From a virus, in IMG/VR virus record IMGVR_UViG_3300034272_000564, positions 1-43,313 of that record: a stretch of 43,313 nucleotides of DNA; one strand, written 5' to 3'. Both the position numbers and the translations under genes were made by a program. This document shows positions 1 through 43,313 of this stretch, one piece after another. Each line of letters begins with the position of its first letter. Positions within the stretch are counted from its first letter, which is position 1. The notes below the pieces were generated by a model. That model had not been told where the DNA came from, ran no database searches, and worked only from the letters and a program-made list of their open reading frames with translations.

Positions 1-568
1 AATCAACTACTGCTTGTGCTGCTGCTACAGCAGATTGGTCTGAGGCAACTACTGCTGTTTGAGATTCAACTGCTGATGTTGCTGTAGTAACTGTTGCTGT
101 AGATGACTCAACAACTGTTGTTGCTTGTGTAACCACTTCCGTTTGTGATTCAACAGCTGCCACCGCTGTTGTTGCAATCTGTACTGCTGTCTCTGCAGAC
201 TGTATTGCTGTTGTAGCTTCCTGGACCTTTACTGTAGCCTCTGCTACGGCAGTAGCAATTGGCTCTTGAGTGGTAGCAATTGTAGCTGCTTGCTCTGTTG
301 TTGTGTTAGGAACATTAGCTTGAATTGTAGTAGTTATAGTAGTTGCTTGTGTTTCTGCTGCTGCCTGCAATGTCTCTGCTGCCGCTTCAACCTTATCTGC
401 AACTATCTCAACTGTAACAGGAGTGGTTGCTGTGGCTGTATCTGAAGAAGGATTAGCTGGAGTTACTTGAACTGTTGGCTCATCAGCATTTGCAATGCTG
501 GGCCCAAAAAGGAAAAGCCAGCCGATTATAAAAAGGCTGGTTAAAAAATACTGTAACTTTCTAGTCAA
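1..568 (-). CDS. Secreted Ala/Thr/Val-rich repetitive protein (3' end outside window)
   Basis: The frame opens with TTG at 568 and stays open to the window edge (189 codons seen), so the C-terminus is missing. An AGGAG at 581-577 lies 8 bases before the TTG, which decides the start. The first 30 residues look like a type I signal peptide: basic MTRK, a hydrophobic stretch (LFIIGWLFLFGPS), then IANA before DE, a good AxA cleavage site. The rest is low-complexity Ala/Thr/Val/Glu/Gln with recurring units such as TAVxxA and ATTAV, suggesting a long helical or coiled stalk. The triplet-rich DNA comes from this composition. An extended -10 promoter lies at 612-617. A phage protein exported by the host could alter the host surface, or be the stalk of an adhesin or lectin whose functional domain lies beyond the edge. 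I do not recognise a family. Confidence 0.75.
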   Translation of the reverse strand, partial: MTRKLQYFLTSLFIIGWLFLFGPSIANADEPTVQVTPANPSSDTATATTPVTVEIVADKVEAAAETLQAAAETQATTITTTIQANVPNTTTEQAATIATTQEPIATAVAEATVKVQEATTAIQSAETAVQIATTAVAAVESQTEVVTQATTVVESSTATVTTATSAVESQTAVVASDQSAVAAAQAVVD

Positions 569-611
569 CTAGGTATCTCCTAAGTAATGCAATATGTTTG
601 CTTACTTAATA

Positions 612-617
612 ATTATA
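612..617 (-). promoter_or_regulatory. Extended -10 promoter for the secreted-protein gene
   Basis: TATAAT (617-612) is preceded by TGG, giving a TGn extended -10. No good -35 is seen. Transcription would start near 605. The leader has inverted AAGTAA/TTACTT arms (602-607 and 582-587) just upstream of the AGGAG. Confidence 0.5.
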
Positions 618-626
618 CCACCAGTG

Positions 627-815
627 CTATTTAGGATTATCTGTTTTATAAAATCCGTTACCTTTAAACTGTATGCCAAATGGGGTGAAGTGTCTTATCA
701 TTTGTGACTCACATTCAACACATGTATATCCTGGATCATTATCAACAATTGATCTATGCACTGACATTGTTGCATGTGCATCATCTTCACTACATTTGTA
801 TTCGTATACTGGCAC
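627..815 (-). CDS. FmdB-like zinc-ribbon protein
   Basis: This 62-residue protein has the FmdB signature: it opens MPVYEYKC and ends with FGIQFKGNGFYKTD, the usual family tail. The second metal-binding pair (CVEC) is intact, but the first is degenerate (CSEDD instead of CxxC), so zinc binding may be weakened. The start is GTG at 815, overlapping the TAG stop of the upstream DUF2061 gene (TAGTG) with AGAAGG just before it, so translation is probably coupled. FmdB-type ribbons are thought to be small regulatory or nucleic-acid-binding proteins; the role in phages is unknown. Confidence 0.7.
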   Translation of the reverse strand: MPVYEYKCSEDDAHATMSVHRSIVDNDPGYTCVECESQMIRHFTPFGIQFKGNGFYKTDNPK

Positions 816-1018
816 TACCTTCTACCCCACTTAACCTTATTCCACCCACGCTCATGAAAATAATAAAGTATTGTTTTTGTAAATACTTCAAAGCTTGCTA
901 TCGCACCCGCAGTAACTGGTTCCTTTGTTATTACCCAAGATATGACAAAAGTATCTGCGGTACCAATAATACGCCATGTAATAGCTTTTAAAGCTGACCT
1001 TTGTTTACTTACGTTCAT
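815..1018 (-). CDS. DUF2061 small membrane protein
   Basis: The 67-residue protein matches the DUF2061 pattern: KQRSALKAITWRIIGTADTF, a hydrophobic segment, then FTKTILYYFHERGWNKVKW near the end. One or two membrane helices are likely. ATG at 1018 is chosen; a TTG three codons upstream (1027) is possible. DUF2061 is found beside or fused to adenylylsulfate kinase genes in bacteria and phages, and here it directly follows an APS-kinase-like gene, so the two probably work together, perhaps in a sulfate- or nucleotide-linked membrane process. The biochemical role is not established. Confidence 0.75.
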   Translation of the reverse strand: MNVSKQRSALKAITWRIIGTADTFVISWVITKEPVTAGAIASFEVFTKTILYYFHERGWNKVKWGRR

Positions 1019-1060
1019 GCTGGCCAATCCATATTCTTAACACCAATTTTATCTATAGCT

Positions 1061-1822
1061 TTAGATACCCATCTCTTTACGTTTTTCAGTAGCCGAAATA
1101 GCATGAATGTCTGCCCCCAAATCTACTTGTTCAATCTTATATCCTACATCACGACCATAAACAATGTTAGTTATGTTAGGTAATCTTAATACTAATGAGC
1201 CATCCATAAATTCATCTTTAGCAATATATTCCTTTACCTGATCAAAGGTGAGTGGGTCTTTTTCGCTTGTGTTGTATGTGTTGCGAACTCCCAGCAAAAC
1301 CTGTTCTGTCCTTTTGCTAGCTTCTTTGTAGAGTGCATGATGACCTTCATGCCAAGGCTGATACCTTCCCAACATAAGAGTTGTTGGCGCCGACCAGTCA
1401 TGTAGCTTAAACTCTTCAATTATTACTGAGGCTTTTTCATTGGGATCAAGTCGGTGATTTACAAACATCCAATCTATTTTTGCTGGCTTAACAAATATCT
1501 TGTTTGTATCTTCAAATCTTCCCTCTTCAATTGTATCCATAAAAATTAATATGTCTGGCTTGCCAAACGCTTTTCTTGTATCTTCTGTAGGGCAAACAAA
1601 ATCTACAATGACTGGGGCAACACCTTGTTTAGATATGAGACGTGCCATCTCGCCCATTCGTCTTGACTGCTCTATCCTGTCTTCAGGAGTAAACCCTAGG
1701 TCAGAATTAACTGTGGATCTAACTTCATCAGCATTTAGATGTAATGCATTAATTCTTTCTTTAAGGGCTTTTGCAAGCTCTGTTTTACCTGAGCCTGGTA
1801 GCCCAATAATCTGAATAATCAT
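1061..1822 (-). CDS. Bifunctional APS-kinase-like / cytidylyltransferase-like protein
   Basis: Residues 1-140 resemble adenylylsulfate kinase (CysC): Walker A GLPGSGKT at 7-14, LNADEVR at 29-35, then GFTPEDR and the RRMGEMA helix. Residues from about 145 form a second nucleotidyltransferase domain with LMLGRYQPWHEGHH (HxGH at 158-161) and a C-terminal ISATEKRKEM, the two hallmark motifs of the NMNAT/cytidylyltransferase superfamily. The architecture recalls PAPS synthase (kinase plus ATP sulfurylase) or NadR in reverse order, but the second domain looks like neither ATP sulfurylase nor a clear NMNAT. Substrates are therefore uncertain: APS phosphorylation, or phosphorylation and nucleotidyl transfer onto a small metabolite. 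AAGGAG (1832-1827) precedes the ATG. A structured leader lies upstream and DUF2061 follows downstream. Confidence 0.75.
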   Translation of the reverse strand: MIIQIIGLPGSGKTELAKALKERINALHLNADEVRSTVNSDLGFTPEDRIEQSRRMGEMARLISKQGVAPVIVDFVCPTEDTRKAFGKPDILIFMDTIEEGRFEDTNKIFVKPAKIDWMFVNHRLDPNEKASVIIEEFKLHDWSAPTTLMLGRYQPWHEGHHALYKEASKRTEQVLLGVRNTYNTSEKDPLTFDQVKEYIAKDEFMDGSLVLRLPNITNIVYGRDVGYKIEQVDLGADIHAISATEKRKEMGI

Positions 1823-1914
1823 AATACTCCTTAGTTGGTGGGCCTTTTAAACACATGCCCAGGTGCAGACTGTACGCTTCCTACATATCCCGATGTCCAC
1901 CGACGTACAGAATA
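1823..1914 (-). promoter_or_regulatory. Structured 5' leader upstream of the APS-kinase fusion gene
   Basis: This 92-base gap holds a 7-bp inverted repeat CTGTACG/CGTACAG (1910-1904 with 1876-1870, 27-base loop) and then a TGGGC/GCCCA stem (1861-1857 with 1843-1839) ending just before the ribosome binding site. No good promoter is seen, so it is probably transcribed from the hsp20 promoter. It could be a regulatory RNA element or just an intercistronic stabiliser. I recognise no riboswitch class. Confidence 0.35.
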
Positions 1915-2331
1915 TTATTTAATTTTTAGAATCTTAGGCTGTTTTTCTTTTGGAAGATTTCTAACTACACGAATATGTAGCATACCGTCTTTTAGTTCAA
2001 CGCTAGATACCTCCATGTATTCACTTAGCTCAAAAATCCTTGTGAACTTACGTGCAGCAATTCCTTTATGCACAACTTCCGCATCTGTTACTGCCGTAAC
2101 CTCTCCTGTAATCCATAGACTTCCGTCCTCAATAGATACCGTTAGATCTTCTCTTGTGAATCCAGCAACTGCCAGCGTTAGCTGGTAGTTATCATCATCT
2201 AGTTTTAGCAAATCATACGGCGGGAATGCTGTATTGTTTACCTTACTTAGACTGTTAAAGCGCTCCAACTCTCGGTTGAAACCAATAAAAAATGGATCCT
2301 TGAATAGATCCATAGCGAATTGTGTTACCAT
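1915..2331 (-). CDS. Small heat-shock protein, HSP20/alpha-crystallin family
   Basis: The 138-residue protein has the IbpA-like layout: a short N-terminal arm (MDLFKDPFFIGFNRELERF), the alpha-crystallin domain (YQLTLAVAGFTREDLTVSIEDGSLWITGE, then GIAARKFTRIFELSEYMEV and LKDGMLHIRV), and a short tail with KILKI, a variant of the IxI oligomerisation motif. Such proteins are ATP-independent holdases that keep unfolded proteins soluble. Many aquatic phages carry one, probably to help virion protein folding. The gene has its own extended -10 promoter and a good AAAAGGAG ribosome binding site, and is followed after a structured gap by the APS-kinase fusion. Confidence 0.93.
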   Translation of the reverse strand: MVTQFAMDLFKDPFFIGFNRELERFNSLSKVNNTAFPPYDLLKLDDDNYQLTLAVAGFTREDLTVSIEDGSLWITGEVTAVTDAEVVHKGIAARKFTRIFELSEYMEVSSVELKDGMLHIRVVRNLPKEKQPKILKIK

Positions 2332-2360
2332 TTTTTGCTCCTTTTAAGCGAGTTAAATTA

Positions 2361-2417
2361 GTACCCCCATTTGGCAGGTACAATTACATTATATCATTTG
2401 GTCAACTAAAAATGCAA
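2361..2417 (-). promoter_or_regulatory. hsp20 promoter and 5'-terminal hairpin
   Basis: TATAAT at 2393-2388 is preceded by TGA (extended -10), with a weak TTGCAT at 2417-2412, 18 bases upstream. Transcription would begin near 2381, exactly where a hairpin begins (2381-2361: GTACC ... GGTAC with an inner T-G and C-G pair). About 30 bases then lead to the AAAAGGAG ribosome binding site. Confidence 0.55.
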
Positions 2418-2425
2418 ATTGTTGT

Positions 2426-3181
2426 TTAAGACAGACCATTTATTTCTTTAACCAGTCTATTTATTTCTTTAATATTGTCGTCTGACGGTACGCAGGATAT
2501 CATTATGTCGGACACATTAAGTTTATTAATATCAATAATATTCTTTTTTATTTTTTCATAGGTACCATAAAACCTGACATCCCAGTTTTTTTCTCCCATT
2601 TTTTCAATAAAAGATTTTGCCTCTTCATCTGTATCCCTTATACAAACTTTAATCACTACGCCAATTTTTTTTACATTTTTTATATACTTTTGAACATTTT
2701 GATAAGCGGTGTATTCGGTAAACAGTACATCTCCATATTGATTTGCTAAATCAATAACGGTATTGGAAGAACCACTGACTGCAATCTCTGCCATACCATT
2801 ATTTTTTTTACTAAAATCTTTAATAAATTTTATAAAATTAATAACCCTATCTTCTTTGCTAACAAGATTATCTTCATCATTATTTATTATTCCGACAACA
2901 AAATTGATCATTAGTCTGTCGGGCTGTATGTCATTAAACGATCTGCACATCATTATGCAGTACTCTGGAGAAATTGCATGTGGTCTTATTGCTATATTAT
3001 ATTTTATTTTTTCATTTTTGTTTATTATATGTGCAGCTTTGATCCAACCATCATGTTGATTTGAATTGTATATAGTTAGTATTGAATAGTATCCAGACAG
3101 CTCAAGATCGGTTACAAAATCTTTTAATTCGTTTATTTTTAAACGTGAAAGATCTCTGTACATAAAATGAAAGTTAAACAA
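2426..3181 (-). CDS. Luciferase-like monooxygenase (LLM) family protein
   Basis: The 251-residue sequence reads as a TIM-barrel flavin/F420 monooxygenase of the bacterial luciferase-like family: FHFMYRDLS as strand 1, LELSGYYSILTIY, then KYNIAIRPHAISPEYCIMMCRSF and the RLMINFVVG strand typical of alkanesulfonate-monooxygenase-like members. It is shorter than the usual 320-380 residues, lacking part of the C-terminal barrel. The start is TTG at 3181, directly after the TAA of the upstream IMPDH-like gene; it keeps the first beta strand (MFNFHF), whereas the next ATG (3163) would remove it. The substrate cannot be told from sequence; bacterial relatives oxidise sulfonates, aldehydes or nitrilotriacetate. 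It looks co-transcribed with the Dps-like and IMPDH/GMPR genes. Confidence 0.65.
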   Translation of the reverse strand: MFNFHFMYRDLSRLKINELKDFVTDLELSGYYSILTIYNSNQHDGWIKAAHIINKNEKIKYNIAIRPHAISPEYCIMMCRSFNDIQPDRLMINFVVGIINNDEDNLVSKEDRVINFIKFIKDFSKKNNGMAEIAVSGSSNTVIDLANQYGDVLFTEYTAYQNVQKYIKNVKKIGVVIKVCIRDTDEEAKSFIEKMGEKNWDVRFYGTYEKIKKNIIDINKLNVSDIMISCVPSDDNIKEINRLVKEINGLS

Positions 3182-4240
3182 TTATATTCTGCTTTTTGAT
3201 TCCTGTAAAGACTGCGGGGATACTTTTATAAATCTGCACTCTTCTCTAAAAATTTTAAGATTTTGAGATCCACAGTAAGAAAGTCCGCTTTTGGCATTAT
3301 TTATAAATTGTGTAATAGTGTTTCGTACTGGACCCTTGTTATCTATATATGCGGAAACGCCCTCAACATGAAGGTGATTTAAAGGCGGCTTCTCTCCAGT
3401 TTCTTTATCTAACTGTATACTTTCAGAAGCCAAGCCTCTAAATAAAAACTTTCCATTAGACATTCCGTCACACTCTTCATGTCCCGCAAACATAGTTCCC
3501 ATCATAACTGCGCTGGCTCCACCAGCAAAAGCCTTTACGATATCTCCGTTATGCTTAATGCCACCGTCAGAAACAATTCCATTAACTACATCATTTTTTA
3601 CATTTTGATATACATCCATAATTGAACCTAATACTGGTGTGCCAAATCCAGTTACTAGTCTTGTTGTGCAGGCTGCGCCTCCCCCAATCCCGACCCTAAC
3701 TGAGTCGGCGCCAGAATCCATTAAGTCTTTATAAGCATCGTATGAAGAAACATTGCCACTCATAATATGAATATAATTAGGGACTACAGCTCTTAATTTT
3801 TTGACTGCATTAACCGATGTATCTGTATGTCCATATGCAGTGTCTATTAGTATAACCCTGCATCCCAAATTAAGTATTTGTTCTATAAAACCCTTGTCGT
3901 CTACATCTGTATTATTGATGGCAAAGCCAAGTCTGTGAGACCATTCTGATTCTAAAGAAATTTTTTTGTACTGGGCCAGACGATCATCTTTGTTTTGAAA
4001 TCTGTGAACAAAAGCCAAGCCACCATATTCAAGCACCTCTTTGATCATGCTTGTGCTGCTAATAAATTCCATCGGTGCCATTACAAATGCATTTTCTAAA
4101 GTAAGCCACGCTGCTGGGTTATTTGGGTTTCCAACAACTGATTTTAATTCTATGTCTGATCTACTTTTGACATTAGATCTTTTTGGTACCAACAGTATGT
4201 CATCAAAACATAAACTGTTCGTTAGTGTGTCTAGTTGCAA
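3182..4240 (-). CDS. IMP dehydrogenase / GMP reductase family enzyme without CBS domains
   Basis: The 352-residue barrel has family landmarks in order: CFDDILLVP near the N-terminus, DTAYGH, the catalytic loop [11 protein letters not shown] with Cys191 (family consensus GIGPGSxCTTR), then [30 protein letters not shown] for GMP/IMP phosphate binding. There are no CBS domains, and the length fits GMP reductase (about 350) better than IMPDH (about 490). The C-terminus ([15 protein letters not shown], final ESK) is intermediate, so the reaction (IMP to XMP, or GMP to IMP) is undecided. Cytosolic purine interconversion during infection is the likely role. The start is TTG at 4240 with AAGGA five to six bases before it. 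The next gene, the luciferase-like monooxygenase, starts immediately after its stop. Confidence 0.85.
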
Positions 4241-4242
4241 TT

Positions 4243-4713
4243 TTAGTCCTTAAGAGATTTCCATGGATTTGGTGGAAGCTTTAGGCTAGACTCCAAGAAC
4301 CAGTTCCACTCTTGATGCTTCTTTAAAAGCTCAGATAAGTGTTGTACTAATGCCCACTCTTTACTTGCTATTGCTTGTTCTGTTACAACTCTTATTTCTT
4401 CGATCATTTTTTTGTTTATTGGCACAAGATGAACTGCCATTTCGACTCCACAGTATGTGTCTGGCTTAACGTTGCCTAAAGTTTGCGATTCAGATATCTC
4501 TTCAATTGTATAAAGAGCCTCTCCGCCTATTCTGCGTAGCCATAACGAGGTCTCCATAAGAAGCCTGTCTGACTCTAGATATATTTCTTTGTAGACAATT
4601 TGTGACTGTCTCATAAGCACGGACTCTGTGTTAAGATAAAAACCTTTTACAAGATTTGTATAAATAAATGAATTTGATTGCAACTCTTGCATTGAATTAA
4701 TTAGCTGTTTCAT
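4243..4713 (-). CDS. Dps-like (ferritin-superfamily) protein lacking usual metal ligands
   Basis: This 156-residue, mostly helical protein resembles Dps in outline: an N-terminal helix with YTNLVKGFYLNTES, a helix ending LWLRRIGGEAL where Dps has the ERxxxLGG motif, an internal THIEEIS-like stretch, and a last helix LSELLKKHQEWNWFLESSL like the HxxxxWML helix of Dps. If the RIGG is aligned to the Dps LGG, the ferroxidase Asp and Glu fall on Met and Leu, and the two ligand histidines are absent. It may bind DNA or only keep the fold. It is first in a unit with the IMPDH/GMPR and luciferase-like genes and has an extended -10 promoter about 30 bases upstream. Confidence in the family is moderate. 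Confidence 0.5.
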   Translation of the reverse strand: MKQLINSMQELQSNSFIYTNLVKGFYLNTESVLMRQSQIVYKEIYLESDRLLMETSLWLRRIGGEALYTIEEISESQTLGNVKPDTYCGVEMAVHLVPINKKMIEEIRVVTEQAIASKEWALVQHLSELLKKHQEWNWFLESSLKLPPNPWKSLKD

Positions 4714-4740
4714 TTTTTCTCTTTTCTTTTATTAGTGTTT

Positions 4741-4749
4741 AGTATATCA
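4741..4749 (-). promoter_or_regulatory. Extended -10 promoter for the Dps-like operon
   Basis: TGA-TATACT (4749-4741) lies 27 bases before the ATG of the Dps-like gene, inside the only gap between it and the upstream oxygenase gene. A purine-rich AAGAGAAAAA serves as a weak ribosome binding site. Confidence 0.5.
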
Positions 4750-4751
4750 TT

Positions 4752-5597
4752 TTATTGAAAACGATGCCACGGTTTTGCTTTGCCAAATTGCCCCTGTAAA
4801 GTTCTTTGATTTTCTATAAATCCCCCGCTCACTGAGTGTGCTAGTTTATATAAATCAGGGACCGCAAGGTCTCCCTCTTTCCATTTATGGACCATCCTGA
4901 TATCTTCGTTTGTCCAAACCTCATTACAAATCCATTTAATTAATCGCATGAAATTTTGTGTTTCGCCATCATTTGGCTCACGCCCATCAAAATATTTTAA
5001 ATATGTGAATTCTGGGTGGGGGGATGCTAAATGAACTCGTAATGTTTTTTCACCAGTTATTGGGTGAGTGTTGACAGTTTTAAAGGATTGCTTAACTTCT
5101 TTTAAAGTTTGATTATTATTAGTATCGTAAGTAGCTTCAGTGACTGTTATGTATGTTGTGCATTTGTCCAAAAATTCTTGATCTTCTTTGTTTAACCTAG
5201 AATACATTTCGGTCATATCCATAAAATAAGTATGTCCTGAGTCTTCTGGGCAATTAAATTTTTCCATTCTCCAAGTAGCCCCATGAAATGAATCATTTTC
5301 ATTTTCTACATGTTCAATGTGCCAATTTAACATTAATTGATCTTTTGTAGCATAATAACCATTTACCATGTGCTTATGATGATCTTCTACGTAATCCGAC
5401 GGGCTATGATCTAAAGAATTTGGATACCACCCAAGAGTGTCTCCAAAAAATTCCATAAGGTCTGTCTGTTGCTCTTTGTTTAAATTAGCATTTCTAAATA
5501 CAATAATTTTATCTTTTAAAAAAATATTCTTATATTTTTCAGGGTTAGATTTAATTTCTTCAATAGAAGTAAACTCTGTTGTATTAACCAATCTCAT
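4752..5597 (-). CDS. TauD/TfdA-type 2-oxoglutarate/Fe(II) dioxygenase
   Basis: The 281-residue protein follows the TauD/TfdA plan: LKDKIIVFRNANL near the N-terminus, NWHIEHV carrying the first iron ligands (His93, Glu95), GHTYFMDMTEMYSRL as in family members that bind a carboxylated substrate, then WKEGDLAVPDLYKLAHSV with the distal His254 and Arg265 (NQRTLQG) for 2-oxoglutarate. The second ligand is Glu rather than the common Asp (HxE instead of HxD), as in clavaminate synthase. TauD-type enzymes hydroxylate small molecules, often sulfonates or amino-acid derivatives; substrate unknown. It lies just downstream of a second, unrelated-type 2OG oxygenase with an 11-base gap. Confidence 0.82.
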   Translation of the reverse strand: MRLVNTTEFTSIEEIKSNPEKYKNIFLKDKIIVFRNANLNKEQQTDLMEFFGDTLGWYPNSLDHSPSDYVEDHHKHMVNGYYATKDQLMLNWHIEHVENENDSFHGATWRMEKFNCPEDSGHTYFMDMTEMYSRLNKEDQEFLDKCTTYITVTEATYDTNNNQTLKEVKQSFKTVNTHPITGEKTLRVHLASPHPEFTYLKYFDGREPNDGETQNFMRLIKWICNEVWTNEDIRMVHKWKEGDLAVPDLYKLAHSVSGGFIENQRTLQGQFGKAKPWHRFQ

Positions 5598-5609
5598 TGC
5601 TATTCCGAT

Positions 5610-6308
5610 CTATTTATTAACTGCCTCATAGGATGTGGCAATAGTTGAGGGCATGACTTGACCTTGACCCCATTGTTCTTTTTGTTTATCTTGATCTAAC
5701 TTTATTAAATTTTTTATTTCTTGAAAATTTTTATCGTATGAAGAATCTGCGTAATCATATGAGCCTAACATTGTATATCTTTGACCAGACAAAACTTCGG
5801 TTACTGCATGAACATTTTTAATGCCAACATCAAAAACTATAAAGGAACCAGTTTCTGGTTTAAAGGCTAACTCATGATCTCTAAATGTAAGCAATCCTCC
5901 TTCAAAGTTATCATTTAAATAAATCATGGTAACAAATTTATTTTCCTCCCACGCATTAGGGGTTCCGTCTAGTTCTGCGTTGTCTGCGTGATCTCCAGCA
6001 AATGCTCCTGGGTCCCACCTGTGTGCGCTTAAACTAATCTGTCTTAGTTTAGCTTTAAAAACTTTTTCCGCTAAGTCTTGTGATTTAAGCTGCACCTGTC
6101 TTAAACTGTAACCAGCTTCTTGTTTATTTGGTTTTTTACCAGAAATAACATATGAGTTATAAAAACAAGATAAAGACCAGTCGTCAAGACTGTTCCAGTA
6201 TTCTATCAAGAAATCACATTCTGATTTTGTTAAAACATTTTTATACTCAACAATATCTGGCCTGTGAACTATTTCCTTCATGTTATCTGGGTAAATAAAT
6301 TTTTCCAT
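5610..6308 (-). CDS. Prolyl-4-hydroxylase-like 2OG-Fe(II) oxygenase
   Basis: The 232-residue protein has the P4H-type double-stranded beta helix: VLTKSECDFLIEYW (N-terminal helix), GDHADN with iron ligands His107 and Asp109, TMIYLNDNFEGGLLTF, and GSFIVFDVGIKNVHAVTEVLSGQRY with His167 and the 2-oxoglutarate Arg177. Phage members of this family are common but their substrates (protein side chains, DNA bases or small molecules) are mostly unknown. The ATG at 6308 lies exactly six bases after a TGG-TATAAT element, so the mRNA is probably leaderless, with no room for a ribosome binding site. The 40-residue tail beyond the catalytic core is Gln/Lys-rich. Confidence 0.85.
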   Translation of the reverse strand: MEKFIYPDNMKEIVHRPDIVEYKNVLTKSECDFLIEYWNSLDDWSLSCFYNSYVISGKKPNKQEAGYSLRQVQLKSQDLAEKVFKAKLRQISLSAHRWDPGAFAGDHADNAELDGTPNAWEENKFVTMIYLNDNFEGGLLTFRDHELAFKPETGSFIVFDVGIKNVHAVTEVLSGQRYTMLGSYDYADSSYDKNFQEIKNLIKLDQDKQKEQWGQGQVMPSTIATSYEAVNK

Positions 6309-6314
6309 ATATAG

Positions 6315-6323
6315 ATTATACCA
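6315..6323 (-). promoter_or_regulatory. Extended -10 promoter giving a leaderless oxygenase mRNA
   Basis: TGG-TATAAT (6323-6315) ends six bases before the ATG at 6308, so the predicted transcription start coincides with the start codon. It lies between tRNA-Lys and the oxygenase gene. Confidence 0.6.
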
Positions 6324-6328
6324 TTTCG

Positions 6329-6401
6329 TGTCCCCAGATGGTTTCGAACCATCGACCCGCAGATTAAAAGTCTGCTGCTCTACCAGCTGAGCTATAGGAA
6401 C
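6329..6401 (-). tRNA. tRNA-Lys (anticodon TTT)
   Basis: A full cloverleaf is visible: 7-bp acceptor GTTCCTA/TGGGGAC (two G-T wobbles), D-stem GCTC/GAGC, anticodon stem GCAGA/TCTGC with loop CTTTTAA (anticodon TTT), T-arm GATGG TTCGAAA CCATC, discriminator A. CCA is not encoded. It lies downstream of ahpD, separated by two hairpins. Confidence 0.93.
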
Positions 6402-6405
6402 AGAT

Positions 6406-6441
6406 GGTTAATAGGTCTACGAGCAGACCAACCCATTAACC
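6406..6441 (-). other. Hairpin between ahpD and tRNA-Lys (tRNA-proximal)
   Basis: On the minus strand GGTTAAT pairs with ATTAACC (7 bp, 6441-6435 with 6412-6406), and inside it GGTCT pairs with AGACC. No T-run follows, so it is more likely an RNA-processing or stability element ahead of tRNA-Lys than a terminator. Confidence 0.45.
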
Positions 6442-6442
6442 T

Positions 6443-6472
6443 AATACATTGAGGATTCTCAGCCTTTGTATT
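6443..6472 (-). other. Hairpin just after the ahpD stop
   Basis: AATACA pairs with TGTATT (6472-6467 with 6448-6443), with an inner TGAG/CTCA stem and small bulges. It begins five bases after ahpD ends. It lacks a T-run, so termination here would be weak. Confidence 0.35.
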
Positions 6473-6477
6473 AATTG

Positions 6478-6990
6478 TTAGGCAGAAAGAATTTTAGATA
6501 GAGCGTTAATTGTTGCTGCAATTCTTCCGATATCACGCAATTGCTCTACTGAATATCCTTCTTCCTTTAATGTTTCATAATGCGCTTTCACACAAAAGTG
6601 ACACTTTCCAATAATTGAAGATGCCAAAGAGTAAGCTTCAAACTTAGCCTTTGTTGTTCCTCCATGCGATGTAATGGCATTCATTCTTAATTGTGCTGGA
6701 AGACCCTTAAGCGCTGGATCATCTGCCATCTCAATGAATGGGTACCATACATTGTTCTGAGCCATAATTGAACCAGCAGTAAGGGCTGCATTCTTTTCAA
6801 CTTCATCTGTTGCGCTTGCAACAATAAATGCAAGCAGCTTAGAGTTTCCAGTTGCAAAAGCTGCAGCAATTGACAAGTATGTCGCTTGCTCTGAATCAAT
6901 AGTTGACCTATTAATTACTGCATCAAGGTTTAGTTTAATGTCTTTTGCGTAGTCTGGAAGGGATTCTTTTAGCTGTTCTACCCATGACAT
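6478..6990 (-). CDS. ahpD: AhpD-family alkylhydroperoxidase (carboxymuconolactone decarboxylase fold)
   Basis: The 170-residue protein matches AhpD along its length. The catalytic relay is intact: Glu118, Cys130, Cys133 (CHFC) and His137, the same numbering as the M. tuberculosis enzyme. In actinobacteria AhpD re-reduces AhpC using electrons passed from dihydrolipoamide and also has weak peroxidase activity. The gene directly follows ahpC with a TAATG overlap (stop TAA 6992-6990, ATG 6990-6988), so the partners are translationally coupled. An AhpCD pair in a phage suggests acquisition from an actinobacterial host and a role in keeping infected cells free of peroxides or peroxynitrite. Confidence 0.92.
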   Translation of the reverse strand: MSWVEQLKESLPDYAKDIKLNLDAVINRSTIDSEQATYLSIAAAFATGNSKLLAFIVASATDEVEKNAALTAGSIMAQNNVWYPFIEMADDPALKGLPAQLRMNAITSHGGTTKAKFEAYSLASSIIGKCHFCVKAHYETLKEEGYSVEQLRDIGRIAATINALSKILSA

Positions 6991-7526
6991 TATAGAGTTT
7001 CTCCACCAAGGGATCTATTACAAGCACAGAGTTCGCCAGTCTGTAGTGCATCTAGGACACGAAGTGTCTCCTCTGGATTTCTCCCCACGTCTAGGTTATT
7101 GACTGTAACATGCTGAATGATGTTGTCTGGGTCTACAATAAATGTTGCACGGTATGTAACTCCAGAAGGGTGGTGTACGCCCAAATCGCTTGCAAGCTGG
7201 CGTCCTGTATCTGCAAATGACCATGAATTTGTCTTCTTTAAATCATCATGTGCATTACGCCATGCAATTTTACAGAATTCATTATCAACTGATCCAGTCA
7301 TAAGAACTGTATCACGGTCATTAAAATCATTTACTAGTGCATCATATGCAACAATTTCTGTTGGACAAACAAACGTAAAGTCCTTTGGATAGAATGCAAT
7401 CACTTTCCATTTGCCTGGAAAAGAATCTTGATTAATTACTTCAAATGAAGAGTCGTCATACGACAACGCTCCAGGTTTAACTCCAGTAACGGCAAAGCTA
7501 CCGAGCTTATCTCCTACAGTTTTCAT
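6990..7526 (-). CDS. ahpC: Alkyl hydroperoxide reductase C (2-Cys peroxiredoxin)
   Basis: The 178-residue peroxiredoxin has the peroxidatic Cys54 in DFTFVCPTE and C-terminal Cys167 and Cys169 in GELCACN, the three-cysteine pattern of actinobacterial AhpC. SVDNEFCKIAWRNAH and SGVTYRATFIVDP are also typical. The start is ATG at 7526 with AAGGAG four bases before it; an in-frame Met at 7664 exists only because the frame stays open through two tRNA genes and is not used. The enzyme reduces H2O2, alkyl peroxides and peroxynitrite in the cytosol and is recycled by AhpD, encoded next. The gene lies 32 bases after tRNA-Arg and is probably on the same transcript as the three upstream tRNAs. Confidence 0.96.
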   Translation of the reverse strand: MKTVGDKLGSFAVTGVKPGALSYDDSSFEVINQDSFPGKWKVIAFYPKDFTFVCPTEIVAYDALVNDFNDRDTVLMTGSVDNEFCKIAWRNAHDDLKKTNSWSFADTGRQLASDLGVHHPSGVTYRATFIVDPDNIIQHVTVNNLDVGRNPEETLRVLDALQTGELCACNRSLGGETL

Positions 7527-7558
7527 AGTTCTCCTTATATATAAGTGGGAATTCCCCG

Positions 7559-7630
7559 CACCCCTGGCTGGAATCGAACCAGCGACCAACAGATTAGAAG
7601 TCTGTTGCTCTTCCGCTGAGCTACAGAGGT
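7559..7630 (-). tRNA. tRNA-Arg (anticodon TCT)
   Basis: Acceptor ACCTCTG/CAGGGGT, D-stem GCTC/GAGC, anticodon stem ACAGA/TCTGT with loop CTTCTAA (anticodon TCT), T-arm GCTGG TTCGATT CCAGC, discriminator G. It reads AGA/AGG, codons favoured by this AT-rich genome over the usual actinobacterial CGN. CCA is not encoded. Confidence 0.93.
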
Positions 7631-7634
7631 ATCG

Positions 7635-7707
7635 CTGGGAATGCAGGCATCGATCCTGCGACATTCGAATTAACAGTTCGACGCTCTACCATCTGAGCTA
7701 ATTCCCA
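7635..7707 (-). tRNA. tRNA-Asn (anticodon GTT)
   Basis: Acceptor TGGGAAT/ATTCCCA (7 perfect pairs), D-stem GCTC/GAGC, anticodon stem TCGAA/TTCGA with loop CTGTTAA (anticodon GTT), T-stem GCAGG/CCTGC, discriminator G. The T-loop reads ATCGATG, so the nearly invariant T54 is A, which would disturb the T54-A58 pair. It lies four bases from tRNA-Arg and tRNA-CAT on either side. Confidence 0.92.
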
Positions 7708-7711
7708 CTAG

Positions 7712-7785
7712 TGTGCCAGGTAGGACTTGAACCTACGATTACCGAATTATGAGTTCGGGGCTTTAACCAACTAAGCTACTGGCAC
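7712..7785 (-). tRNA. tRNA with CAT anticodon (elongator Met or lysidine Ile)
   Basis: Acceptor GTGCCAG/CTGGCAC is fully paired, including position 1-72, which rules out an initiator tRNA. The D-stem is GCTT/AAGC, the anticodon stem CCGAA/TTCGG with loop CTCATAA, the T-arm GTAGG TTCAAGT CCTAC, discriminator A. Sequence alone does not separate elongator Met from Ile (k2CAU). It is the first gene after a consensus promoter. Confidence 0.92.
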
Positions 7786-7798
7786 TTTACTTTTTTAT

Positions 7799-7827
7799 AT
7801 TATATAAAAACTATACGGATTTGTCAA
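7799..7827 (-). promoter_or_regulatory. Consensus promoter for the tRNA-ahpC-ahpD unit
   Basis: A perfect TTGACA (7827-7822) is separated by 17 bases from a perfect TATAAT (7804-7799) on the minus strand. The predicted start near 7792 lies about seven bases before tRNA-CAT. The -35 lies in the last codons of the upstream small gene. No terminator is seen before ahpD, so three tRNAs, ahpC and ahpD can form one transcript. Confidence 0.85.
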
Positions 7828-8047
7828 TGGATTGCTCTACTATTTGTTGTACATATTCCGAAAAGTGTTTTCTTATTGAACCCATTGGTCTTGATCCGTA
7901 GGACTCCCATATTCTTTTATATTCTACTACATTATAAAATGTTGTGGGACACATTATTATATTGTTATATTCTTTCATTACAGTGGGAAGCGGAACATGT
8001 TTACCGCAACACTTACATTCTTTTGCCATTTCTTGATATTCGCTCAT
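7811..8047 (-). CDS. Small cysteine-cluster protein, unknown function
   Basis: This 78-residue protein follows the large terminase gene with an ATGA overlap (ATG at 8047). Its N-terminal CKCCGKHVPLP and a later MCPTTF suggest one zinc site (CxCC plus a lone Cys), and it then becomes charged and helical (VEYKRIWESYGSRPMGSIRKHF). I recognise no family. The position after TerL suggests a late or packaging-associated role, but that is only context. The last codons contain the -35 of the tRNA/ahpC promoter. Confidence 0.7.
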   Translation of the reverse strand: MSEYQEMAKECKCCGKHVPLPTVMKEYNNIIMCPTTFYNVVEYKRIWESYGSRPMGSIRKHFSEYVQQIVEQSIDKSV

Positions 8048-9846
8048 ATTATTTGCATCCTGTCCATTGCGTCTTTTAAGTTTTCTGGCATTCTAGGAGC
8101 CCTAATCATATTGTATGAGCTGGTTTCTCCGTCTGCCTCTGTTCCAAAGTCATTGTCGTAGCTCATTGATTCATATGTATGTATCTTTATCTCTTGATTA
8201 TTATCAAATCTGGTTCTGCTGATTGAATTAAATATTGCTCCACAAGTAGCATCTGCTAAGTCTTTTGAACCTTTTCGTGGGTGGTCTACCTTATCTCTCA
8301 TAATTCTAAGTTGGCAAAGTTCGTCTATAAGTAAAGGTATGTGTGGTCCTATTAGTCTTTCTTCAGCTACAATCATGGCCATATCATCATAATGTTTTTT
8401 AGCGACAGACAGAATCTCTGTATTGATGCCATATTGTTTTAGTTGTTGCATCATATCATGAGAGTTCCATCTGTCAAAGGTACATACTGCTATGTTAAAT
8501 CCCCTTGTTTTAAGAGATAGAATATAATCTTTTACTTCAGTAAAATCTACCGACTTATCTGGTGTCGGGGTCCAGTACCTAACCGCATCTACTTCTACAA
8601 TAGGCGCTGGCTGTGAGTAGGTGTCTGTTACCTTTACATTTACCCACTTGTTAACGTGAGCCATTGTAACTGCACAGTGGTCATGTTTTTGTGCTAAGTC
8701 TACGTGTATATAGTATTTTTTATCTGGGTCTGGCAGAAACCACTCTTCAAGTCTACCAAAATTATCTACTGCAATTTGCCCAACATTAAATGCCTTTTCT
8801 ACTTTTTCTCTTGACTTAAAAAATGCATCAATCGCATCAGGTGGCATACAGGCAAATCTTGAAAGAGCGTCTGTGGGATTTGTAAAAAATGCTGTTTTAA
8901 AATCATCAATTTTTCTGACTGGGTTGATCTCCCAGGTCGGACGTTTAATTGCATATACTTTAGGTATTTTATAAGATATGATGTGATCCTCTTCCCACTG
9001 TATTTCAAACTCATTGCCTGCCGTTCCATCTGGAATCTCCTCGTACATCTTAAACTTATGCTCTCTGATTACAGTTTCTTTTTCTCCTATAACTGCATCA
9101 TATCTCTGCTGTATGTAATCGTTTTTAAATCTGGGAAAAGATAGCAATATTACTTTACCAAAATCTGGAAAGCGGGAGTCTACTGAAGCCCTATACATAT
9201 CGTATACAGCGCTGCCTGTTTTTGCTTGATCATGACCTGTAGTATTTTCAATTGCAAAACCAGAAATTTCATCTAGGATAACAACTATAACGTTGTACCC
9301 CTCCCAAGCTTCTCTTTCCGAGTGTCCTGAGTGTACAGTGATTGCTTTGCTAAATTGAATTTCAGAAGCCTTTGAATAATATTTACCTATAAACCAAGGA
9401 GACTTTTCAATTCTGCTTTTAAATCCCTTAAAAAAAACATTGTTTGCTTGCTGGGAGTTGATTGCAATGTTAATAATATCTATAGAGTCTCCTGGAGGTT
9501 TACCATAATAAGTTGCAGGATCTTTTAGGCATAATAGTAAATATACTATATATGCAACCGCAATAGTTGAGCAATAATCTTTACCAGAACCTTTTCCTAG
9601 TTGAGCTACAACCTCATTTGCTGTTTGCTTAAATCTAATTGCACCCTCTTCGTCTCCAAACAATTTTTTTAATGTAGACTCTTTATATATCTGAGAGCTT
9701 TTTTCTATTAGCACATACTGATATTCAGACAAAGGAGGAAGCCCTAAATAATTTGGATCATTTACAAATGTTCTAAGATCTACTGGCTTTTCCTCAAACT
9801 CTTCGCCATCTAAAATATCAATTAAATCAGAAAAATCAAATGACAT
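8044..9846 (-). CDS. Terminase large subunit (TerL)
   Basis: The 600-residue protein has the two TerL domains. The ATPase has Walker A GKGSGKD at 84-90 and Walker B VIVVILDE with Asp192-Glu193. The nuclease has Asp383 (YYIHVDLAQ), Asp458 (AVCTFDRW) and Asp532 (KDLADATCG), the RNase H-like acidic triad. It powers DNA translocation into the procapsid and cuts the concatemer. It starts with a TAATG overlap after an oxygenase gene and ends with an ATGA overlap into the next small gene. It is of the type seen in actinobacteriophages. Its location far from the tail module and next to a stress/tRNA island is unusual. Confidence 0.95.
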   Translation of the reverse strand: MSFDFSDLIDILDGEEFEEKPVDLRTFVNDPNYLGLPPLSEYQYVLIEKSSQIYKESTLKKLFGDEEGAIRFKQTANEVVAQLGKGSGKDYCSTIAVAYIVYLLLCLKDPATYYGKPPGDSIDIINIAINSQQANNVFFKGFKSRIEKSPWFIGKYYSKASEIQFSKAITVHSGHSEREAWEGYNVIVVILDEISGFAIENTTGHDQAKTGSAVYDMYRASVDSRFPDFGKVILLSFPRFKNDYIQQRYDAVIGEKETVIREHKFKMYEEIPDGTAGNEFEIQWEEDHIISYKIPKVYAIKRPTWEINPVRKIDDFKTAFFTNPTDALSRFACMPPDAIDAFFKSREKVEKAFNVGQIAVDNFGRLEEWFLPDPDKKYYIHVDLAQKHDHCAVTMAHVNKWVNVKVTDTYSQPAPIVEVDAVRYWTPTPDKSVDFTEVKDYILSLKTRGFNIAVCTFDRWNSHDMMQQLKQYGINTEILSVAKKHYDDMAMIVAEERLIGPHIPLLIDELCQLRIMRDKVDHPRKGSKDLADATCGAIFNSISRTRFDNNQEIKIHTYESMSYDNDFGTEADGETSSYNMIRAPRMPENLKDAMDRMQII

Positions 9847-10433
9847 TATACGACCTTTGGAACTTTTATGTAGTTAAATAAATTATTTGAATGAGAGTAT
9901 CTAACATCACTCTTTAATTCGTTTACTCCGTGAAGGCAATGTTCATCTGAGCTGTGAATTACCAGGTCTCCCCTTTTAGGTTGATATTCTATTTTTTGAT
10001 TTGGGTAAAACAAGCAGCCGCCAGCAAAATCATTAAAATACATTACGAGTCCCCATACATTATTTTTTTCTAATGTGTACTCTTGTCCTTCAACATAACT
10101 TTTGCTTGCATTTCTTATGTCTAAAAAATCATGATTGTCTGAATGTAGTCCCCAGGTTGCACCTTTTTTCATTCTTACAATGCTAATGTTATCTCCCAAA
10201 TAAATTCCATCTTCTAGTTTGTCCGACAGTCTTTTTTTAATGGGAACCAGCTGGTCTAAAGATCTGTTTGATGTCTTGTGGCCTTCTCCAGGTGTGCCAA
10301 ATCTTCCCATCCACTCATCTTCTAGCATAGACTCTGCAATGTTTATAATAGAATTGCACTCATCATCGGTAACAAAATTATGATATACATATATATCATC
10401 GCCTAGTTTCTCAAAACCATCTTTATTGAACAT
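9846..10433 (-). CDS. 2OG-Fe(II) oxygenase (P4H-like) between the terminase genes
   Basis: The 195-residue protein has a P4H-like core: YHNFVTDDECNSIINIAE, then GLHSDNHD with iron ligands His97 and Asp99, LVMYFNDFAGGCLFYP, KRGDLVIHSSDEHCLHGV with His168, and Arg178 (DVRY) for 2-oxoglutarate. It overlaps the end of the TerS-like gene by 11 bases and touches terL by TAATG, so it is tightly coupled to packaging genes. Similar oxygenases near terminases occur in some phages, but the substrate (capsid, DNA or host protein) is unknown. Confidence 0.85.
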   Translation of the reverse strand: MFNKDGFEKLGDDIYVYHNFVTDDECNSIINIAESMLEDEWMGRFGTPGEGHKTSNRSLDQLVPIKKRLSDKLEDGIYLGDNISIVRMKKGATWGLHSDNHDFLDIRNASKSYVEGQEYTLEKNNVWGLVMYFNDFAGGCLFYPNQKIEYQPKRGDLVIHSSDEHCLHGVNELKSDVRYSHSNNLFNYIKVPKVV

Positions 10434-10968
10434 TGGTTATGACTTCCGTATCTATATAAACTGGTTCAACTATACCAGTAATTTGAGATAATCTTTTTGC
10501 AACATCCATTTTACACTTAGGGCAGCCCGCTGTAACCTCTTTTAGGATACCAACAAGTATTTCTTGCTTTCTTTCTGTCTCGGCAATCTGTGAAGCAATT
10601 TCAGTATTTTCTAAAACACCAACAGACTGTAGCATGGCAATTCTTTTTGTTTCTATGTCCGCTATAAGTTTTAACGCTCCCGCTTTAACGCTGAGCTGTC
10701 CTTGGGTGTCTGCATCCTCTACGGTCTTCCATGCTTCTTTAATAAGCATTGCGTAGTGTTGATCGGCTCCAGATATTGCTTCTCTGGCACGATCACGAAT
10801 ATTGCTGTCATTATGTACAACACCCTTCCACTCATCAATAAACTCAAGGACTTCTTTTCTAGAATAACCAGTAAGTGTGGCTATTTGTGTTGCAGAGTTG
10901 CCCTTTAATAACTCTTCTACGACCTTGTTCATTCGGTCAAAATGTACTGCTGGCTCTATATCGCTCAT
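10423..10968 (-). CDS. Terminase small subunit-like protein (TerS)
   Basis: The 181-residue protein starts with a helix-turn-helix (LLKGNSATQIATLTGYSRKEVLEFI, about residues 20-45), followed by long amphipathic helices (REAISGADQHYAMLIKEAW and ETKRIAMLQSVGVLENTEIASQIAETERK), as expected of a DNA-binding, ring-forming TerS. A CPKC pair near the C-terminus is unusual. Location one gene before terL supports the assignment. The ATG at 10968 lies exactly six bases after a TATAAT, so the mRNA is probably leaderless. Confidence 0.72.
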   Translation of the reverse strand: MSDIEPAVHFDRMNKVVEELLKGNSATQIATLTGYSRKEVLEFIDEWKGVVHNDSNIRDRAREAISGADQHYAMLIKEAWKTVEDADTQGQLSVKAGALKLIADIETKRIAMLQSVGVLENTEIASQIAETERKQEILVGILKEVTAGCPKCKMDVAKRLSQITGIVEPVYIDTEVITNVQ

Positions 10969-10974
10969 GTAATT

Positions 10975-11003
10975 ATTATACTTCTAGTCGACTGAAATAG
11001 CAA
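10975..11003 (-). promoter_or_regulatory. Promoter of the terminase operon (leaderless)
   Basis: TTGCTA (11003-10998) and TATAAT (10980-10975) are 17 bases apart. The -10 ends six bases before the terS ATG, so transcript and coding region should start together. The promoter overlaps the last codons of the upstream gene. Confidence 0.6.
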
Positions 11004-11328
11004 CCTGAGACATTGCAATACGCAAAAGAATAAGGTATCCGATCAAATCGTCTATATCGTTGTCCCCTGCAAAACCTTGCGAGTTTTTAATTCTATTTAA
11101 TTTATCATCAATACGAACTTTTAATTGTTCTACGGAATCTGACTGGGCAAACAGTCTCATTGGGTTTAGGGCAGAGTCACCATAAGAAACATTTTTTTTA
11201 ATTAGCATTTCTGCGACCTCTAGACACTCTCTAATAATTTTTTGTCCAGATGGAGCTTCTGTTGCTATTAACTGTAGGTCTGTTACCCAAGATTGATACC
11301 CGCCGCTTTTATTAGGATAATCTGTCAT
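10984..11328 (-). CDS. Nmad1/DUF1599-like small helical protein
   Basis: With ATG at 11328 the product has 114 residues (MTDYPNKSGG...). The region AEMLIKKNVSYGDSALNP, followed by KVRIDDKLNRIKNS and DDLIGYLILLRIAM, matches the YGxS ... KxxRI ... DxxxDxxxYxxL pattern of the nucleotide-modification-associated domain 1 (DUF1599) family often found in phages near nucleotide metabolism genes. The ATG overlaps the stop of a 48-codon HTH gene (ATGA). The longer frame to 11391 is rejected because that DNA codes for the HTH protein in another frame. The role is unknown. Confidence 0.6.
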   Translation of the reverse strand: MTDYPNKSGGYQSWVTDLQLIATEAPSGQKIIRECLEVAEMLIKKNVSYGDSALNPMRLFAQSDSVEQLKVRIDDKLNRIKNSQGFAGDNDIDDLIGYLILLRIAMSQVAISVD

Positions 11329-11471
11329 TTTTTTCTTAACAATCCAAACTCTTGTAAATATCTCTGTATAGTCATAGCAGAGACACCGCACTCTTTACCT
11401 ATTTCTGTAACTGTTTTCTTTTGTACTACATATCTTCTGTAGAGCCAGTCTTTACTCTGATATAGCTTCAT
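11325..11471 (-). CDS. 48-residue helix-turn-helix protein
   Basis: A short gene fills the gap between the RuvC-like and DUF1599-like genes and overlaps both by ATGA, the pattern of real genes here. The product starts MKLYQSKDWLYRRYVVQKKT and continues TVTEIGKECGVSAMTIQRYLQEFGLL, a classic HTH of the homeodomain/recombinase-like type often seen fused to phage HNH enzymes. Here it stands alone. It may be a small DNA-binding regulator, or guide the neighbouring resolvase to DNA (inference). Confidence 0.8.
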   Translation of the reverse strand: MKLYQSKDWLYRRYVVQKKTVTEIGKECGVSAMTIQRYLQEFGLLRKK

Positions 11472-12034
11472 CGTTTAGTAAGCACCTGGTTACTATAATG
11501 TGCAATACCAAAGCTATCTGCAACATCAAAATCCACAATTTGTAAACCATATTTCTTATTAAAGTAGTCAGCAGTTCTTTGCTTCCTCATATTTCTTAAT
11601 TGATTCTTATACCAAGACTCTGCATAACCTGGGTTTGCCAACCTTATTGCAGACTTCTCATCTTTTGTAGGATTTTTGTTACCAATGTACGCCTGCCAAG
11701 CGGAAGGGCTAATTGTAATAACCTTAGCACCAGTAGACATAAGCTCAGCAATAACAACTCCATAGACATATGATAATTTTATCACAGCATCAGGTGATCT
11801 GACAAGTATGGCTCCTTCTACAACAATATAATCACTCTTTAATTCTTCTAACATGACCGACATTTTGTTTTTTGCATCATATATTTTTTCATAGATATCT
11901 TCTCCAACAAGATTAATCTTTCCCCATTTTAAAGGAACATCATCTTCCATTAAACAAAAAGCTATAGAGCTTGTAGATGCATCTATACCAAGTACCCTAT
12001 TCGCTTTAGTTTTAATAAGGCTAGCTAATTTCAT
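11468..12034 (-). CDS. RuvC-like Holliday junction resolvase
   Basis: The 188-residue protein has the RNase H fold of RuvC: RVLGIDASTSS with Asp18, YIVVEGA with Glu73, and FDVADSFGIAHY with Asp170 and Asp173 as catalytic acids. A basic segment KNQLRNMRKQRTADYFNKKYG lies before the last motif. It probably resolves branched DNA during replication and before packaging. It overlaps the upstream zinc-finger gene by 14 bases and the downstream HTH gene by ATGA. Confidence 0.85.
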   Translation of the reverse strand: MKLASLIKTKANRVLGIDASTSSIAFCLMEDDVPLKWGKINLVGEDIYEKIYDAKNKMSVMLEELKSDYIVVEGAILVRSPDAVIKLSYVYGVVIAELMSTGAKVITISPSAWQAYIGNKNPTKDEKSAIRLANPGYAESWYKNQLRNMRKQRTADYFNKKYGLQIVDFDVADSFGIAHYSNQVLTKR

Positions 12035-12299
12035 CTATGATCTCCGAAATTAAATTTTTTGTTTTCTTATGATTTACTCTTTGACAAGATGAACATATGT
12101 TTTCTGAGTTATACCTACTAAGAACTGCTTTACATTTTTTACAGTATCTTAGTGCTCCATTTTTAATAGCTTTCTTTTCATAATATTTTTCCATAATTCT
12201 TTTATTAGTTGCAACTCTGCAACACTCATCGGAACAATATTTTTGATTATGGGTTTTAGCATCAAACTCTTTTTTGCATTCTAAATTTATACATATCAT
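12021..12299 (-). CDS. Double zinc-finger protein, unknown function
   Basis: This 92-residue Lys-rich protein has two metal sites: CINLEC with YCSDEC (residues 3-26), resembling the small zinc ribbon beside phage HNH and MYND-like fingers, and YCKKCK with CSSC (about 53-72). DNA or RNA binding is likely. It lies between the Cas4-like nuclease (ATGA overlap) and the RuvC-like gene (14-base overlap), so a recombination accessory role is plausible but unproven. Confidence 0.8.
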   Translation of the reverse strand: MICINLECKKEFDAKTHNQKYCSDECCRVATNKRIMEKYYEKKAIKNGALRYCKKCKAVLSRYNSENICSSCQRVNHKKTKNLISEIIDEIS

Positions 12300-13087
12300 A
12301 AAATTGGAACCTCATACAGCTCAATTTGAACAGTTCCCAGTGGGGTGTCTTTACTGTAACATTCTTTTTTAATTGGGCAATATGTACACGGCATCTTTGA
12401 CTTGGTTGCCCCTGCGGGTCTCATTGGAATGTCTCCATCCTTAAAGTTGTCATATACCTCTTGCATCCAAAGGAATGCGTCTTCAATGATCTTTTTGTTT
12501 TTATCATTCATTGAAATAGGAATAATTAAAATCTCTTGAGTATTTTTATTTTCATACAAGAAGAATCCCTCTTTAGCATTCTTTAATTTCATGTATGTAA
12601 GTAGCTGTAGCATATGGTTTGCAGATGACTTCATTTCTGACTGTCTTGTGTCCCAAACCTCTTGCTTTGCCGTTTTAATTTCTCCAATTACAGTCTCGCC
12701 GTCATACTCCATAATTAAGTCAATAAATCCACGAATGGGAGGATACTCATTAATAATCTCCTCTTCCTCGGCTCTCCACTCTGGCATTGTCTTGATAAGC
12801 TTTTGAAGTCTTTCATGAGCCTGAGTTCCTTGAGCCATATTGGCAACCGCAACGGCGTCATTATCGTCAATAAAAACTGCTCCAGAGAATGCCATATACC
12901 AGTATCTAGGACATTTACCGTGCCCATATCCCAAACTGCTTGGACTAAATGTTTTTTTTGTCATTTCACCATCTGCTCTTTTTGTATTTCGGTATGACTC
13001 GTCCAATAGATTTGCAAACTTTTCTGGATCAAAGTGTTTTCCAGTATGTTTTTTAAATTTAAGGTTCTTTACAATATCTCTAGCCAT
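12296..13087 (-). CDS. Cas4/RecB-like PD-(D/E)XK exonuclease with Fe-S cluster
   Basis: The 263-residue protein carries a RecB-type nuclease core: His91 (QAHERLQ), Asp123 (GFIDLIMEYD) and Glu136-x-Lys138 (IGEIKT), the GxxD and ExK motifs, plus a QLLTYM motif. Four cysteines, Cys59 (KCPRYWY), Cys234, Cys237 and Cys243 (CTYCPIKKEC), are placed as in Cas4 and AddB [4Fe-4S] domains. There is no CRISPR array or cas gene nearby; phage homologues act in recombination or end processing. The gene is in line with RecA, the RuvC-like resolvase and other nucleases. Confidence 0.87.
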   Translation of the reverse strand: MARDIVKNLKFKKHTGKHFDPEKFANLLDESYRNTKRADGEMTKKTFSPSSLGYGHGKCPRYWYMAFSGAVFIDDNDAVAVANMAQGTQAHERLQKLIKTMPEWRAEEEEIINEYPPIRGFIDLIMEYDGETVIGEIKTAKQEVWDTRQSEMKSSANHMLQLLTYMKLKNAKEGFFLYENKNTQEILIIPISMNDKNKKIIEDAFLWMQEVYDNFKDGDIPMRPAGATKSKMPCTYCPIKKECYSKDTPLGTVQIELYEVPIL

Positions 13088-13426
13088 TTATGAATTATAC
13101 CTAACGACATACTTAAGTGCATCTACAAGTTTGTCTATGGACTCCTTTACTGAATAGTAAACGTTTTTCTTGTTATTATTAACCGTTCCAGCTTTGTCCT
13201 TGGCAATAGTTGAATATACTGAAGACATGACTGCAAATTTAGTAGACATTGCTTGAAGCTCCATGATTAGCATAGGGGCTTTGGCAGAAGGAACATCTGG
13301 GTTCATTAATAGCTTTACTACTATGGCTAACGCTTTATCTAAATGCTCGTCTTTCATAAAGTCATGCAAGTCATTAAACTCTGTTATATCACTAATTAAT
13401 TGAAGTGTGTTTCTATCTTCTGTCAT
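13088..13426 (-). CDS. Conserved-looking helical protein, unknown function
   Basis: The 112-residue protein is predicted to be nearly all helical (FNDLHDFMKDEHLDKALAIVVKLL, then APMLIMELQAMSTKFAVMSSVY) and acidic at the N-terminus, with a polar KAGTVNNNKKN linker before a last helix. I recognise no family. It ends directly against the start of the Cas4-like gene (TAA followed by ATG) and overlaps a 34-residue membrane gene at its own start. It may be an accessory to recombination, by context only. Confidence 0.72.
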   Translation of the reverse strand: MTEDRNTLQLISDITEFNDLHDFMKDEHLDKALAIVVKLLMNPDVPSAKAPMLIMELQAMSTKFAVMSSVYSTIAKDKAGTVNNNKKNVYYSVKESIDKLVDALKYVVRYNS

Positions 13427-13517
13427 TTTTAGCCCTTTTATCTATTTTGTCAATGAACAGCCCAAGCGGGTACCCAATACTAAATCCTAGCATTAATCCT
13501 AATAAAAAGATAGTCAT
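13413..13517 (-). CDS. 34-residue single-span membrane protein
   Basis: ATG at 13517 overlaps the upstream stop as TAATG, and the frame runs to TAG at 13413, overlapping the next gene by 14 bases. The product starts MTIFLLGLMLGFSIGYPLGL, a hydrophobic span with GxxxG-like spacing, and ends in a basic tail (DKIDKRAKNDRR), so the tail should stay in the cytosol. The spacing and lack of any gap support a real gene. Function unknown; small phage membrane proteins can act in lysis or exclusion. Confidence 0.65.
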   Translation of the reverse strand: MTIFLLGLMLGFSIGYPLGLFIDKIDKRAKNDRR

Positions 13518-14302
13518 TATAAATGAATCCTCCACACTCCATCACATTTTAATGCATGTCCTTGCATTGTAATTCTTTTTTCATTATTTTTAGCGCCTAC
13601 TCCAAATCCAATCTGATGCAGTGGATTGCCTATAATATAAAACATTTTGCCTAAAGAATATTCTACTACTGTTGGAACATAACCCGAATATTCAGCTAGT
13701 AAAGACTTGTTATGCTCATTCAGATTTGGATCAAATGATCTCATCTTATTTGCATACTCAGTTTTTGAATCAATGTCAAGGACCTCTTTATCCCAAATAA
13801 CAACAGATCCGCCTCCACTTTGTAAAGATATTGGAAGAGTAAAGGTTAACAAATTCTCTTCAACAATTTTATATTTTTTTAAAGCATTTTTGTTTAGATT
13901 AAGTATTTGATCCCTATGAATGTTGGTGTAAAGCCCGACATCATCAACAGACTTTACCGAATCAATTTCATTTTCCTTATGTCCAAATACATGAAATCCT
14001 GGTAGCGCTAGGTCGTAGTCGTATTCGGCAGGGCCAATCTCTTCATTAAAAAATTGTAATATTCTGTCATGAACAAACCCAAATTTATCTTTTAAAATAT
14101 CATTAAACTTAGAAACATTTTTGTAGTATTCATCTTCAGATATATTTTTATCTATATATGTAAATGCTCCTACGGTATAAAAGTATAATTCTTCTGATAT
14201 GCTTCTTTTAGTCCATAAATCCTCAAGCAGATTTATATCATTCTCTACAACACCAACTTCTTCTATAGAAAGTATATCTTTAAAACCACACTTGCTAATC
14301 AT
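13517..14302 (-). CDS. Probable divergent 2OG-Fe(II) oxygenase
   Basis: The 261-residue protein has the spaced residues of the family: His129-Arg-Asp131 (TNIHRDQ) as HxD ligands, then LLTFTLPISLQSGGGSVVIWD like the central strands, and GKMFYIIGNPLHQIG with distal His229, followed by Arg243 (KRITMQGH) in the 2-oxoglutarate position. The overall similarity to known families is low, so this is a motif-based call. The N-terminal 90 residues are helical and acidic. It overlaps the upstream nuclease-like gene by 8 bases and the downstream membrane gene by TAATG. Confidence 0.62.
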   Translation of the reverse strand: MISKCGFKDILSIEEVGVVENDINLLEDLWTKRSISEELYFYTVGAFTYIDKNISEDEYYKNVSKFNDILKDKFGFVHDRILQFFNEEIGPAEYDYDLALPGFHVFGHKENEIDSVKSVDDVGLYTNIHRDQILNLNKNALKKYKIVEENLLTFTLPISLQSGGGSVVIWDKEVLDIDSKTEYANKMRSFDPNLNEHNKSLLAEYSGYVPTVVEYSLGKMFYIIGNPLHQIGFGVGAKNNEKRITMQGHALKCDGVWRIHL

Positions 14303-14603
14303 TCTTTTTTTCCCACTCCCCTACTAGCTGCTCAAAAAGAGTCCATTCAATTACTGCAAGTCTAGTTTTGCTATTTGCTTTACCTAAAATAATTTTTAAA
14401 GCTGGATATTTGTCCCTACTTACTTTAAATGTGTCGGTACAAATTTTAGCCCATATGCTTTGAGAAATAGATATTGATTTTTCATACTCTTTGTAATCTA
14501 CAACAAAACTTTTCCATTGAGCATCTCCCTTTTGATAGTCGCCTCTTCCAGAATTTTTCTGTGCCTTTGCGCCATCTCTTTTAACTTCTGATCTTTCTGA
14601 CAT
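14295..14603 (-). CDS. Small PD-(D/E)XK nuclease-like protein
   Basis: The 102-residue protein has a basic, polar N-terminus (RSEVKRDGAKAQKNSGRGDYQKGDAQW) followed by FVVDYKEYEKSISIS, where GDA ... VDYK fits the D ... (D/E)xK nuclease signature, and a final KTRLAVIEWTLFEQL. Small phage resolvases and recombination endonucleases look like this. Evidence is the motif and the location between RecA and the Cas4-like gene. ATG at 14603 overlaps the upstream stop (TGATG). Confidence 0.5.
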   Translation of the reverse strand: MSERSEVKRDGAKAQKNSGRGDYQKGDAQWKSFVVDYKEYEKSISISQSIWAKICTDTFKVSRDKYPALKIILGKANSKTRLAVIEWTLFEQLVGEWEKKND

Positions 14604-14788
14604 CAGTTAACCTTAAATGAATTTTTGTGACCATCTGGACATTCCCAACTCATGGTCAGAGACACTGAATCCCAAAAATATTCTTCTGCATCTTTATCGC
14701 ATTTTGCACAAGGCTTTTTCCCGCCAAATTTTTCAAGTTCTGGAGACAGAAGTTCTTCTTTTTTAAAGAACTCATCAAGATTTGGCAT
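14603..14788 (-). CDS. Zinc-ribbon protein, 61 residues
   Basis: MPNLDEFFKKEELL leads to CAKC and then WECPDGHKN, so a C-C ... C-H metal site is probable (residues about 27-55). It overlaps the end of recA by 14 bases and the next gene by TGATG. Many phages carry such ribbons in replication operons; the function is unknown. Confidence 0.72.
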   Translation of the reverse strand: MPNLDEFFKKEELLSPELEKFGGKKPCAKCDKDAEEYFWDSVSLTMSWECPDGHKNSFKVN

Positions 14789-15779
14789 CTATTTCCTCAA
14801 TAAGCTTATCCACTACTTCTGGATTTTCTCTTAAGTAAGTTACAGCTTTTGCACGACCCTGAAGTCTTTCTCCATTAACAGTATACCAAGCTCCACCCTT
14901 TTCAACTGCTCCAACCATTTCTGCAACATCTAAAGTTTCACCTACTAGGTCTACCCCTAAAGATTCTCCTTGGTAGTAGAAGTCGTATTGTCCTGAAAGG
15001 TTAGGGGGGCCGAGCTTGTTGTAATCAATAATCCAATTGACAGGCCTGCCAACTCTTTGTTCAATAATTTTGTCACCGACTTTAACGCCAGCCTTGATAG
15101 CATTAGCCTCAGCCTCAGAAGACCAAAGCTTAATGACTGTGGAAGAAAAGAACTTAACCGCCATTCCTCCTGTTGGTATGTGGGAGGCATGCATAGATCC
15201 AAACTGATTTCTTTGCTGTGAGATGAGAACCAATAATGTATTTTTGTTTGCATAATTTAACATTTTGACCGCATGGGTCATATCCTTTGCTTCTGCTCCG
15301 ATTTGCTTTGTATCTTGCAAATCTTTCATTTCATTTCCATCTTTTTCAAAATAAATTGCTGGTAACAGCGCTGAAATAGAGTCGACAACAATAATGTCAA
15401 CCCCTGCATCCATTAGCTTTGTAGCAACATCAACCATATCATTGACTGTCTTTGCTGGAGAGTAAATAAGGGAAGATGAATCTACTCCAAGCATCTCTGC
15501 CCACGACTGATCGTAAGATGCTTCTGCATCAATCCATGCACACGTCTTGCCTTCTTTTTGTGCCAATGCAATCATCTGCAGACAAAAAGAAGACTTTCCT
15601 GCAGACTTATTTCCCCACACAAGAACCTGTCGTCCGTATCCTAGACCACCTTTTAGGGCCATATTAAGCCCAATGCTAGGAGTCTTTTGTTTTTCAACTT
15701 TTACATCTTGTGCTGCTTTTACTCTTGCTCTTGTTTTTGGATCTAATCCTGCTAGGATGTCATCAATCGCTATAGTCAT
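14775..15779 (-). CDS. recA: RecA-like recombinase
   Basis: The 334-residue protein matches the RecA ATPase core: Walker A GNKSAGKSS from residue 56, WIDAEASYDQSWAEMLGV (as in the RecA Asp-Ala-Glu motif), Walker B IIVVDSISALLP, then SQQRNQFGSM and PTGGMAVKFFSS in the DNA-binding loop region. It is like the RecA carried by actinobacteriophages and cyanophages and should drive strand exchange in recombination-dependent replication and repair. It has its own promoter (extended TATAAT) in the 32-base gap after mazG, and is followed by nuclease genes. Confidence 0.93.
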   Translation of the reverse strand: MTIAIDDILAGLDPKTRARVKAAQDVKVEKQKTPSIGLNMALKGGLGYGRQVLVWGNKSAGKSSFCLQMIALAQKEGKTCAWIDAEASYDQSWAEMLGVDSSSLIYSPAKTVNDMVDVATKLMDAGVDIIVVDSISALLPAIYFEKDGNEMKDLQDTKQIGAEAKDMTHAVKMLNYANKNTLLVLISQQRNQFGSMHASHIPTGGMAVKFFSSTVIKLWSSEAEANAIKAGVKVGDKIIEQRVGRPVNWIIDYNKLGPPNLSGQYDFYYQGESLGVDLVGETLDVAEMVGAVEKGGAWYTVNGERLQGRAKAVTYLRENPEVVDKLIEEIDAKS

Positions 15780-15802
15780 TTATTGTCTCTCTCTTTGATA
15801 CA

Positions 15803-15831
15803 ATTATATCATTAAAATAAATTGCCGTGAA
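15803..15831 (-). promoter_or_regulatory. recA promoter
   Basis: TTCACG (15831-15826), a 17-base gap, then TATAAT (15808-15803) preceded by TGA. The -35 lies in the end of the mazG-like gene. A GAGAGAG stretch serves as ribosome binding site. Confidence 0.6.
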
Positions 15832-16201
15832 GCTTTGGTCGAGCCTTATTAATCTCCATCTTTTTAAATAAAATCTCATCTAGGCTGTGAGTTACAAATC
15901 CGCCGTTACGCATTGATGCATAAAGGTCGAGAGTTCTAATTAAAATATCAACCATCTCTTCCACAATTTCCTCAGAACCTTTGTTCTTTCTAATTGCTTC
16001 TAGAACTTCCGTAACTTCCGAGTGGACTAGGGCAAGCTTATTTCCAAACACGTCAAAGTTTTTTGGATTATTCCAAAAACCCTTTTCAATTGCTGTTTCG
16101 TGTAAAATTGCAGCTAGAACATCTAATCCATAATCTGTTGCTAGCTCTACTTCATTACTCGAAGTCGGTAATGAGCTGGTTGTTATCTGCCCCTGGTTCA
16201 T
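15812..16201 (-). CDS. MazG-like nucleotide pyrophosphohydrolase
   Basis: The 129-residue protein contains KLALVHSEVTEVLEAIRKNKGSEEIVEEMVDILIRTLDL, the ExxE ... ExxD metal-binding helices of the MazG/all-alpha NTP-PPase superfamily. Such enzymes hydrolyse (d)NTPs or ppGpp-like alarmones to monophosphates; phages may use them to clear odd nucleotides or damp stress signalling. ATG at 16201 gives a 47-base overlap with the upstream gene, larger than usual here, but AAAGG precedes it and no later ATG or GTG fits. Confidence 0.82.
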   Translation of the reverse strand: MNQGQITTSSLPTSSNEVELATDYGLDVLAAILHETAIEKGFWNNPKNFDVFGNKLALVHSEVTEVLEAIRKNKGSEEIVEEMVDILIRTLDLYASMRNGGFVTHSLDEILFKKMEINKARPKLHGNLF

Positions 16202-16406
16202 CTTTTGCCTTTAGCTTAAATGTAAATGTTTGATTATCTGAGTTGTAATCAACCTGTAATTCTTGATCTTCTGTGCCTGCATTTAAAAATGCATCAGTTG
16301 GAACAGTTATCGTACCTAATGTTTCAATAGCAGCAATAAGTATTTTTGGCACACTTAAAGTACCAAAAACTTCTTCAGCAGTAGAAACCCTTATCTCTTC
16401 TGTCAT
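16155..16406 (-). CDS. Small acidic protein, unknown function
   Basis: The 83-residue product (MTEEIRVSTAEEVFGTLSVP ... FTFKLKAKDE) looks like a beta-rich acidic protein. I recognise no family. Its ATG overlaps the polymerase stop (ATGA), so it is coupled to dnaE. It could be a polymerase accessory, judged only by position. Confidence 0.65.
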   Translation of the reverse strand: MTEEIRVSTAEEVFGTLSVPKILIAAIETLGTITVPTDAFLNAGTEDQELQVDYNSDNQTFTFKLKAKDEPGADNNQLITDFE

Positions 16407-19400
16407 TTTATCTCCTTTATATTTAAAGTACCGTCATCTAGTTTAGACAACGTAACCTTACATTTCATTCCTTCACGCATTTTAGCCAACGTCATTTTGT
16501 ACATGGCGGGAAAAGCAATTGCTCTAGTTAAATTTTTATCCTTGTCAGAAAGAACTATATGGCTCATCTGCTTACCAGCTTTAGTAGTATAAGGAGTAAA
16601 GTTTACAACAATGTACTCTTCATCATTTAAGTCGTAAGCCTTTCTATATAGATAATCTACAAAAATATCTTGTGACTCTGGATTGATATCTGAAACTTTA
16701 ACATACCTTGCAATTCTGTTGTCTCCTACAAGAATAAAGTACATCTGACCTGTTTCAATTTGGGTCTGTTCTGTATGGAATAACCCTATGGATCCAGTCT
16801 CATCGACCAGCTCTACTCTAGCCCACCCATTACCACGCTTAATGCTTTTTACCATGCCGAACATTACAAATGAACCCAAATCATCAAACTCTTCAATTGG
16901 TCTTGCTTGCGCCTTAATTCTAGGGGGTATGCCTTCTAGATTAAATGTAGGGATTCCTAAATATTCGTAGTAATTGTCTTTTTCATTTCCTTGCCTTTTG
17001 TTATCAGGAAACGCAGCACCGCCGATGGCGTTAAGAGCAGTAACAGCACGGCTATTAATGCCAGAACCCTTTTTTGATGCTTTCTCAATAAAGTCAGCAT
17101 AATCATTAAATGGTCTTCTTTCTATTATTTTATTTGCAATACCGTCTGAGATAAACTTTACCTCAGCCAAACCAAATCTAATCGCATTGTCTTGAAGGGA
17201 AAAGTAAACCTGTGATTCATTAATGTGTGGAAGCAATACCTTAAGGCCTAATCTTTTTGCTTCAATCAGGTATTCTGTTCTGGCGTCCTTATCATTTTCA
17301 TTTTTAAGGATTGAAAACATAAACTCAAGCGGGTAATAAAACTTAAGCCAAGCAGTATAATAACTAAGCATAGAGTAAGCAACAGCATGGGAGCGGTTAA
17401 AAGAATAACCAGCATGCGCTTCAAAATCATGCCATAGCGCTTCGGCTTTTTTCTTAGTAATGTGTTCTGAAGCCCCAGCAATAAACTTATCCTTGAACTG
17501 GTCAAACTCTTTTGCATCTTTTTTCTTTCCAATAATCTTGCGGACCTTATCAGCCTCTGCCCAAGTCATACCGCCCAAGTGTACGCATGCCTGCATAACT
17601 TGCTCTTGATATATAATAACACCATATGTATTCTCGGTAAAAGGCTTCATAATTGTGTGCATATAATCTACAGCCTCATTGCCATTCTTACGATTGATGT
17701 AAGCAGCACCCACTGTATTCATGGCGCCAGGACGAACAAGAGCATTAGAAGCAGCAAGATCTTCAAATTTATCTACGCCCATTTTAATTAAAAGGTTTGT
17801 GTATGGAGTTGCTTCTGCCTGGAATACGCCTTTTGTATACCCATCGTTTAGCATCTTGTAAACATTAACATCGTCCATTGCCATCTCAGAAAGATTAATT
17901 GTCTTTCCGTGCCTATCCTTAATAGACTTTAATGTATCAGATATTACGGAAAGTGTCTTGAGGCCCAGCGCATCCAGCTTAATAAGGCCTATGTCTGCAA
18001 CCGTATCCATATCGTATGCAACTACTGGAATTCGACCAGAAACTTTATCCTGTGCATCTTCACGAGATTCAACTGGCGCAAACTTTCTTAAATCATCTTT
18101 TGCAACAACGACACCAGCAGCATGAACTCCTACTGACCTGATTCTTCCACGAAGCCTATCCGCAAGCCAAACAACTTCTGGGTACCGCATTCTAAATTCT
18201 TTTGTATTTGGAGAATCTATAAAGTCTTCAAATGTATCTACAGATTTTAGTGCACGATTAACCTCTTGCAGTGGAACCATAAATACACGAGCAGCGTCTC
18301 TAACAACACCCTTGTCTTTAAAATAAGTGTATGTAGAAATAGAAGCAACGTGTTTAAACTTTTTCTTTAAATAATCTTTAACTTCTTTTCTACGACGGTC
18401 TTCAAAATCTGTATCGATATCTGGAAAGTCGTTTCGCTCTTCATTAATAAACCTAAAGAAAAGCAAATCATATTTAATGGGATCTACATCCGTAATTCCT
18501 AATGTATAACAAACTAAAGATCCAGCAGCCGATCCTCTGCCTGGGCCAACGGTAATATTATTTTCTTTAGCCCAATTAATCATGTCCCCAACAACAAGAA
18601 AATACGAAGCAAAATTTTTCTTAGCAATAATGCCAAGCTCTTCGTTAAGCCTGTCTATATAAATAGGGTCTGAGGCCTTCTGTAGCCTCTCTAAGCCTCT
18701 TTCAGCCAACTTCCTTAGTCTTTCATCGGCATCCGTCTTTGGCACTGGCAGGAGGTCTAATCCTTGAGAAAACTCATAATCTCCAATCTTATTGGCAATT
18801 TCCATTGTATTTTCGTATATGTCTTTACGTGATATTCCAGCCTTATTAAAGTCAGACTCAATCTCTGAGCGTGACTGTATAAACAAATTCATGTCTTGAA
18901 ATGAGATTCTACGATCAGGATAAAGATAGTTAAATCTATCTAACATGTCCTTCATGTTTCTAGACATATCAAAATCCATATCCTTGTCCGCTTTTGGAGA
19001 TGTAGATAGAATTAGTAGTGCTTCTTCTAGGATTCTGTCTTCTTCTTTAGCAAAGTGAGCATCTCCTGTTGCTACCGCCTTAATGCCAAGCTCATCTGCA
19101 AGCTCCAATAGCTTTGAGTTTATTTCTTGCGGATTGTGAGATTGAACCTCCACATAAAAATCATCGTGAAAAGTTTTTTTAAAATCTTGAAGTATAAGCT
19201 TGGCTTCTGAAAATTCGCCTTTTTCGATGCACTTACTAATAAGTCCATTAAGGCATCCGCTAAGTACAATAATGCCTTCTGCATATTCTTTTAGTATCTC
19301 TCTATCAATACGTGGCTTATGGTAGAAGCCTTCGTTCCATGCAAGTTCTTGCAAAGTATTAATATTCTCCAACCCCTTTTTATTTTTCGCTAGTAAAATA

Positions 19401-19672
19401 ATATGGTTATAGGCCTGAATAGACTTATCTGTTTTAGATGATCTATCAAACCTATCGGTTGGAGAAATATACGCCTCAACACCAAGAATTGGCTTAATGC
19501 CAGTTTCCTTTGCGGCAATTTGCATATCTCTGTGTGACGAGAGAGTACCATGGTCTGTAATTGCAATCGCAGTTTGCCCAGCATCTAACGCTGCTTGGCA
19601 TAATTCTTTAGGTGAATTTAGTCCATCCATTAATGAATAGTAGGAGTGAACATGTAGGTGTGTAAAGCTCAT
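16403..19672 (-). CDS. dnaE: DNA polymerase III alpha subunit (DnaE, C-family)
   Basis: The 1089-residue replicative polymerase has the DnaE layout: PHP domain opening FTHLHVHSYYSLMDG with metal-ligand histidines, GPGRGSAAGSL, catalytic PDIDTDF at about residue 414 and the third Asp in KLDALGLKTL near 562, then helix-hairpin-helix region (GGAAFPDN), and a C-terminal OB-fold (GMVKSIKRGNGWARVELVDETG). The start is ATG at 19672, overlapping the upstream TAA (TAATG) with AGGCGG before it, rather than 18 bases upstream at 19690. Actinophages often carry a DnaE of this kind instead of a family A or B enzyme. No clamp or clamp loader is seen in the window, so it probably uses the host clamp. Confidence 0.96.
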   Translation of the reverse strand: MSFTHLHVHSYYSLMDGLNSPKELCQAALDAGQTAIAITDHGTLSSHRDMQIAAKETGIKPILGVEAYISPTDRFDRSSKTDKSIQAYNHIILLAKNKKGLENINTLQELAWNEGFYHKPRIDREILKEYAEGIIVLSGCLNGLISKCIEKGEFSEAKLILQDFKKTFHDDFYVEVQSHNPQEINSKLLELADELGIKAVATGDAHFAKEEDRILEEALLILSTSPKADKDMDFDMSRNMKDMLDRFNYLYPDRRISFQDMNLFIQSRSEIESDFNKAGISRKDIYENTMEIANKIGDYEFSQGLDLLPVPKTDADERLRKLAERGLERLQKASDPIYIDRLNEELGIIAKKNFASYFLVVGDMINWAKENNITVGPGRGSAAGSLVCYTLGITDVDPIKYDLLFFRFINEERNDFPDIDTDFEDRRRKEVKDYLKKKFKHVASISTYTYFKDKGVVRDAARVFMVPLQEVNRALKSVDTFEDFIDSPNTKEFRMRYPEVVWLADRLRGRIRSVGVHAAGVVVAKDDLRKFAPVESREDAQDKVSGRIPVVAYDMDTVADIGLIKLDALGLKTLSVISDTLKSIKDRHGKTINLSEMAMDDVNVYKMLNDGYTKGVFQAEATPYTNLLIKMGVDKFEDLAASNALVRPGAMNTVGAAYINRKNGNEAVDYMHTIMKPFTENTYGVIIYQEQVMQACVHLGGMTWAEADKVRKIIGKKKDAKEFDQFKDKFIAGASEHITKKKAEALWHDFEAHAGYSFNRSHAVAYSMLSYYTAWLKFYYPLEFMFSILKNENDKDARTEYLIEAKRLGLKVLLPHINESQVYFSLQDNAIRFGLAEVKFISDGIANKIIERRPFNDYADFIEKASKKGSGINSRAVTALNAIGGAAFPDNKRQGNEKDNYYEYLGIPTFNLEGIPPRIKAQARPIEEFDDLGSFVMFGMVKSIKRGNGWARVELVDETGSIGLFHTEQTQIETGQMYFILVGDNRIARYVKVSDINPESQDIFVDYLYRKAYDLNDEEYIVVNFTPYTTKAGKQMSHIVLSDKDKNLTRAIAFPAMYKMTLAKMREGMKCKVTLSKLDDGTLNIKEIK

Positions 19673-19887
19673 TAATATCCGCCTAAGCATTCGTTTCGAG
19701 TATGATAAAGTCTAATCTTAGTCATTGTCTTTTTGTTTGGTGCATATAAATCTTCTTTACAGCATCCACATTTCATATGCCATTCTCTAGCAAAGAAATC
19801 GTATACTGCACCTATATAATTTTTATACTTATTTGAAACAAATGTCTCAAATGGATCTGGTATCTCTAAGTTAATCATTTCCGCCAT
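19672..19887 (-). CDS. Small Cys-rich protein, possible zinc site
   Basis: The 71-residue protein (MAEMINLEIPDPFETFV) has MKCGCCKEDLYAPNKK and a later NECLGGY, so a CxCC-x-C metal site is likely. Start ATG at 19887 lies 12 bases after tRNA-Leu; an upstream Met would lie inside the tRNA and is rejected. No clear ribosome binding site is seen. The TAA overlaps the polymerase ATG, so translation of dnaE may depend on this gene. Confidence 0.65.
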   Translation of the reverse strand: MAEMINLEIPDPFETFVSNKYKNYIGAVYDFFAREWHMKCGCCKEDLYAPNKKTMTKIRLYHTRNECLGGY

Positions 19888-19898
19888 TTTCTGTTTTG

Positions 19899-19971
19899 TA
19901 CCAAAGGTGGGATTCGAACCCACGCTTTATAGATTTTAAGTCTACCGCCTCTACCGCTGGGCTACTCTGGT
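19899..19971 (-). tRNA. tRNA-Leu (anticodon TAA) with short variable arm
   Basis: Acceptor ACCAGAG/CTTTGGT, anticodon stem GTAGA/TCTAT with loop CTTAAAA (anticodon TAA), T-arm GTGGG TTCGAAT CCCAC, discriminator A. The variable region is only five bases (AAAGC), whereas leucine tRNAs normally have a long extra arm. The D-stem has three pairs plus a C-A mismatch. It reads TTA/TTG codons. A 9-bp GC hairpin precedes it by three bases. Confidence 0.85.
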
Positions 19972-19974
19972 AGA

Positions 19975-19996
19975 GTGGGGCGGATTCCCGCCCCAC
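19975..19996 (-). other. Perfect 9-bp GC-rich hairpin before tRNA-Leu
   Basis: GTGGGGCGG pairs perfectly with CCGCCCCAC around a GAAT loop. It lies between the ssDNA-binding-protein stop and the tRNA. No T-run follows, so it is probably an RNA processing or 3'-end stabilising element rather than a terminator, though partial termination is possible. Confidence 0.6.
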
Positions 19997-20001
19997 AACT
20001 A

Positions 20002-20673
20002 CTACCAGTCTAAATTACTACTAGTTGATGAAGACTCTTCTGCGTGAGTGCTATCTCCAGCAAAAAAGGACTCTTGCTCCGTATACGGCATATCACGAAC
20101 TGCGGTTGTCTCTAGATCAAAAAGCTCTAGAGCTGACGAGTCAAATGGAGTTTCGTCTTTTGCTAATGGAATTATTGTGTAGCTTGTATCTGTCTTAGTG
20201 CCAGAACGCTTTACACGCCACATTAAGTTTGTAATGCTCCCCATTTCACCAGCATATTCAATTAGGGTTGGTGTGATTGTCTTTCCACTTGAGCCCTGTG
20301 AAAGAATTGCAACGTATGGGTCTTCCTTGCCGTCATCTACAAGAACATTGATGTAAAGTCGTGAACGACCTTTCCATCCAGCCTTATAGTCTTTTCGGTG
20401 CTGCTCGCAACCATAACACTTGCCCTGATCGTCCATTGTACATAAGGCCTTGCGTCTGTAATCTTTTGGATTTGTATGCTCTACTGCAATAAATCCAAGT
20501 CCAGATTTTTCGTTATATGTAGGTGAGTCTGGGTCTAGCTCCTGCAAGAAACGAATTTTAACGCTTTCTGCATCCTCTAGCTTTACCCAGCGTCCTTTTA
20601 CGCCATCGCCACCGCTTGACTGCGGCTTATCCATAACCTTGTTAAGATCTTTTAAACCTTTTACTATTCCCAT
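20002..20673 (-). CDS. Single-stranded DNA-binding protein (gp32/gp2.5-like)
   Basis: The 223-residue protein resembles phage ssDNA-binding proteins: a beta-rich core (GRWVKLEDAESVKIRFLQEL, LYINVLVDDGKEDPYVAIL) with a zinc site (ALCTMDDQGKCYGCEQHRKD), and an acidic, Ser-rich C-tail ending SSTSSNLDW, the usual protein-docking tail of SSBs. It has a good ribosome binding site (AAAGGAG) and lies between primase and polymerase, where an SSB is expected. A small GATGG/CCATC hairpin occurs in its 42-base leader. Confidence 0.82.
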   Translation of the reverse strand: MGIVKGLKDLNKVMDKPQSSGGDGVKGRWVKLEDAESVKIRFLQELDPDSPTYNEKSGLGFIAVEHTNPKDYRRKALCTMDDQGKCYGCEQHRKDYKAGWKGRSRLYINVLVDDGKEDPYVAILSQGSSGKTITPTLIEYAGEMGSITNLMWRVKRSGTKTDTSYTIIPLAKDETPFDSSALELFDLETTAVRDMPYTEQESFFAGDSTHAEESSSTSSNLDW

Positions 20674-20715
20674 ATATTTCTCCTTTGTAGTTGATGGTGT
20701 AAATCCATCTGTTTA

Positions 20716-21720
20716 TTATTTCTCATGGGTCCAAGATTGATACTCAATATTGGAAACTGCGTTCTTAATACAGGCTTTAATTTCCTCTTCGGTCATGTCG
20801 CCAGCATCTTTTGCATCATGTGGATATATCTTACCATATTCATAAGAAGCCCACAAGAGGTCTTTATTTTTTAATCTGGAGGCTATGCTGCTTGCAAGCT
20901 CACGACCAGCGTGATCAGAATCAGTCATTAGCGTTACCTTATTAAAATATCTATTTATCAGAGATACATTCTCTGTCGATATGTGGCCTCCTAAAGTTGC
21001 AATAACATTGGGGAACCCAGCTTGATGCACACGGATTGCATCAAAACTAGATTCCACAATAATAACGTTATCTCCTATTTTTTTAGCACGATGAATATTA
21101 AACATAGTTTTACTTCTAGGCAGGTTGGTGCTATTTTTAAATTTCTTTTCTGATATAGATCTACCAACTAGTCCGACTGGCAATCCGTCTGGGCTATGGA
21201 CTGGAACAGACACCATGTTTGTCGGGGAAGAGTATCCCAGCCAAAAATAATTTATGGACTCTTCATTGATCCCACGAGACTTAAAATACTCTCTTGCGCT
21301 TAGGTTTCCTGCTAAGTCTGCATGTAGTCTATCTAATATTTCTTGTGGGAATTCTTCAAATTCAGGCTTTTCTTCAAGAGCATCATTAAGAAGATCATCA
21401 AAATTTTCTAGTGTTTCTGCTTCTTTTGAGTAGACGTATCTCATTGCTTCAAAATCATTTTTATGTAAAACTTTTTTAACCAACTCAATTATCGATCCAG
21501 TTTCGCCACACGAAGGATTAAAGCATAGCCACGCACCAGTCGTCTTACTGATACTGCAGCTTGCGCTATGTCTATTAGAATGAAATGGGCAGTAAAAAGA
21601 TATCTCTATATCTGTCTCACCAGCAAACTGCAAGCCAAGGCTTTTTACGATTGCCTTTATATGCTGCTTAGAGTACTGCGTGGTATCAGCTTTCCTTGCG
21701 TAATTGCTTCGTGCTGCCAT
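20716..21720 (-). CDS. DnaG-type primase
   Basis: With ATG at 21720 (AAGAAGG before it) the protein has 334 residues. A CHC2-type zinc domain (YCPFHSNRHSASC ... WLCFNPSCGETGS) starts at about residue 43, as in bacterial DnaG, and a TOPRIM core follows with VIIVESSFDAIR (Glu) and LMTDSDHAGRE (Asp-x-Asp). It lacks the long C-terminal helicase-binding domain of bacterial DnaG. A start at 21771 would add 17 residues but doubles the overlap with the upstream gene. It makes RNA primers beside the DnaB-type helicase encoded upstream. Confidence 0.9.
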   Translation of the reverse strand: MAARSNYARKADTTQYSKQHIKAIVKSLGLQFAGETDIEISFYCPFHSNRHSASCSISKTTGAWLCFNPSCGETGSIIELVKKVLHKNDFEAMRYVYSKEAETLENFDDLLNDALEEKPEFEEFPQEILDRLHADLAGNLSAREYFKSRGINEESINYFWLGYSSPTNMVSVPVHSPDGLPVGLVGRSISEKKFKNSTNLPRSKTMFNIHRAKKIGDNVIIVESSFDAIRVHQAGFPNVIATLGGHISTENVSLINRYFNKVTLMTDSDHAGRELASSIASRLKNKDLLWASYEYGKIYPHDAKDAGDMTEEEIKACIKNAVSNIEYQSWTHEK

Positions 21721-21947
21721 GCCTTCTTCTTTCCTACGTATGTTCCATAGAGTGTCATTAAAAACATCCATGTTGTGCCGTCAAATTCTACCGAAAAGTT
21801 GGTGTCTATGTCAAGTACCCTAAGATACCCTTTGTCTCTCATTTGATGGGTTAGCATGCTTTCGTATTGATGCTTTACCCTAACCATATCAGAGTCATCT
21901 AGAAATTCAACTTTAACTTGAAATCTTTTTATCGGTTTGTGATTCAT
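21657..21947 (-). CDS. Conserved-looking small protein between helicase and primase
   Basis: The 96-residue product (MNHKPIKRFQVKVEFLDD ... YLRVLDIDTNFSVEFDGTTWMFLMTLYGTYVGKKKAW) has an alternating beta pattern and a clear closing motif (YGTYVGKKKAW). It overlaps the DnaB gene by 35 bases and the primase start by 64. ATG at 21968 is an alternative start. The two-sided overlap in a compact operon supports a real gene. I know no named family; proteins of this kind sit near helicases in actinophages. Confidence 0.7.
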   Translation of the reverse strand: MNHKPIKRFQVKVEFLDDSDMVRVKHQYESMLTHQMRDKGYLRVLDIDTNFSVEFDGTTWMFLMTLYGTYVGKKKAWQHEAITQGKLIPRSTLSSI

Positions 21948-23175
21948 TGTTTTGGAATGGATTCTCATAAATTTCTTTGACGATACCCCTGTTGATATCC
22001 CAGTCTAAGTATAAACCAAATTCATGCCCGTGCCTATTTTTTCGTGAAACGACCTCAATCATATTTGTTCCTGGGTATCTATGCACCGCCATAGCCATAT
22101 CTGCATCATACTCAATAGCTTTTGACCAGGCAACTTGTGACATCATTGGTGGATTGTCTTGATCAGATACATCGTCTGCAGTGGCTGCTGTGATGTCAAT
22201 GATAGGAATATTGTTAGATACCGCCAACATTTTAAATTCACGAGAAACGTTTCGATTTCTTTCAACTTCAGAATTACTTCTTTTATTGTCATTAAATAAT
22301 TGATGATAATCAAGAATAACTAAATCTGGTTTGTGCTGATCGATCTTACCCTGAATGGTGGCGGGAGTGACCTCAACATTTCCTTCGTTAGAAATAAGAA
22401 TAAAGCTATTTTTATCTGCAAACTTTTTAGAGCTCCATGCTCTAAAGCTATCTATATTAATATCTCCTTTTGAGAAATCTGAGGCCTTAAATAGTCCAGA
22501 GCCAAGCATTGTGTATATGCGGTCACGCATATTTTCTGGGGACATTTCAAGGGATACGATCATAGGCTTAAAGCCTTGTTCCCAAGCCTTGCAGGCCAAA
22601 TATGATGTAAACCAGGTCTTACCACGCCCTGGCCAGCCGATAGCAACGATAAGGTGCCCTGGAGCCATACCTGTTGGGTATGCAAGATCTATGGCCTCAA
22701 AACCAGTTTTAATGCCTGGAGAACCACCCATCTCGCTAGACCTTACCTTTAACAATTCCATATATCTAATTGCTGATTCTGAGTCTGTTACATCTAGGTC
22801 TCTTACATTATTAGTAAATCTGCTAAGACCAGCCAATTGAGATTGCATGTTTTCAAGAACTCTAGATGCAGCATCTTCTTTAAGAGATGATCCTGCTCTA
22901 AGAATAATTGTTTTTAGTTTGTTTGATATAAACTCATTCTTAAGCGTATCTAAATAATATCCAGTCTGTCCCTTTACGTCTAGAGGCTCAAAGTCCTTAA
23001 ACTTTTCTTGCAGGATTCCCGCCTCTGGAACAGCCTTAAATTTGTAATAATAAGCTTTTAGCCCGTCCCAAATATCTTTATGCGAAGTAAATAGATCGTC
23101 TACATTGTCTGCAAGAAGTGTGCTTATGTCTTTATTTTTGCATACCGCCGAGATTAGCTCTGCTTCTGTATTCAT
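21913..23175 (-). CDS. dnaB: DnaB-type replicative helicase
   Basis: The 420-residue protein has an N-terminal DnaB-like helical domain (ELISAVCKNKDISTLLADNV) and a RecA-fold motor: GIKTGFEAIDLAYPTGM, Walker A GWPGRGKT at 180-187, VSLEMSPENMRDRI, Walker B DLVILDYHQL, and RKNRHGHE with DWDINRG near the end (DnaB motif 4 region). It should unwind DNA at the fork. Overlap with the next gene upstream is ATGA. Confidence 0.95.
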   Translation of the reverse strand: MNTEAELISAVCKNKDISTLLADNVDDLFTSHKDIWDGLKAYYYKFKAVPEAGILQEKFKDFEPLDVKGQTGYYLDTLKNEFISNKLKTIILRAGSSLKEDAASRVLENMQSQLAGLSRFTNNVRDLDVTDSESAIRYMELLKVRSSEMGGSPGIKTGFEAIDLAYPTGMAPGHLIVAIGWPGRGKTWFTSYLACKAWEQGFKPMIVSLEMSPENMRDRIYTMLGSGLFKASDFSKGDINIDSFRAWSSKKFADKNSFILISNEGNVEVTPATIQGKIDQHKPDLVILDYHQLFNDNKRSNSEVERNRNVSREFKMLAVSNNIPIIDITAATADDVSDQDNPPMMSQVAWSKAIEYDADMAMAVHRYPGTNMIEVVSRKNRHGHEFGLYLDWDINRGIVKEIYENPFQNNESQTDKKISS

Positions 23176-23495
23176 TCTATTCCGCCTTGTTCTACCATCT
23201 TCTTCGTTTCTTCTAATAACAAACGACGCTTTTCTTTATCTTTTTCAATCTCTAATTTTAGCATATCCATTTTATCAAAATTATAAAAAAAGAACTGCAG
23301 TGGGTGTCCGTTTTTAGACAATCCAAAATAATATTCTAACAAATCTTTTGCACGGTCAAAACCAACACTATCAATTACATCCTGCATAGCCCACTTTTCA
23401 CGAAACTTGTTTATTGTAATTGTGCGTCCATATTTATCTTTGTATAAGTTTTGATACATTGTAAGTAAAATATAAGGCTCTCTGTTATTTGCCAC
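23172..23495 (-). CDS. Possible helicase-loader-like protein
   Basis: The 107-residue protein (MANNREPYILLTMYQNLYKDKYG ... INKFREKWAMQDVIDSVGFDRAKDLLEYYF) is helical, with a Lys/Glu-rich C-terminus (EKDKEKRRLLLEETKKM). It overlaps dnaB by ATGA. Proteins with this YxxLYxxKYG start lie just before DnaB in other phages, so helicase loading is a reasonable but unproven guess. Confidence 0.65.
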   Translation of the reverse strand: MANNREPYILLTMYQNLYKDKYGRTITINKFREKWAMQDVIDSVGFDRAKDLLEYYFGLSKNGHPLQFFFYNFDKMDMLKLEIEKDKEKRRLLLEETKKMVEQGGIE

Positions 23496-23688
23496 GCTTC
23501 AACTCTTCCTCTACTTCTTCTGTTTTTTGAATTAGCTTGTTTTCAACAAAAGCATATACTCTTTCTGTGGCAGCATCAACAGTTTCTCCTTGACGAACAT
23601 CGTCTTCAATACCAACGCCTATTTTAATGCTTTCGTAATTTCCAAGGTTTCTTGTAAATGAAAGGTCTACCTTAACTCTTGTTGTCAC
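23485..23688 (-). CDS. Small acidic protein, unknown function
   Basis: The 67-residue protein starts with GTG at 23688 (AAGGAG six bases before) and begins TTRVKVDLSFTRNLGNYESIK, a beta-hairpin-like start, then a charged helix with KTEEVEEELKRGK. It overlaps the following gene by 11 bases and its start overlaps the stop of the zinc-finger gene (GTGA). No family recognised. Confidence 0.68.
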   Translation of the reverse strand: MTTRVKVDLSFTRNLGNYESIKIGVGIEDDVRQGETVDAATERVYAFVENKLIQKTEEVEEELKRGK

Positions 23689-23795
23689 TTGTGCTCCTTT
23701 TTAATATGGTTAAACAATGTTATGTGTGCAAAATCAGATCTTACCTCAAGCTCTTTATTACATGTTGGGCAAATAACAATACGGCTACTTGCCAT
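23685..23795 (-). CDS. 36-residue C2H2-like zinc finger
   Basis: From ATG at 23795 the product is MASSRIVICPTCNKELEVRS and on to AHITLFNHIKKEHK, a CPTC pair and then His residues (H-x5-H-x4-H) spaced as in a C2H2 finger. AAGGA lies eight bases before this ATG; an ATG nine bases upstream (23804) is possible. The stop overlaps the next GTG start (GTGA). It may bind nucleic acid. Confidence 0.7.
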   Translation of the reverse strand: MASSRIVICPTCNKELEVRSDFAHITLFNHIKKEHK

Positions 23796-23922
23796 CAGAC
23801 TCATCCTTAGAACTCTTTATTACCACTGGACCGTTTAACGAGTTCCAGTATGCAACCTCTTGCTCTCTTTTACGCTTCTTTTCTGCTCCAGATTCAATCT
23901 TATACCAAGCATTAAATGTCAT
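23785..23922 (-). CDS. 45-residue basic/acidic protein, unknown function
   Basis: ATG at 23922 overlaps the upstream stop (TAATG) and the frame runs to TAG at 23785. The product starts MTFNAWYKIESGAEKKRKRE and continues QEVAYWNSLNGPVVIKSSKDE. It fills what would otherwise be a gap. No family recognised. Confidence 0.6.
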   Translation of the reverse strand: MTFNAWYKIESGAEKKRKREQEVAYWNSLNGPVVIKSSKDESDGK

Positions 23923-24407
23923 TATTCCGCCTTCCAAACTGGTACAAACTTGCCTTCTTCTGTCTTAGTATACAATACTAAATTGTTTTTGAGAAGAGCT
24001 TGCACCTCTGCTTTTGATGGAATTTCTTTTGAGTGTCCTGAATCTAATATATGTTGGTGTATGTCTAATATGTTTTTTTGGTTAAACATATACTGTGACC
24101 AGTTTTCGCTGTCTGGCTGTCCTATTGGATATATCTTTTGAGGAGTGGCCACTTTTTCATTTAATATATATTCTTGTATAGTTACCCTATGCTTGTTTAG
24201 CATAGAAGCAACTTCTACAACAGTATATGCAGTTTCCATATTTTTTTTAACCTGGGAATATGAGTACATGACTCTTTTCTTCTCTGGGTAGCACCAAGCA
24301 ATTATTTCGTCTTTAGATCTTGATGATTTTAAAACTTTATGTATTTTATCGTTTAAGAAGAAATACCGTAAGCTTTTTGATTTGCCGTTTCTTTTAGCTC
24401 CAGCCAT
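23922..24407 (-). CDS. Helix-turn-helix (MerR/excisionase-like) DNA-binding protein
   Basis: The 161-residue protein has a basic start (GAKRNGKSKSLRYFFLNDKIHKVL), then SRSKDEIIAWCYPEKKRVMYSYSQVKKNME, and AYTVVEVASMLNKHRVTIQEYI, a winged HTH of the MerR/excisionase type (about residues 60-85). Proteins of this kind are common in actinophages and could regulate the replication operon. It overlaps the zinc-ribbon gene upstream by 55 bases. Confidence 0.78.
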   Translation of the reverse strand: MAGAKRNGKSKSLRYFFLNDKIHKVLKSSRSKDEIIAWCYPEKKRVMYSYSQVKKNMETAYTVVEVASMLNKHRVTIQEYILNEKVATPQKIYPIGQPDSENWSQYMFNQKNILDIHQHILDSGHSKEIPSKAEVQALLKNNLVLYTKTEEGKFVPVWKAE

Positions 24408-24538
24408 TTTCCAAAACCACTCGTTTCTTTATTAACCATCCATCGCTTACCACACATAATGCAAAACAGCTCCATGTGCAGCTTTTGAGAAAAAACTCTG
24501 TCTACAAAAACTCTGCCTCTACATTTTCCGCACCACAT
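24353..24538 (-). CDS. Zinc-ribbon protein, 61 residues
   Basis: MWCGKCRGRVFVDRVFSQKLHMELFCIMCGKRW has two CxxC pairs (residues 3-6 and 26-29), a clear zinc ribbon. Its ATG overlaps the metallophosphoesterase stop (TAATG). Nucleic-acid or protein contact is likely; role unknown. Confidence 0.75.
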   Translation of the reverse strand: MWCGKCRGRVFVDRVFSQKLHMELFCIMCGKRWMVNKETSGFGKWLELKETANQKAYGISS

Positions 24539-25338
24539 TATAAGGTAAATGTCTTCCCGTCAACAACGCATGAATAATCAGGTGCAACATGAATCATCTG
24601 AATATGCGGGTAGTCATTAACAATATGAGCAATGGCAAATCCTTTTTGCCAATCATGATGTTGCATATACTTCATTCCAGGACCCTTTTCATCACACATG
24701 TGACCCAGTTCATATCCACGAAGAGTTTCTCCCTGACCTTCATTTCTTAGCTCATAAGTAACTAGGTGGGCTGCCAATCTGTGTGAGTGTCCACGAATCA
24801 AAGACACCTGAAGGTCTTCCATGTCTTTACGAACAGATCCAGTTGCTGCAATTGAAATTCCATGGTGGACGTGGATGTCTCCAAATCTACGCTTAGGTAG
24901 TTCATTGTAATGAATGTACTCGTATCCCAGCGAGTCTAGTCCCCATAGCGCTTCTGGGGTTACTTCGTTAATATAATCTGGGAGCTTTGCATCTACGTAA
25001 TTAAAGATTCTAACGTCGTGATTTCCAAGAGCTGAAAATAGTTGTGCGTCTGGCAACATTTCTCTTGTCTTTGTATAAAAATCTCTTGCGCCTTTTGCTT
25101 CATGCCGCATCATAGGAACAATGAGATCACGACTATCGGTCTTGTGTAAATTTAAAAACTCTGCCGATCTTCCCTCAGTGTATTTACTATAGCAAGCTTG
25201 ATCGTCTGTGTCGCCTAAGTAATCTACTACATCTGGCTTAAACCACTTCATTACCTTAAACCAAAGCGCAATCATCTTATCGTCTTGATACGGGAACTGC
25301 TGGTCGGATGACAGCATCCATTTTAAATCGTTACTCAT
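24538..25338 (-). CDS. Calcineurin-like metallophosphoesterase
   Basis: The 266-residue protein has the metallophosphoesterase motifs: SSDQQFPYQDD, VDYLGDTDD, ALGNHDVR, HVHHG and RGHSHRLA. The first His of the usual DxH is replaced (DQQ), as in other phage members. Such enzymes cut phosphodiesters or phosphomonoesters (nucleotides, DNA ends or proteins). It is the first gene after the tail terminator. AAGGGA lies before its ATG. Confidence 0.85.
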   Translation of the reverse strand: MSNDLKWMLSSDQQFPYQDDKMIALWFKVMKWFKPDVVDYLGDTDDQACYSKYTEGRSAEFLNLHKTDSRDLIVPMMRHEAKGARDFYTKTREMLPDAQLFSALGNHDVRIFNYVDAKLPDYINEVTPEALWGLDSLGYEYIHYNELPKRRFGDIHVHHGISIAATGSVRKDMEDLQVSLIRGHSHRLAAHLVTYELRNEGQGETLRGYELGHMCDEKGPGMKYMQHHDWQKGFAIAHIVNDYPHIQMIHVAPDYSCVVDGKTFTL

Positions 25339-25355
25339 TGAATCCCTTAATATAT

Positions 25356-25380
25356 AAAAAAGTCACGTAGACGTGACTTT
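25356..25380 (-). terminator. Rho-independent terminator ending the tail operon
   Basis: AAAGTCACGT pairs perfectly with ACGTGACTTT (10 bp) and is followed by an uninterrupted T-run (25361-25356) on the minus strand. Plus-strand output has no T-run, so it acts in one direction. It lies only about six bases below the predicted start of the promoter at 25393-25420. Confidence 0.88.
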
Positions 25381-25382
25381 GA

Positions 25383-25420
25383 TGTTACAGTAATTGTAAC
25401 ATATTGATACATATTGTCAA
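25383..25420 (-). promoter_or_regulatory. Promoter with overlapping 19-bp palindrome (candidate operator)
   Basis: TTGACA (25420-25415), 16 bases, then TACAAT (25398-25393) preceded by TGT (TGn). A palindrome with 7-bp arms, TGTTACA-N5-TGTAACA (25383-25401), covers the -10 and predicted start. A bound dimer would block initiation. The transcript would run at once into the terminator at 25380, so readthrough or antitermination would be needed to reach the phosphoesterase and replication genes. Confidence 0.6.
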
Positions 25421-25424
25421 TAGC

Positions 25425-25871
25425 TTATTTTGCTACTAATGTTCCAGCTGCAAATAAGGTAAATTTAACAGTAGTGCTTGCAGTATTTGTTCTAAATCTA
25501 ATGTTTGCTTCAGTTGCGGTTACACTCTCAACTTGTATAAAAATTTGTGAATTTGGCCAAGATGGAGATGTTTGTCCAATTGTATTAATTTGAACCCATA
25601 CGTCTGGTGTTCCGTTAAATGTTTGGCCAAACTTTACTTTAGCTGGTGTTCCATTTTTATCAGAAGACTTTACTGATTTACTTGATGGAACAGCAACAAC
25701 CGTAGATGAAACGGAAGCCACTGGAGTATTAGCTCCTGCATTTTGAATATTAATTACAGTTGGAGTTGCTGGCGCAGCCAATTTATTAATATTCTGAATC
25801 ATTGCGGCAATAAGGTCAGAAGTTACTGGGTCTCCTGCCGAAATTTTTGTTGGTATAAGCTGCTCTGCCAT
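25425..25871 (-). CDS. Virion-like protein, possible H-type-lectin-like C-terminus
   Basis: The 148-residue protein has a helical start (ISAGDPVTSDLIAAMIQNINKL), a flexible Ala/Ser/Thr-rich linker, and from about residue 75 a beta-rich region (AKVKFGQTFNGTPDVWVQINTIG, QIFIQVESVTATEANIRFRTN). That region resembles H-type lectin or tail-tip decoration domains, which may bind host glycans. As the last gene of the tail operon before the terminator it is probably a structural protein. Confidence 0.6.
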   Translation of the reverse strand: MAEQLIPTKISAGDPVTSDLIAAMIQNINKLAAPATPTVINIQNAGANTPVASVSSTVVAVPSSKSVKSSDKNGTPAKVKFGQTFNGTPDVWVQINTIGQTSPSWPNSQIFIQVESVTATEANIRFRTNTASTTVKFTLFAAGTLVAK

Positions 25872-25874
25872 TTT

Positions 25875-26036
25875 TTACTCCTTTGGTTGTTCTGATGGAA
25901 CTTCCTGTAATTTATTTTGTTCTGCTAATTGTGTGATCTCGGCACGAAGCAATGCAATATGTGTCTCATATTGTGAGACCAATTCTCCAATGCGTTGCTG
26001 TAGGGCTTGAACTACTAGCTCTAATTTATTATCCAT
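25875..26036 (-). CDS. 53-residue coiled-coil protein
   Basis: ATG at 26036 is preceded by CAAGGAG eight bases away. The product starts MDNKLELVVQALQQRIGELV and continues with heptad-like leucine/isoleucine spacing (YETHIALLRAEITQLAEQ), giving a single long helix or oligomeric coil, and ends PSEQPKE. An extended -10 lies at 26059-26067. It is probably a small structural or chaperone-like late protein. Confidence 0.78.
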   Translation of the reverse strand: MDNKLELVVQALQQRIGELVSQYETHIALLRAEITQLAEQNKLQEVPSEQPKE

Positions 26037-26058
26037 TTTATCTCCTTGATAGATTTAA

Positions 26059-26067
26059 AGTATACCA
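26059..26067 (-). promoter_or_regulatory. Extended -10 promoter before the coiled-coil gene
   Basis: TGG-TATACT (26067-26059) lies directly after the stop of the zinc-ribbon gene and 22 bases before the ATG, leaving a short leader with a good ribosome binding site. Confidence 0.45.
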
Positions 26068-26271
26068 TTATGGGGTATTGTTGTCTAGCCCATGTAGGGC
26101 TCTGTAGGATTCCGTTGTCATTTCTTCATCGGTAATTCCCCTATGTCTTGAAAACGGTTCTTTTAAATTTGAACCGCAGTCTGGGCATGTGGCATAGCCC
26201 CACCCATTATCTACTGAGTCTGCGTAGAGTTCTTTATCGTCTATGCATATTGAGCACCAAAATTTAAACAT
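26068..26271 (-). CDS. Zinc-ribbon protein, 67 residues
   Basis: WCSICIDDKELYADS and CPDCGSNLKEP give two CxxC pairs (residues 6-9 and about 29-32). It starts at the end of the tail fiber gene (TAATG overlap). A zinc ribbon in the tail operon is odd; it may be an assembly factor or regulatory protein. Confidence 0.7.
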   Translation of the reverse strand: MFKFWCSICIDDKELYADSVDNGWGYATCPDCGSNLKEPFSRHRGITDEEMTTESYRALHGLDNNTP

Positions 26272-29183
26272 TAACTATTCTCCAGTTCTAATATTCTAGC
26301 TTCCATCTCTTCTACCTTTAGCTTAAGATCACGGACAATTGGTATTAATAAATAAGGATATTTCTGCTCATTTCTAAACGAAGTTATCTGGCCAGTAAGA
26401 TCTCTTTGAACAAAGTATCCAAGACCAGATGCATCTATATCTTCGGCAATTGGTCCGAAACTATGTGTGCCCTTCATTTCGTGAGCAATTTCATCTGTAT
26501 CTGTTTTATATGTATAAAAGTTTATTGGAACATCTAGGATTCTTTCATAGTAATGCTTTGGGACCTCTGTTATATTTTCCTTATATCTCCTAGATGAGTC
26601 TGATACGAATCCGTCGCCCATGTGTCTAAATCCTACAGCCCTTACAATATTTCTAATTTCTGCTGCATAATCAAGATCGCTTGCATTTGCAACATCTACT
26701 GCAATTCTATTTACATTTGTTATGGTCTGGATTCTAAAAGATCTAACTCTCTCTGAATAAGGATTTCCTATTCTAAATACATAGTTGTCACCAGAGACCC
26801 ATCCAAGGTACACCTTGTCTCCAAATATTATTCTAGGCAAAACTCCAGTATCTGGATTTGTTGACGCTCTTAGATCTCCTTCAATTGCTCCAATTGAAAA
26901 ACCACCAATTGTTCCAGACTTTGCGGCTATGTTTCCAGAAAATGACGCCGACCCCGTTCCAGTTAATATGCTTACTGTAGGGTTTCCGCTTGTGTCGTAT
27001 GCCTGAAATCCTTGAGAGTTCAATGTGATTCTTGATCCAGATGTCGCTGGGCCAGTGTTGCTTGCATTTGATGCACCGCTCCAAATGTTTATTCCGTTAC
27101 CGCTTATACCAGTTATTTCATTAGAAGCATTTGCAATTACATATGCGCTTGCTTTAAGCTTCGTGCTAAGAGAAGTATTTATTGTTGCAATTGATGAGTC
27201 TTGATAAGCATTCCATGAAGATCCATTCCATGCTTTTAATATATTTCCGTTTGCTGTATCTATCCACATGTCACCAGTTCTTAATGCATTAGCACCAGTT
27301 CCATTTGTTGGAGCCGTTCCAGAAACAAAAGTTTTATTTTTTCCTGTTGCTGTTGTTAAAGCTGTTGCTGCATCATTTACTGCTGTTGTGATTCCAGAAT
27401 CTCTATAGTCAACCCATGATGCGCCATTCCAAACCTTTGGCCTATTATTATTAGCTGTATCAAACCATAGATCTCCAACTGCTGTTGCTGTTGCTGAAGT
27501 TCCAGTGAAGATTGATTTTTTTGCATTGATTGCAGTCAAGGTTGATCCACCAGTAATAACTACGTTTCCAGATATATCTGCTCCCGTGGCATACATCTTT
27601 CCAGTTTTATCTACTCTAAATGCAGCGTTAGATCCTGTTTGGGAGCCCACCCACAATCTCCAGGTTGCATCATTTGAACTTAGACGAACAATAGAAGCAA
27701 GGGTTCCCGTAGTATCTCCTAAAGTAATATTTCCATTGCTGTCTAATATAGTTCCGCTTTTAGAAATTGAGCCTACTGTTTGTGAGGTTCCGCTAATTGT
27801 CCAGCCACCTATAAAACCTTTACGAGCATCAAGAAGTCCAGCAGTTGTAATGGCCACGGTTGCATCTGTTGCAATTCCGTCATACGCAAAAATACCAGAA
27901 TCATTAAATCTTACTCTAGCCCCGCTTGTTGGCGAAGATCCAGCGTACAAAGTTCCACTTGACGTTCCTCCTGAAGGTACGGCTAGCTGAACATTGCCAG
28001 TAAATTTTCCTCCCGTTGCATCAACGTTACCAGTTAAATATAAATCTGTTCCGTTCCAATATAAAAACTCTGTTGGGTTTCCAACCCTAAATTGTCCAGT
28101 CGTAAGCCAAAAATTATTGCCAACGTTTGTTGTAGATTTGTTTAAAATTATGCCATGATATGTTCCAGAAGTTAAAGATGGATTTGTTAAAGGTACTGTA
28201 TTTAAATTAATACTTTGTGAAATACCAGTACCTATTTTAAACAAGTCCTGGGAGGCTCCGCCTATTGCTATAAAAGATTTAAGTCTTGCAAGAGCTCCAG
28301 CTGCTGTGCCGTCGGCATCTTGTGCTTGAAAGGTTCCAGATGCAGCACCAGTCCAATTTACAACATCATACGGTGTAACGGCTGCTACCTGGTAATAATA
28401 TAATGTGTTAGGTATTAATCCAGTAGCAACAAAAGTATTATTTGTTCTTCCATCTACAGAAGCATATTCCCAAAGCGGAGTTCCAGTATTTGGATTTGTT
28501 GTTGACCATCTGATTGCGTAACCAGCAGTTTTGGTATTAGTTGAAACAGCCCAAGTCAATGAAGAAACTACGCTAAATCCACTTAAATCTTTTGGATCAA
28601 TCGATGCTGTGGCTGTGGTTGAAGCTGGATTTTCAACTGTAAAAGTTGTGTCTGGGTCTGGGTTTAGTGGAGTAACAGGCCCCGCTGTAACGCTAGATCT
28701 ATTAGAGTCGTCCCACTTATCTCTTACAGTAACCTTTACCCACCTAGGAGCTGTGCTTCCAGTTTGTATTGTAACATTAGTTGATGTGCCTACATAAACT
28801 ATATACTCTTCTCCAGTGAATGTGCCAGTTAAACTTTCAAATATAACAATATCTTCTTGTACGCTTAATGGGTCAATATCAAACTTTACTCCATAGGCCC
28901 TGTAAGATGGGGTCAACGTTAAGTTTAAAACTGGCTTGGTTAAATTTGGAATATCAAAGGTATGCTGTACTGATGCTGACCTAGGGCCTTCTGTGATTTC
29001 TTTAGTTTCTGCATCTTCAAACAAATATGTAAACCAAAATGTATACTTTTTATTTTTTACTAATGGAAGTCTTATAATTTTATCGTATGACTCACTGGAT
29101 GAATTTGAGGCAGCGTTAGCAGCATCGGAATTATTTTTATTTAAGTCTGGTGGGGTGTATCCCTTATAAGATCCATCTGCCAT
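26271..29183 (-). CDS. Tail fiber/tip protein with Fn3-like domains and S74 chaperone
   Basis: The 970-residue protein has an N-terminal beta-sandwich part with at least two Fn3-like domains (YTFWFTYLFEDAETKEI; AGYAIRWSTTNPNTG ... NTLYYYQVAAVTPYD), a central Gly/Ser/Thr-rich beta-helical fiber (GGKFTGNVQL, GFIGGWTISG, GTIGGFSIG), and a C-terminal intramolecular chaperone of the S74 type: DSSRRYKENITEV (Ser-Lys dyad region) and a final coiled coil RDLKLKVEEMEARILELEN. S74 domains fold trimeric fibers and cut themselves off. Two copies of a repeat GDLWFDTANNN / GDMWIDTANGN lie near the middle. It is likely the host-recognition fiber. Confidence 0.87.
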   Translation of the reverse strand: MADGSYKGYTPPDLNKNNSDAANAASNSSSESYDKIIRLPLVKNKKYTFWFTYLFEDAETKEITEGPRSASVQHTFDIPNLTKPVLNLTLTPSYRAYGVKFDIDPLSVQEDIVIFESLTGTFTGEEYIVYVGTSTNVTIQTGSTAPRWVKVTVRDKWDDSNRSSVTAGPVTPLNPDPDTTFTVENPASTTATASIDPKDLSGFSVVSSLTWAVSTNTKTAGYAIRWSTTNPNTGTPLWEYASVDGRTNNTFVATGLIPNTLYYYQVAAVTPYDVVNWTGAASGTFQAQDADGTAAGALARLKSFIAIGGASQDLFKIGTGISQSINLNTVPLTNPSLTSGTYHGIILNKSTTNVGNNFWLTTGQFRVGNPTEFLYWNGTDLYLTGNVDATGGKFTGNVQLAVPSGGTSSGTLYAGSSPTSGARVRFNDSGIFAYDGIATDATVAITTAGLLDARKGFIGGWTISGTSQTVGSISKSGTILDSNGNITLGDTTGTLASIVRLSSNDATWRLWVGSQTGSNAAFRVDKTGKMYATGADISGNVVITGGSTLTAINAKKSIFTGTSATATAVGDLWFDTANNNRPKVWNGASWVDYRDSGITTAVNDAATALTTATGKNKTFVSGTAPTNGTGANALRTGDMWIDTANGNILKAWNGSSWNAYQDSSIATINTSLSTKLKASAYVIANASNEITGISGNGINIWSGASNASNTGPATSGSRITLNSQGFQAYDTSGNPTVSILTGTGSASFSGNIAAKSGTIGGFSIGAIEGDLRASTNPDTGVLPRIIFGDKVYLGWVSGDNYVFRIGNPYSERVRSFRIQTITNVNRIAVDVANASDLDYAAEIRNIVRAVGFRHMGDGFVSDSSRRYKENITEVPKHYYERILDVPINFYTYKTDTDEIAHEMKGTHSFGPIAEDIDASGLGYFVQRDLTGQITSFRNEQKYPYLLIPIVRDLKLKVEEMEARILELENS

Positions 29184-29184
29184 T

Positions 29185-30141
29185 TTAGAATGCTATTCCT
29201 AATCTATATTCAATATCCATCTGTCTGCCGATTGATTTAGTAATTGGATTTGCAATTACAGATCTACTAATTAATCCATAATCTGATCTGAATGAATCTT
29301 CGTCATTAAGCCTTACGCCATCAAATAAAACATTGCATGCGCCAGACGACTTTGCTTTAACCCCAACCGATATCTTTATTATCGATGAGCTATCTGGGGA
29401 ACCAGATTCAAATCCGCTAGAGTACAGGTTGTTTAGTGTTAATGACTTTAACTTGTTTCCAATAGACAAATCTCCAGAATATCTAATCTCATAATAGTCT
29501 GTAGACGAACTGTACAGTCTAACAAAAACATAGTCTAAGTTTAAATCGTTTTGCACGTAAGCAAATGTTAAGCTGTCATTTTGACTATATCCAGTAATAT
29601 CTAAACTTATGTTAGCGGAATATTGATTTGTGGTAGAGGGAGTTGCAGAGATTGATAAGTTATTAGAGCCAAACCTTGGTGTTGGAGATATAACTGCAGT
29701 TGAGTATGATCCGTCATCTAAAGTCCACTGTTGGTAGTCAGAAAAATTAGTAATAGATCTACTTGAATAATCGGTTGCTCCCAAAGTAACACTTGGATAA
29801 AGGCCAACTTCAGATATAATTCCAGAAACATCTACGGGCAAAGTTGCTCTATAAACAACGCCATAAGTGCTAAGTCCAGTAGTTGCACTTGTCTGTATGT
29901 CTACGCTTGAAAGATTTACCTGTGCTCTATAAAATTCAAAATCTAGGCCAGTGTTGTTTTCGGATGCGGTACTTGAACCTATTCCAATTGCTATGTCTTT
30001 ATCTTTTACAAAAGACTGGCCAGCTAGATATTGTGTTAAGTATCTTTTCCCAAATTTAGTTAAAATATTTTTAGATTTATATATTTCTTTTCCATCTTGG
30101 ATAAAAACATAGTGTCCTGATAAACAAATATTAGATTCCAT
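29185..30141 (-). CDS. Minor tail / tail-tip protein
   Basis: The 318-residue protein is beta-rich. It starts CLSGHYVFIQDGKEIYKSKN (like baseplate/tail-fiber hub domains that carry a loaded N-terminal sheet), followed by ITKFGKRYL-like LTKFGKRYLTQYLAG and IAIGIGSSTASENNTGLDFEF, then a lectin- or jelly-roll-like second half. The location between the hub and the fiber gene suggests it links them. There is no catalytic motif. Confidence 0.65.
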   Translation of the reverse strand: MESNICLSGHYVFIQDGKEIYKSKNILTKFGKRYLTQYLAGQSFVKDKDIAIGIGSSTASENNTGLDFEFYRAQVNLSSVDIQTSATTGLSTYGVVYRATLPVDVSGIISEVGLYPSVTLGATDYSSRSITNFSDYQQWTLDDGSYSTAVISPTPRFGSNNLSISATPSTTNQYSANISLDITGYSQNDSLTFAYVQNDLNLDYVFVRLYSSSTDYYEIRYSGDLSIGNKLKSLTLNNLYSSGFESGSPDSSSIIKISVGVKAKSSGACNVLFDGVRLNDEDSFRSDYGLISRSVIANPITKSIGRQMDIEYRLGIAF

Positions 30142-30481
30142 ATCCCATAACTCCTATCACTTCTGATCCAACATGATTTTTAACATTAAATTTAAATTCA
30201 ACAAATTGATTTTTATTTCCGTCCGTTATCAAAGTCTTGCTTATCAGCTTAATATCTTCTAAGTTGGGGGCCTCTAGCCCTTCTTCTGTTTCTACAACAA
30301 CCTCTACGTCAGAGTCCGACTCTTCTCCTGATATAGAACTTATTTCAGATTGCGTAAGTGTAGAGGGGTCTACAATTATATACAAGTCTGGGTTGAGCAC
30401 ATCTATGAGCTTGTCTCCTGGAAAAAGCAAAAGCTTTTTTGATTTAGGGGCTCTTGAGGCTGGTTGTTTTTGATTACTCAT
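30131..30481 (-). CDS. Small tail-operon protein, unknown function
   Basis: The 116-residue protein has a basic start (MSNQKQPASRAPKSKKLLLFPGDKLIDVL), a highly acidic linker (SGEESDSDVEVVVETEEGLE) and a short beta-rich end (FVEFKFNVKNHVGSEVIGVMGYGI). Its ATG lies six bases after TGG-TAGAAT, so it could be leaderless. It overlaps the next gene by 11 bases. I do not recognise it. Confidence 0.7.
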   Translation of the reverse strand: MSNQKQPASRAPKSKKLLLFPGDKLIDVLNPDLYIIVDPSTLTQSEISSISGEESDSDVEVVVETEEGLEAPNLEDIKLISKTLITDGNKNQFVEFKFNVKNHVGSEVIGVMGYGI

Positions 30482-30487
30482 ATTAAC

Positions 30488-30496
30488 ATTCTACCA
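30488..30496 (-). promoter_or_regulatory. Extended -10 promoter (leaderless) within the tail operon
   Basis: TGG-TAGAAT (30496-30488) fills most of a 17-base gap and ends six bases before the ATG at 30481, the same spacing as at 6315 and 10975. Confidence 0.45.
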
Positions 30497-30498
30497 TT

Positions 30499-33400
30499 TC
30501 ATCCAGTATAAATCGATCTACAGGTCAGTCTTGTTACTGGGGGGCTAATATCGTCGTAGTTATTTTCTACCTCTAATACCACATACTTTCCTGCTGAATA
30601 TGGCGGGGTTACGTCTTCAGAAGAATATAGCTGATTTGCTGGGTAAGATATTTCAACCACATCTCCAATTTGAATTAAAGGGTTTATAAATGTTTCTAGG
30701 CTTACAACTCTTTGTTGTTTTGACCACTGTTCCGTAATCCATTTAGAAAGAGCAATTGCTTCCGATTCTTTTTGTATCCAAAGTGAATCAAAGGCTATTT
30801 CTTCAGATCGATCTTCGTCTGTTAAACTAGGGTCAATATATTCAAATGCGTCTGAGGGGGTTATTTGATTTCCAACTATTACAAAAGATTTTTCTTGACC
30901 ATTAGATAGGCTAGTAAAAGTTCCAGTATTGTTCATAACAAAAACGTCCATTGTAAATGGGTCTAACGAAGACCCCACAAGAGTGACATCATTATTTTGT
31001 ACAATGACGGGATAAAGGGGGTAGCCTGGGGAGTTTGTATATCTTCCAGTAATTCTTTTTAATTCTCTTGCTACTGGACCAAACTCTCTAAGCCACACAT
31101 CTGTAACAGCTTTGTCATTTTTATTAAATATAAAATCACTAAATGTTTTTACCATCGCAGAGTTAGTTGAAAGAAATCCAGCGTATGCATCAAAAGAAGA
31201 TGTTGATCCAAATTCTTCTTTTGTAAGACTAGCTGTGTAGACATAGTCGAACGATGTTACTCCCTGCAAAGAAGCTATGCCAATTTTATTTGTTAGCGGT
31301 ATTGGTGATGTATCCGTAATTCCAACTATTTTTCCGTTTAAAGATATTTTAAAAACTCTATTTTCTTCAGAACCATTCATTATTGTAAGACCTTTAATTT
31401 CAACTTTATACAAGTCTCCACCATTGATATTTGTAACTATGCTTCCATCTTCATCTTTTTGGCTTGTTGTCATTGCAACTGGCTTGCCGTCTACAATTTT
31501 ATAAAAATTTACATCCCTATATGTCTTATCCCCATTACTATTTTGAGTGGTAGATATAGAAAGCAGATATCCGCTTGTATTGTTTGCATTTAATGAAAAA
31601 GCTATTCCAGCGGTTGTCATTTGATTTCCAGTAACCTGTTTTGTTGTTTTATCTACTATGAGTGGAAAGTACATGTTGGTTCCTATAACAAACGCTTTAT
31701 CAGAGCTTGAATTATATTGAGCCTCTGTAGTTGCTATTTTATATAAAGTGTTTGGAACATATTTATCTGTGGCTGGGTCGTTGGGGTCGCTTGGAGGAAC
31801 GTATGTCACATCGTTGGCAAATATTGTTGCCATTGATCTAGAAACTCCCTCGTATAACATTTTTTGACCGTCTGAGCCTTTTGGGTCATAGGCTGGAATA
31901 CTTGTAGTTAGCATTGAACCTGGACTTGATGTAAAATTACCTGTTGCAGAATTCCATTCAAGCTGGGTCCACCCGTCTTGTGAATTTCCAAGAATGTGTG
32001 TCATGTCTTTATCTAGCATAGATTGAGTGTAGGAGGAGCTAATCGGACCCAATACGTTGAATGCATTTCTAGTTTTAATTCTATAGTTGTTAGTTGCTTT
32101 AAATGAAGATGGCTTAGAGAGCCCTTGGTATTTTGCAACATCAGAATCAGAAGTCATCCATTTATATTTTATTGTTCCAGTATCTACTTCAGAATAGCTA
32201 TACTCTATTGCATCATATTCTATAATTTCTTTTTCAATTACAAGATATCCGCTAAAACTGTACTGAACAGTATTATACCCGCTTGTAATAACTGGTTCGC
32301 AGGACACAACTCCTTTTGCCGCAACCTCACCAGAATTATTTGTATATGATGGCTGTACGGGCAATACATCATTAACCAATGCCGATGCCCCAAGCGTAAT
32401 GACTGGTGCGTCGTAAAGATTTTCTCCAGTACCTCTATAAGAGCTGACAAGCTGAGGAGTATATATTATTTTTACAGCTTTTACTGATGGTACATTTTCA
32501 ATAGACAGGCTAGATATGTTTGCAAGTTTTGTGCCAATATTTCTGTCTCTAAGCTTTATGTTTGTAACCTTATCTTTTTTAAATATGTAGTCTCTTGGAT
32601 AAAACTGTAGAGTATCGTGCTCATCAAAAGTAGCTATCATTTGTGTGTCTTTGCATAAATCTTGTATGTGATCCCACACTGTTTTAGTCTGATCAGTGTA
32701 CCAATGATATGGAGATATTACTGTTGTGTCTGAAGTTGTAAGATTAAAGTTATAGTTGGTAAATCCAACAGAGTCTAGCAGCCTTCTAATAATAGCAACC
32801 GAAGTCATGTTATCACAAACAATATCTGGTGGCTTTATGTACTGCAGCTCTTTTGCTCCATCTAATGCGGTTATACTAACTTCACCAAATTCACTTACAG
32901 AAAAAGATTCAACATAAAACTTTCCTAGTTTTATTTTTTCTGTTCCTATTACCACGAATGGATTTAATACGGAATCTTTGTATAAGTTTATTTTATTTTT
33001 ATTAAAAGGAGCTGTTTTGTCATAATATTCATATGCCCTATCATATCCATTCATTTCTAAGTAAACAGAGTTTGACGTAACATTTCCTACAGGAACTATA
33101 CCAGAAATATCATCTGAGGCTGATTTGTTTACTGTCATTGATACTAGCCTATTAGTAATATCAATTACATACCTTGGAGATATTTCTATTACACCTACAT
33201 ATCCGCCAGATGTATCTAAAGACGAGATTTCAATTTTTACTGCGCTAATATTAATACCTGCTGAAGGTTCTGTAAATTCGGTTGTACTCCAGGAGCTTCC
33301 ATTGTAATATAAATTAACAACACCATTGTCTGGGACAGGAATATTTGTAGCAATTGTGGTTTCTGTTCCAGTAAGTCCTATTGTTTTTACTGTCCAATTT

Positions 33401-33897
33401 ACTGGCTTTGAGTGTGATGTTTCAAATTTAACAACTATTTTATTTGTTACTGCAGTTTTTGCAGCAGGATATGAAGCTGTCAATATACAATTAGATAAAG
33501 ATGTTCCAGTTGCCACTGGGGTGACCCAGTACTTATAAATCATTTTTGAACCTGAAAAATATAATCTAGATGTAAAGTTGGCGGCTGTTTTATATTTATC
33601 AATAACTCCAGACGCTGCATCTTTGGTTAGACTTGGATCTCCTGCAATCATATATTTAATGCCTGCAAGTTTTGGGCGACGTGGATCAATAATAGATGTT
33701 ATTGGGAATAGTTTTTCAAATGGCTTATAGGTATATCCGTCAACTGTTTTTGTTGCAGTCTTGACTCCTTCAGGGGCGTCTATACTAACGCCAGAAATTA
33801 AAGAGTTCATGTTATATTCAATCCAGCATCCATTTGTAATAGGCAAGGATTGTGCTTGTTCTAGTAAGTTAATTGTACTTTGTGTGGCAGATAACAT
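30499..33897 (-). CDS. Large tail hub / tail-associated (Tal-like) protein
   Basis: From ATG at 33897 the product has 1132 residues; the upstream Met at 33930 is rejected because the start overlaps the previous stop exactly (TAATG). It is the second gene after the tape measure, the usual place for Tal/hub proteins. The N-terminus (SATQSTINLLEQAQSLPITNGCWIEYNMN) and the segment around VCDNMTSVAIIRRLLDSVGFTNYNF resemble the gp27-like hub part of tail-tip proteins, and the C-terminus (WITEQWSKQQRVVSLETFINPLIQIGDVVEI) is typical of phage late-control/hub folds. The middle is a long beta-rich insertion, possibly carbohydrate binding. It probably forms the tail tip and contacts the cell. Confidence 0.8.
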   Translation of the reverse strand: MLSATQSTINLLEQAQSLPITNGCWIEYNMNSLISGVSIDAPEGVKTATKTVDGYTYKPFEKLFPITSIIDPRRPKLAGIKYMIAGDPSLTKDAASGVIDKYKTAANFTSRLYFSGSKMIYKYWVTPVATGTSLSNCILTASYPAAKTAVTNKIVVKFETSHSKPVNWTVKTIGLTGTETTIATNIPVPDNGVVNLYYNGSSWSTTEFTEPSAGINISAVKIEISSLDTSGGYVGVIEISPRYVIDITNRLVSMTVNKSASDDISGIVPVGNVTSNSVYLEMNGYDRAYEYYDKTAPFNKNKINLYKDSVLNPFVVIGTEKIKLGKFYVESFSVSEFGEVSITALDGAKELQYIKPPDIVCDNMTSVAIIRRLLDSVGFTNYNFNLTTSDTTVISPYHWYTDQTKTVWDHIQDLCKDTQMIATFDEHDTLQFYPRDYIFKKDKVTNIKLRDRNIGTKLANISSLSIENVPSVKAVKIIYTPQLVSSYRGTGENLYDAPVITLGASALVNDVLPVQPSYTNNSGEVAAKGVVSCEPVITSGYNTVQYSFSGYLVIEKEIIEYDAIEYSYSEVDTGTIKYKWMTSDSDVAKYQGLSKPSSFKATNNYRIKTRNAFNVLGPISSSYTQSMLDKDMTHILGNSQDGWTQLEWNSATGNFTSSPGSMLTTSIPAYDPKGSDGQKMLYEGVSRSMATIFANDVTYVPPSDPNDPATDKYVPNTLYKIATTEAQYNSSSDKAFVIGTNMYFPLIVDKTTKQVTGNQMTTAGIAFSLNANNTSGYLLSISTTQNSNGDKTYRDVNFYKIVDGKPVAMTTSQKDEDGSIVTNINGGDLYKVEIKGLTIMNGSEENRVFKISLNGKIVGITDTSPIPLTNKIGIASLQGVTSFDYVYTASLTKEEFGSTSSFDAYAGFLSTNSAMVKTFSDFIFNKNDKAVTDVWLREFGPVARELKRITGRYTNSPGYPLYPVIVQNNDVTLVGSSLDPFTMDVFVMNNTGTFTSLSNGQEKSFVIVGNQITPSDAFEYIDPSLTDEDRSEEIAFDSLWIQKESEAIALSKWITEQWSKQQRVVSLETFINPLIQIGDVVEISYPANQLYSSEDVTPPYSAGKYVVLEVENNYDDISPPVTRLTCRSIYTG

Positions 33898-34358
33898 TAT
33901 ACTTCTTCCAGGCCTATAGATACATCCCAAAACTCTTGTGGTGCGTCAGCAGAATTTTCTTTTACATTTCTTTTGATAATAGTAAATGAACATGAAGTAA
34001 AAGACATTAAAAGGATTTCGTCTCTAGCTACATTATTATTATATGATATTTTTACCTTAAATGTGTTTTTACCTTTTTCTCCAGAATAAAAATCTTTAAT
34101 TGATTTTGCTCCGTATCCCCCGTCTACCGTAGATGCATCATTTGTTGGCAACATGCTCCAGCTAGTGCTAATAGATCTTTTATCAGCAATGTGCACTTTC
34201 CTTAAGGCTCCACCAGACATTCTTTGTGTCTTTTCAATTCTTTCAATATTTATAGAAATAGGAGACCTGTTGTGTTCAGATAGTTTTTGCCATGAAGGAG
34301 TGTCCGTGCTAGAGATATCTAAATACAGGGCTGAGCCTACTGGTAAAGTTAATGTCAT
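33897..34358 (-). CDS. Distal tail (Dit-like) protein
   Basis: The 153-residue protein sits right after the tape measure (ATGA overlap) and before the hub, the standard Dit position. It has PVGSALYLDISSTDTPSW and SEHNRSPISINIERIEKTQRMSGG, a beta-rich start typical of tail-tube-like adaptors, and RKVHIADKRSISTSWSMLP. The family assignment rests mostly on synteny. Confidence 0.6.
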   Translation of the reverse strand: MTLTLPVGSALYLDISSTDTPSWQKLSEHNRSPISINIERIEKTQRMSGGALRKVHIADKRSISTSWSMLPTNDASTVDGGYGAKSIKDFYSGEKGKNTFKVKISYNNNVARDEILLMSFTSCSFTIIKRNVKENSADAPQEFWDVSIGLEEV

Positions 34359-37300
34359 GTTTTAATACTCACATTCATTGGGTTTCCTACTATTTTAGCA
34401 TTTAGCTTAGCATCTTGTCCAATAGCTTGCTTAGTCATCGACACCACTTGTCTAACAAAGGCATCAGTGTTCATTCCTTCAGATGGATAAATGTTTTGTG
34501 TCAAATTTATAACACCAGTTGCAGAAGATTGATGTACTGGTTCCAGCATCTTAGATGCCTGCTTGACATCATATCTAGGTGTGGAGTATGGTATTTTAGC
34601 CATGTTAGGAATAATCATTCCTCCAAATGCCATTTCTGGTCCACGATCTCCAACGATTGTAGGAACCTTTGGATTAAGCTTCATTGTTCCGTACCCAGCT
34701 TTTTCAACTCTCATTGTTCTAAGGTATGCGTTATCCACTCCAGTAATTCTATACTTTTGATTACCTTGTGTAAATACACTTCCGACTGAAGAATCGATAC
34801 CTTGTGCTAGCAAAGACATTGAATCTATTGTCATTATTTGTTTTGCTGTGGAGCCTTTGCCAACCGTAACACTTTTAACTCCAGGGTTTGATGCTGTAGC
34901 TTTAAATACTGTATTTGCCGTTCCCTTTACATCCATCTTTTTATTATTAATGTAAATGTCTCCAGTCATAGACTTTACCTCAATACCCTTTGCAGACAAC
35001 CCTTTTGTAACCGCATCGTTTACTCCACCTAATAATCCAAGAGCTTGATCAGTTACATCTACTGGAGTAAGTCTGGCCTTAGGGTGTGTTGGCTGCTTAA
35101 CCTTAGGTATAAATCCAGGACGTGCTGTTTCTGCAACACCGACTAGCCCTGCTGCGTCTTGTCTTCCAGCATTAGGGTTTTCGTCAGTTCCAGTTTTTAA
35201 ATAATCTTTAAGCTCTTTACCTGCAGCAATTGCATTTATTGCTAGAGTGGTCATTGCCTTGTTGACATCATCAATCTTTTGTCTTTCTGTTGCAATTTTT
35301 TTATTTAGCTTGTCTAACTCTACTGCAGCAAGGGCGGCGTTGTCGCTAAGTTTTTGCTGTCCGTCATTAATTGATTGTATTCTAGCTTCTAGGGGAGCAT
35401 TTGTGCGCTTAAGCGCATCTTCAATTGCTTTCTTTTGAGCATTGTACTGCATTGTAGACTCTAGCTGCTTAACATCTAAACCAGCTTGCTGTGCGGTTGC
35501 TGTATCGCCTCTTGCTATAGCAGCATCGTATTCTATTTTCTTTTTAGCAATTTCATTAGCTAGATCGGATTCTTGTTTCGCTGCGTCAAGCGCTCTCAAC
35601 CTTGAATCTGCAAGCTTATTGTTAGCATCTATTTGCTTTTGTAAATTCTTAAGTTGCTCTCTAGTATTTATTTGCGCCTTAACGCTTTGACCTTTAGCTG
35701 CATTTTCTAAAACCTTTTGTTGATCTGTTAACCTCTTTAAATTTGCATAATTTTCTTTTAAGAACCCACCCTTGTTTGCTGCGGTTATAGATTGAGATAC
35801 GGCATCTGCTACTTTTGAAAGAGTGCTTACAGCCTCTGCTCCTAGTTTTGAAAGGTCTCCAGTAAAACCCTTAGCAGCAAGATTCATTTTTTCAAATAAG
35901 CTGACAACTGTGTCTGCAGGGTTTATAATCTTTTTTAGCTCTGGATTTTGCTTAATCATTTCTTCTCTAGTTTTTGCAGTTAAAACAGCTCTAGAGGATT
36001 CTAGTTTATTTAGTTTATTAAGCATAGCTTCTTGCGCTTGATATTGAGTTAATGCTTTTGTATTGCCAGTTTTATCTGCTTTAGCAGCTTTTTTACTTTG
36101 CTCAACCATATCTAAAATTCCAGCATCTATAGCATTTAGACCTGTACTTACTGCTTGAGCCCCTTCACGACCACCTTCTGCTGAGGCAGGGACGTAGTTG
36201 TCTATTGCGGCAACTGCTGCGTCTTGTCCAGTTTTAATATTTCTAAATGCACGATTGCCTACAGTAAAAGCTCCAGCTTTTTCTGCTTGATCTGACATCT
36301 TAAACATTGCAAATATTTTTTTACTTGCTTCATCTGCTGACAATCCAGCAGCCATTAATGCAGTTTTTATATCTATTGCTACTTGTGGAAGATCGGACGC
36401 TTTAGATTGATTAATTAATTTAATCTGATCAGAGTATACTTCGGTAACCTCTTTTTTAAGTTTCTTATACTCTTGAATTGTCATAGATATTGGCATACCA
36501 GAATCTTGCATGCTTTCGTAAAGCAACTGATTTCTTTCTCTTATTGCCTCTATGTTTTTAACTGTGTCTGCAAGTTTTGAATTGTAATCAGTAAACTTAA
36601 GTCCTGCTTTTTTGGCAGCTTCTTCTGTTAATCCGTATTGGGTTATTCCGACTCTTAAGTGTTCATTATGATCTTTTATTCTTCTATTAATAATAGCAAA
36701 TGTTGTAGCAGCTATTGCAACTCCAACATTTAATCTAGTAACAGCCATTCTTGCCATTGCGCCAAATCTAGCAAGTTTACTTGTGCTATTGGCAGCAGCT
36801 TCAAGTTTTGCTCCGTAAGCAGTTAAAGCTCTTGAATTACCTGGGTGTGCACCGACGATAGGAAGCTGTTCTACTGCTCTAGTTGCTCCCATTGGTGCTC
36901 TCATCTTGCTCATAGAAGCTATTGGAGTCTTTGCTCCACCGCCACCCATGCCCATAGCACCCATACCAAGCATTGAGCCTAGCATTCCGCCCATCATGTC
37001 TCCTCCAGGAAGTCCTGTCATCTTACCTAATGCTGAGCCACCTTGGAATCCGAGTAGCTGCATAATCATCATCTTAATGAATCCACCAGCGTTATATCCT
37101 TGAGGTATAGGGGTTTGATTAGGAACAATTCCACCAGCATTCTTTGGAACAAATATTTCTGGTCCCTTTTCTCCTACAAGATATGGCTTGCCAGCGTTTA
37201 CTGGTCCACCCATTTCTCTTGGCTGTATTTCAAATATTAATTTCTTTAATGCTTCTGTCATTGGAGTATCTTTTTTAGAATCCCAATTCATATATTTCTT

Positions 37301-40300
37301 TCTTAATATATCTTTATCAATAGGAGAAAGCTGTTTAACTATGCTTCTGTCTGATATTAGATTGCTTGCAGCCATTCTAATAACAGCATCAAGTGAGTCT
37401 GGCTCTAGGCCATTCTTTAATGTGCCATCAGGCATCTTAACATATCCATATGGCTTTTCTTTTGCTAATTCTGCAGCAAACTTATCATACAAATGTTTTT
37501 GTGTATTTTTTCTTAATCCGCTATTTGCAAAAAGCTTTTCTGCCATTTCAATTGAAAGAGAGTTTACTCCCCAAGGAGCTGACTCATACATGCTTGGCTT
37601 CGGTGCACCAGTTGGACCAAAGCCTGCCCCAATTCTGTGCATCGCTTTACCCTTAAGTACATTTCCAATCATTCCGCCAATATTAAATCCATTTGCCTGA
37701 GTTTTAAAATCGTTGTCAGAAAGACTTGCTGATAATCCTTTTTGTCTACGCTTTAGTTCATCAGCTGCAATCATCTTAGCAATAGCGGCAGGTGTCATTG
37801 TTTTTTCTGGCGCTATCTTTAATGAAGAATGAACTCCATGAAGATCTTGATAAGTTTGTCTTCTGGCTTCATCTAATCTATCAATCATTTTATTATAAAC
37901 AATTTTTTCTTCTGAGTTTAAGGTGAATGTTGATATGGTTTTCTTTAGCTGAGGAAGAGCCCTATTAATTTCTTCAAGCATGCGATCATTATATTGATCT
38001 GCTGTCATTCCTTGTGGAATATCTGCAGTAGACTCCGCAAAGAATTTCTTTGCGCCGCTTCCCTTTACACCCATTAAATTAACTAATGCTTGGTGTTTAA
38101 ACGAAGGAATGGTTGCAGAGTAATCTCTTGGACCTGACGCTGTTGCAAAAACTCCAGCGGGCCCAACGTCTGCAAGAATATTTCCAGAAAGATTGCCTCT
38201 TCCTAAATCTTTATCTCCACGTAATGCTGATGCAACTAATTGTCTAAAATATTGATCTTCGTCAAACTTACCATCTTGATTAGCTATAGCAGGATTGTAT
38301 TTAGACTCAAGAGCAAGTAATTTTCTTTTACCTGTTGGATCTGTTGGGTCTCTCATAACAACAACCTTTTGATTAGGGGTCTGTAGTCCATGCACTTCAC
38401 GGGCGATTTGTGTTGCTCTTATTTCAGCAAGAGCAGCCTTTTCATCTAGGACTGGCTTAACAAAAACCTTATCGCCACCCTTAGAATACAGCCCTCCAAT
38501 TCCAGCAACTGGGAAACTTCTACCAGAGGTTGGCTCTATCAGTTCATCATAACTAGTTACTGGAGATTTGCTAAATCTTGAATTTGATACTGCTTGGCTA
38601 GCTTTTTCCATTGCAGTTTTTGCTGCTCTTTGTGCCTCTACCTGTTTAATTGTTCTAGGCATTCCTAAGAACAGTCTACCGCCGCCAAATAATTTTTGTG
38701 CAAACTGGCCTGGGATTTGCCCGCCTTCATTTGCCGCAATTTCCTGTTTGATGGGAAGCTTTTGTCCTTTTGTTAAAAGCATTCTGAGCATCTTAGTAAT
38801 CATATGACCACGCTCAATAACTGGCATACGCTTTATAAGGTTTGATGCATTTCCGTAATTTAGTTGTTTTGCTAATACGTCTGAGATTCTTTGAGCTGAT
38901 TGTTGATACAGAGGAACTCTATCTACAAATTTACCAGCTGTCATTCTAGATAAATGATTAGTAAAGGTGTTAATTGTGCTTGATCCAGCTTGAGCTAGGT
39001 ACGCATTACCTCTAGTTCTATTGCTCCTTATTTTTCCGTCTTCTTCTGTAAAGAAATTTCTATCTTTGTCTAAATGCTCTGATGCATAATCAAAAGTTTT
39101 ATCTGGTCTAGTAAATGAGTTAATAACTTTTTGCATAGATACTTGATCTATGTCTGGTCTGGACATAAATGTAGAAATTAAACTCCTGGTCGGAAGAACT
39201 GCTCCAATTTGTGGTCTTCCCCCAGGCTTTAACTCAGAAGGCTTGTCTTTCCAAAGCAAATCTTTATATTTTGCCTTAGATACACTTCCATCTTTATTTG
39301 TTATACTTCTTCCCATGCCCTGCATGTCAATGAAGTCTTGCATTTTTCTTGCCTGTTCAATTCTTATTGAATTAAATAATTGTCTGTTTACTCTTCCAGT
39401 TTTTAAATCTTTTGATTTAGACAAAGCCTCTTCATAATCTCTTTTAGCCATTGAGATTGCTTCGTCTTCAGAAAAACCAATGTTATTAAGTACAGCTGAG
39501 TCATGTAAGATAACTCTATTCTTTAATGTTGAATCGTAGTTGCTATCGGCATTTCTTTCAAGCCATGCCTTTAAGCCTTCCATGAAATTTTGAGAAATTC
39601 CTCCGCCAATATTTCTACCCATTCCAGATGTATTTCCTGGTCCGCCATTCAAAGCATACATTAATGGCATATTGTTCTGTGCAATATTTGGTGGTATGAC
39701 TGCCTCACCAGGAGTAAGAACTACAGGAACTTGTCCCCCAGTATTTCTAAATACTGGTCTTCCTCCAAGAAGGTTTTCAATTACTGGCATGTTTGCTTCT
39801 GTTCCAGCTTTGTTAATTACAAATGCTCCAGCCTCGGCTGTTGTGTGGTATGTATCAGTGTTTCCAGTTCCTGGTACTATTCCACCCTTTGCAAACTTTG
39901 GCTTTGTTGTTTGAATGTTATACCCTGCACCTGATGTTCTTACTCCGCCAAGTGCTCTTGCAATTCTATCTGCTATTTCTTTTGTAGATCCTTTATGAAA
40001 CATCTCTTTCATATTTGATTTTCCAGTTGCTGGGTCTACTACAGGCTGTGATGTTAGTGGGACAGTTGTTAGATTTATAGTTCTGCCTTGACCAGCCGCT
40101 ATTTTTTGAGAAGTTTCGGCAAGCATTGCTTCAACTGTTGCATTTAATTGAATTACTTTTAATCTTGCCTCATCGGCTGTTATCTTACTTTGCTGAAGCT
40201 GTCTGACAATTAATGCCGTTTCTTGTGCAGCAAGTTCTGTAATTTCTGAAAATTCTGGTAGCAGGGCTTGATAAGAATCAGATAAGCTTGATGTAATTGT

Positions 40301-42598
40301 TCCTGTTGCCATAACTTCTTTTTTCAACAAAGTTATTTCTGCTTCTGATTGCATTGCAATTGCTGCTGTCATTGCATGCCATTTTGCAGCTTCTTGAGAA
40401 ACTATACCCGTAGATATACCGTTAACAGAAGTTACTCCTGGAATCTTTGGCAAATCTTGATTCATATAAGCTTGAGGATTTTTTCCAATTCTAACGTTTA
40501 CTGGACCTGCGCCTGGGACTGTGCCAAATATAGTTCCCATCTGAGGGCTTCCAGCAGGAATCATGTGGGACATATCTCTTGAATACGGCTGTCCAATTAA
40601 TGGATTATTTTTATCAACCATTCTTCCACTTGGATTACCTGCGGCAATTACATTACCAGCAATGGTAGAAATTCCTGGCTGTACCGCAACCTTAGCGGCG
40701 TTTGCTTTCATCTCAAGACTATCAAAAGATGCTGCAAGAGTATTTACTGCATTTGTTAAAACAACAGTAGCTTCTGCGTCGCTGTAGAATGTTGTACTTA
40801 AACCTTGTGCCGCAGCATTAGCTGCTATTATTTCTGGAGTAAGTAGCTTAAATCCCTTTCCTCCTGAAGCCATCTGCCTTAATGAGAATATTCCCTTTGT
40901 GACATAACCAATAAAGTTTGCCATAACACCAGTTAACATAATAAGTGGTCCAGCAAATGCAGTTAATCCACCAAGTGCGTTTAAAAATGTTTTTACTGGT
41001 CCTGGTAGTCCTCGGAAGAATTTAATTATTCCGTCTACTACTTCTAAAACCTTTGTGCTAATTTTTAAGAATTGCTCTCCAACGCTTGCAAGATCTGCTT
41101 GAACTGAAGCAAGTGCTCTTTTAAATTTTCCAGAAGCGGATTCGGTTATCATTCCTAATTCTCGTTCTGCAATACCTGCAAGCTCTGCAGTGCTAGCGCC
41201 CATTAGCTCCATAACCTGAACGGTTTGAGATCCTTCTCTTCCTATATTTTCAAAAAGTGCTGAGAGTCTTGCGTACTGGAATTTACCAAAAAGTTGTTCT
41301 ATGGCTCTTGATTTACTTAAAGGGTCTAGCGTGTCTAGGGCTGCCTGAAGATCTAAGATGGTATCCGTTAGGTTTCCAGCATTGGAAGTCACAATACTAT
41401 CTAGATCAATTCCAAATCCAGTAAATAATTCTTTTGCAACTTTTGTTGGGTTAATAAGAGATGCCATTGCTGACTTAATTGCATTAGCACCTTCAGATGC
41501 ATTTACTCCGCCTTCTTTCATTGCTGTTAGATACAGAGCTAAATCTTGAACGTCTCCTCCTAGAGACTTTACAACTGGCCCAGCTTTAGGGATTGCTTCA
41601 ACTAAATCTTGTAGAGAAGTAGAGGTTTGGTTTTCAACTGCGTTAAGGAAGTTAATTGATTCGGATAGCTCTTCTGTATTTTGTTTAAATGCATTTTGAA
41701 TAGCAAGGGTTGCTTTCATAGCTTCTTGTCTATCAATTTCTCCAAGCACTGCAAGTCTCGATGTTTCTCTTGTTGCTTCTAGAAGCTCTGTTCCTTGCTG
41801 TCCTGTTGCAGCTAAATCCGCAGCCAGTGCAATTGTATCTTTAAAAGCAAGACCATACGAACCTGCAAGTTCTCTTGCTGTATCTGAAACATCTTTTCTT
41901 ACTTGAGCTAGCTCTGCAGATGATACTGCAGCTAGTCCGCCATAAACTTTTGTTAATCTAACTAATTCTTCGTCTGCAGCTCTAAATGCTTTTTGTGCAG
42001 CAGCACCAAATGCCATAAGCGGAACAGTTAGTCCTACGGTTAACTGACGACCAGCCCATTGCGTATTTTTACCCCAGTTGATAAGCTGGTTAGATCCGTC
42101 AAGCATAACCTTGTTCATGATGGCTAGCTCTTGTCTTGCAATTGCTGTCTTATTTTTTACTTCATCTAATCCCTTTGCAACCATTACGTTGTATTGCATT
42201 AGGCCCTGTGCGTTTTTGCCGACTGGTTGAACTATAGCATTCTGAAGCATTACCTGCTGCTTAGCTAGGTCACGAATTAGTGTGCTTGTTTTCTTTGTGT
42301 GTCCATTCCAAGCATTGTAGTATTGACCTAGCTTTAGCCTGCCTGAGTCTAAATTTTTACCAAATTTTTCTACATCTGAGGTAAGGGAAACAAAGTGCGA
42401 TGAAAACTGTCCTGTTGAACGCATTGTTTCTGCGAAGGACTTGTTCATTACTGCAATTTGATTTGCAAGTTTTGCGTTTGTTCCTGCTGTTGTTTCTTGC
42501 AGTTTTACGAGTTGGGAAGTAACCGCAGCTAGCTGAGTTCTTAAACTCGTAAAGTCTGCGTTGGCGGTAATATTGGTAGTTATTATATTATCTGCCAT
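34355..42598 (-). CDS. Tail tape measure protein, giant (2747 residues), with kinase-like insert
   Basis: This is the longest gene in the window and the classic tape measure. Residues 1-500 are helical with ELYKE-like repeats and TP901-type core (LVRLTKVYGGLAAVSSAELAQVRK ... LYLTAMKEGGVNASEGANAIKSAMASLI). A hydrophobic span (LTAFAGPLIMLTGVMANFIGYV, about 535-560) and a Gly/Met-rich stretch (about 1841-1889) followed by VAIAATTFAII are candidate membrane-entry parts. Pore/ejection motifs LTPGEAVIPP and LVGEKGPEIFVP recur. Residues about 1360-1525 hold a kinase-like segment (KVFVKP, ALAEIRATQIA, SALRGDKDLGRGN, NILADVGPAG). At about 0.15 nm per residue it predicts a tail near 400 nm, less if the insert is excluded. 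No lysozyme or peptidase motif was seen. Confidence 0.93.
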   Translation of the reverse strand: MADNIITTNITANADFTSLRTQLAAVTSQLVKLQETTAGTNAKLANQIAVMNKSFAETMRSTGQFSSHFVSLTSDVEKFGKNLDSGRLKLGQYYNAWNGHTKKTSTLIRDLAKQQVMLQNAIVQPVGKNAQGLMQYNVMVAKGLDEVKNKTAIARQELAIMNKVMLDGSNQLINWGKNTQWAGRQLTVGLTVPLMAFGAAAQKAFRAADEELVRLTKVYGGLAAVSSAELAQVRKDVSDTARELAGSYGLAFKDTIALAADLAATGQQGTELLEATRETSRLAVLGEIDRQEAMKATLAIQNAFKQNTEELSESINFLNAVENQTSTSLQDLVEAIPKAGPVVKSLGGDVQDLALYLTAMKEGGVNASEGANAIKSAMASLINPTKVAKELFTGFGIDLDSIVTSNAGNLTDTILDLQAALDTLDPLSKSRAIEQLFGKFQYARLSALFENIGREGSQTVQVMELMGASTAELAGIAERELGMITESASGKFKRALASVQADLASVGEQFLKISTKVLEVVDGIIKFFRGLPGPVKTFLNALGGLTAFAGPLIMLTGVMANFIGYVTKGIFSLRQMASGGKGFKLLTPEIIAANAAAQGLSTTFYSDAEATVVLTNAVNTLAASFDSLEMKANAAKVAVQPGISTIAGNVIAAGNPSGRMVDKNNPLIGQPYSRDMSHMIPAGSPQMGTIFGTVPGAGPVNVRIGKNPQAYMNQDLPKIPGVTSVNGISTGIVSQEAAKWHAMTAAIAMQSEAEITLLKKEVMATGTITSSLSDSYQALLPEFSEITELAAQETALIVRQLQQSKITADEARLKVIQLNATVEAMLAETSQKIAAGQGRTINLTTVPLTSQPVVDPATGKSNMKEMFHKGSTKEIADRIARALGGVRTSGAGYNIQTTKPKFAKGGIVPGTGNTDTYHTTAEAGAFVINKAGTEANMPVIENLLGGRPVFRNTGGQVPVVLTPGEAVIPPNIAQNNMPLMYALNGGPGNTSGMGRNIGGGISQNFMEGLKAWLERNADSNYDSTLKNRVILHDSAVLNNIGFSEDEAISMAKRDYEEALSKSKDLKTGRVNRQLFNSIRIEQARKMQDFIDMQGMGRSITNKDGSVSKAKYKDLLWKDKPSELKPGGRPQIGAVLPTRSLISTFMSRPDIDQVSMQKVINSFTRPDKTFDYASEHLDKDRNFFTEEDGKIRSNRTRGNAYLAQAGSSTINTFTNHLSRMTAGKFVDRVPLYQQSAQRISDVLAKQLNYGNASNLIKRMPVIERGHMITKMLRMLLTKGQKLPIKQEIAANEGGQIPGQFAQKLFGGGRLFLGMPRTIKQVEAQRAAKTAMEKASQAVSNSRFSKSPVTSYDELIEPTSGRSFPVAGIGGLYSKGGDKVFVKPVLDEKAALAEIRATQIAREVHGLQTPNQKVVVMRDPTDPTGKRKLLALESKYNPAIANQDGKFDEDQYFRQLVASALRGDKDLGRGNLSGNILADVGPAGVFATASGPRDYSATIPSFKHQALVNLMGVKGSGAKKFFAESTADIPQGMTADQYNDRMLEEINRALPQLKKTISTFTLNSEEKIVYNKMIDRLDEARRQTYQDLHGVHSSLKIAPEKTMTPAAIAKMIAADELKRRQKGLSASLSDNDFKTQANGFNIGGMIGNVLKGKAMHRIGAGFGPTGAPKPSMYESAPWGVNSLSIEMAEKLFANSGLRKNTQKHLYDKFAAELAKEKPYGYVKMPDGTLKNGLEPDSLDAVIRMAASNLISDRSIVKQLSPIDKDILRKKYMNWDSKKDTPMTEALKKLIFEIQPREMGGPVNAGKPYLVGEKGPEIFVPKNAGGIVPNQTPIPQGYNAGGFIKMMIMQLLGFQGGSALGKMTGLPGGDMMGGMLGSMLGMGAMGMGGGGAKTPIASMSKMRAPMGATRAVEQLPIVGAHPGNSRALTAYGAKLEAAANSTSKLARFGAMARMAVTRLNVGVAIAATTFAIINRRIKDHNEHLRVGITQYGLTEEAAKKAGLKFTDYNSKLADTVKNIEAIRERNQLLYESMQDSGMPISMTIQEYKKLKKEVTEVYSDQIKLINQSKASDLPQVAIDIKTALMAAGLSADEASKKIFAMFKMSDQAEKAGAFTVGNRAFRNIKTGQDAAVAAIDNYVPASAEGGREGAQAVSTGLNAIDAGILDMVEQSKKAAKADKTGNTKALTQYQAQEAMLNKLNKLESSRAVLTAKTREEMIKQNPELKKIINPADTVVSLFEKMNLAAKGFTGDLSKLGAEAVSTLSKVADAVSQSITAANKGGFLKENYANLKRLTDQQKVLENAAKGQSVKAQINTREQLKNLQKQIDANNKLADSRLRALDAAKQESDLANEIAKKKIEYDAAIARGDTATAQQAGLDVKQLESTMQYNAQKKAIEDALKRTNAPLEARIQSINDGQQKLSDNAALAAVELDKLNKKIATERQKIDDVNKAMTTLAINAIAAGKELKDYLKTGTDENPNAGRQDAAGLVGVAETARPGFIPKVKQPTHPKARLTPVDVTDQALGLLGGVNDAVTKGLSAKGIEVKSMTGDIYINNKKMDVKGTANTVFKATASNPGVKSVTVGKGSTAKQIMTIDSMSLLAQGIDSSVGSVFTQGNQKYRITGVDNAYLRTMRVEKAGYGTMKLNPKVPTIVGDRGPEMAFGGMIIPNMAKIPYSTPRYDVKQASKMLEPVHQSSATGVINLTQNIYPSEGMNTDAFVRQVVSMTKQAIGQDAKLNAKIVGNPMNVSIKT

Positions 42599-42607
42599 AT
42601 ATATATG

Positions 42608-43272
42608 TTACTCTATTCGGTATCCTAATCCAGCCCCAATGCCAAAACCAGCTTCGCTAGCAAATGAGCCTTGTAACGAAACAACATCATCTGCTGATGC
42701 GTTTATGCCAAGTGCTCGTCTTTTGACATCTTCGAAAGAAGACCCCTCCTCATTTTTACTGCTATTATCATTTAGCTCAATGCCTTGAATTGAAGCCAAG
42801 AATGTTCTTTTCTCTAATTCAGTTTTTTGCATTGACTTAAAAGTCTGGACCATCTCTGGCATTGAAAGACTATCTTCTAGTTCTTCGTAATTTTTCCAAT
42901 TACCTAAAAGAAATACTTCCCCTTCTAAAGCGGCTAGATCTAGTTCTGACCAGCCAGTACTGCTGCCGCTAGTTGGTTTGGGTCGTCCATCTTAATTCCT
43001 CCGCAAATTTCAAGAATGCGGTTAATAGTTGGTACGTCAAGCGTGTCTTCAAAAGCATCTATATCTTTAACTAACTCAGGCAATTGCTTTTCTAGGGCCA
43101 CTGCACATGCCTCGATAAGTATGCTAAGAGTTTCGTCTTCTGTTGTTACTTCTTGTGTTCTTGCAATGACTTTCATAAACTTACGTAGCTCTTTAATTGT
43201 TAAAGGCTTAAGTTTAACTGTTGCGCCATTTTGTAGCTGAATTTCTTCAACATCGTATACTGTTGTTGCCAT
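42608..43272 (-). CDS. Tail assembly chaperone, -1 frameshift fusion product (G-T type)
   Basis: Ribosomes that slip at CCCAAAC (42982-42976) continue in the -1 frame to 42610-42608, giving 99 residues of the first product plus 122 more (221 total). The extension reads SELDLAALEGEVFLLGNWKNY and on to MPEMVQTFKSMQKTELEKRTFLASI, then an acidic tail ending GLGYRIE. The frame is open without a stop from before the slip site, although its first ATG is only at 42862, so a separate start is unlikely. Such G/GT pairs load tape measure proteins for tail assembly, and this pair is directly before the tape measure gene. Confidence 0.82.
42940..43272 (-). CDS. Tail assembly chaperone (G-type, unshifted product)
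   Basis: The 110-residue protein (MATTVYDVEEIQLQNGATVKL ... KPLTIKELRKFMKVIARTQEV) matches tail assembly chaperones of siphophages: beta-rich start, then helices KELRKFMKVIA, ILIEACAVALEKQLPEL and VPTINRILEICGG. Strong AGGAGG lies before the ATG at 43272. It ends with TAG at 42942-42940. Some ribosomes shift before the stop (see 42976-42982). Confidence 0.85.
   Translation of the reverse strand: MATTVYDVEEIQLQNGATVKLKPLTIKELRKFMKVIARTQEVTTEDETLSILIEACAVALEKQLPELVKDIDAFEDTLDVPTINRILEICGGIKMDDPNQLAAAVLAGQN
42976..42982 (-). promoter_or_regulatory. -1 ribosomal frameshift slippery site CCCAAAC
   Basis: Read in the G frame the heptamer is C-CCA-AAC, an X-XXY-YYZ slippery site, 36 bases before the G stop codon. 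The -1 frame is open through the site and joins the T-frame coding region. No strong pseudoknot was worked out downstream. Confidence 0.8.
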
Positions 43273-43300
43273 TTAATCCTCCTAGGATCTAGTCTTAATT

Positions 43301-43309
43301 ATTGTATCA
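43301..43309 (-). promoter_or_regulatory. Extended -10 promoter for the tail chaperone operon
   Basis: TGA-TACAAT (43309-43301) lies about 29 bases before the ATG at 43272. A -35, if any, lies beyond the window edge. The leader carries AGGAGG. Confidence 0.45.
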
Positions 43310-43313
43310 TATT

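Follow-up and report, generated by a model that had tools for sequence, protein, structure and literature searches.

Judged by their sequences, katG and the unrelated gene pair ahpC-ahpD are exchanged for one another in one slot of closely related phages, directly behind tRNA genes. We consider it likely that this slot is a tRNA-punctuated expression site for interchangeable peroxide scavengers, which would hold down peroxide levels during infection and thereby protect phage replication. The exchange of katG and ahpCD, a hairpin and a sequence box in the leader, and a covarying pseudoknot behind the stop codon are new here.

The ahpC-ahpD unit of the window and its relatives

The window, by which we mean the whole stretch of 43,313 nucleotides analysed here, was classed as virus and contains genes for terminase, DNA polymerase, primase, helicase and a tape-measure protein, which places ahpC-ahpD inside a phage genome, as expected of phage auxiliary metabolic genes. 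The terminase shares 61-64% identity with Streptomyces phages of 127-130 kb. The large relatives of the window measure 110-119 kb, and one WhiB gene was present in each of the large records tested (16/16), which indicates an actinobacterial host. The window probably belongs to a lineage of large freshwater actinophages with genomes of about 115 kb. Elsewhere in the window, a dense auxiliary region extends over positions 1061-6308 of the minus strand, with kinase/nucleotidyltransferase-like, Hsp20, LLM monooxygenase-like, GMP reductase/IMPDH-like, ferritin-like, TauD and 2OG-Fe(II) oxygenase genes. Its ferritin-like reading frame (4713-4243, minus strand) scored under the Pfam cut-off and yielded no solved relative by sequence; by eye, Dps ferroxidase residues may be missing. 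Behind Hsp20 (about 1860-1914, minus strand), a long-range CTGTACG/CGTACAG pairing makes a structured 3' region possible.

Table 1. Features of the slot in the window, with katG and pseudoknot examples from related phages
Feature	Position	Strand	Remarks
Large terminase subunit	8044..9846	-	PHROG terminase; anchor gene for slot comparison
78-aa ORF, no family	7811..8047	-	separates terminase from promoter
Sigma-70 type promoter TTGACA-N17-TATAAT	7799..7827	-	12/12 match; -35 within last codons of ORF 8047-7811
tRNA-Met(CAT)	7711..7785	-	ARAGORN, Rfam RF00005; elongator Met or Ile2; CCA not encoded
tRNA-Asn(GTT)	7634..7707	-	ARAGORN, Rfam RF00005
tRNA-Arg(TCT)	7558..7630	-	ARAGORN, Rfam RF00005; reads AGA
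Short leader hairpin GGGGAATTCCC	7547..7557	-	just behind tRNA-Arg 3' end
Leader box CTTATATATAAGGAG, palindrome CTTATATATAAG	7531..7545	-	overlaps Shine-Dalgarno sequence
ahpC, 2-Cys peroxiredoxin, 178 aa	6990..7526	-	Pfam AhpC-TSA 79.8 bits
ahpD, CMD-family AhpC reductase, 170 aa	6478..6990	-	Pfam CMD 36.5 bits
Two stable hairpins behind ahpD stop	6406..6473	-	-21.4 kcal/mol, z -3.1
tRNA-Lys(TTT)	6328..6401	-	ARAGORN, Rfam RF00005; directly behind ahpD, downstream end of unit; absent from the initial annotation
Phage katG, behind tRNA genes	L153:12240-14285; L189:4147-6186; L343:3258-5306; L359:7408-5303		catalytic motifs intact
Pseudoknot examples	behind ahpD: L077:6517-6546, L108, L059; also L414:1616-1636, L343:5322-5342

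The initial annotation had described tRNA-CAT, tRNA-Asn, tRNA-Arg, ahpC and ahpD in one orientation behind a perfect promoter, and all of these were found on the minus strand. The promoter sequence occurs exactly only once in the whole window, where three sites with at most one mismatch stand against 0.61 expected, and its position is kept in relatives: a match of at least 10/12 was obtained in 65% of 65 distinct upstream edges versus 6% of shuffles. Most of these matches precede the first tRNA by 37-46 nt; in relatives without a tRNA they precede ahpC by 73-82 nt. The further statement that no terminator is visible was confirmed as well: between tRNA-Met and ahpC, the minus strand shows neither a promoter-like site (9/12 or better) nor a terminator-like one. 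Within ahpC there is a single weak terminator-like site, which is no more than chance would give. The Rfam matches of the tRNAs reached 65-72 bits, and CCA is not encoded by any tRNA gene of the window. AGA is the commonest arginine codon of the phage (63% of Arg codons), and according to the codon counts the tRNAs fit phage-wide codons and not ahpCD in particular, which does not favour an ahpCD-specific role for them. Upstream of the tRNAs beside ahpC, L083 and L084 contain, among their tRNAs, a conserved non-tRNA stretch (GCAAGATRCAGGGGCAACTAGGAGCCTACTGTACTAG...), perhaps an intron or a structured RNA, for which Rfam gave no match at the gathering threshold.

The stop codon of ahpC and the start codon of ahpD overlap by one base (TAATG). 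Phage AhpC has Cys54, Cys167 and Cys169 at exactly the positions annotated, aligned with Mycobacterium tuberculosis AhpC (2bmx), its best solved relative, and additionally Cys85; the peroxidatic cysteine lies within FTFVCPTE and the resolving cysteine near the C-terminus. Likewise, Glu118, Cys130, Cys133 and His137 of AhpD are exactly as annotated and align with M. tuberculosis AhpD (1gu9). AhpC passed the Pfam AhpC-TSA gathering score (79.8 vs 26 bits) and AhpD the core domain model TIGR00778 (29.9 vs 27.8), while the scores for the AhpC equivalog TIGR03137 (108.1 bits, curated cut-off 272) and the AhpD subfamily TIGR00777 (124.1 bits, curated cut-off 192) remained below the curated cut-offs. 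The catalytic residues listed in the initial annotation are not only present in the window but invariant in 51/51 full-length AhpC relatives and in 61/61 distinct phage AhpD proteins. At high synonymous distance, the median dN/dS was 0.048 for AhpC and 0.053 for AhpD, and by this measure both genes evolve under purifying selection. Together with the many viral contigs that carry relatives, this bears out the earlier description of a phage-borne pair with intact active sites.

Scans of IMG/VR yielded at least 594 confirmed AhpD relatives and at least 589 AhpC relatives. Among records selected by their terminase regardless of ahp content, 8/13 have both genes, including all four larger than 100 kb. 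INPHARED contained no AhpD match in 50,697 records and AhpC matches of less than 60% identity only. The tie to tRNA transcription proposed in the initial annotation applies to most loci and is not universal: among 52 loci left after redundancy was removed at 97% ahpC identity, 40 have a tRNA as the immediate upstream neighbour of ahpC, with a gap of 29-38 nt in 38 of these, and the other 12 comprise seven loci coupled to an upstream ORF and five with a promoter directly before ahpC. As the anticodons beside ahpC vary, it is a tRNA at this site that is conserved, not one particular tRNA. Several loci lack ahpC/ahpD at the terminase flank, and at least L171 and L198 carry ahpCD elsewhere in the genome.

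Exchange with katG and origin of the pair

The exchange is most evident from three close relatives. L189 and L192 share 98.4-98.5% identity with L086 over approximately 2.25 kb, from the terminase through the promoter, tRNA-Met and tRNA-Arg. Beyond tRNA-Arg, ahpC-ahpD comes next in L086 and katG in the other two; in L189 a small ORF (about 43 aa) stands after katG. The sequences become similar again at the end of ahpD, with 92-94% over 3.6 kb, and the pseudoknot is located there. In L153 (terminase 96%), tRNA-Met and tRNA-Arg are followed by the hairpin and box otherwise seen before ahpC, then by katG, the pseudoknot and tRNA-Lys. The slot of L187 (13129-15857) is a hybrid: katG lies behind the same tRNAs and leader as in L153 and is followed by a small ORF and by an ahpD that has diverged (59% identity to that of the window), with ahpC missing. 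AhpC and KatG occurred together in no locus examined, and the same applied to the whole records tested, in which those with AhpC were without KatG and those with KatG were without AhpC. In phages at a greater distance (terminase 56%), katG likewise lies close to tRNAs.

The L153 protein aligns to the solved KatG 5l05 through RMAWH, GLIYVNPEGP, ARMAMNDEE and GGHAFGK. The KatG proteins examined comprise 682-701 aa with intact catalytic motifs and a somewhat shortened C-terminal domain. We take the aligned motifs to hold the distal Arg-Trp-His, the Met-Tyr-Trp cross-link and the proximal His.

The pair had been annotated as actinobacterial-type and host-derived, and neither attribute was supported by the phylogeny. 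In each tree, the phage proteins cluster in a single clade, supported by 100/100 (AhpD) or 100/99 (AhpC), which falls with the Burkholderiales proteins, and the split of phage plus Burkholderiales-type AhpCD from Mycobacteriales AhpCD received 100/100 in both trees, with thin actinobacterial sampling. An actinobacterial origin of ahpCD is thus not supported by the trees at this sampling; WhiB indicates an actinobacterial host, whereas the pair groups with the Burkholderiales type. AhpD identity is 49-56% to Burkholderiales versus 35-45% to three Mycobacteriales plasmid copies. A scan of cellular AhpD across 84,980 species, based on short peptide patterns, detected 456 relatives, and the best 80 of these 456 are nearly all from Burkholderiales (49-56%), mostly with an adjoining AhpC of 58-65% identity. 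A sample intended as actinobacterial was centred on a genome titled Mycobacteriaceae; since its loci matched Burkholderiales at up to 100%, it entered the analysis solely as other Pseudomonadota. The single phage clade in both trees and the mostly adjoining AhpC of the Burkholderiales matches suggest that ahpC and ahpD were most likely acquired once, together and long ago. As to katG, some 'Ca. Planktophila' have a better KatG version whose gene is located close to a tRNA and was presumably obtained by horizontal transfer (PMC7527133); given phage katG behind tRNAs, a phage route is worth considering.

RNA elements at the borders of the slot

At the upstream border, a stem of at least 3 bp is present at the position of the leader hairpin in 24/37 distinct leaders, with ten different stem sequences, and a helix within the first 6 nt was found in 31/37 leaders versus 13.2 in shuffles. 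The stems vary while pairing is kept (GGGA/TCCC, GATAC/GTATC, GGAT/ATCC and others). Promoter-driven leaders gave a weak signal, with 5/8 starting with a hairpin versus 2.6 expected. Before ahpC, the box CTTATA(TA)TAAGGAG was counted 50 times, and the 1.53 Mb of ahpC/ahpD loci contain no copy at any other place; it also precedes katG in L153 and L187. Because the palindrome overlaps the Shine-Dalgarno sequence, translation could be modulated at this site.

At the downstream border, a core (TCCTNNNNANGA...AAAAC) follows the ahpD stop codon by a few nucleotides in 27/59 distinct 3' regions. It fits an H-type pseudoknot with the stems S1 (NNNTC/GANNN) and S2 (TNNNNA/TNNNNA), for which 88.4% of alignment cells pair versus at most 44% when the alignment is slid. 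The covariation score was 0.36 versus 0.15 in shuffles (0/500 as high), and both sides change in 7/11 pairs. When viral contigs were searched for the core by itself, it was detected in at least 120 viral stretches, in which it follows many genes, such as katG, Hsp20 and a recurrent unidentified protein, among the matches listed most often 4 nt after the stop codon. That the pseudoknot is specific to ahpD is refuted by this wider distribution. Among 82 distinct elements chosen regardless of pairing, the S2 core is completely paired in 57, which represent 14 stem sequences, the mean pairing being 3.51 versus 2.74 in shuffles (sd 0.06). Rfam 15 gave no match at E up to 10 for the L077 and L414 pseudoknots, and the neighbouring tRNA was the only match for the L108 region. 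Similar sequences, with weak E-values, lie between genes of cyanophage S-RIM4 and Microbacterium phage Count. The post-stop pseudoknot may be a general phage mRNA element. In the window it is absent from the ahpD 3' end, where the two hairpins occupy its place, and a scan of the window genes gave scattered, chance-like matches only.

Proposed function, alternative readings and known systems

From the arrangement of the unit we infer that the tRNAs are co-transcribed with ahpCD and that the RNA is then processed. Transcription would start at the consensus promoter, pass through the small tRNA array and read on into the peroxide-scavenging module, yielding one transcript, and the unit may be strongly expressed, as the initial annotation had supposed. 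RNase P and RNase Z would excise the CCA-less tRNAs and leave the ahpC-ahpD mRNA. A cut by RNase Z after the discriminator would produce an mRNA that starts one base before the short hairpin and thus carries a short 5' hairpin and a strong ribosome-binding site. AhpC would reduce peroxide and be regenerated by AhpD, which in turn might be re-reduced by the host lipoyl system, possibly assisted by phage thioredoxin; glutaredoxin was dropped as a phage-encoded reductant because no match above the cut-off was found in 14 large relatives. The slot is modular, katG being its content in close relatives between the same tRNA-Arg and the same pseudoknot-headed downstream region. One strong unit could in this way supply both tRNAs for AT-rich codons and a peroxide-scavenging enzyme, and low peroxide in the infected cell would protect phage replication in hosts with weak peroxide defence. 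Enzyme activity, a benefit to the phage and the host genus are likewise inferred.

The tRNAs could also be recombination landmarks, beside which peroxidase genes were repeatedly inserted or exchanged with no bearing on expression. The katG/ahpCD switch points, of which one immediately follows tRNA-Arg and the other coincides with the ahpD end, as well as the widely varying tRNA content beside ahpC, speak for this reading, but the distance from the promoter to the first tRNA is kept at 37-46 nt, or, where no tRNA is present, that to ahpC at 73-82 nt, and the 29-38 nt spacing, the leader hairpin and the box are all maintained. We consider it unlikely that the tRNAs are landmarks and nothing else, although insertion beside tRNAs and transcription through them are compatible with each other. 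More improbable still is a function of the pair as a general thiol-redox helper, e.g. for ribonucleotide reductase or protein disulfides, in place of peroxide scavenging. The thioredoxin gene found in 14/14 large relatives would suit such a function; however, the alternative in the slot is KatG, a heme catalase-peroxidase that shares peroxide as a substrate with AhpC, and the peroxidatic and resolving cysteines and the AhpD relay are invariant. The occurrence of alternative enzymes in one slot points to selection for peroxide removal as such.

Finally, bacterial ahpCD might have been joined to phage DNA in a contig chimera, evidence of which the initial annotation had named as a refutation. 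Nothing was found in favour of this explanation, to which we assign hardly any probability and which we rejected: L082/L150, an independent contig, has the arrangement of the window, dozens of further contigs have related arrangements, relatives' contigs of up to 119 kb contain terminase and WhiB, and GC3 of the ahpCD codons is that of the phage. At least 589 viral stretches for each gene, dN/dS values of about 0.05 and the invariant catalytic residues argue in the same direction.

The modular slot for peroxide scavengers, which we prefer over these alternatives, would matter in hosts that are themselves poor in peroxide defence. Axenic growth of Nanopelagicales needed added catalase, and a KatG enzyme of this group proved inactive (Kim et al., cited in PMC7527133); Nanopelagicales may be the leading candidate hosts. 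If the phages infect them, they would bring their own peroxide removal into a peroxide-defence-poor cell. For hosts from which heme synthesis is not known, the choice between heme-free AhpCD and heme-dependent KatG would then be a trade-off open to testing, and the near-isogenic katG and ahpCD relatives offer a ready natural experiment. More tentatively, and with somewhat less than even confidence, we propose that freshwater actinophages possess a modular peroxide-defence slot alternating between heme-free ahpC-ahpD and heme katG, with RNA borders made up of a tRNA plus 5' hairpin and an undescribed, widespread 3' pseudoknot, and that they may have been a vehicle of tRNA-linked katG into Nanopelagicales.

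Defence against reactive oxygen species (ROS) is already known from freshwater phages, many of them actinophages, which carry oxidative-stress genes (Kavagutti 2019, PMC6802176); the main text names ferritin, SOD, glutathione peroxidase, thioredoxin and glutaredoxin. The phages described there resemble ours in being from freshwater, often actinophages, and in having genes against oxidative stress. They differ in that 'ahp' is absent from the main text, and a tRNA slot and a katG exchange from the passages found. In the literature searched (main texts, open literature), neither the AhpCD/KatG slot with its RNA borders nor a publication combining ahpC, ahpD, phage and auxiliary metabolic genes was encountered; one Microcystis virus publication names ahpC. 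The M. tuberculosis AhpC-AhpD system (2bmx, 1gu9) is similar in gene pairing, catalytic residues and the expected lipoyl-dependent mechanism, but is farther from the phage pair than the Burkholderiales pairs, both in identity and in the two trees. The Streptomyces phages Francob, Gilson and Faust, about 130 kb in size and with numerous tRNAs, have tRNAs behind the terminase like the window but, in INPHARED, no AhpD match and no AhpC. In the thrU-tyrU-glyT-thrT-tufB operon of E. coli, tRNA genes are transcribed ahead of a protein gene and separated from it by tRNA processing. The phage unit likewise has tRNAs ahead of a protein-coding gene; in contrast to the E. coli operon, it contains an exchangeable metabolic module and a hairpin directly behind the last tRNA.

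What the first reader, a model, noticed from the sequence alone, without database searches (positions are those of the whole stretch)
38000..38510. Kinase-like region embedded in the tape measure protein
Residues about 1360-1525 of the tape measure read like an ATP-binding kinase-fold module rather than a coil: VFVKP (lysine strand), ALAEIRATQIA (helix with a Glu), TPNQKVVVM hinge, then SALRGDKDLGRGN followed by NILADVGPAGVF, which resembles a catalytic D-x-x-x-x-N loop and a DxG motif. HipA/PI-kinase/aminoglycoside-kinase-like folds share this order. A tape measure is delivered into or through the host envelope, so an enzymatic insert could be an injected effector. This is pattern reading, not a search result.
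Basis: partly seen in the sequence, partly recalled or inferred. Interest (0 to 1): 0.72.

Follow-up and report, generated by a model that had tools for sequence, protein, structure and literature searches.

The report
Kinase module inside phage tape measure
The protein that sets this bacterial virus's tail length, and is normally pushed out of the tail into the host at infection, contains a complete and conserved kinase-type enzyme module, and close relatives carry a different enzyme (an ADP-ribosyltransferase) in the same slot, so the tail appears to deliver interchangeable enzymes into bacteria.

Summary
The ORF at 34355-42598(-) is a 2747-aa tape measure protein (TMP). Residues ~1344-1594 form one globular domain, not a coil: the AlphaFold2 model has pLDDT 86 and pTM 0.83. 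The top 50 structural matches are kinases of the HipA / CtkA / PI3-PI4-kinase kind (best Z 10.9), plus the kinase-fold RabGAP LepB. In 57 non-redundant relatives the catalytic set is kept: Lys1381 100%, Glu1392 98%, Asp1464, Asn1469 and Asp1477 100%. dN/dS is about 0.08-0.17. No Pfam, PHROG, NCBIfam or PDB sequence search finds the family, and no isolate phage in the collection carries it. New finding: the module is accessory cargo. TMPs with N-terminal blocks up to 95% identical either lack it or carry a mutually exclusive ADP-ribosyltransferase (ART) in the same slot. Distinct TMPs: 96 kinase, 42 ART, 25 neither, 0 both; at least 18 state changes on the TMP tree. Best explanation: a TMP cargo slot carrying interchangeable effector enzymes, delivered to the host at infection. 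Fold and residues are well supported; catalysis, delivery and targets are inferred.

The parts
34355..42598 (-). tape measure protein gene, 2747 aa
   Evidence: PhageMin_Tail E 5.5e-30; PHROG 10030 tape measure E 1.1e-122
40850..42598 (-). conserved N-terminal TMP block, aa 1-583, shared by TMPs with and without the kinase
37817..38569 (-). kinase-fold module, aa ~1344-1594 (residues 26-276 of the AlphaFold2 model)
38486..38518 (-). conserved SFPVxGIGGxY stretch, aa 1361-1371, probable nucleotide-binding (Gly-rich) loop
   Evidence: S1361, F1362, P1363, G1368, G1369 invariant in 57 relatives, G1366 and Y1371 98%; role inferred from position
38456..38458 (-). Lys1381, ATP-binding Lys (VFVKP)
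   Evidence: 100% of 57; aligns with HipA K181 (score not significant)
38423..38425 (-). Glu1392, helix-C Glu
   Evidence: 98% of 57, Gln in the L080 group; aligns with HipA E203 (not significant)
38300..38323 (-). KLLALESK, aa 1426-1433, last N-lobe strand running into the hinge
   Evidence: model strand 108-115
38192..38209 (-). catalytic loop Asp1464-LGRG-Asn1469
   Evidence: D and N 100% of 57; align with HipA D309 and N314 (not significant)
38162..38170 (-). Asp1477-Val-Gly1479, metal-binding DxG
   Evidence: D and G 100% of 57; Asp aligns with HipA D332 (not significant)
38729..39571 (-). module A, aa ~1010-1290, unknown; similar stretch in L311 which lacks the kinase; only 19-33% identical between TMPs whose N-blocks are 83-92% identical
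37229..37681 (-). module B, aa ~1640-1790, unknown; also present in kinase-less TMPs L302 and L311
38708..38731 (-). Gly-rich linker NEGGQIPG upstream of the kinase module
37199..37219 (-). REMGGPV, start of the linker GGPVNAGKPYLVGEKGPEIFVP that marks the C-terminal side of the slot
   Evidence: same boundary in the ART-bearing L286 and L294
40910..40978 (-). hydrophobic segment aa 541-563
   Evidence: Kyte-Doolittle peak 1.69
36689..36745 (-). hydrophobic segment aa 1952-1970
   Evidence: Kyte-Doolittle peak 1.64

Best explanation
The TMP of this phage has a cargo slot (roughly aa 1000-1794, bounded by Gly-rich linkers) between its conserved N- and C-terminal parts. In this phage the slot holds an enzyme module with the HipA / PI3-PI4-kinase-like fold and a complete catalytic set (K1381, E1392, D1464, N1469, D1477). 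At infection the TMP leaves the tail tube into the host envelope and cytoplasm; the module would refold there, bind ATP-Mg and phosphorylate a host target early in infection, before phage genes are expressed. In close relatives the slot carries instead an ADP-ribosyltransferase, or neither. Shown here by computation: the fold, the conservation, purifying selection, location inside TMPs, mutual exclusion and repeated swapping. Inferred: catalysis, delivery to the cytoplasm, refolding, target.
For: AlphaFold2 model pLDDT 85.8, pTM 0.83, with N-lobe strands and a C helix followed by a helical lobe. VIA-align: CtkA Z 10.9 (202 residues, 4.8 A), MavQ 10.1, HipA 9.9, PI4K-II 9.6, PI3K-delta 9.6, HipT 9.2, actin-fragmin kinase 8.7; rank 50 still Z 7.9; the only entry of the 50 that is not itself a kinase is LepB, a kinase-fold RabGAP. 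Foldseek E 9.7e-4 to CtkA. Catalytic residues kept over 57 relatives as distant as ~46% identity. dN/dS 0.08-0.17 in the module, against 0.07-0.12 for the N-terminal block and 0.19-0.24 for the C-terminal part. 280 of 288 kinase ORFs and 59 of 63 ART ORFs have the homologous TMP N-terminus, none has both. ART: R101, S136, E184, E186 invariant in 35 sequences; Foldseek E 5.3e-5, all top 50 ARTs; Z 12.2. N-terminal blocks of 92.6% (kinase/ART) and 94.7% (kinase/none) identity carry different cargo; 18 changes on the tree against 41-53 when shuffled. TMPs leave the tail and reach the envelope or membrane (PMC13033339, PMC13277306, PMC11126660).
Against: No activity shown. Foldseek TM-scores are low (0.31 to CtkA). 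Profile-profile comparison with HipA is not significant (score 12.8, below column-shuffled controls, median 16), although its alignment puts all five catalytic residues in register. A kinase fold does not prove kinase chemistry: LepB is in the hit list. The hairpin between Asn1469 and Asp1477 is unusually short (8 residues). The L080 group has Gln for Glu1392. No coordinates were available to check active-site geometry. Whether a globular domain can pass the tail tube in a refoldable form is untested.
Confidence: 0.68

Rival explanations
1. The kinase acts in the producing cell during tail assembly, for instance phosphorylating the TMP, the tail chaperone or the tail tube, and is not an effector in the next host.
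For: The TMP is made late in infection (general knowledge) and the module would be folded and ATP-exposed then; neighbouring genes are tail genes.
Against: TMPs with up to 95% identical N-terminal blocks lack the module or carry an ART instead, so tail assembly does not need it.
Confidence: 0.13
2. A kinase fold that does other chemistry: lipid or small-molecule phosphorylation, AMPylation, glutamylation or a non-catalytic GTPase-regulating role, still delivered by the TMP.
For: The structural neighbours include lipid kinases (PI4K, PI3K, MavQ), protein kinases (HipA) and the RabGAP LepB.
Against: The full set K/E/D/N/D is kept, as in true phosphotransferases.
Confidence: 0.14
3. A structural spacer or pseudoenzyme: the fold is used only as a plug or to adjust TMP length.
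For: TMPs tolerate inserts and deletions; other slot modules have no recognised enzyme signature.
Against: Invariant catalytic residues and dN/dS 0.08-0.17, stronger constraint than the C-terminal TMP part; the alternative occupant is another enzyme with its own intact catalytic residues.
Confidence: 0.04
4. Chance pattern in an ordinary coiled tape measure.
For: No sequence-family hit.
Against: Confident globular model, kinase-only fold hits, conserved motifs.
Confidence: 0.01

Closest known systems
HipA / HipT Ser/Thr kinases of toxin-antitoxin systems
   Same: Fold (Z 9.9 and 9.2); order and register of Lys, Glu, D-x4-N and Asp (score not significant).
   Different: No Pfam or NCBIfam HipA hit, no HipB/HipS antitoxin; embedded in a TMP; much shorter N-to-D hairpin.
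CtkA, MavQ and the PI3/PI4-kinase-like secreted kinases
   Same: Best structural neighbours (Z 10.9, 10.1); bacterial effector kinases.
   Different: 11-14% identity in the aligned core; carried by a phage tail protein; target unknown.
Polyvalent proteins and MuF/portal-fused injected effectors of phages, including T4 Alt-like ARTs (PMC5512222, PMC9503650, PMC7302621)
   Same: Enzyme domains fused to virion proteins and predicted to be injected; ARTs and kinases both known as cargo.
   Different: Those reports tie the cargo to head proteins or large internal proteins; the polyvalent and NAD-ADPr papers do not mention tape measures. Their kinases are a Ser/Thr/Tyr group that has lost the C-terminal subdomain, whereas this one keeps a helical C-lobe and resembles HipA/PI4K.
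TMP-related effectors of actinobacterial contractile injection systems, Tme and Sle1 (PMC11126660, PMC13277306)
   Same: TMP-like carriers with functional domains that vary between relatives.
   Different: Those are bacterial injection systems, with the domain at the C-terminus; here it is a phage with the module in the middle; no kinase or ART is mentioned in the Sle1 paper.
Mycobacteriophage TM4 tape measure with peptidoglycan hydrolase motif (PMC1796659)
   Same: An enzymatic motif inside a TMP that promotes infection.
   Different: It acts on the cell wall, not on intracellular targets.

Membership tests
HipA/PI3-PI4-kinase-like superfamily (protein-kinase-like fold) | bilobal fold with a mixed N-lobe and helical C-lobe | tested here: met
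   model and structural alignments, Z up to 10.9, top 50 all of this fold
HipA/PI3-PI4-kinase-like superfamily (protein-kinase-like fold) | Lys on the third strand and Glu on helix C | tested here: met
   K1381 100%, E1392 98% of 57 relatives, in model strand 58-65 and helix 68-85
HipA/PI3-PI4-kinase-like superfamily (protein-kinase-like fold) | catalytic loop D-x4-N and a metal-binding Asp after it | tested here: met
   D1464, N1469, D1477 100%
HipA/PI3-PI4-kinase-like superfamily (protein-kinase-like fold) | significant sequence or profile similarity to a known kinase family | tested here: not met
   no kinase family in Pfam, NCBIfam, PHROG or PADLOC; hhalign to 8 HipA not significant
HipA/PI3-PI4-kinase-like superfamily (protein-kinase-like fold) | active-site geometry and phosphotransfer | not testable with these tools
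   no coordinates returned; no bench
HipA toxin of hipBA-type toxin-antitoxin systems | HipA_C family match | tested here: not met
   PF07804 absent from the record; no Pfam hit
HipA toxin of hipBA-type toxin-antitoxin systems | adjacent antitoxin gene | tested here: not met
   the module lies inside the TMP ORF; neighbours with a PHROG function are tail proteins
Virion-fused injected effector (polyvalent/MuF type) | enzyme domain fused to a virion protein | tested here: met
   in frame inside the TMP; all kinase loci fetched have it inside one long ORF, 280 of 288 with the homologous TMP N-terminus
Virion-fused injected effector (polyvalent/MuF type) | exchangeable effector domains on a conserved carrier | tested here: met
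   kinase, ART or neither on the same carrier, 18 changes on the tree
Virion-fused injected effector (polyvalent/MuF type) | carrier is MuF, portal or a large internal polyvalent protein | tested here: not met
   the carrier is a TMP
Virion-fused injected effector (polyvalent/MuF type) | delivered into the host cytoplasm | not testable with these tools
   needs experiment
ADP-ribosyltransferase (rival cargo in L286, L294 and relatives) | ART fold with R, S, ExE catalytic residues | tested here: met
   R101, S136, E184, E186 invariant; Foldseek prob 1.00 and Z 12.2

The most novel reading that the evidence does not exclude
Tape measure proteins of this group of probably actinobacterial phages are a delivery platform like polymorphic toxins: a hypervariable slot in the TMP carries one of several interchangeable host-modifying enzymes (HipA/PI4K-like kinase, ADP-ribosyltransferase, further unknown modules), delivered into the cell ahead of the DNA.
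Probability: 0.58. Interest if true: 0.87.

Novelty: new variant of a known kind. Interest (0 to 1): 0.77.

Why it matters
Phages are known to inject enzymes stored in the head (T4 Alt) or fused to head proteins. If tape measures also carry swappable intracellular enzymes, then phages with long tails have a direct route to act on the cell before any phage gene is read, and every large tape measure becomes a place to look for host-takeover or anti-defence enzymes. The swap between kinase and ART on nearly identical carriers makes cargo function directly testable: same carrier, different enzyme. It is also a natural example of a tail protein that tolerates different enzyme domains.

Tried and rejected
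Sequence searches for a kinase family (PDB; Pfam 11, 21; PHROG 22; PADLOC 108; NCBIfam 109) gave only chance-level hits (TraB, lectin repeat, LRR), rejected as unrelated. Isolate phages: no real match to the kinase (the Enterococcus hits at E 9 are chance) or to the ART; plasmids none; bacterial genome contigs none. Isolate TMPs with related N-termini (Streptomyces phages Wofford, Muntaha) have coil-like sequence where the slot would be; the 3.5-bit score on Muntaha was rejected. Considered that the module is a HipA toxin with an antitoxin: rejected, no neighbour or family match. Viral predicted structures gave hits A0A6J5NE85, A0A516M4V9, A0A8T9VLA2 and A0A142CK76 at probability ~0.99-1 but poor TM-score; their sequences could not be fetched. 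hhalign of column-shuffled profiles scored higher than the real one, so the in-register HipA alignment counts only as consistent, not as independent proof. Four malformed calls returned errors.

Full report
What was claimed and what is there. The finding lies in the largest ORF of the window, 34355-42598 on the minus strand, 2747 aa. It is a tape measure protein: Pfam PhageMin_Tail at aa 238-438, E 5.5e-30; PHROG tape measure families, best E 1.1e-122. It is followed downstream by tail proteins. The quoted motifs are all present at the stated place.

Is it a real domain? IMG/VR holds many relatives: scans with the region and with alignments confirmed 21, 107, 239 and 220 relatives, overlapping sets. 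In all loci fetched it occurs once, inside one long ORF. Among 57 relatives non-redundant at 90% identity, K1381, D1464, N1469, D1477 and G1479 are invariant and E1392 is 98%. E1392 is Gln in the L080 group. Between this TMP and five relatives, dN/dS of the module is 0.08-0.17, close to the conserved N-terminal block (0.07-0.12) and lower than the C-terminal part (0.19-0.24) (counting method, dS near or above 1 in several pairs, so approximate).

Structure. AlphaFold2 on the 22-sequence alignment gave pLDDT 85.8 and pTM 0.83: strands 34-38, 51-55, 58-65, helix 68-85, strands 92-98 and 108-115, then a mainly helical lobe. Model residue i is TMP residue 1318+i. Thus K1381 sits on the third strand, E1392 in the following helix, D1464 and N1469 after the helix 129-142, and D1477 eight residues later. 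Foldseek against the PDB: CtkA E 9.7e-4, then protein kinases and HipA. VIA-align: CtkA Z 10.9, MavQ 10.1, HipA 9.9, PI4K-II 9.6, PI3K-delta 9.6, HipT 9.2, LepB 9.2, actin-fragmin kinase 8.7; rank 50 still 7.9. The tool's own yardstick for models without clear matches is a best Z of 7-8 and 4-5 at rank 50, so this stands clear. The list is not diluted by other folds. The fold assignment is therefore firm; the exact relation within the superfamily is not.

Sequence relation to HipA. Eight HipA proteins (E. coli K-12 and plasmid homologues) were compared by profile. The score is not significant. The full alignment nevertheless places K1381, E1392, D1464, N1469 and D1477 on HipA K181, E203, D309, N314 and D332. 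Column-shuffled profiles score higher, so I treat this as consistent only.

The slot. Scanning with the first 583 residues gave TMPs with and without the module. Block comparison shows that L286 (65% identical over aa 1-1258, 58% over aa 1794-2747) and L294 lack the kinase and hold another sequence between the same flanks. That sequence has the ADP-ribosyltransferase signature R ... S-W-S ... E-x-E. 55 contigs carry it. In 35 aligned members R101, S136, E184 and E186 are invariant. Its model is moderate (pLDDT 73, pTM 0.59) but Foldseek gives only ARTs in the top 50 (best E 5.3e-5, prob 1.00), and VIA-align gives ARTs throughout (Z 12.2 to 10.2). Two members touch Pfam ADPrib_exo_Tox and one DRAT, below cut-off. 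This also serves as a control: the same pipeline on the same carrier family does not return kinases by default.

Swapping. Of all long ORFs, 288 have the kinase, 63 the ART, none both (these counts include contigs fetched more than once). After removing identical N-terminal blocks: 96 kinase, 42 ART, 25 complete TMPs with neither. N-terminal blocks 94.7% identical differ in having the kinase or not (L181, L302), and 92.6% identical ones differ in kinase or ART (L233, L367). On a FastTree tree of 124 TMP N-terminal blocks the state changes at least 18 times (shuffled labels: 41-53), kinase against not 11 times. So the cargo follows lineage but has been exchanged repeatedly. The sampling is biased, as loci were fetched by searches for the kinase, the ART and the window's N-terminus, so the proportions are not frequencies in nature. 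The neighbouring module A is also exchanged (19-33% identity between TMPs whose N-blocks are 83-92% identical).

Host and known relatives. The N-terminal block matches isolate TMPs at no more than about 38% identity among those inspected, mostly of Streptomyces and Gordonia phages. Gene order around the TMP is similar in Wofford and Muntaha, so an actinobacterial host is likely, by inference. Those isolates have coil-like sequence in place of the slot. No isolate record matches the kinase or ART.

Mechanism. From the literature: TMPs fill the tail tube, are released at infection and are thought to form a channel through the envelope (PMC13033339; PMC11126660). TMP-like proteins of actinobacterial injection systems carry variable functional domains (PMC13277306), and an enzymatic motif in the TM4 TMP promotes infection of stationary-phase cells (PMC1796659, title). 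Injected ARTs and kinases fused to virion proteins are known from heads and polyvalent proteins (PMC5512222, PMC9503650). Combining these with the swap of two host-modifying enzyme classes on one carrier, the most likely role is an early effector delivered by the TMP. Two weak hydrophobic segments, aa 541-563 and 1952-1970, flank the slot. If both span the membrane the slot would lie on one side; this is speculation. Not shown: activity, delivery, target.

Verdict. The larger finding is the exchangeable enzyme slot. I class it as a new variant of a known kind: injected virion-borne effectors, on a carrier (the tape measure) for which I found no report of intracellular kinase or ART cargo in the papers searched. 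The library searched is open-access only, so earlier reports cannot be excluded.

Noticed in passing
L286:13991-14683, L294:14195-14836 and further contigs: ADP-ribosyltransferase module in the same TMP slot, not recognised by Pfam at its cut-off and absent from isolate phages in the collection.
   Followed up: yes
window 38729-39571 (aa 1010-1290) and window 37229-37681 (aa 1640-1790): Two further slot modules of unknown fold; A is swapped between close relatives, B recurs in kinase-less TMPs (L302, L311). Neither was modelled.
   Followed up: partly
L281, TMP ORF starting at locus base 9992, C-terminal third: A 3364-aa TMP without the kinase carries an HExxH-like motif (LNHEFGHSM) suggesting a metallopeptidase, and a possible lysozyme-like stretch.
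   Followed up: no
window 3182-4240, 4752-5597, 6990-7664 (all minus strand): Host-like metabolic genes: IMP dehydrogenase (E 2.8e-70), TauD-family dioxygenase (2.3e-19), AhpC/TSA peroxiredoxin-like protein (3.8e-22).
   Followed up: no
window 16403-19690, 14775-15779, 20716-21771, 21913-23175 (all minus strand): Own replication set: DNA polymerase III alpha subunit, RecA, DnaG-like primase, DnaB-like helicase.
   Followed up: no
BFVD entries A0A6J5NE85, A0A516M4V9, A0A8T9VLA2, A0A142CK76: Large viral proteins with weak structural similarity to the kinase model; they may be further virion-borne kinases in other viruses.
   Followed up: no
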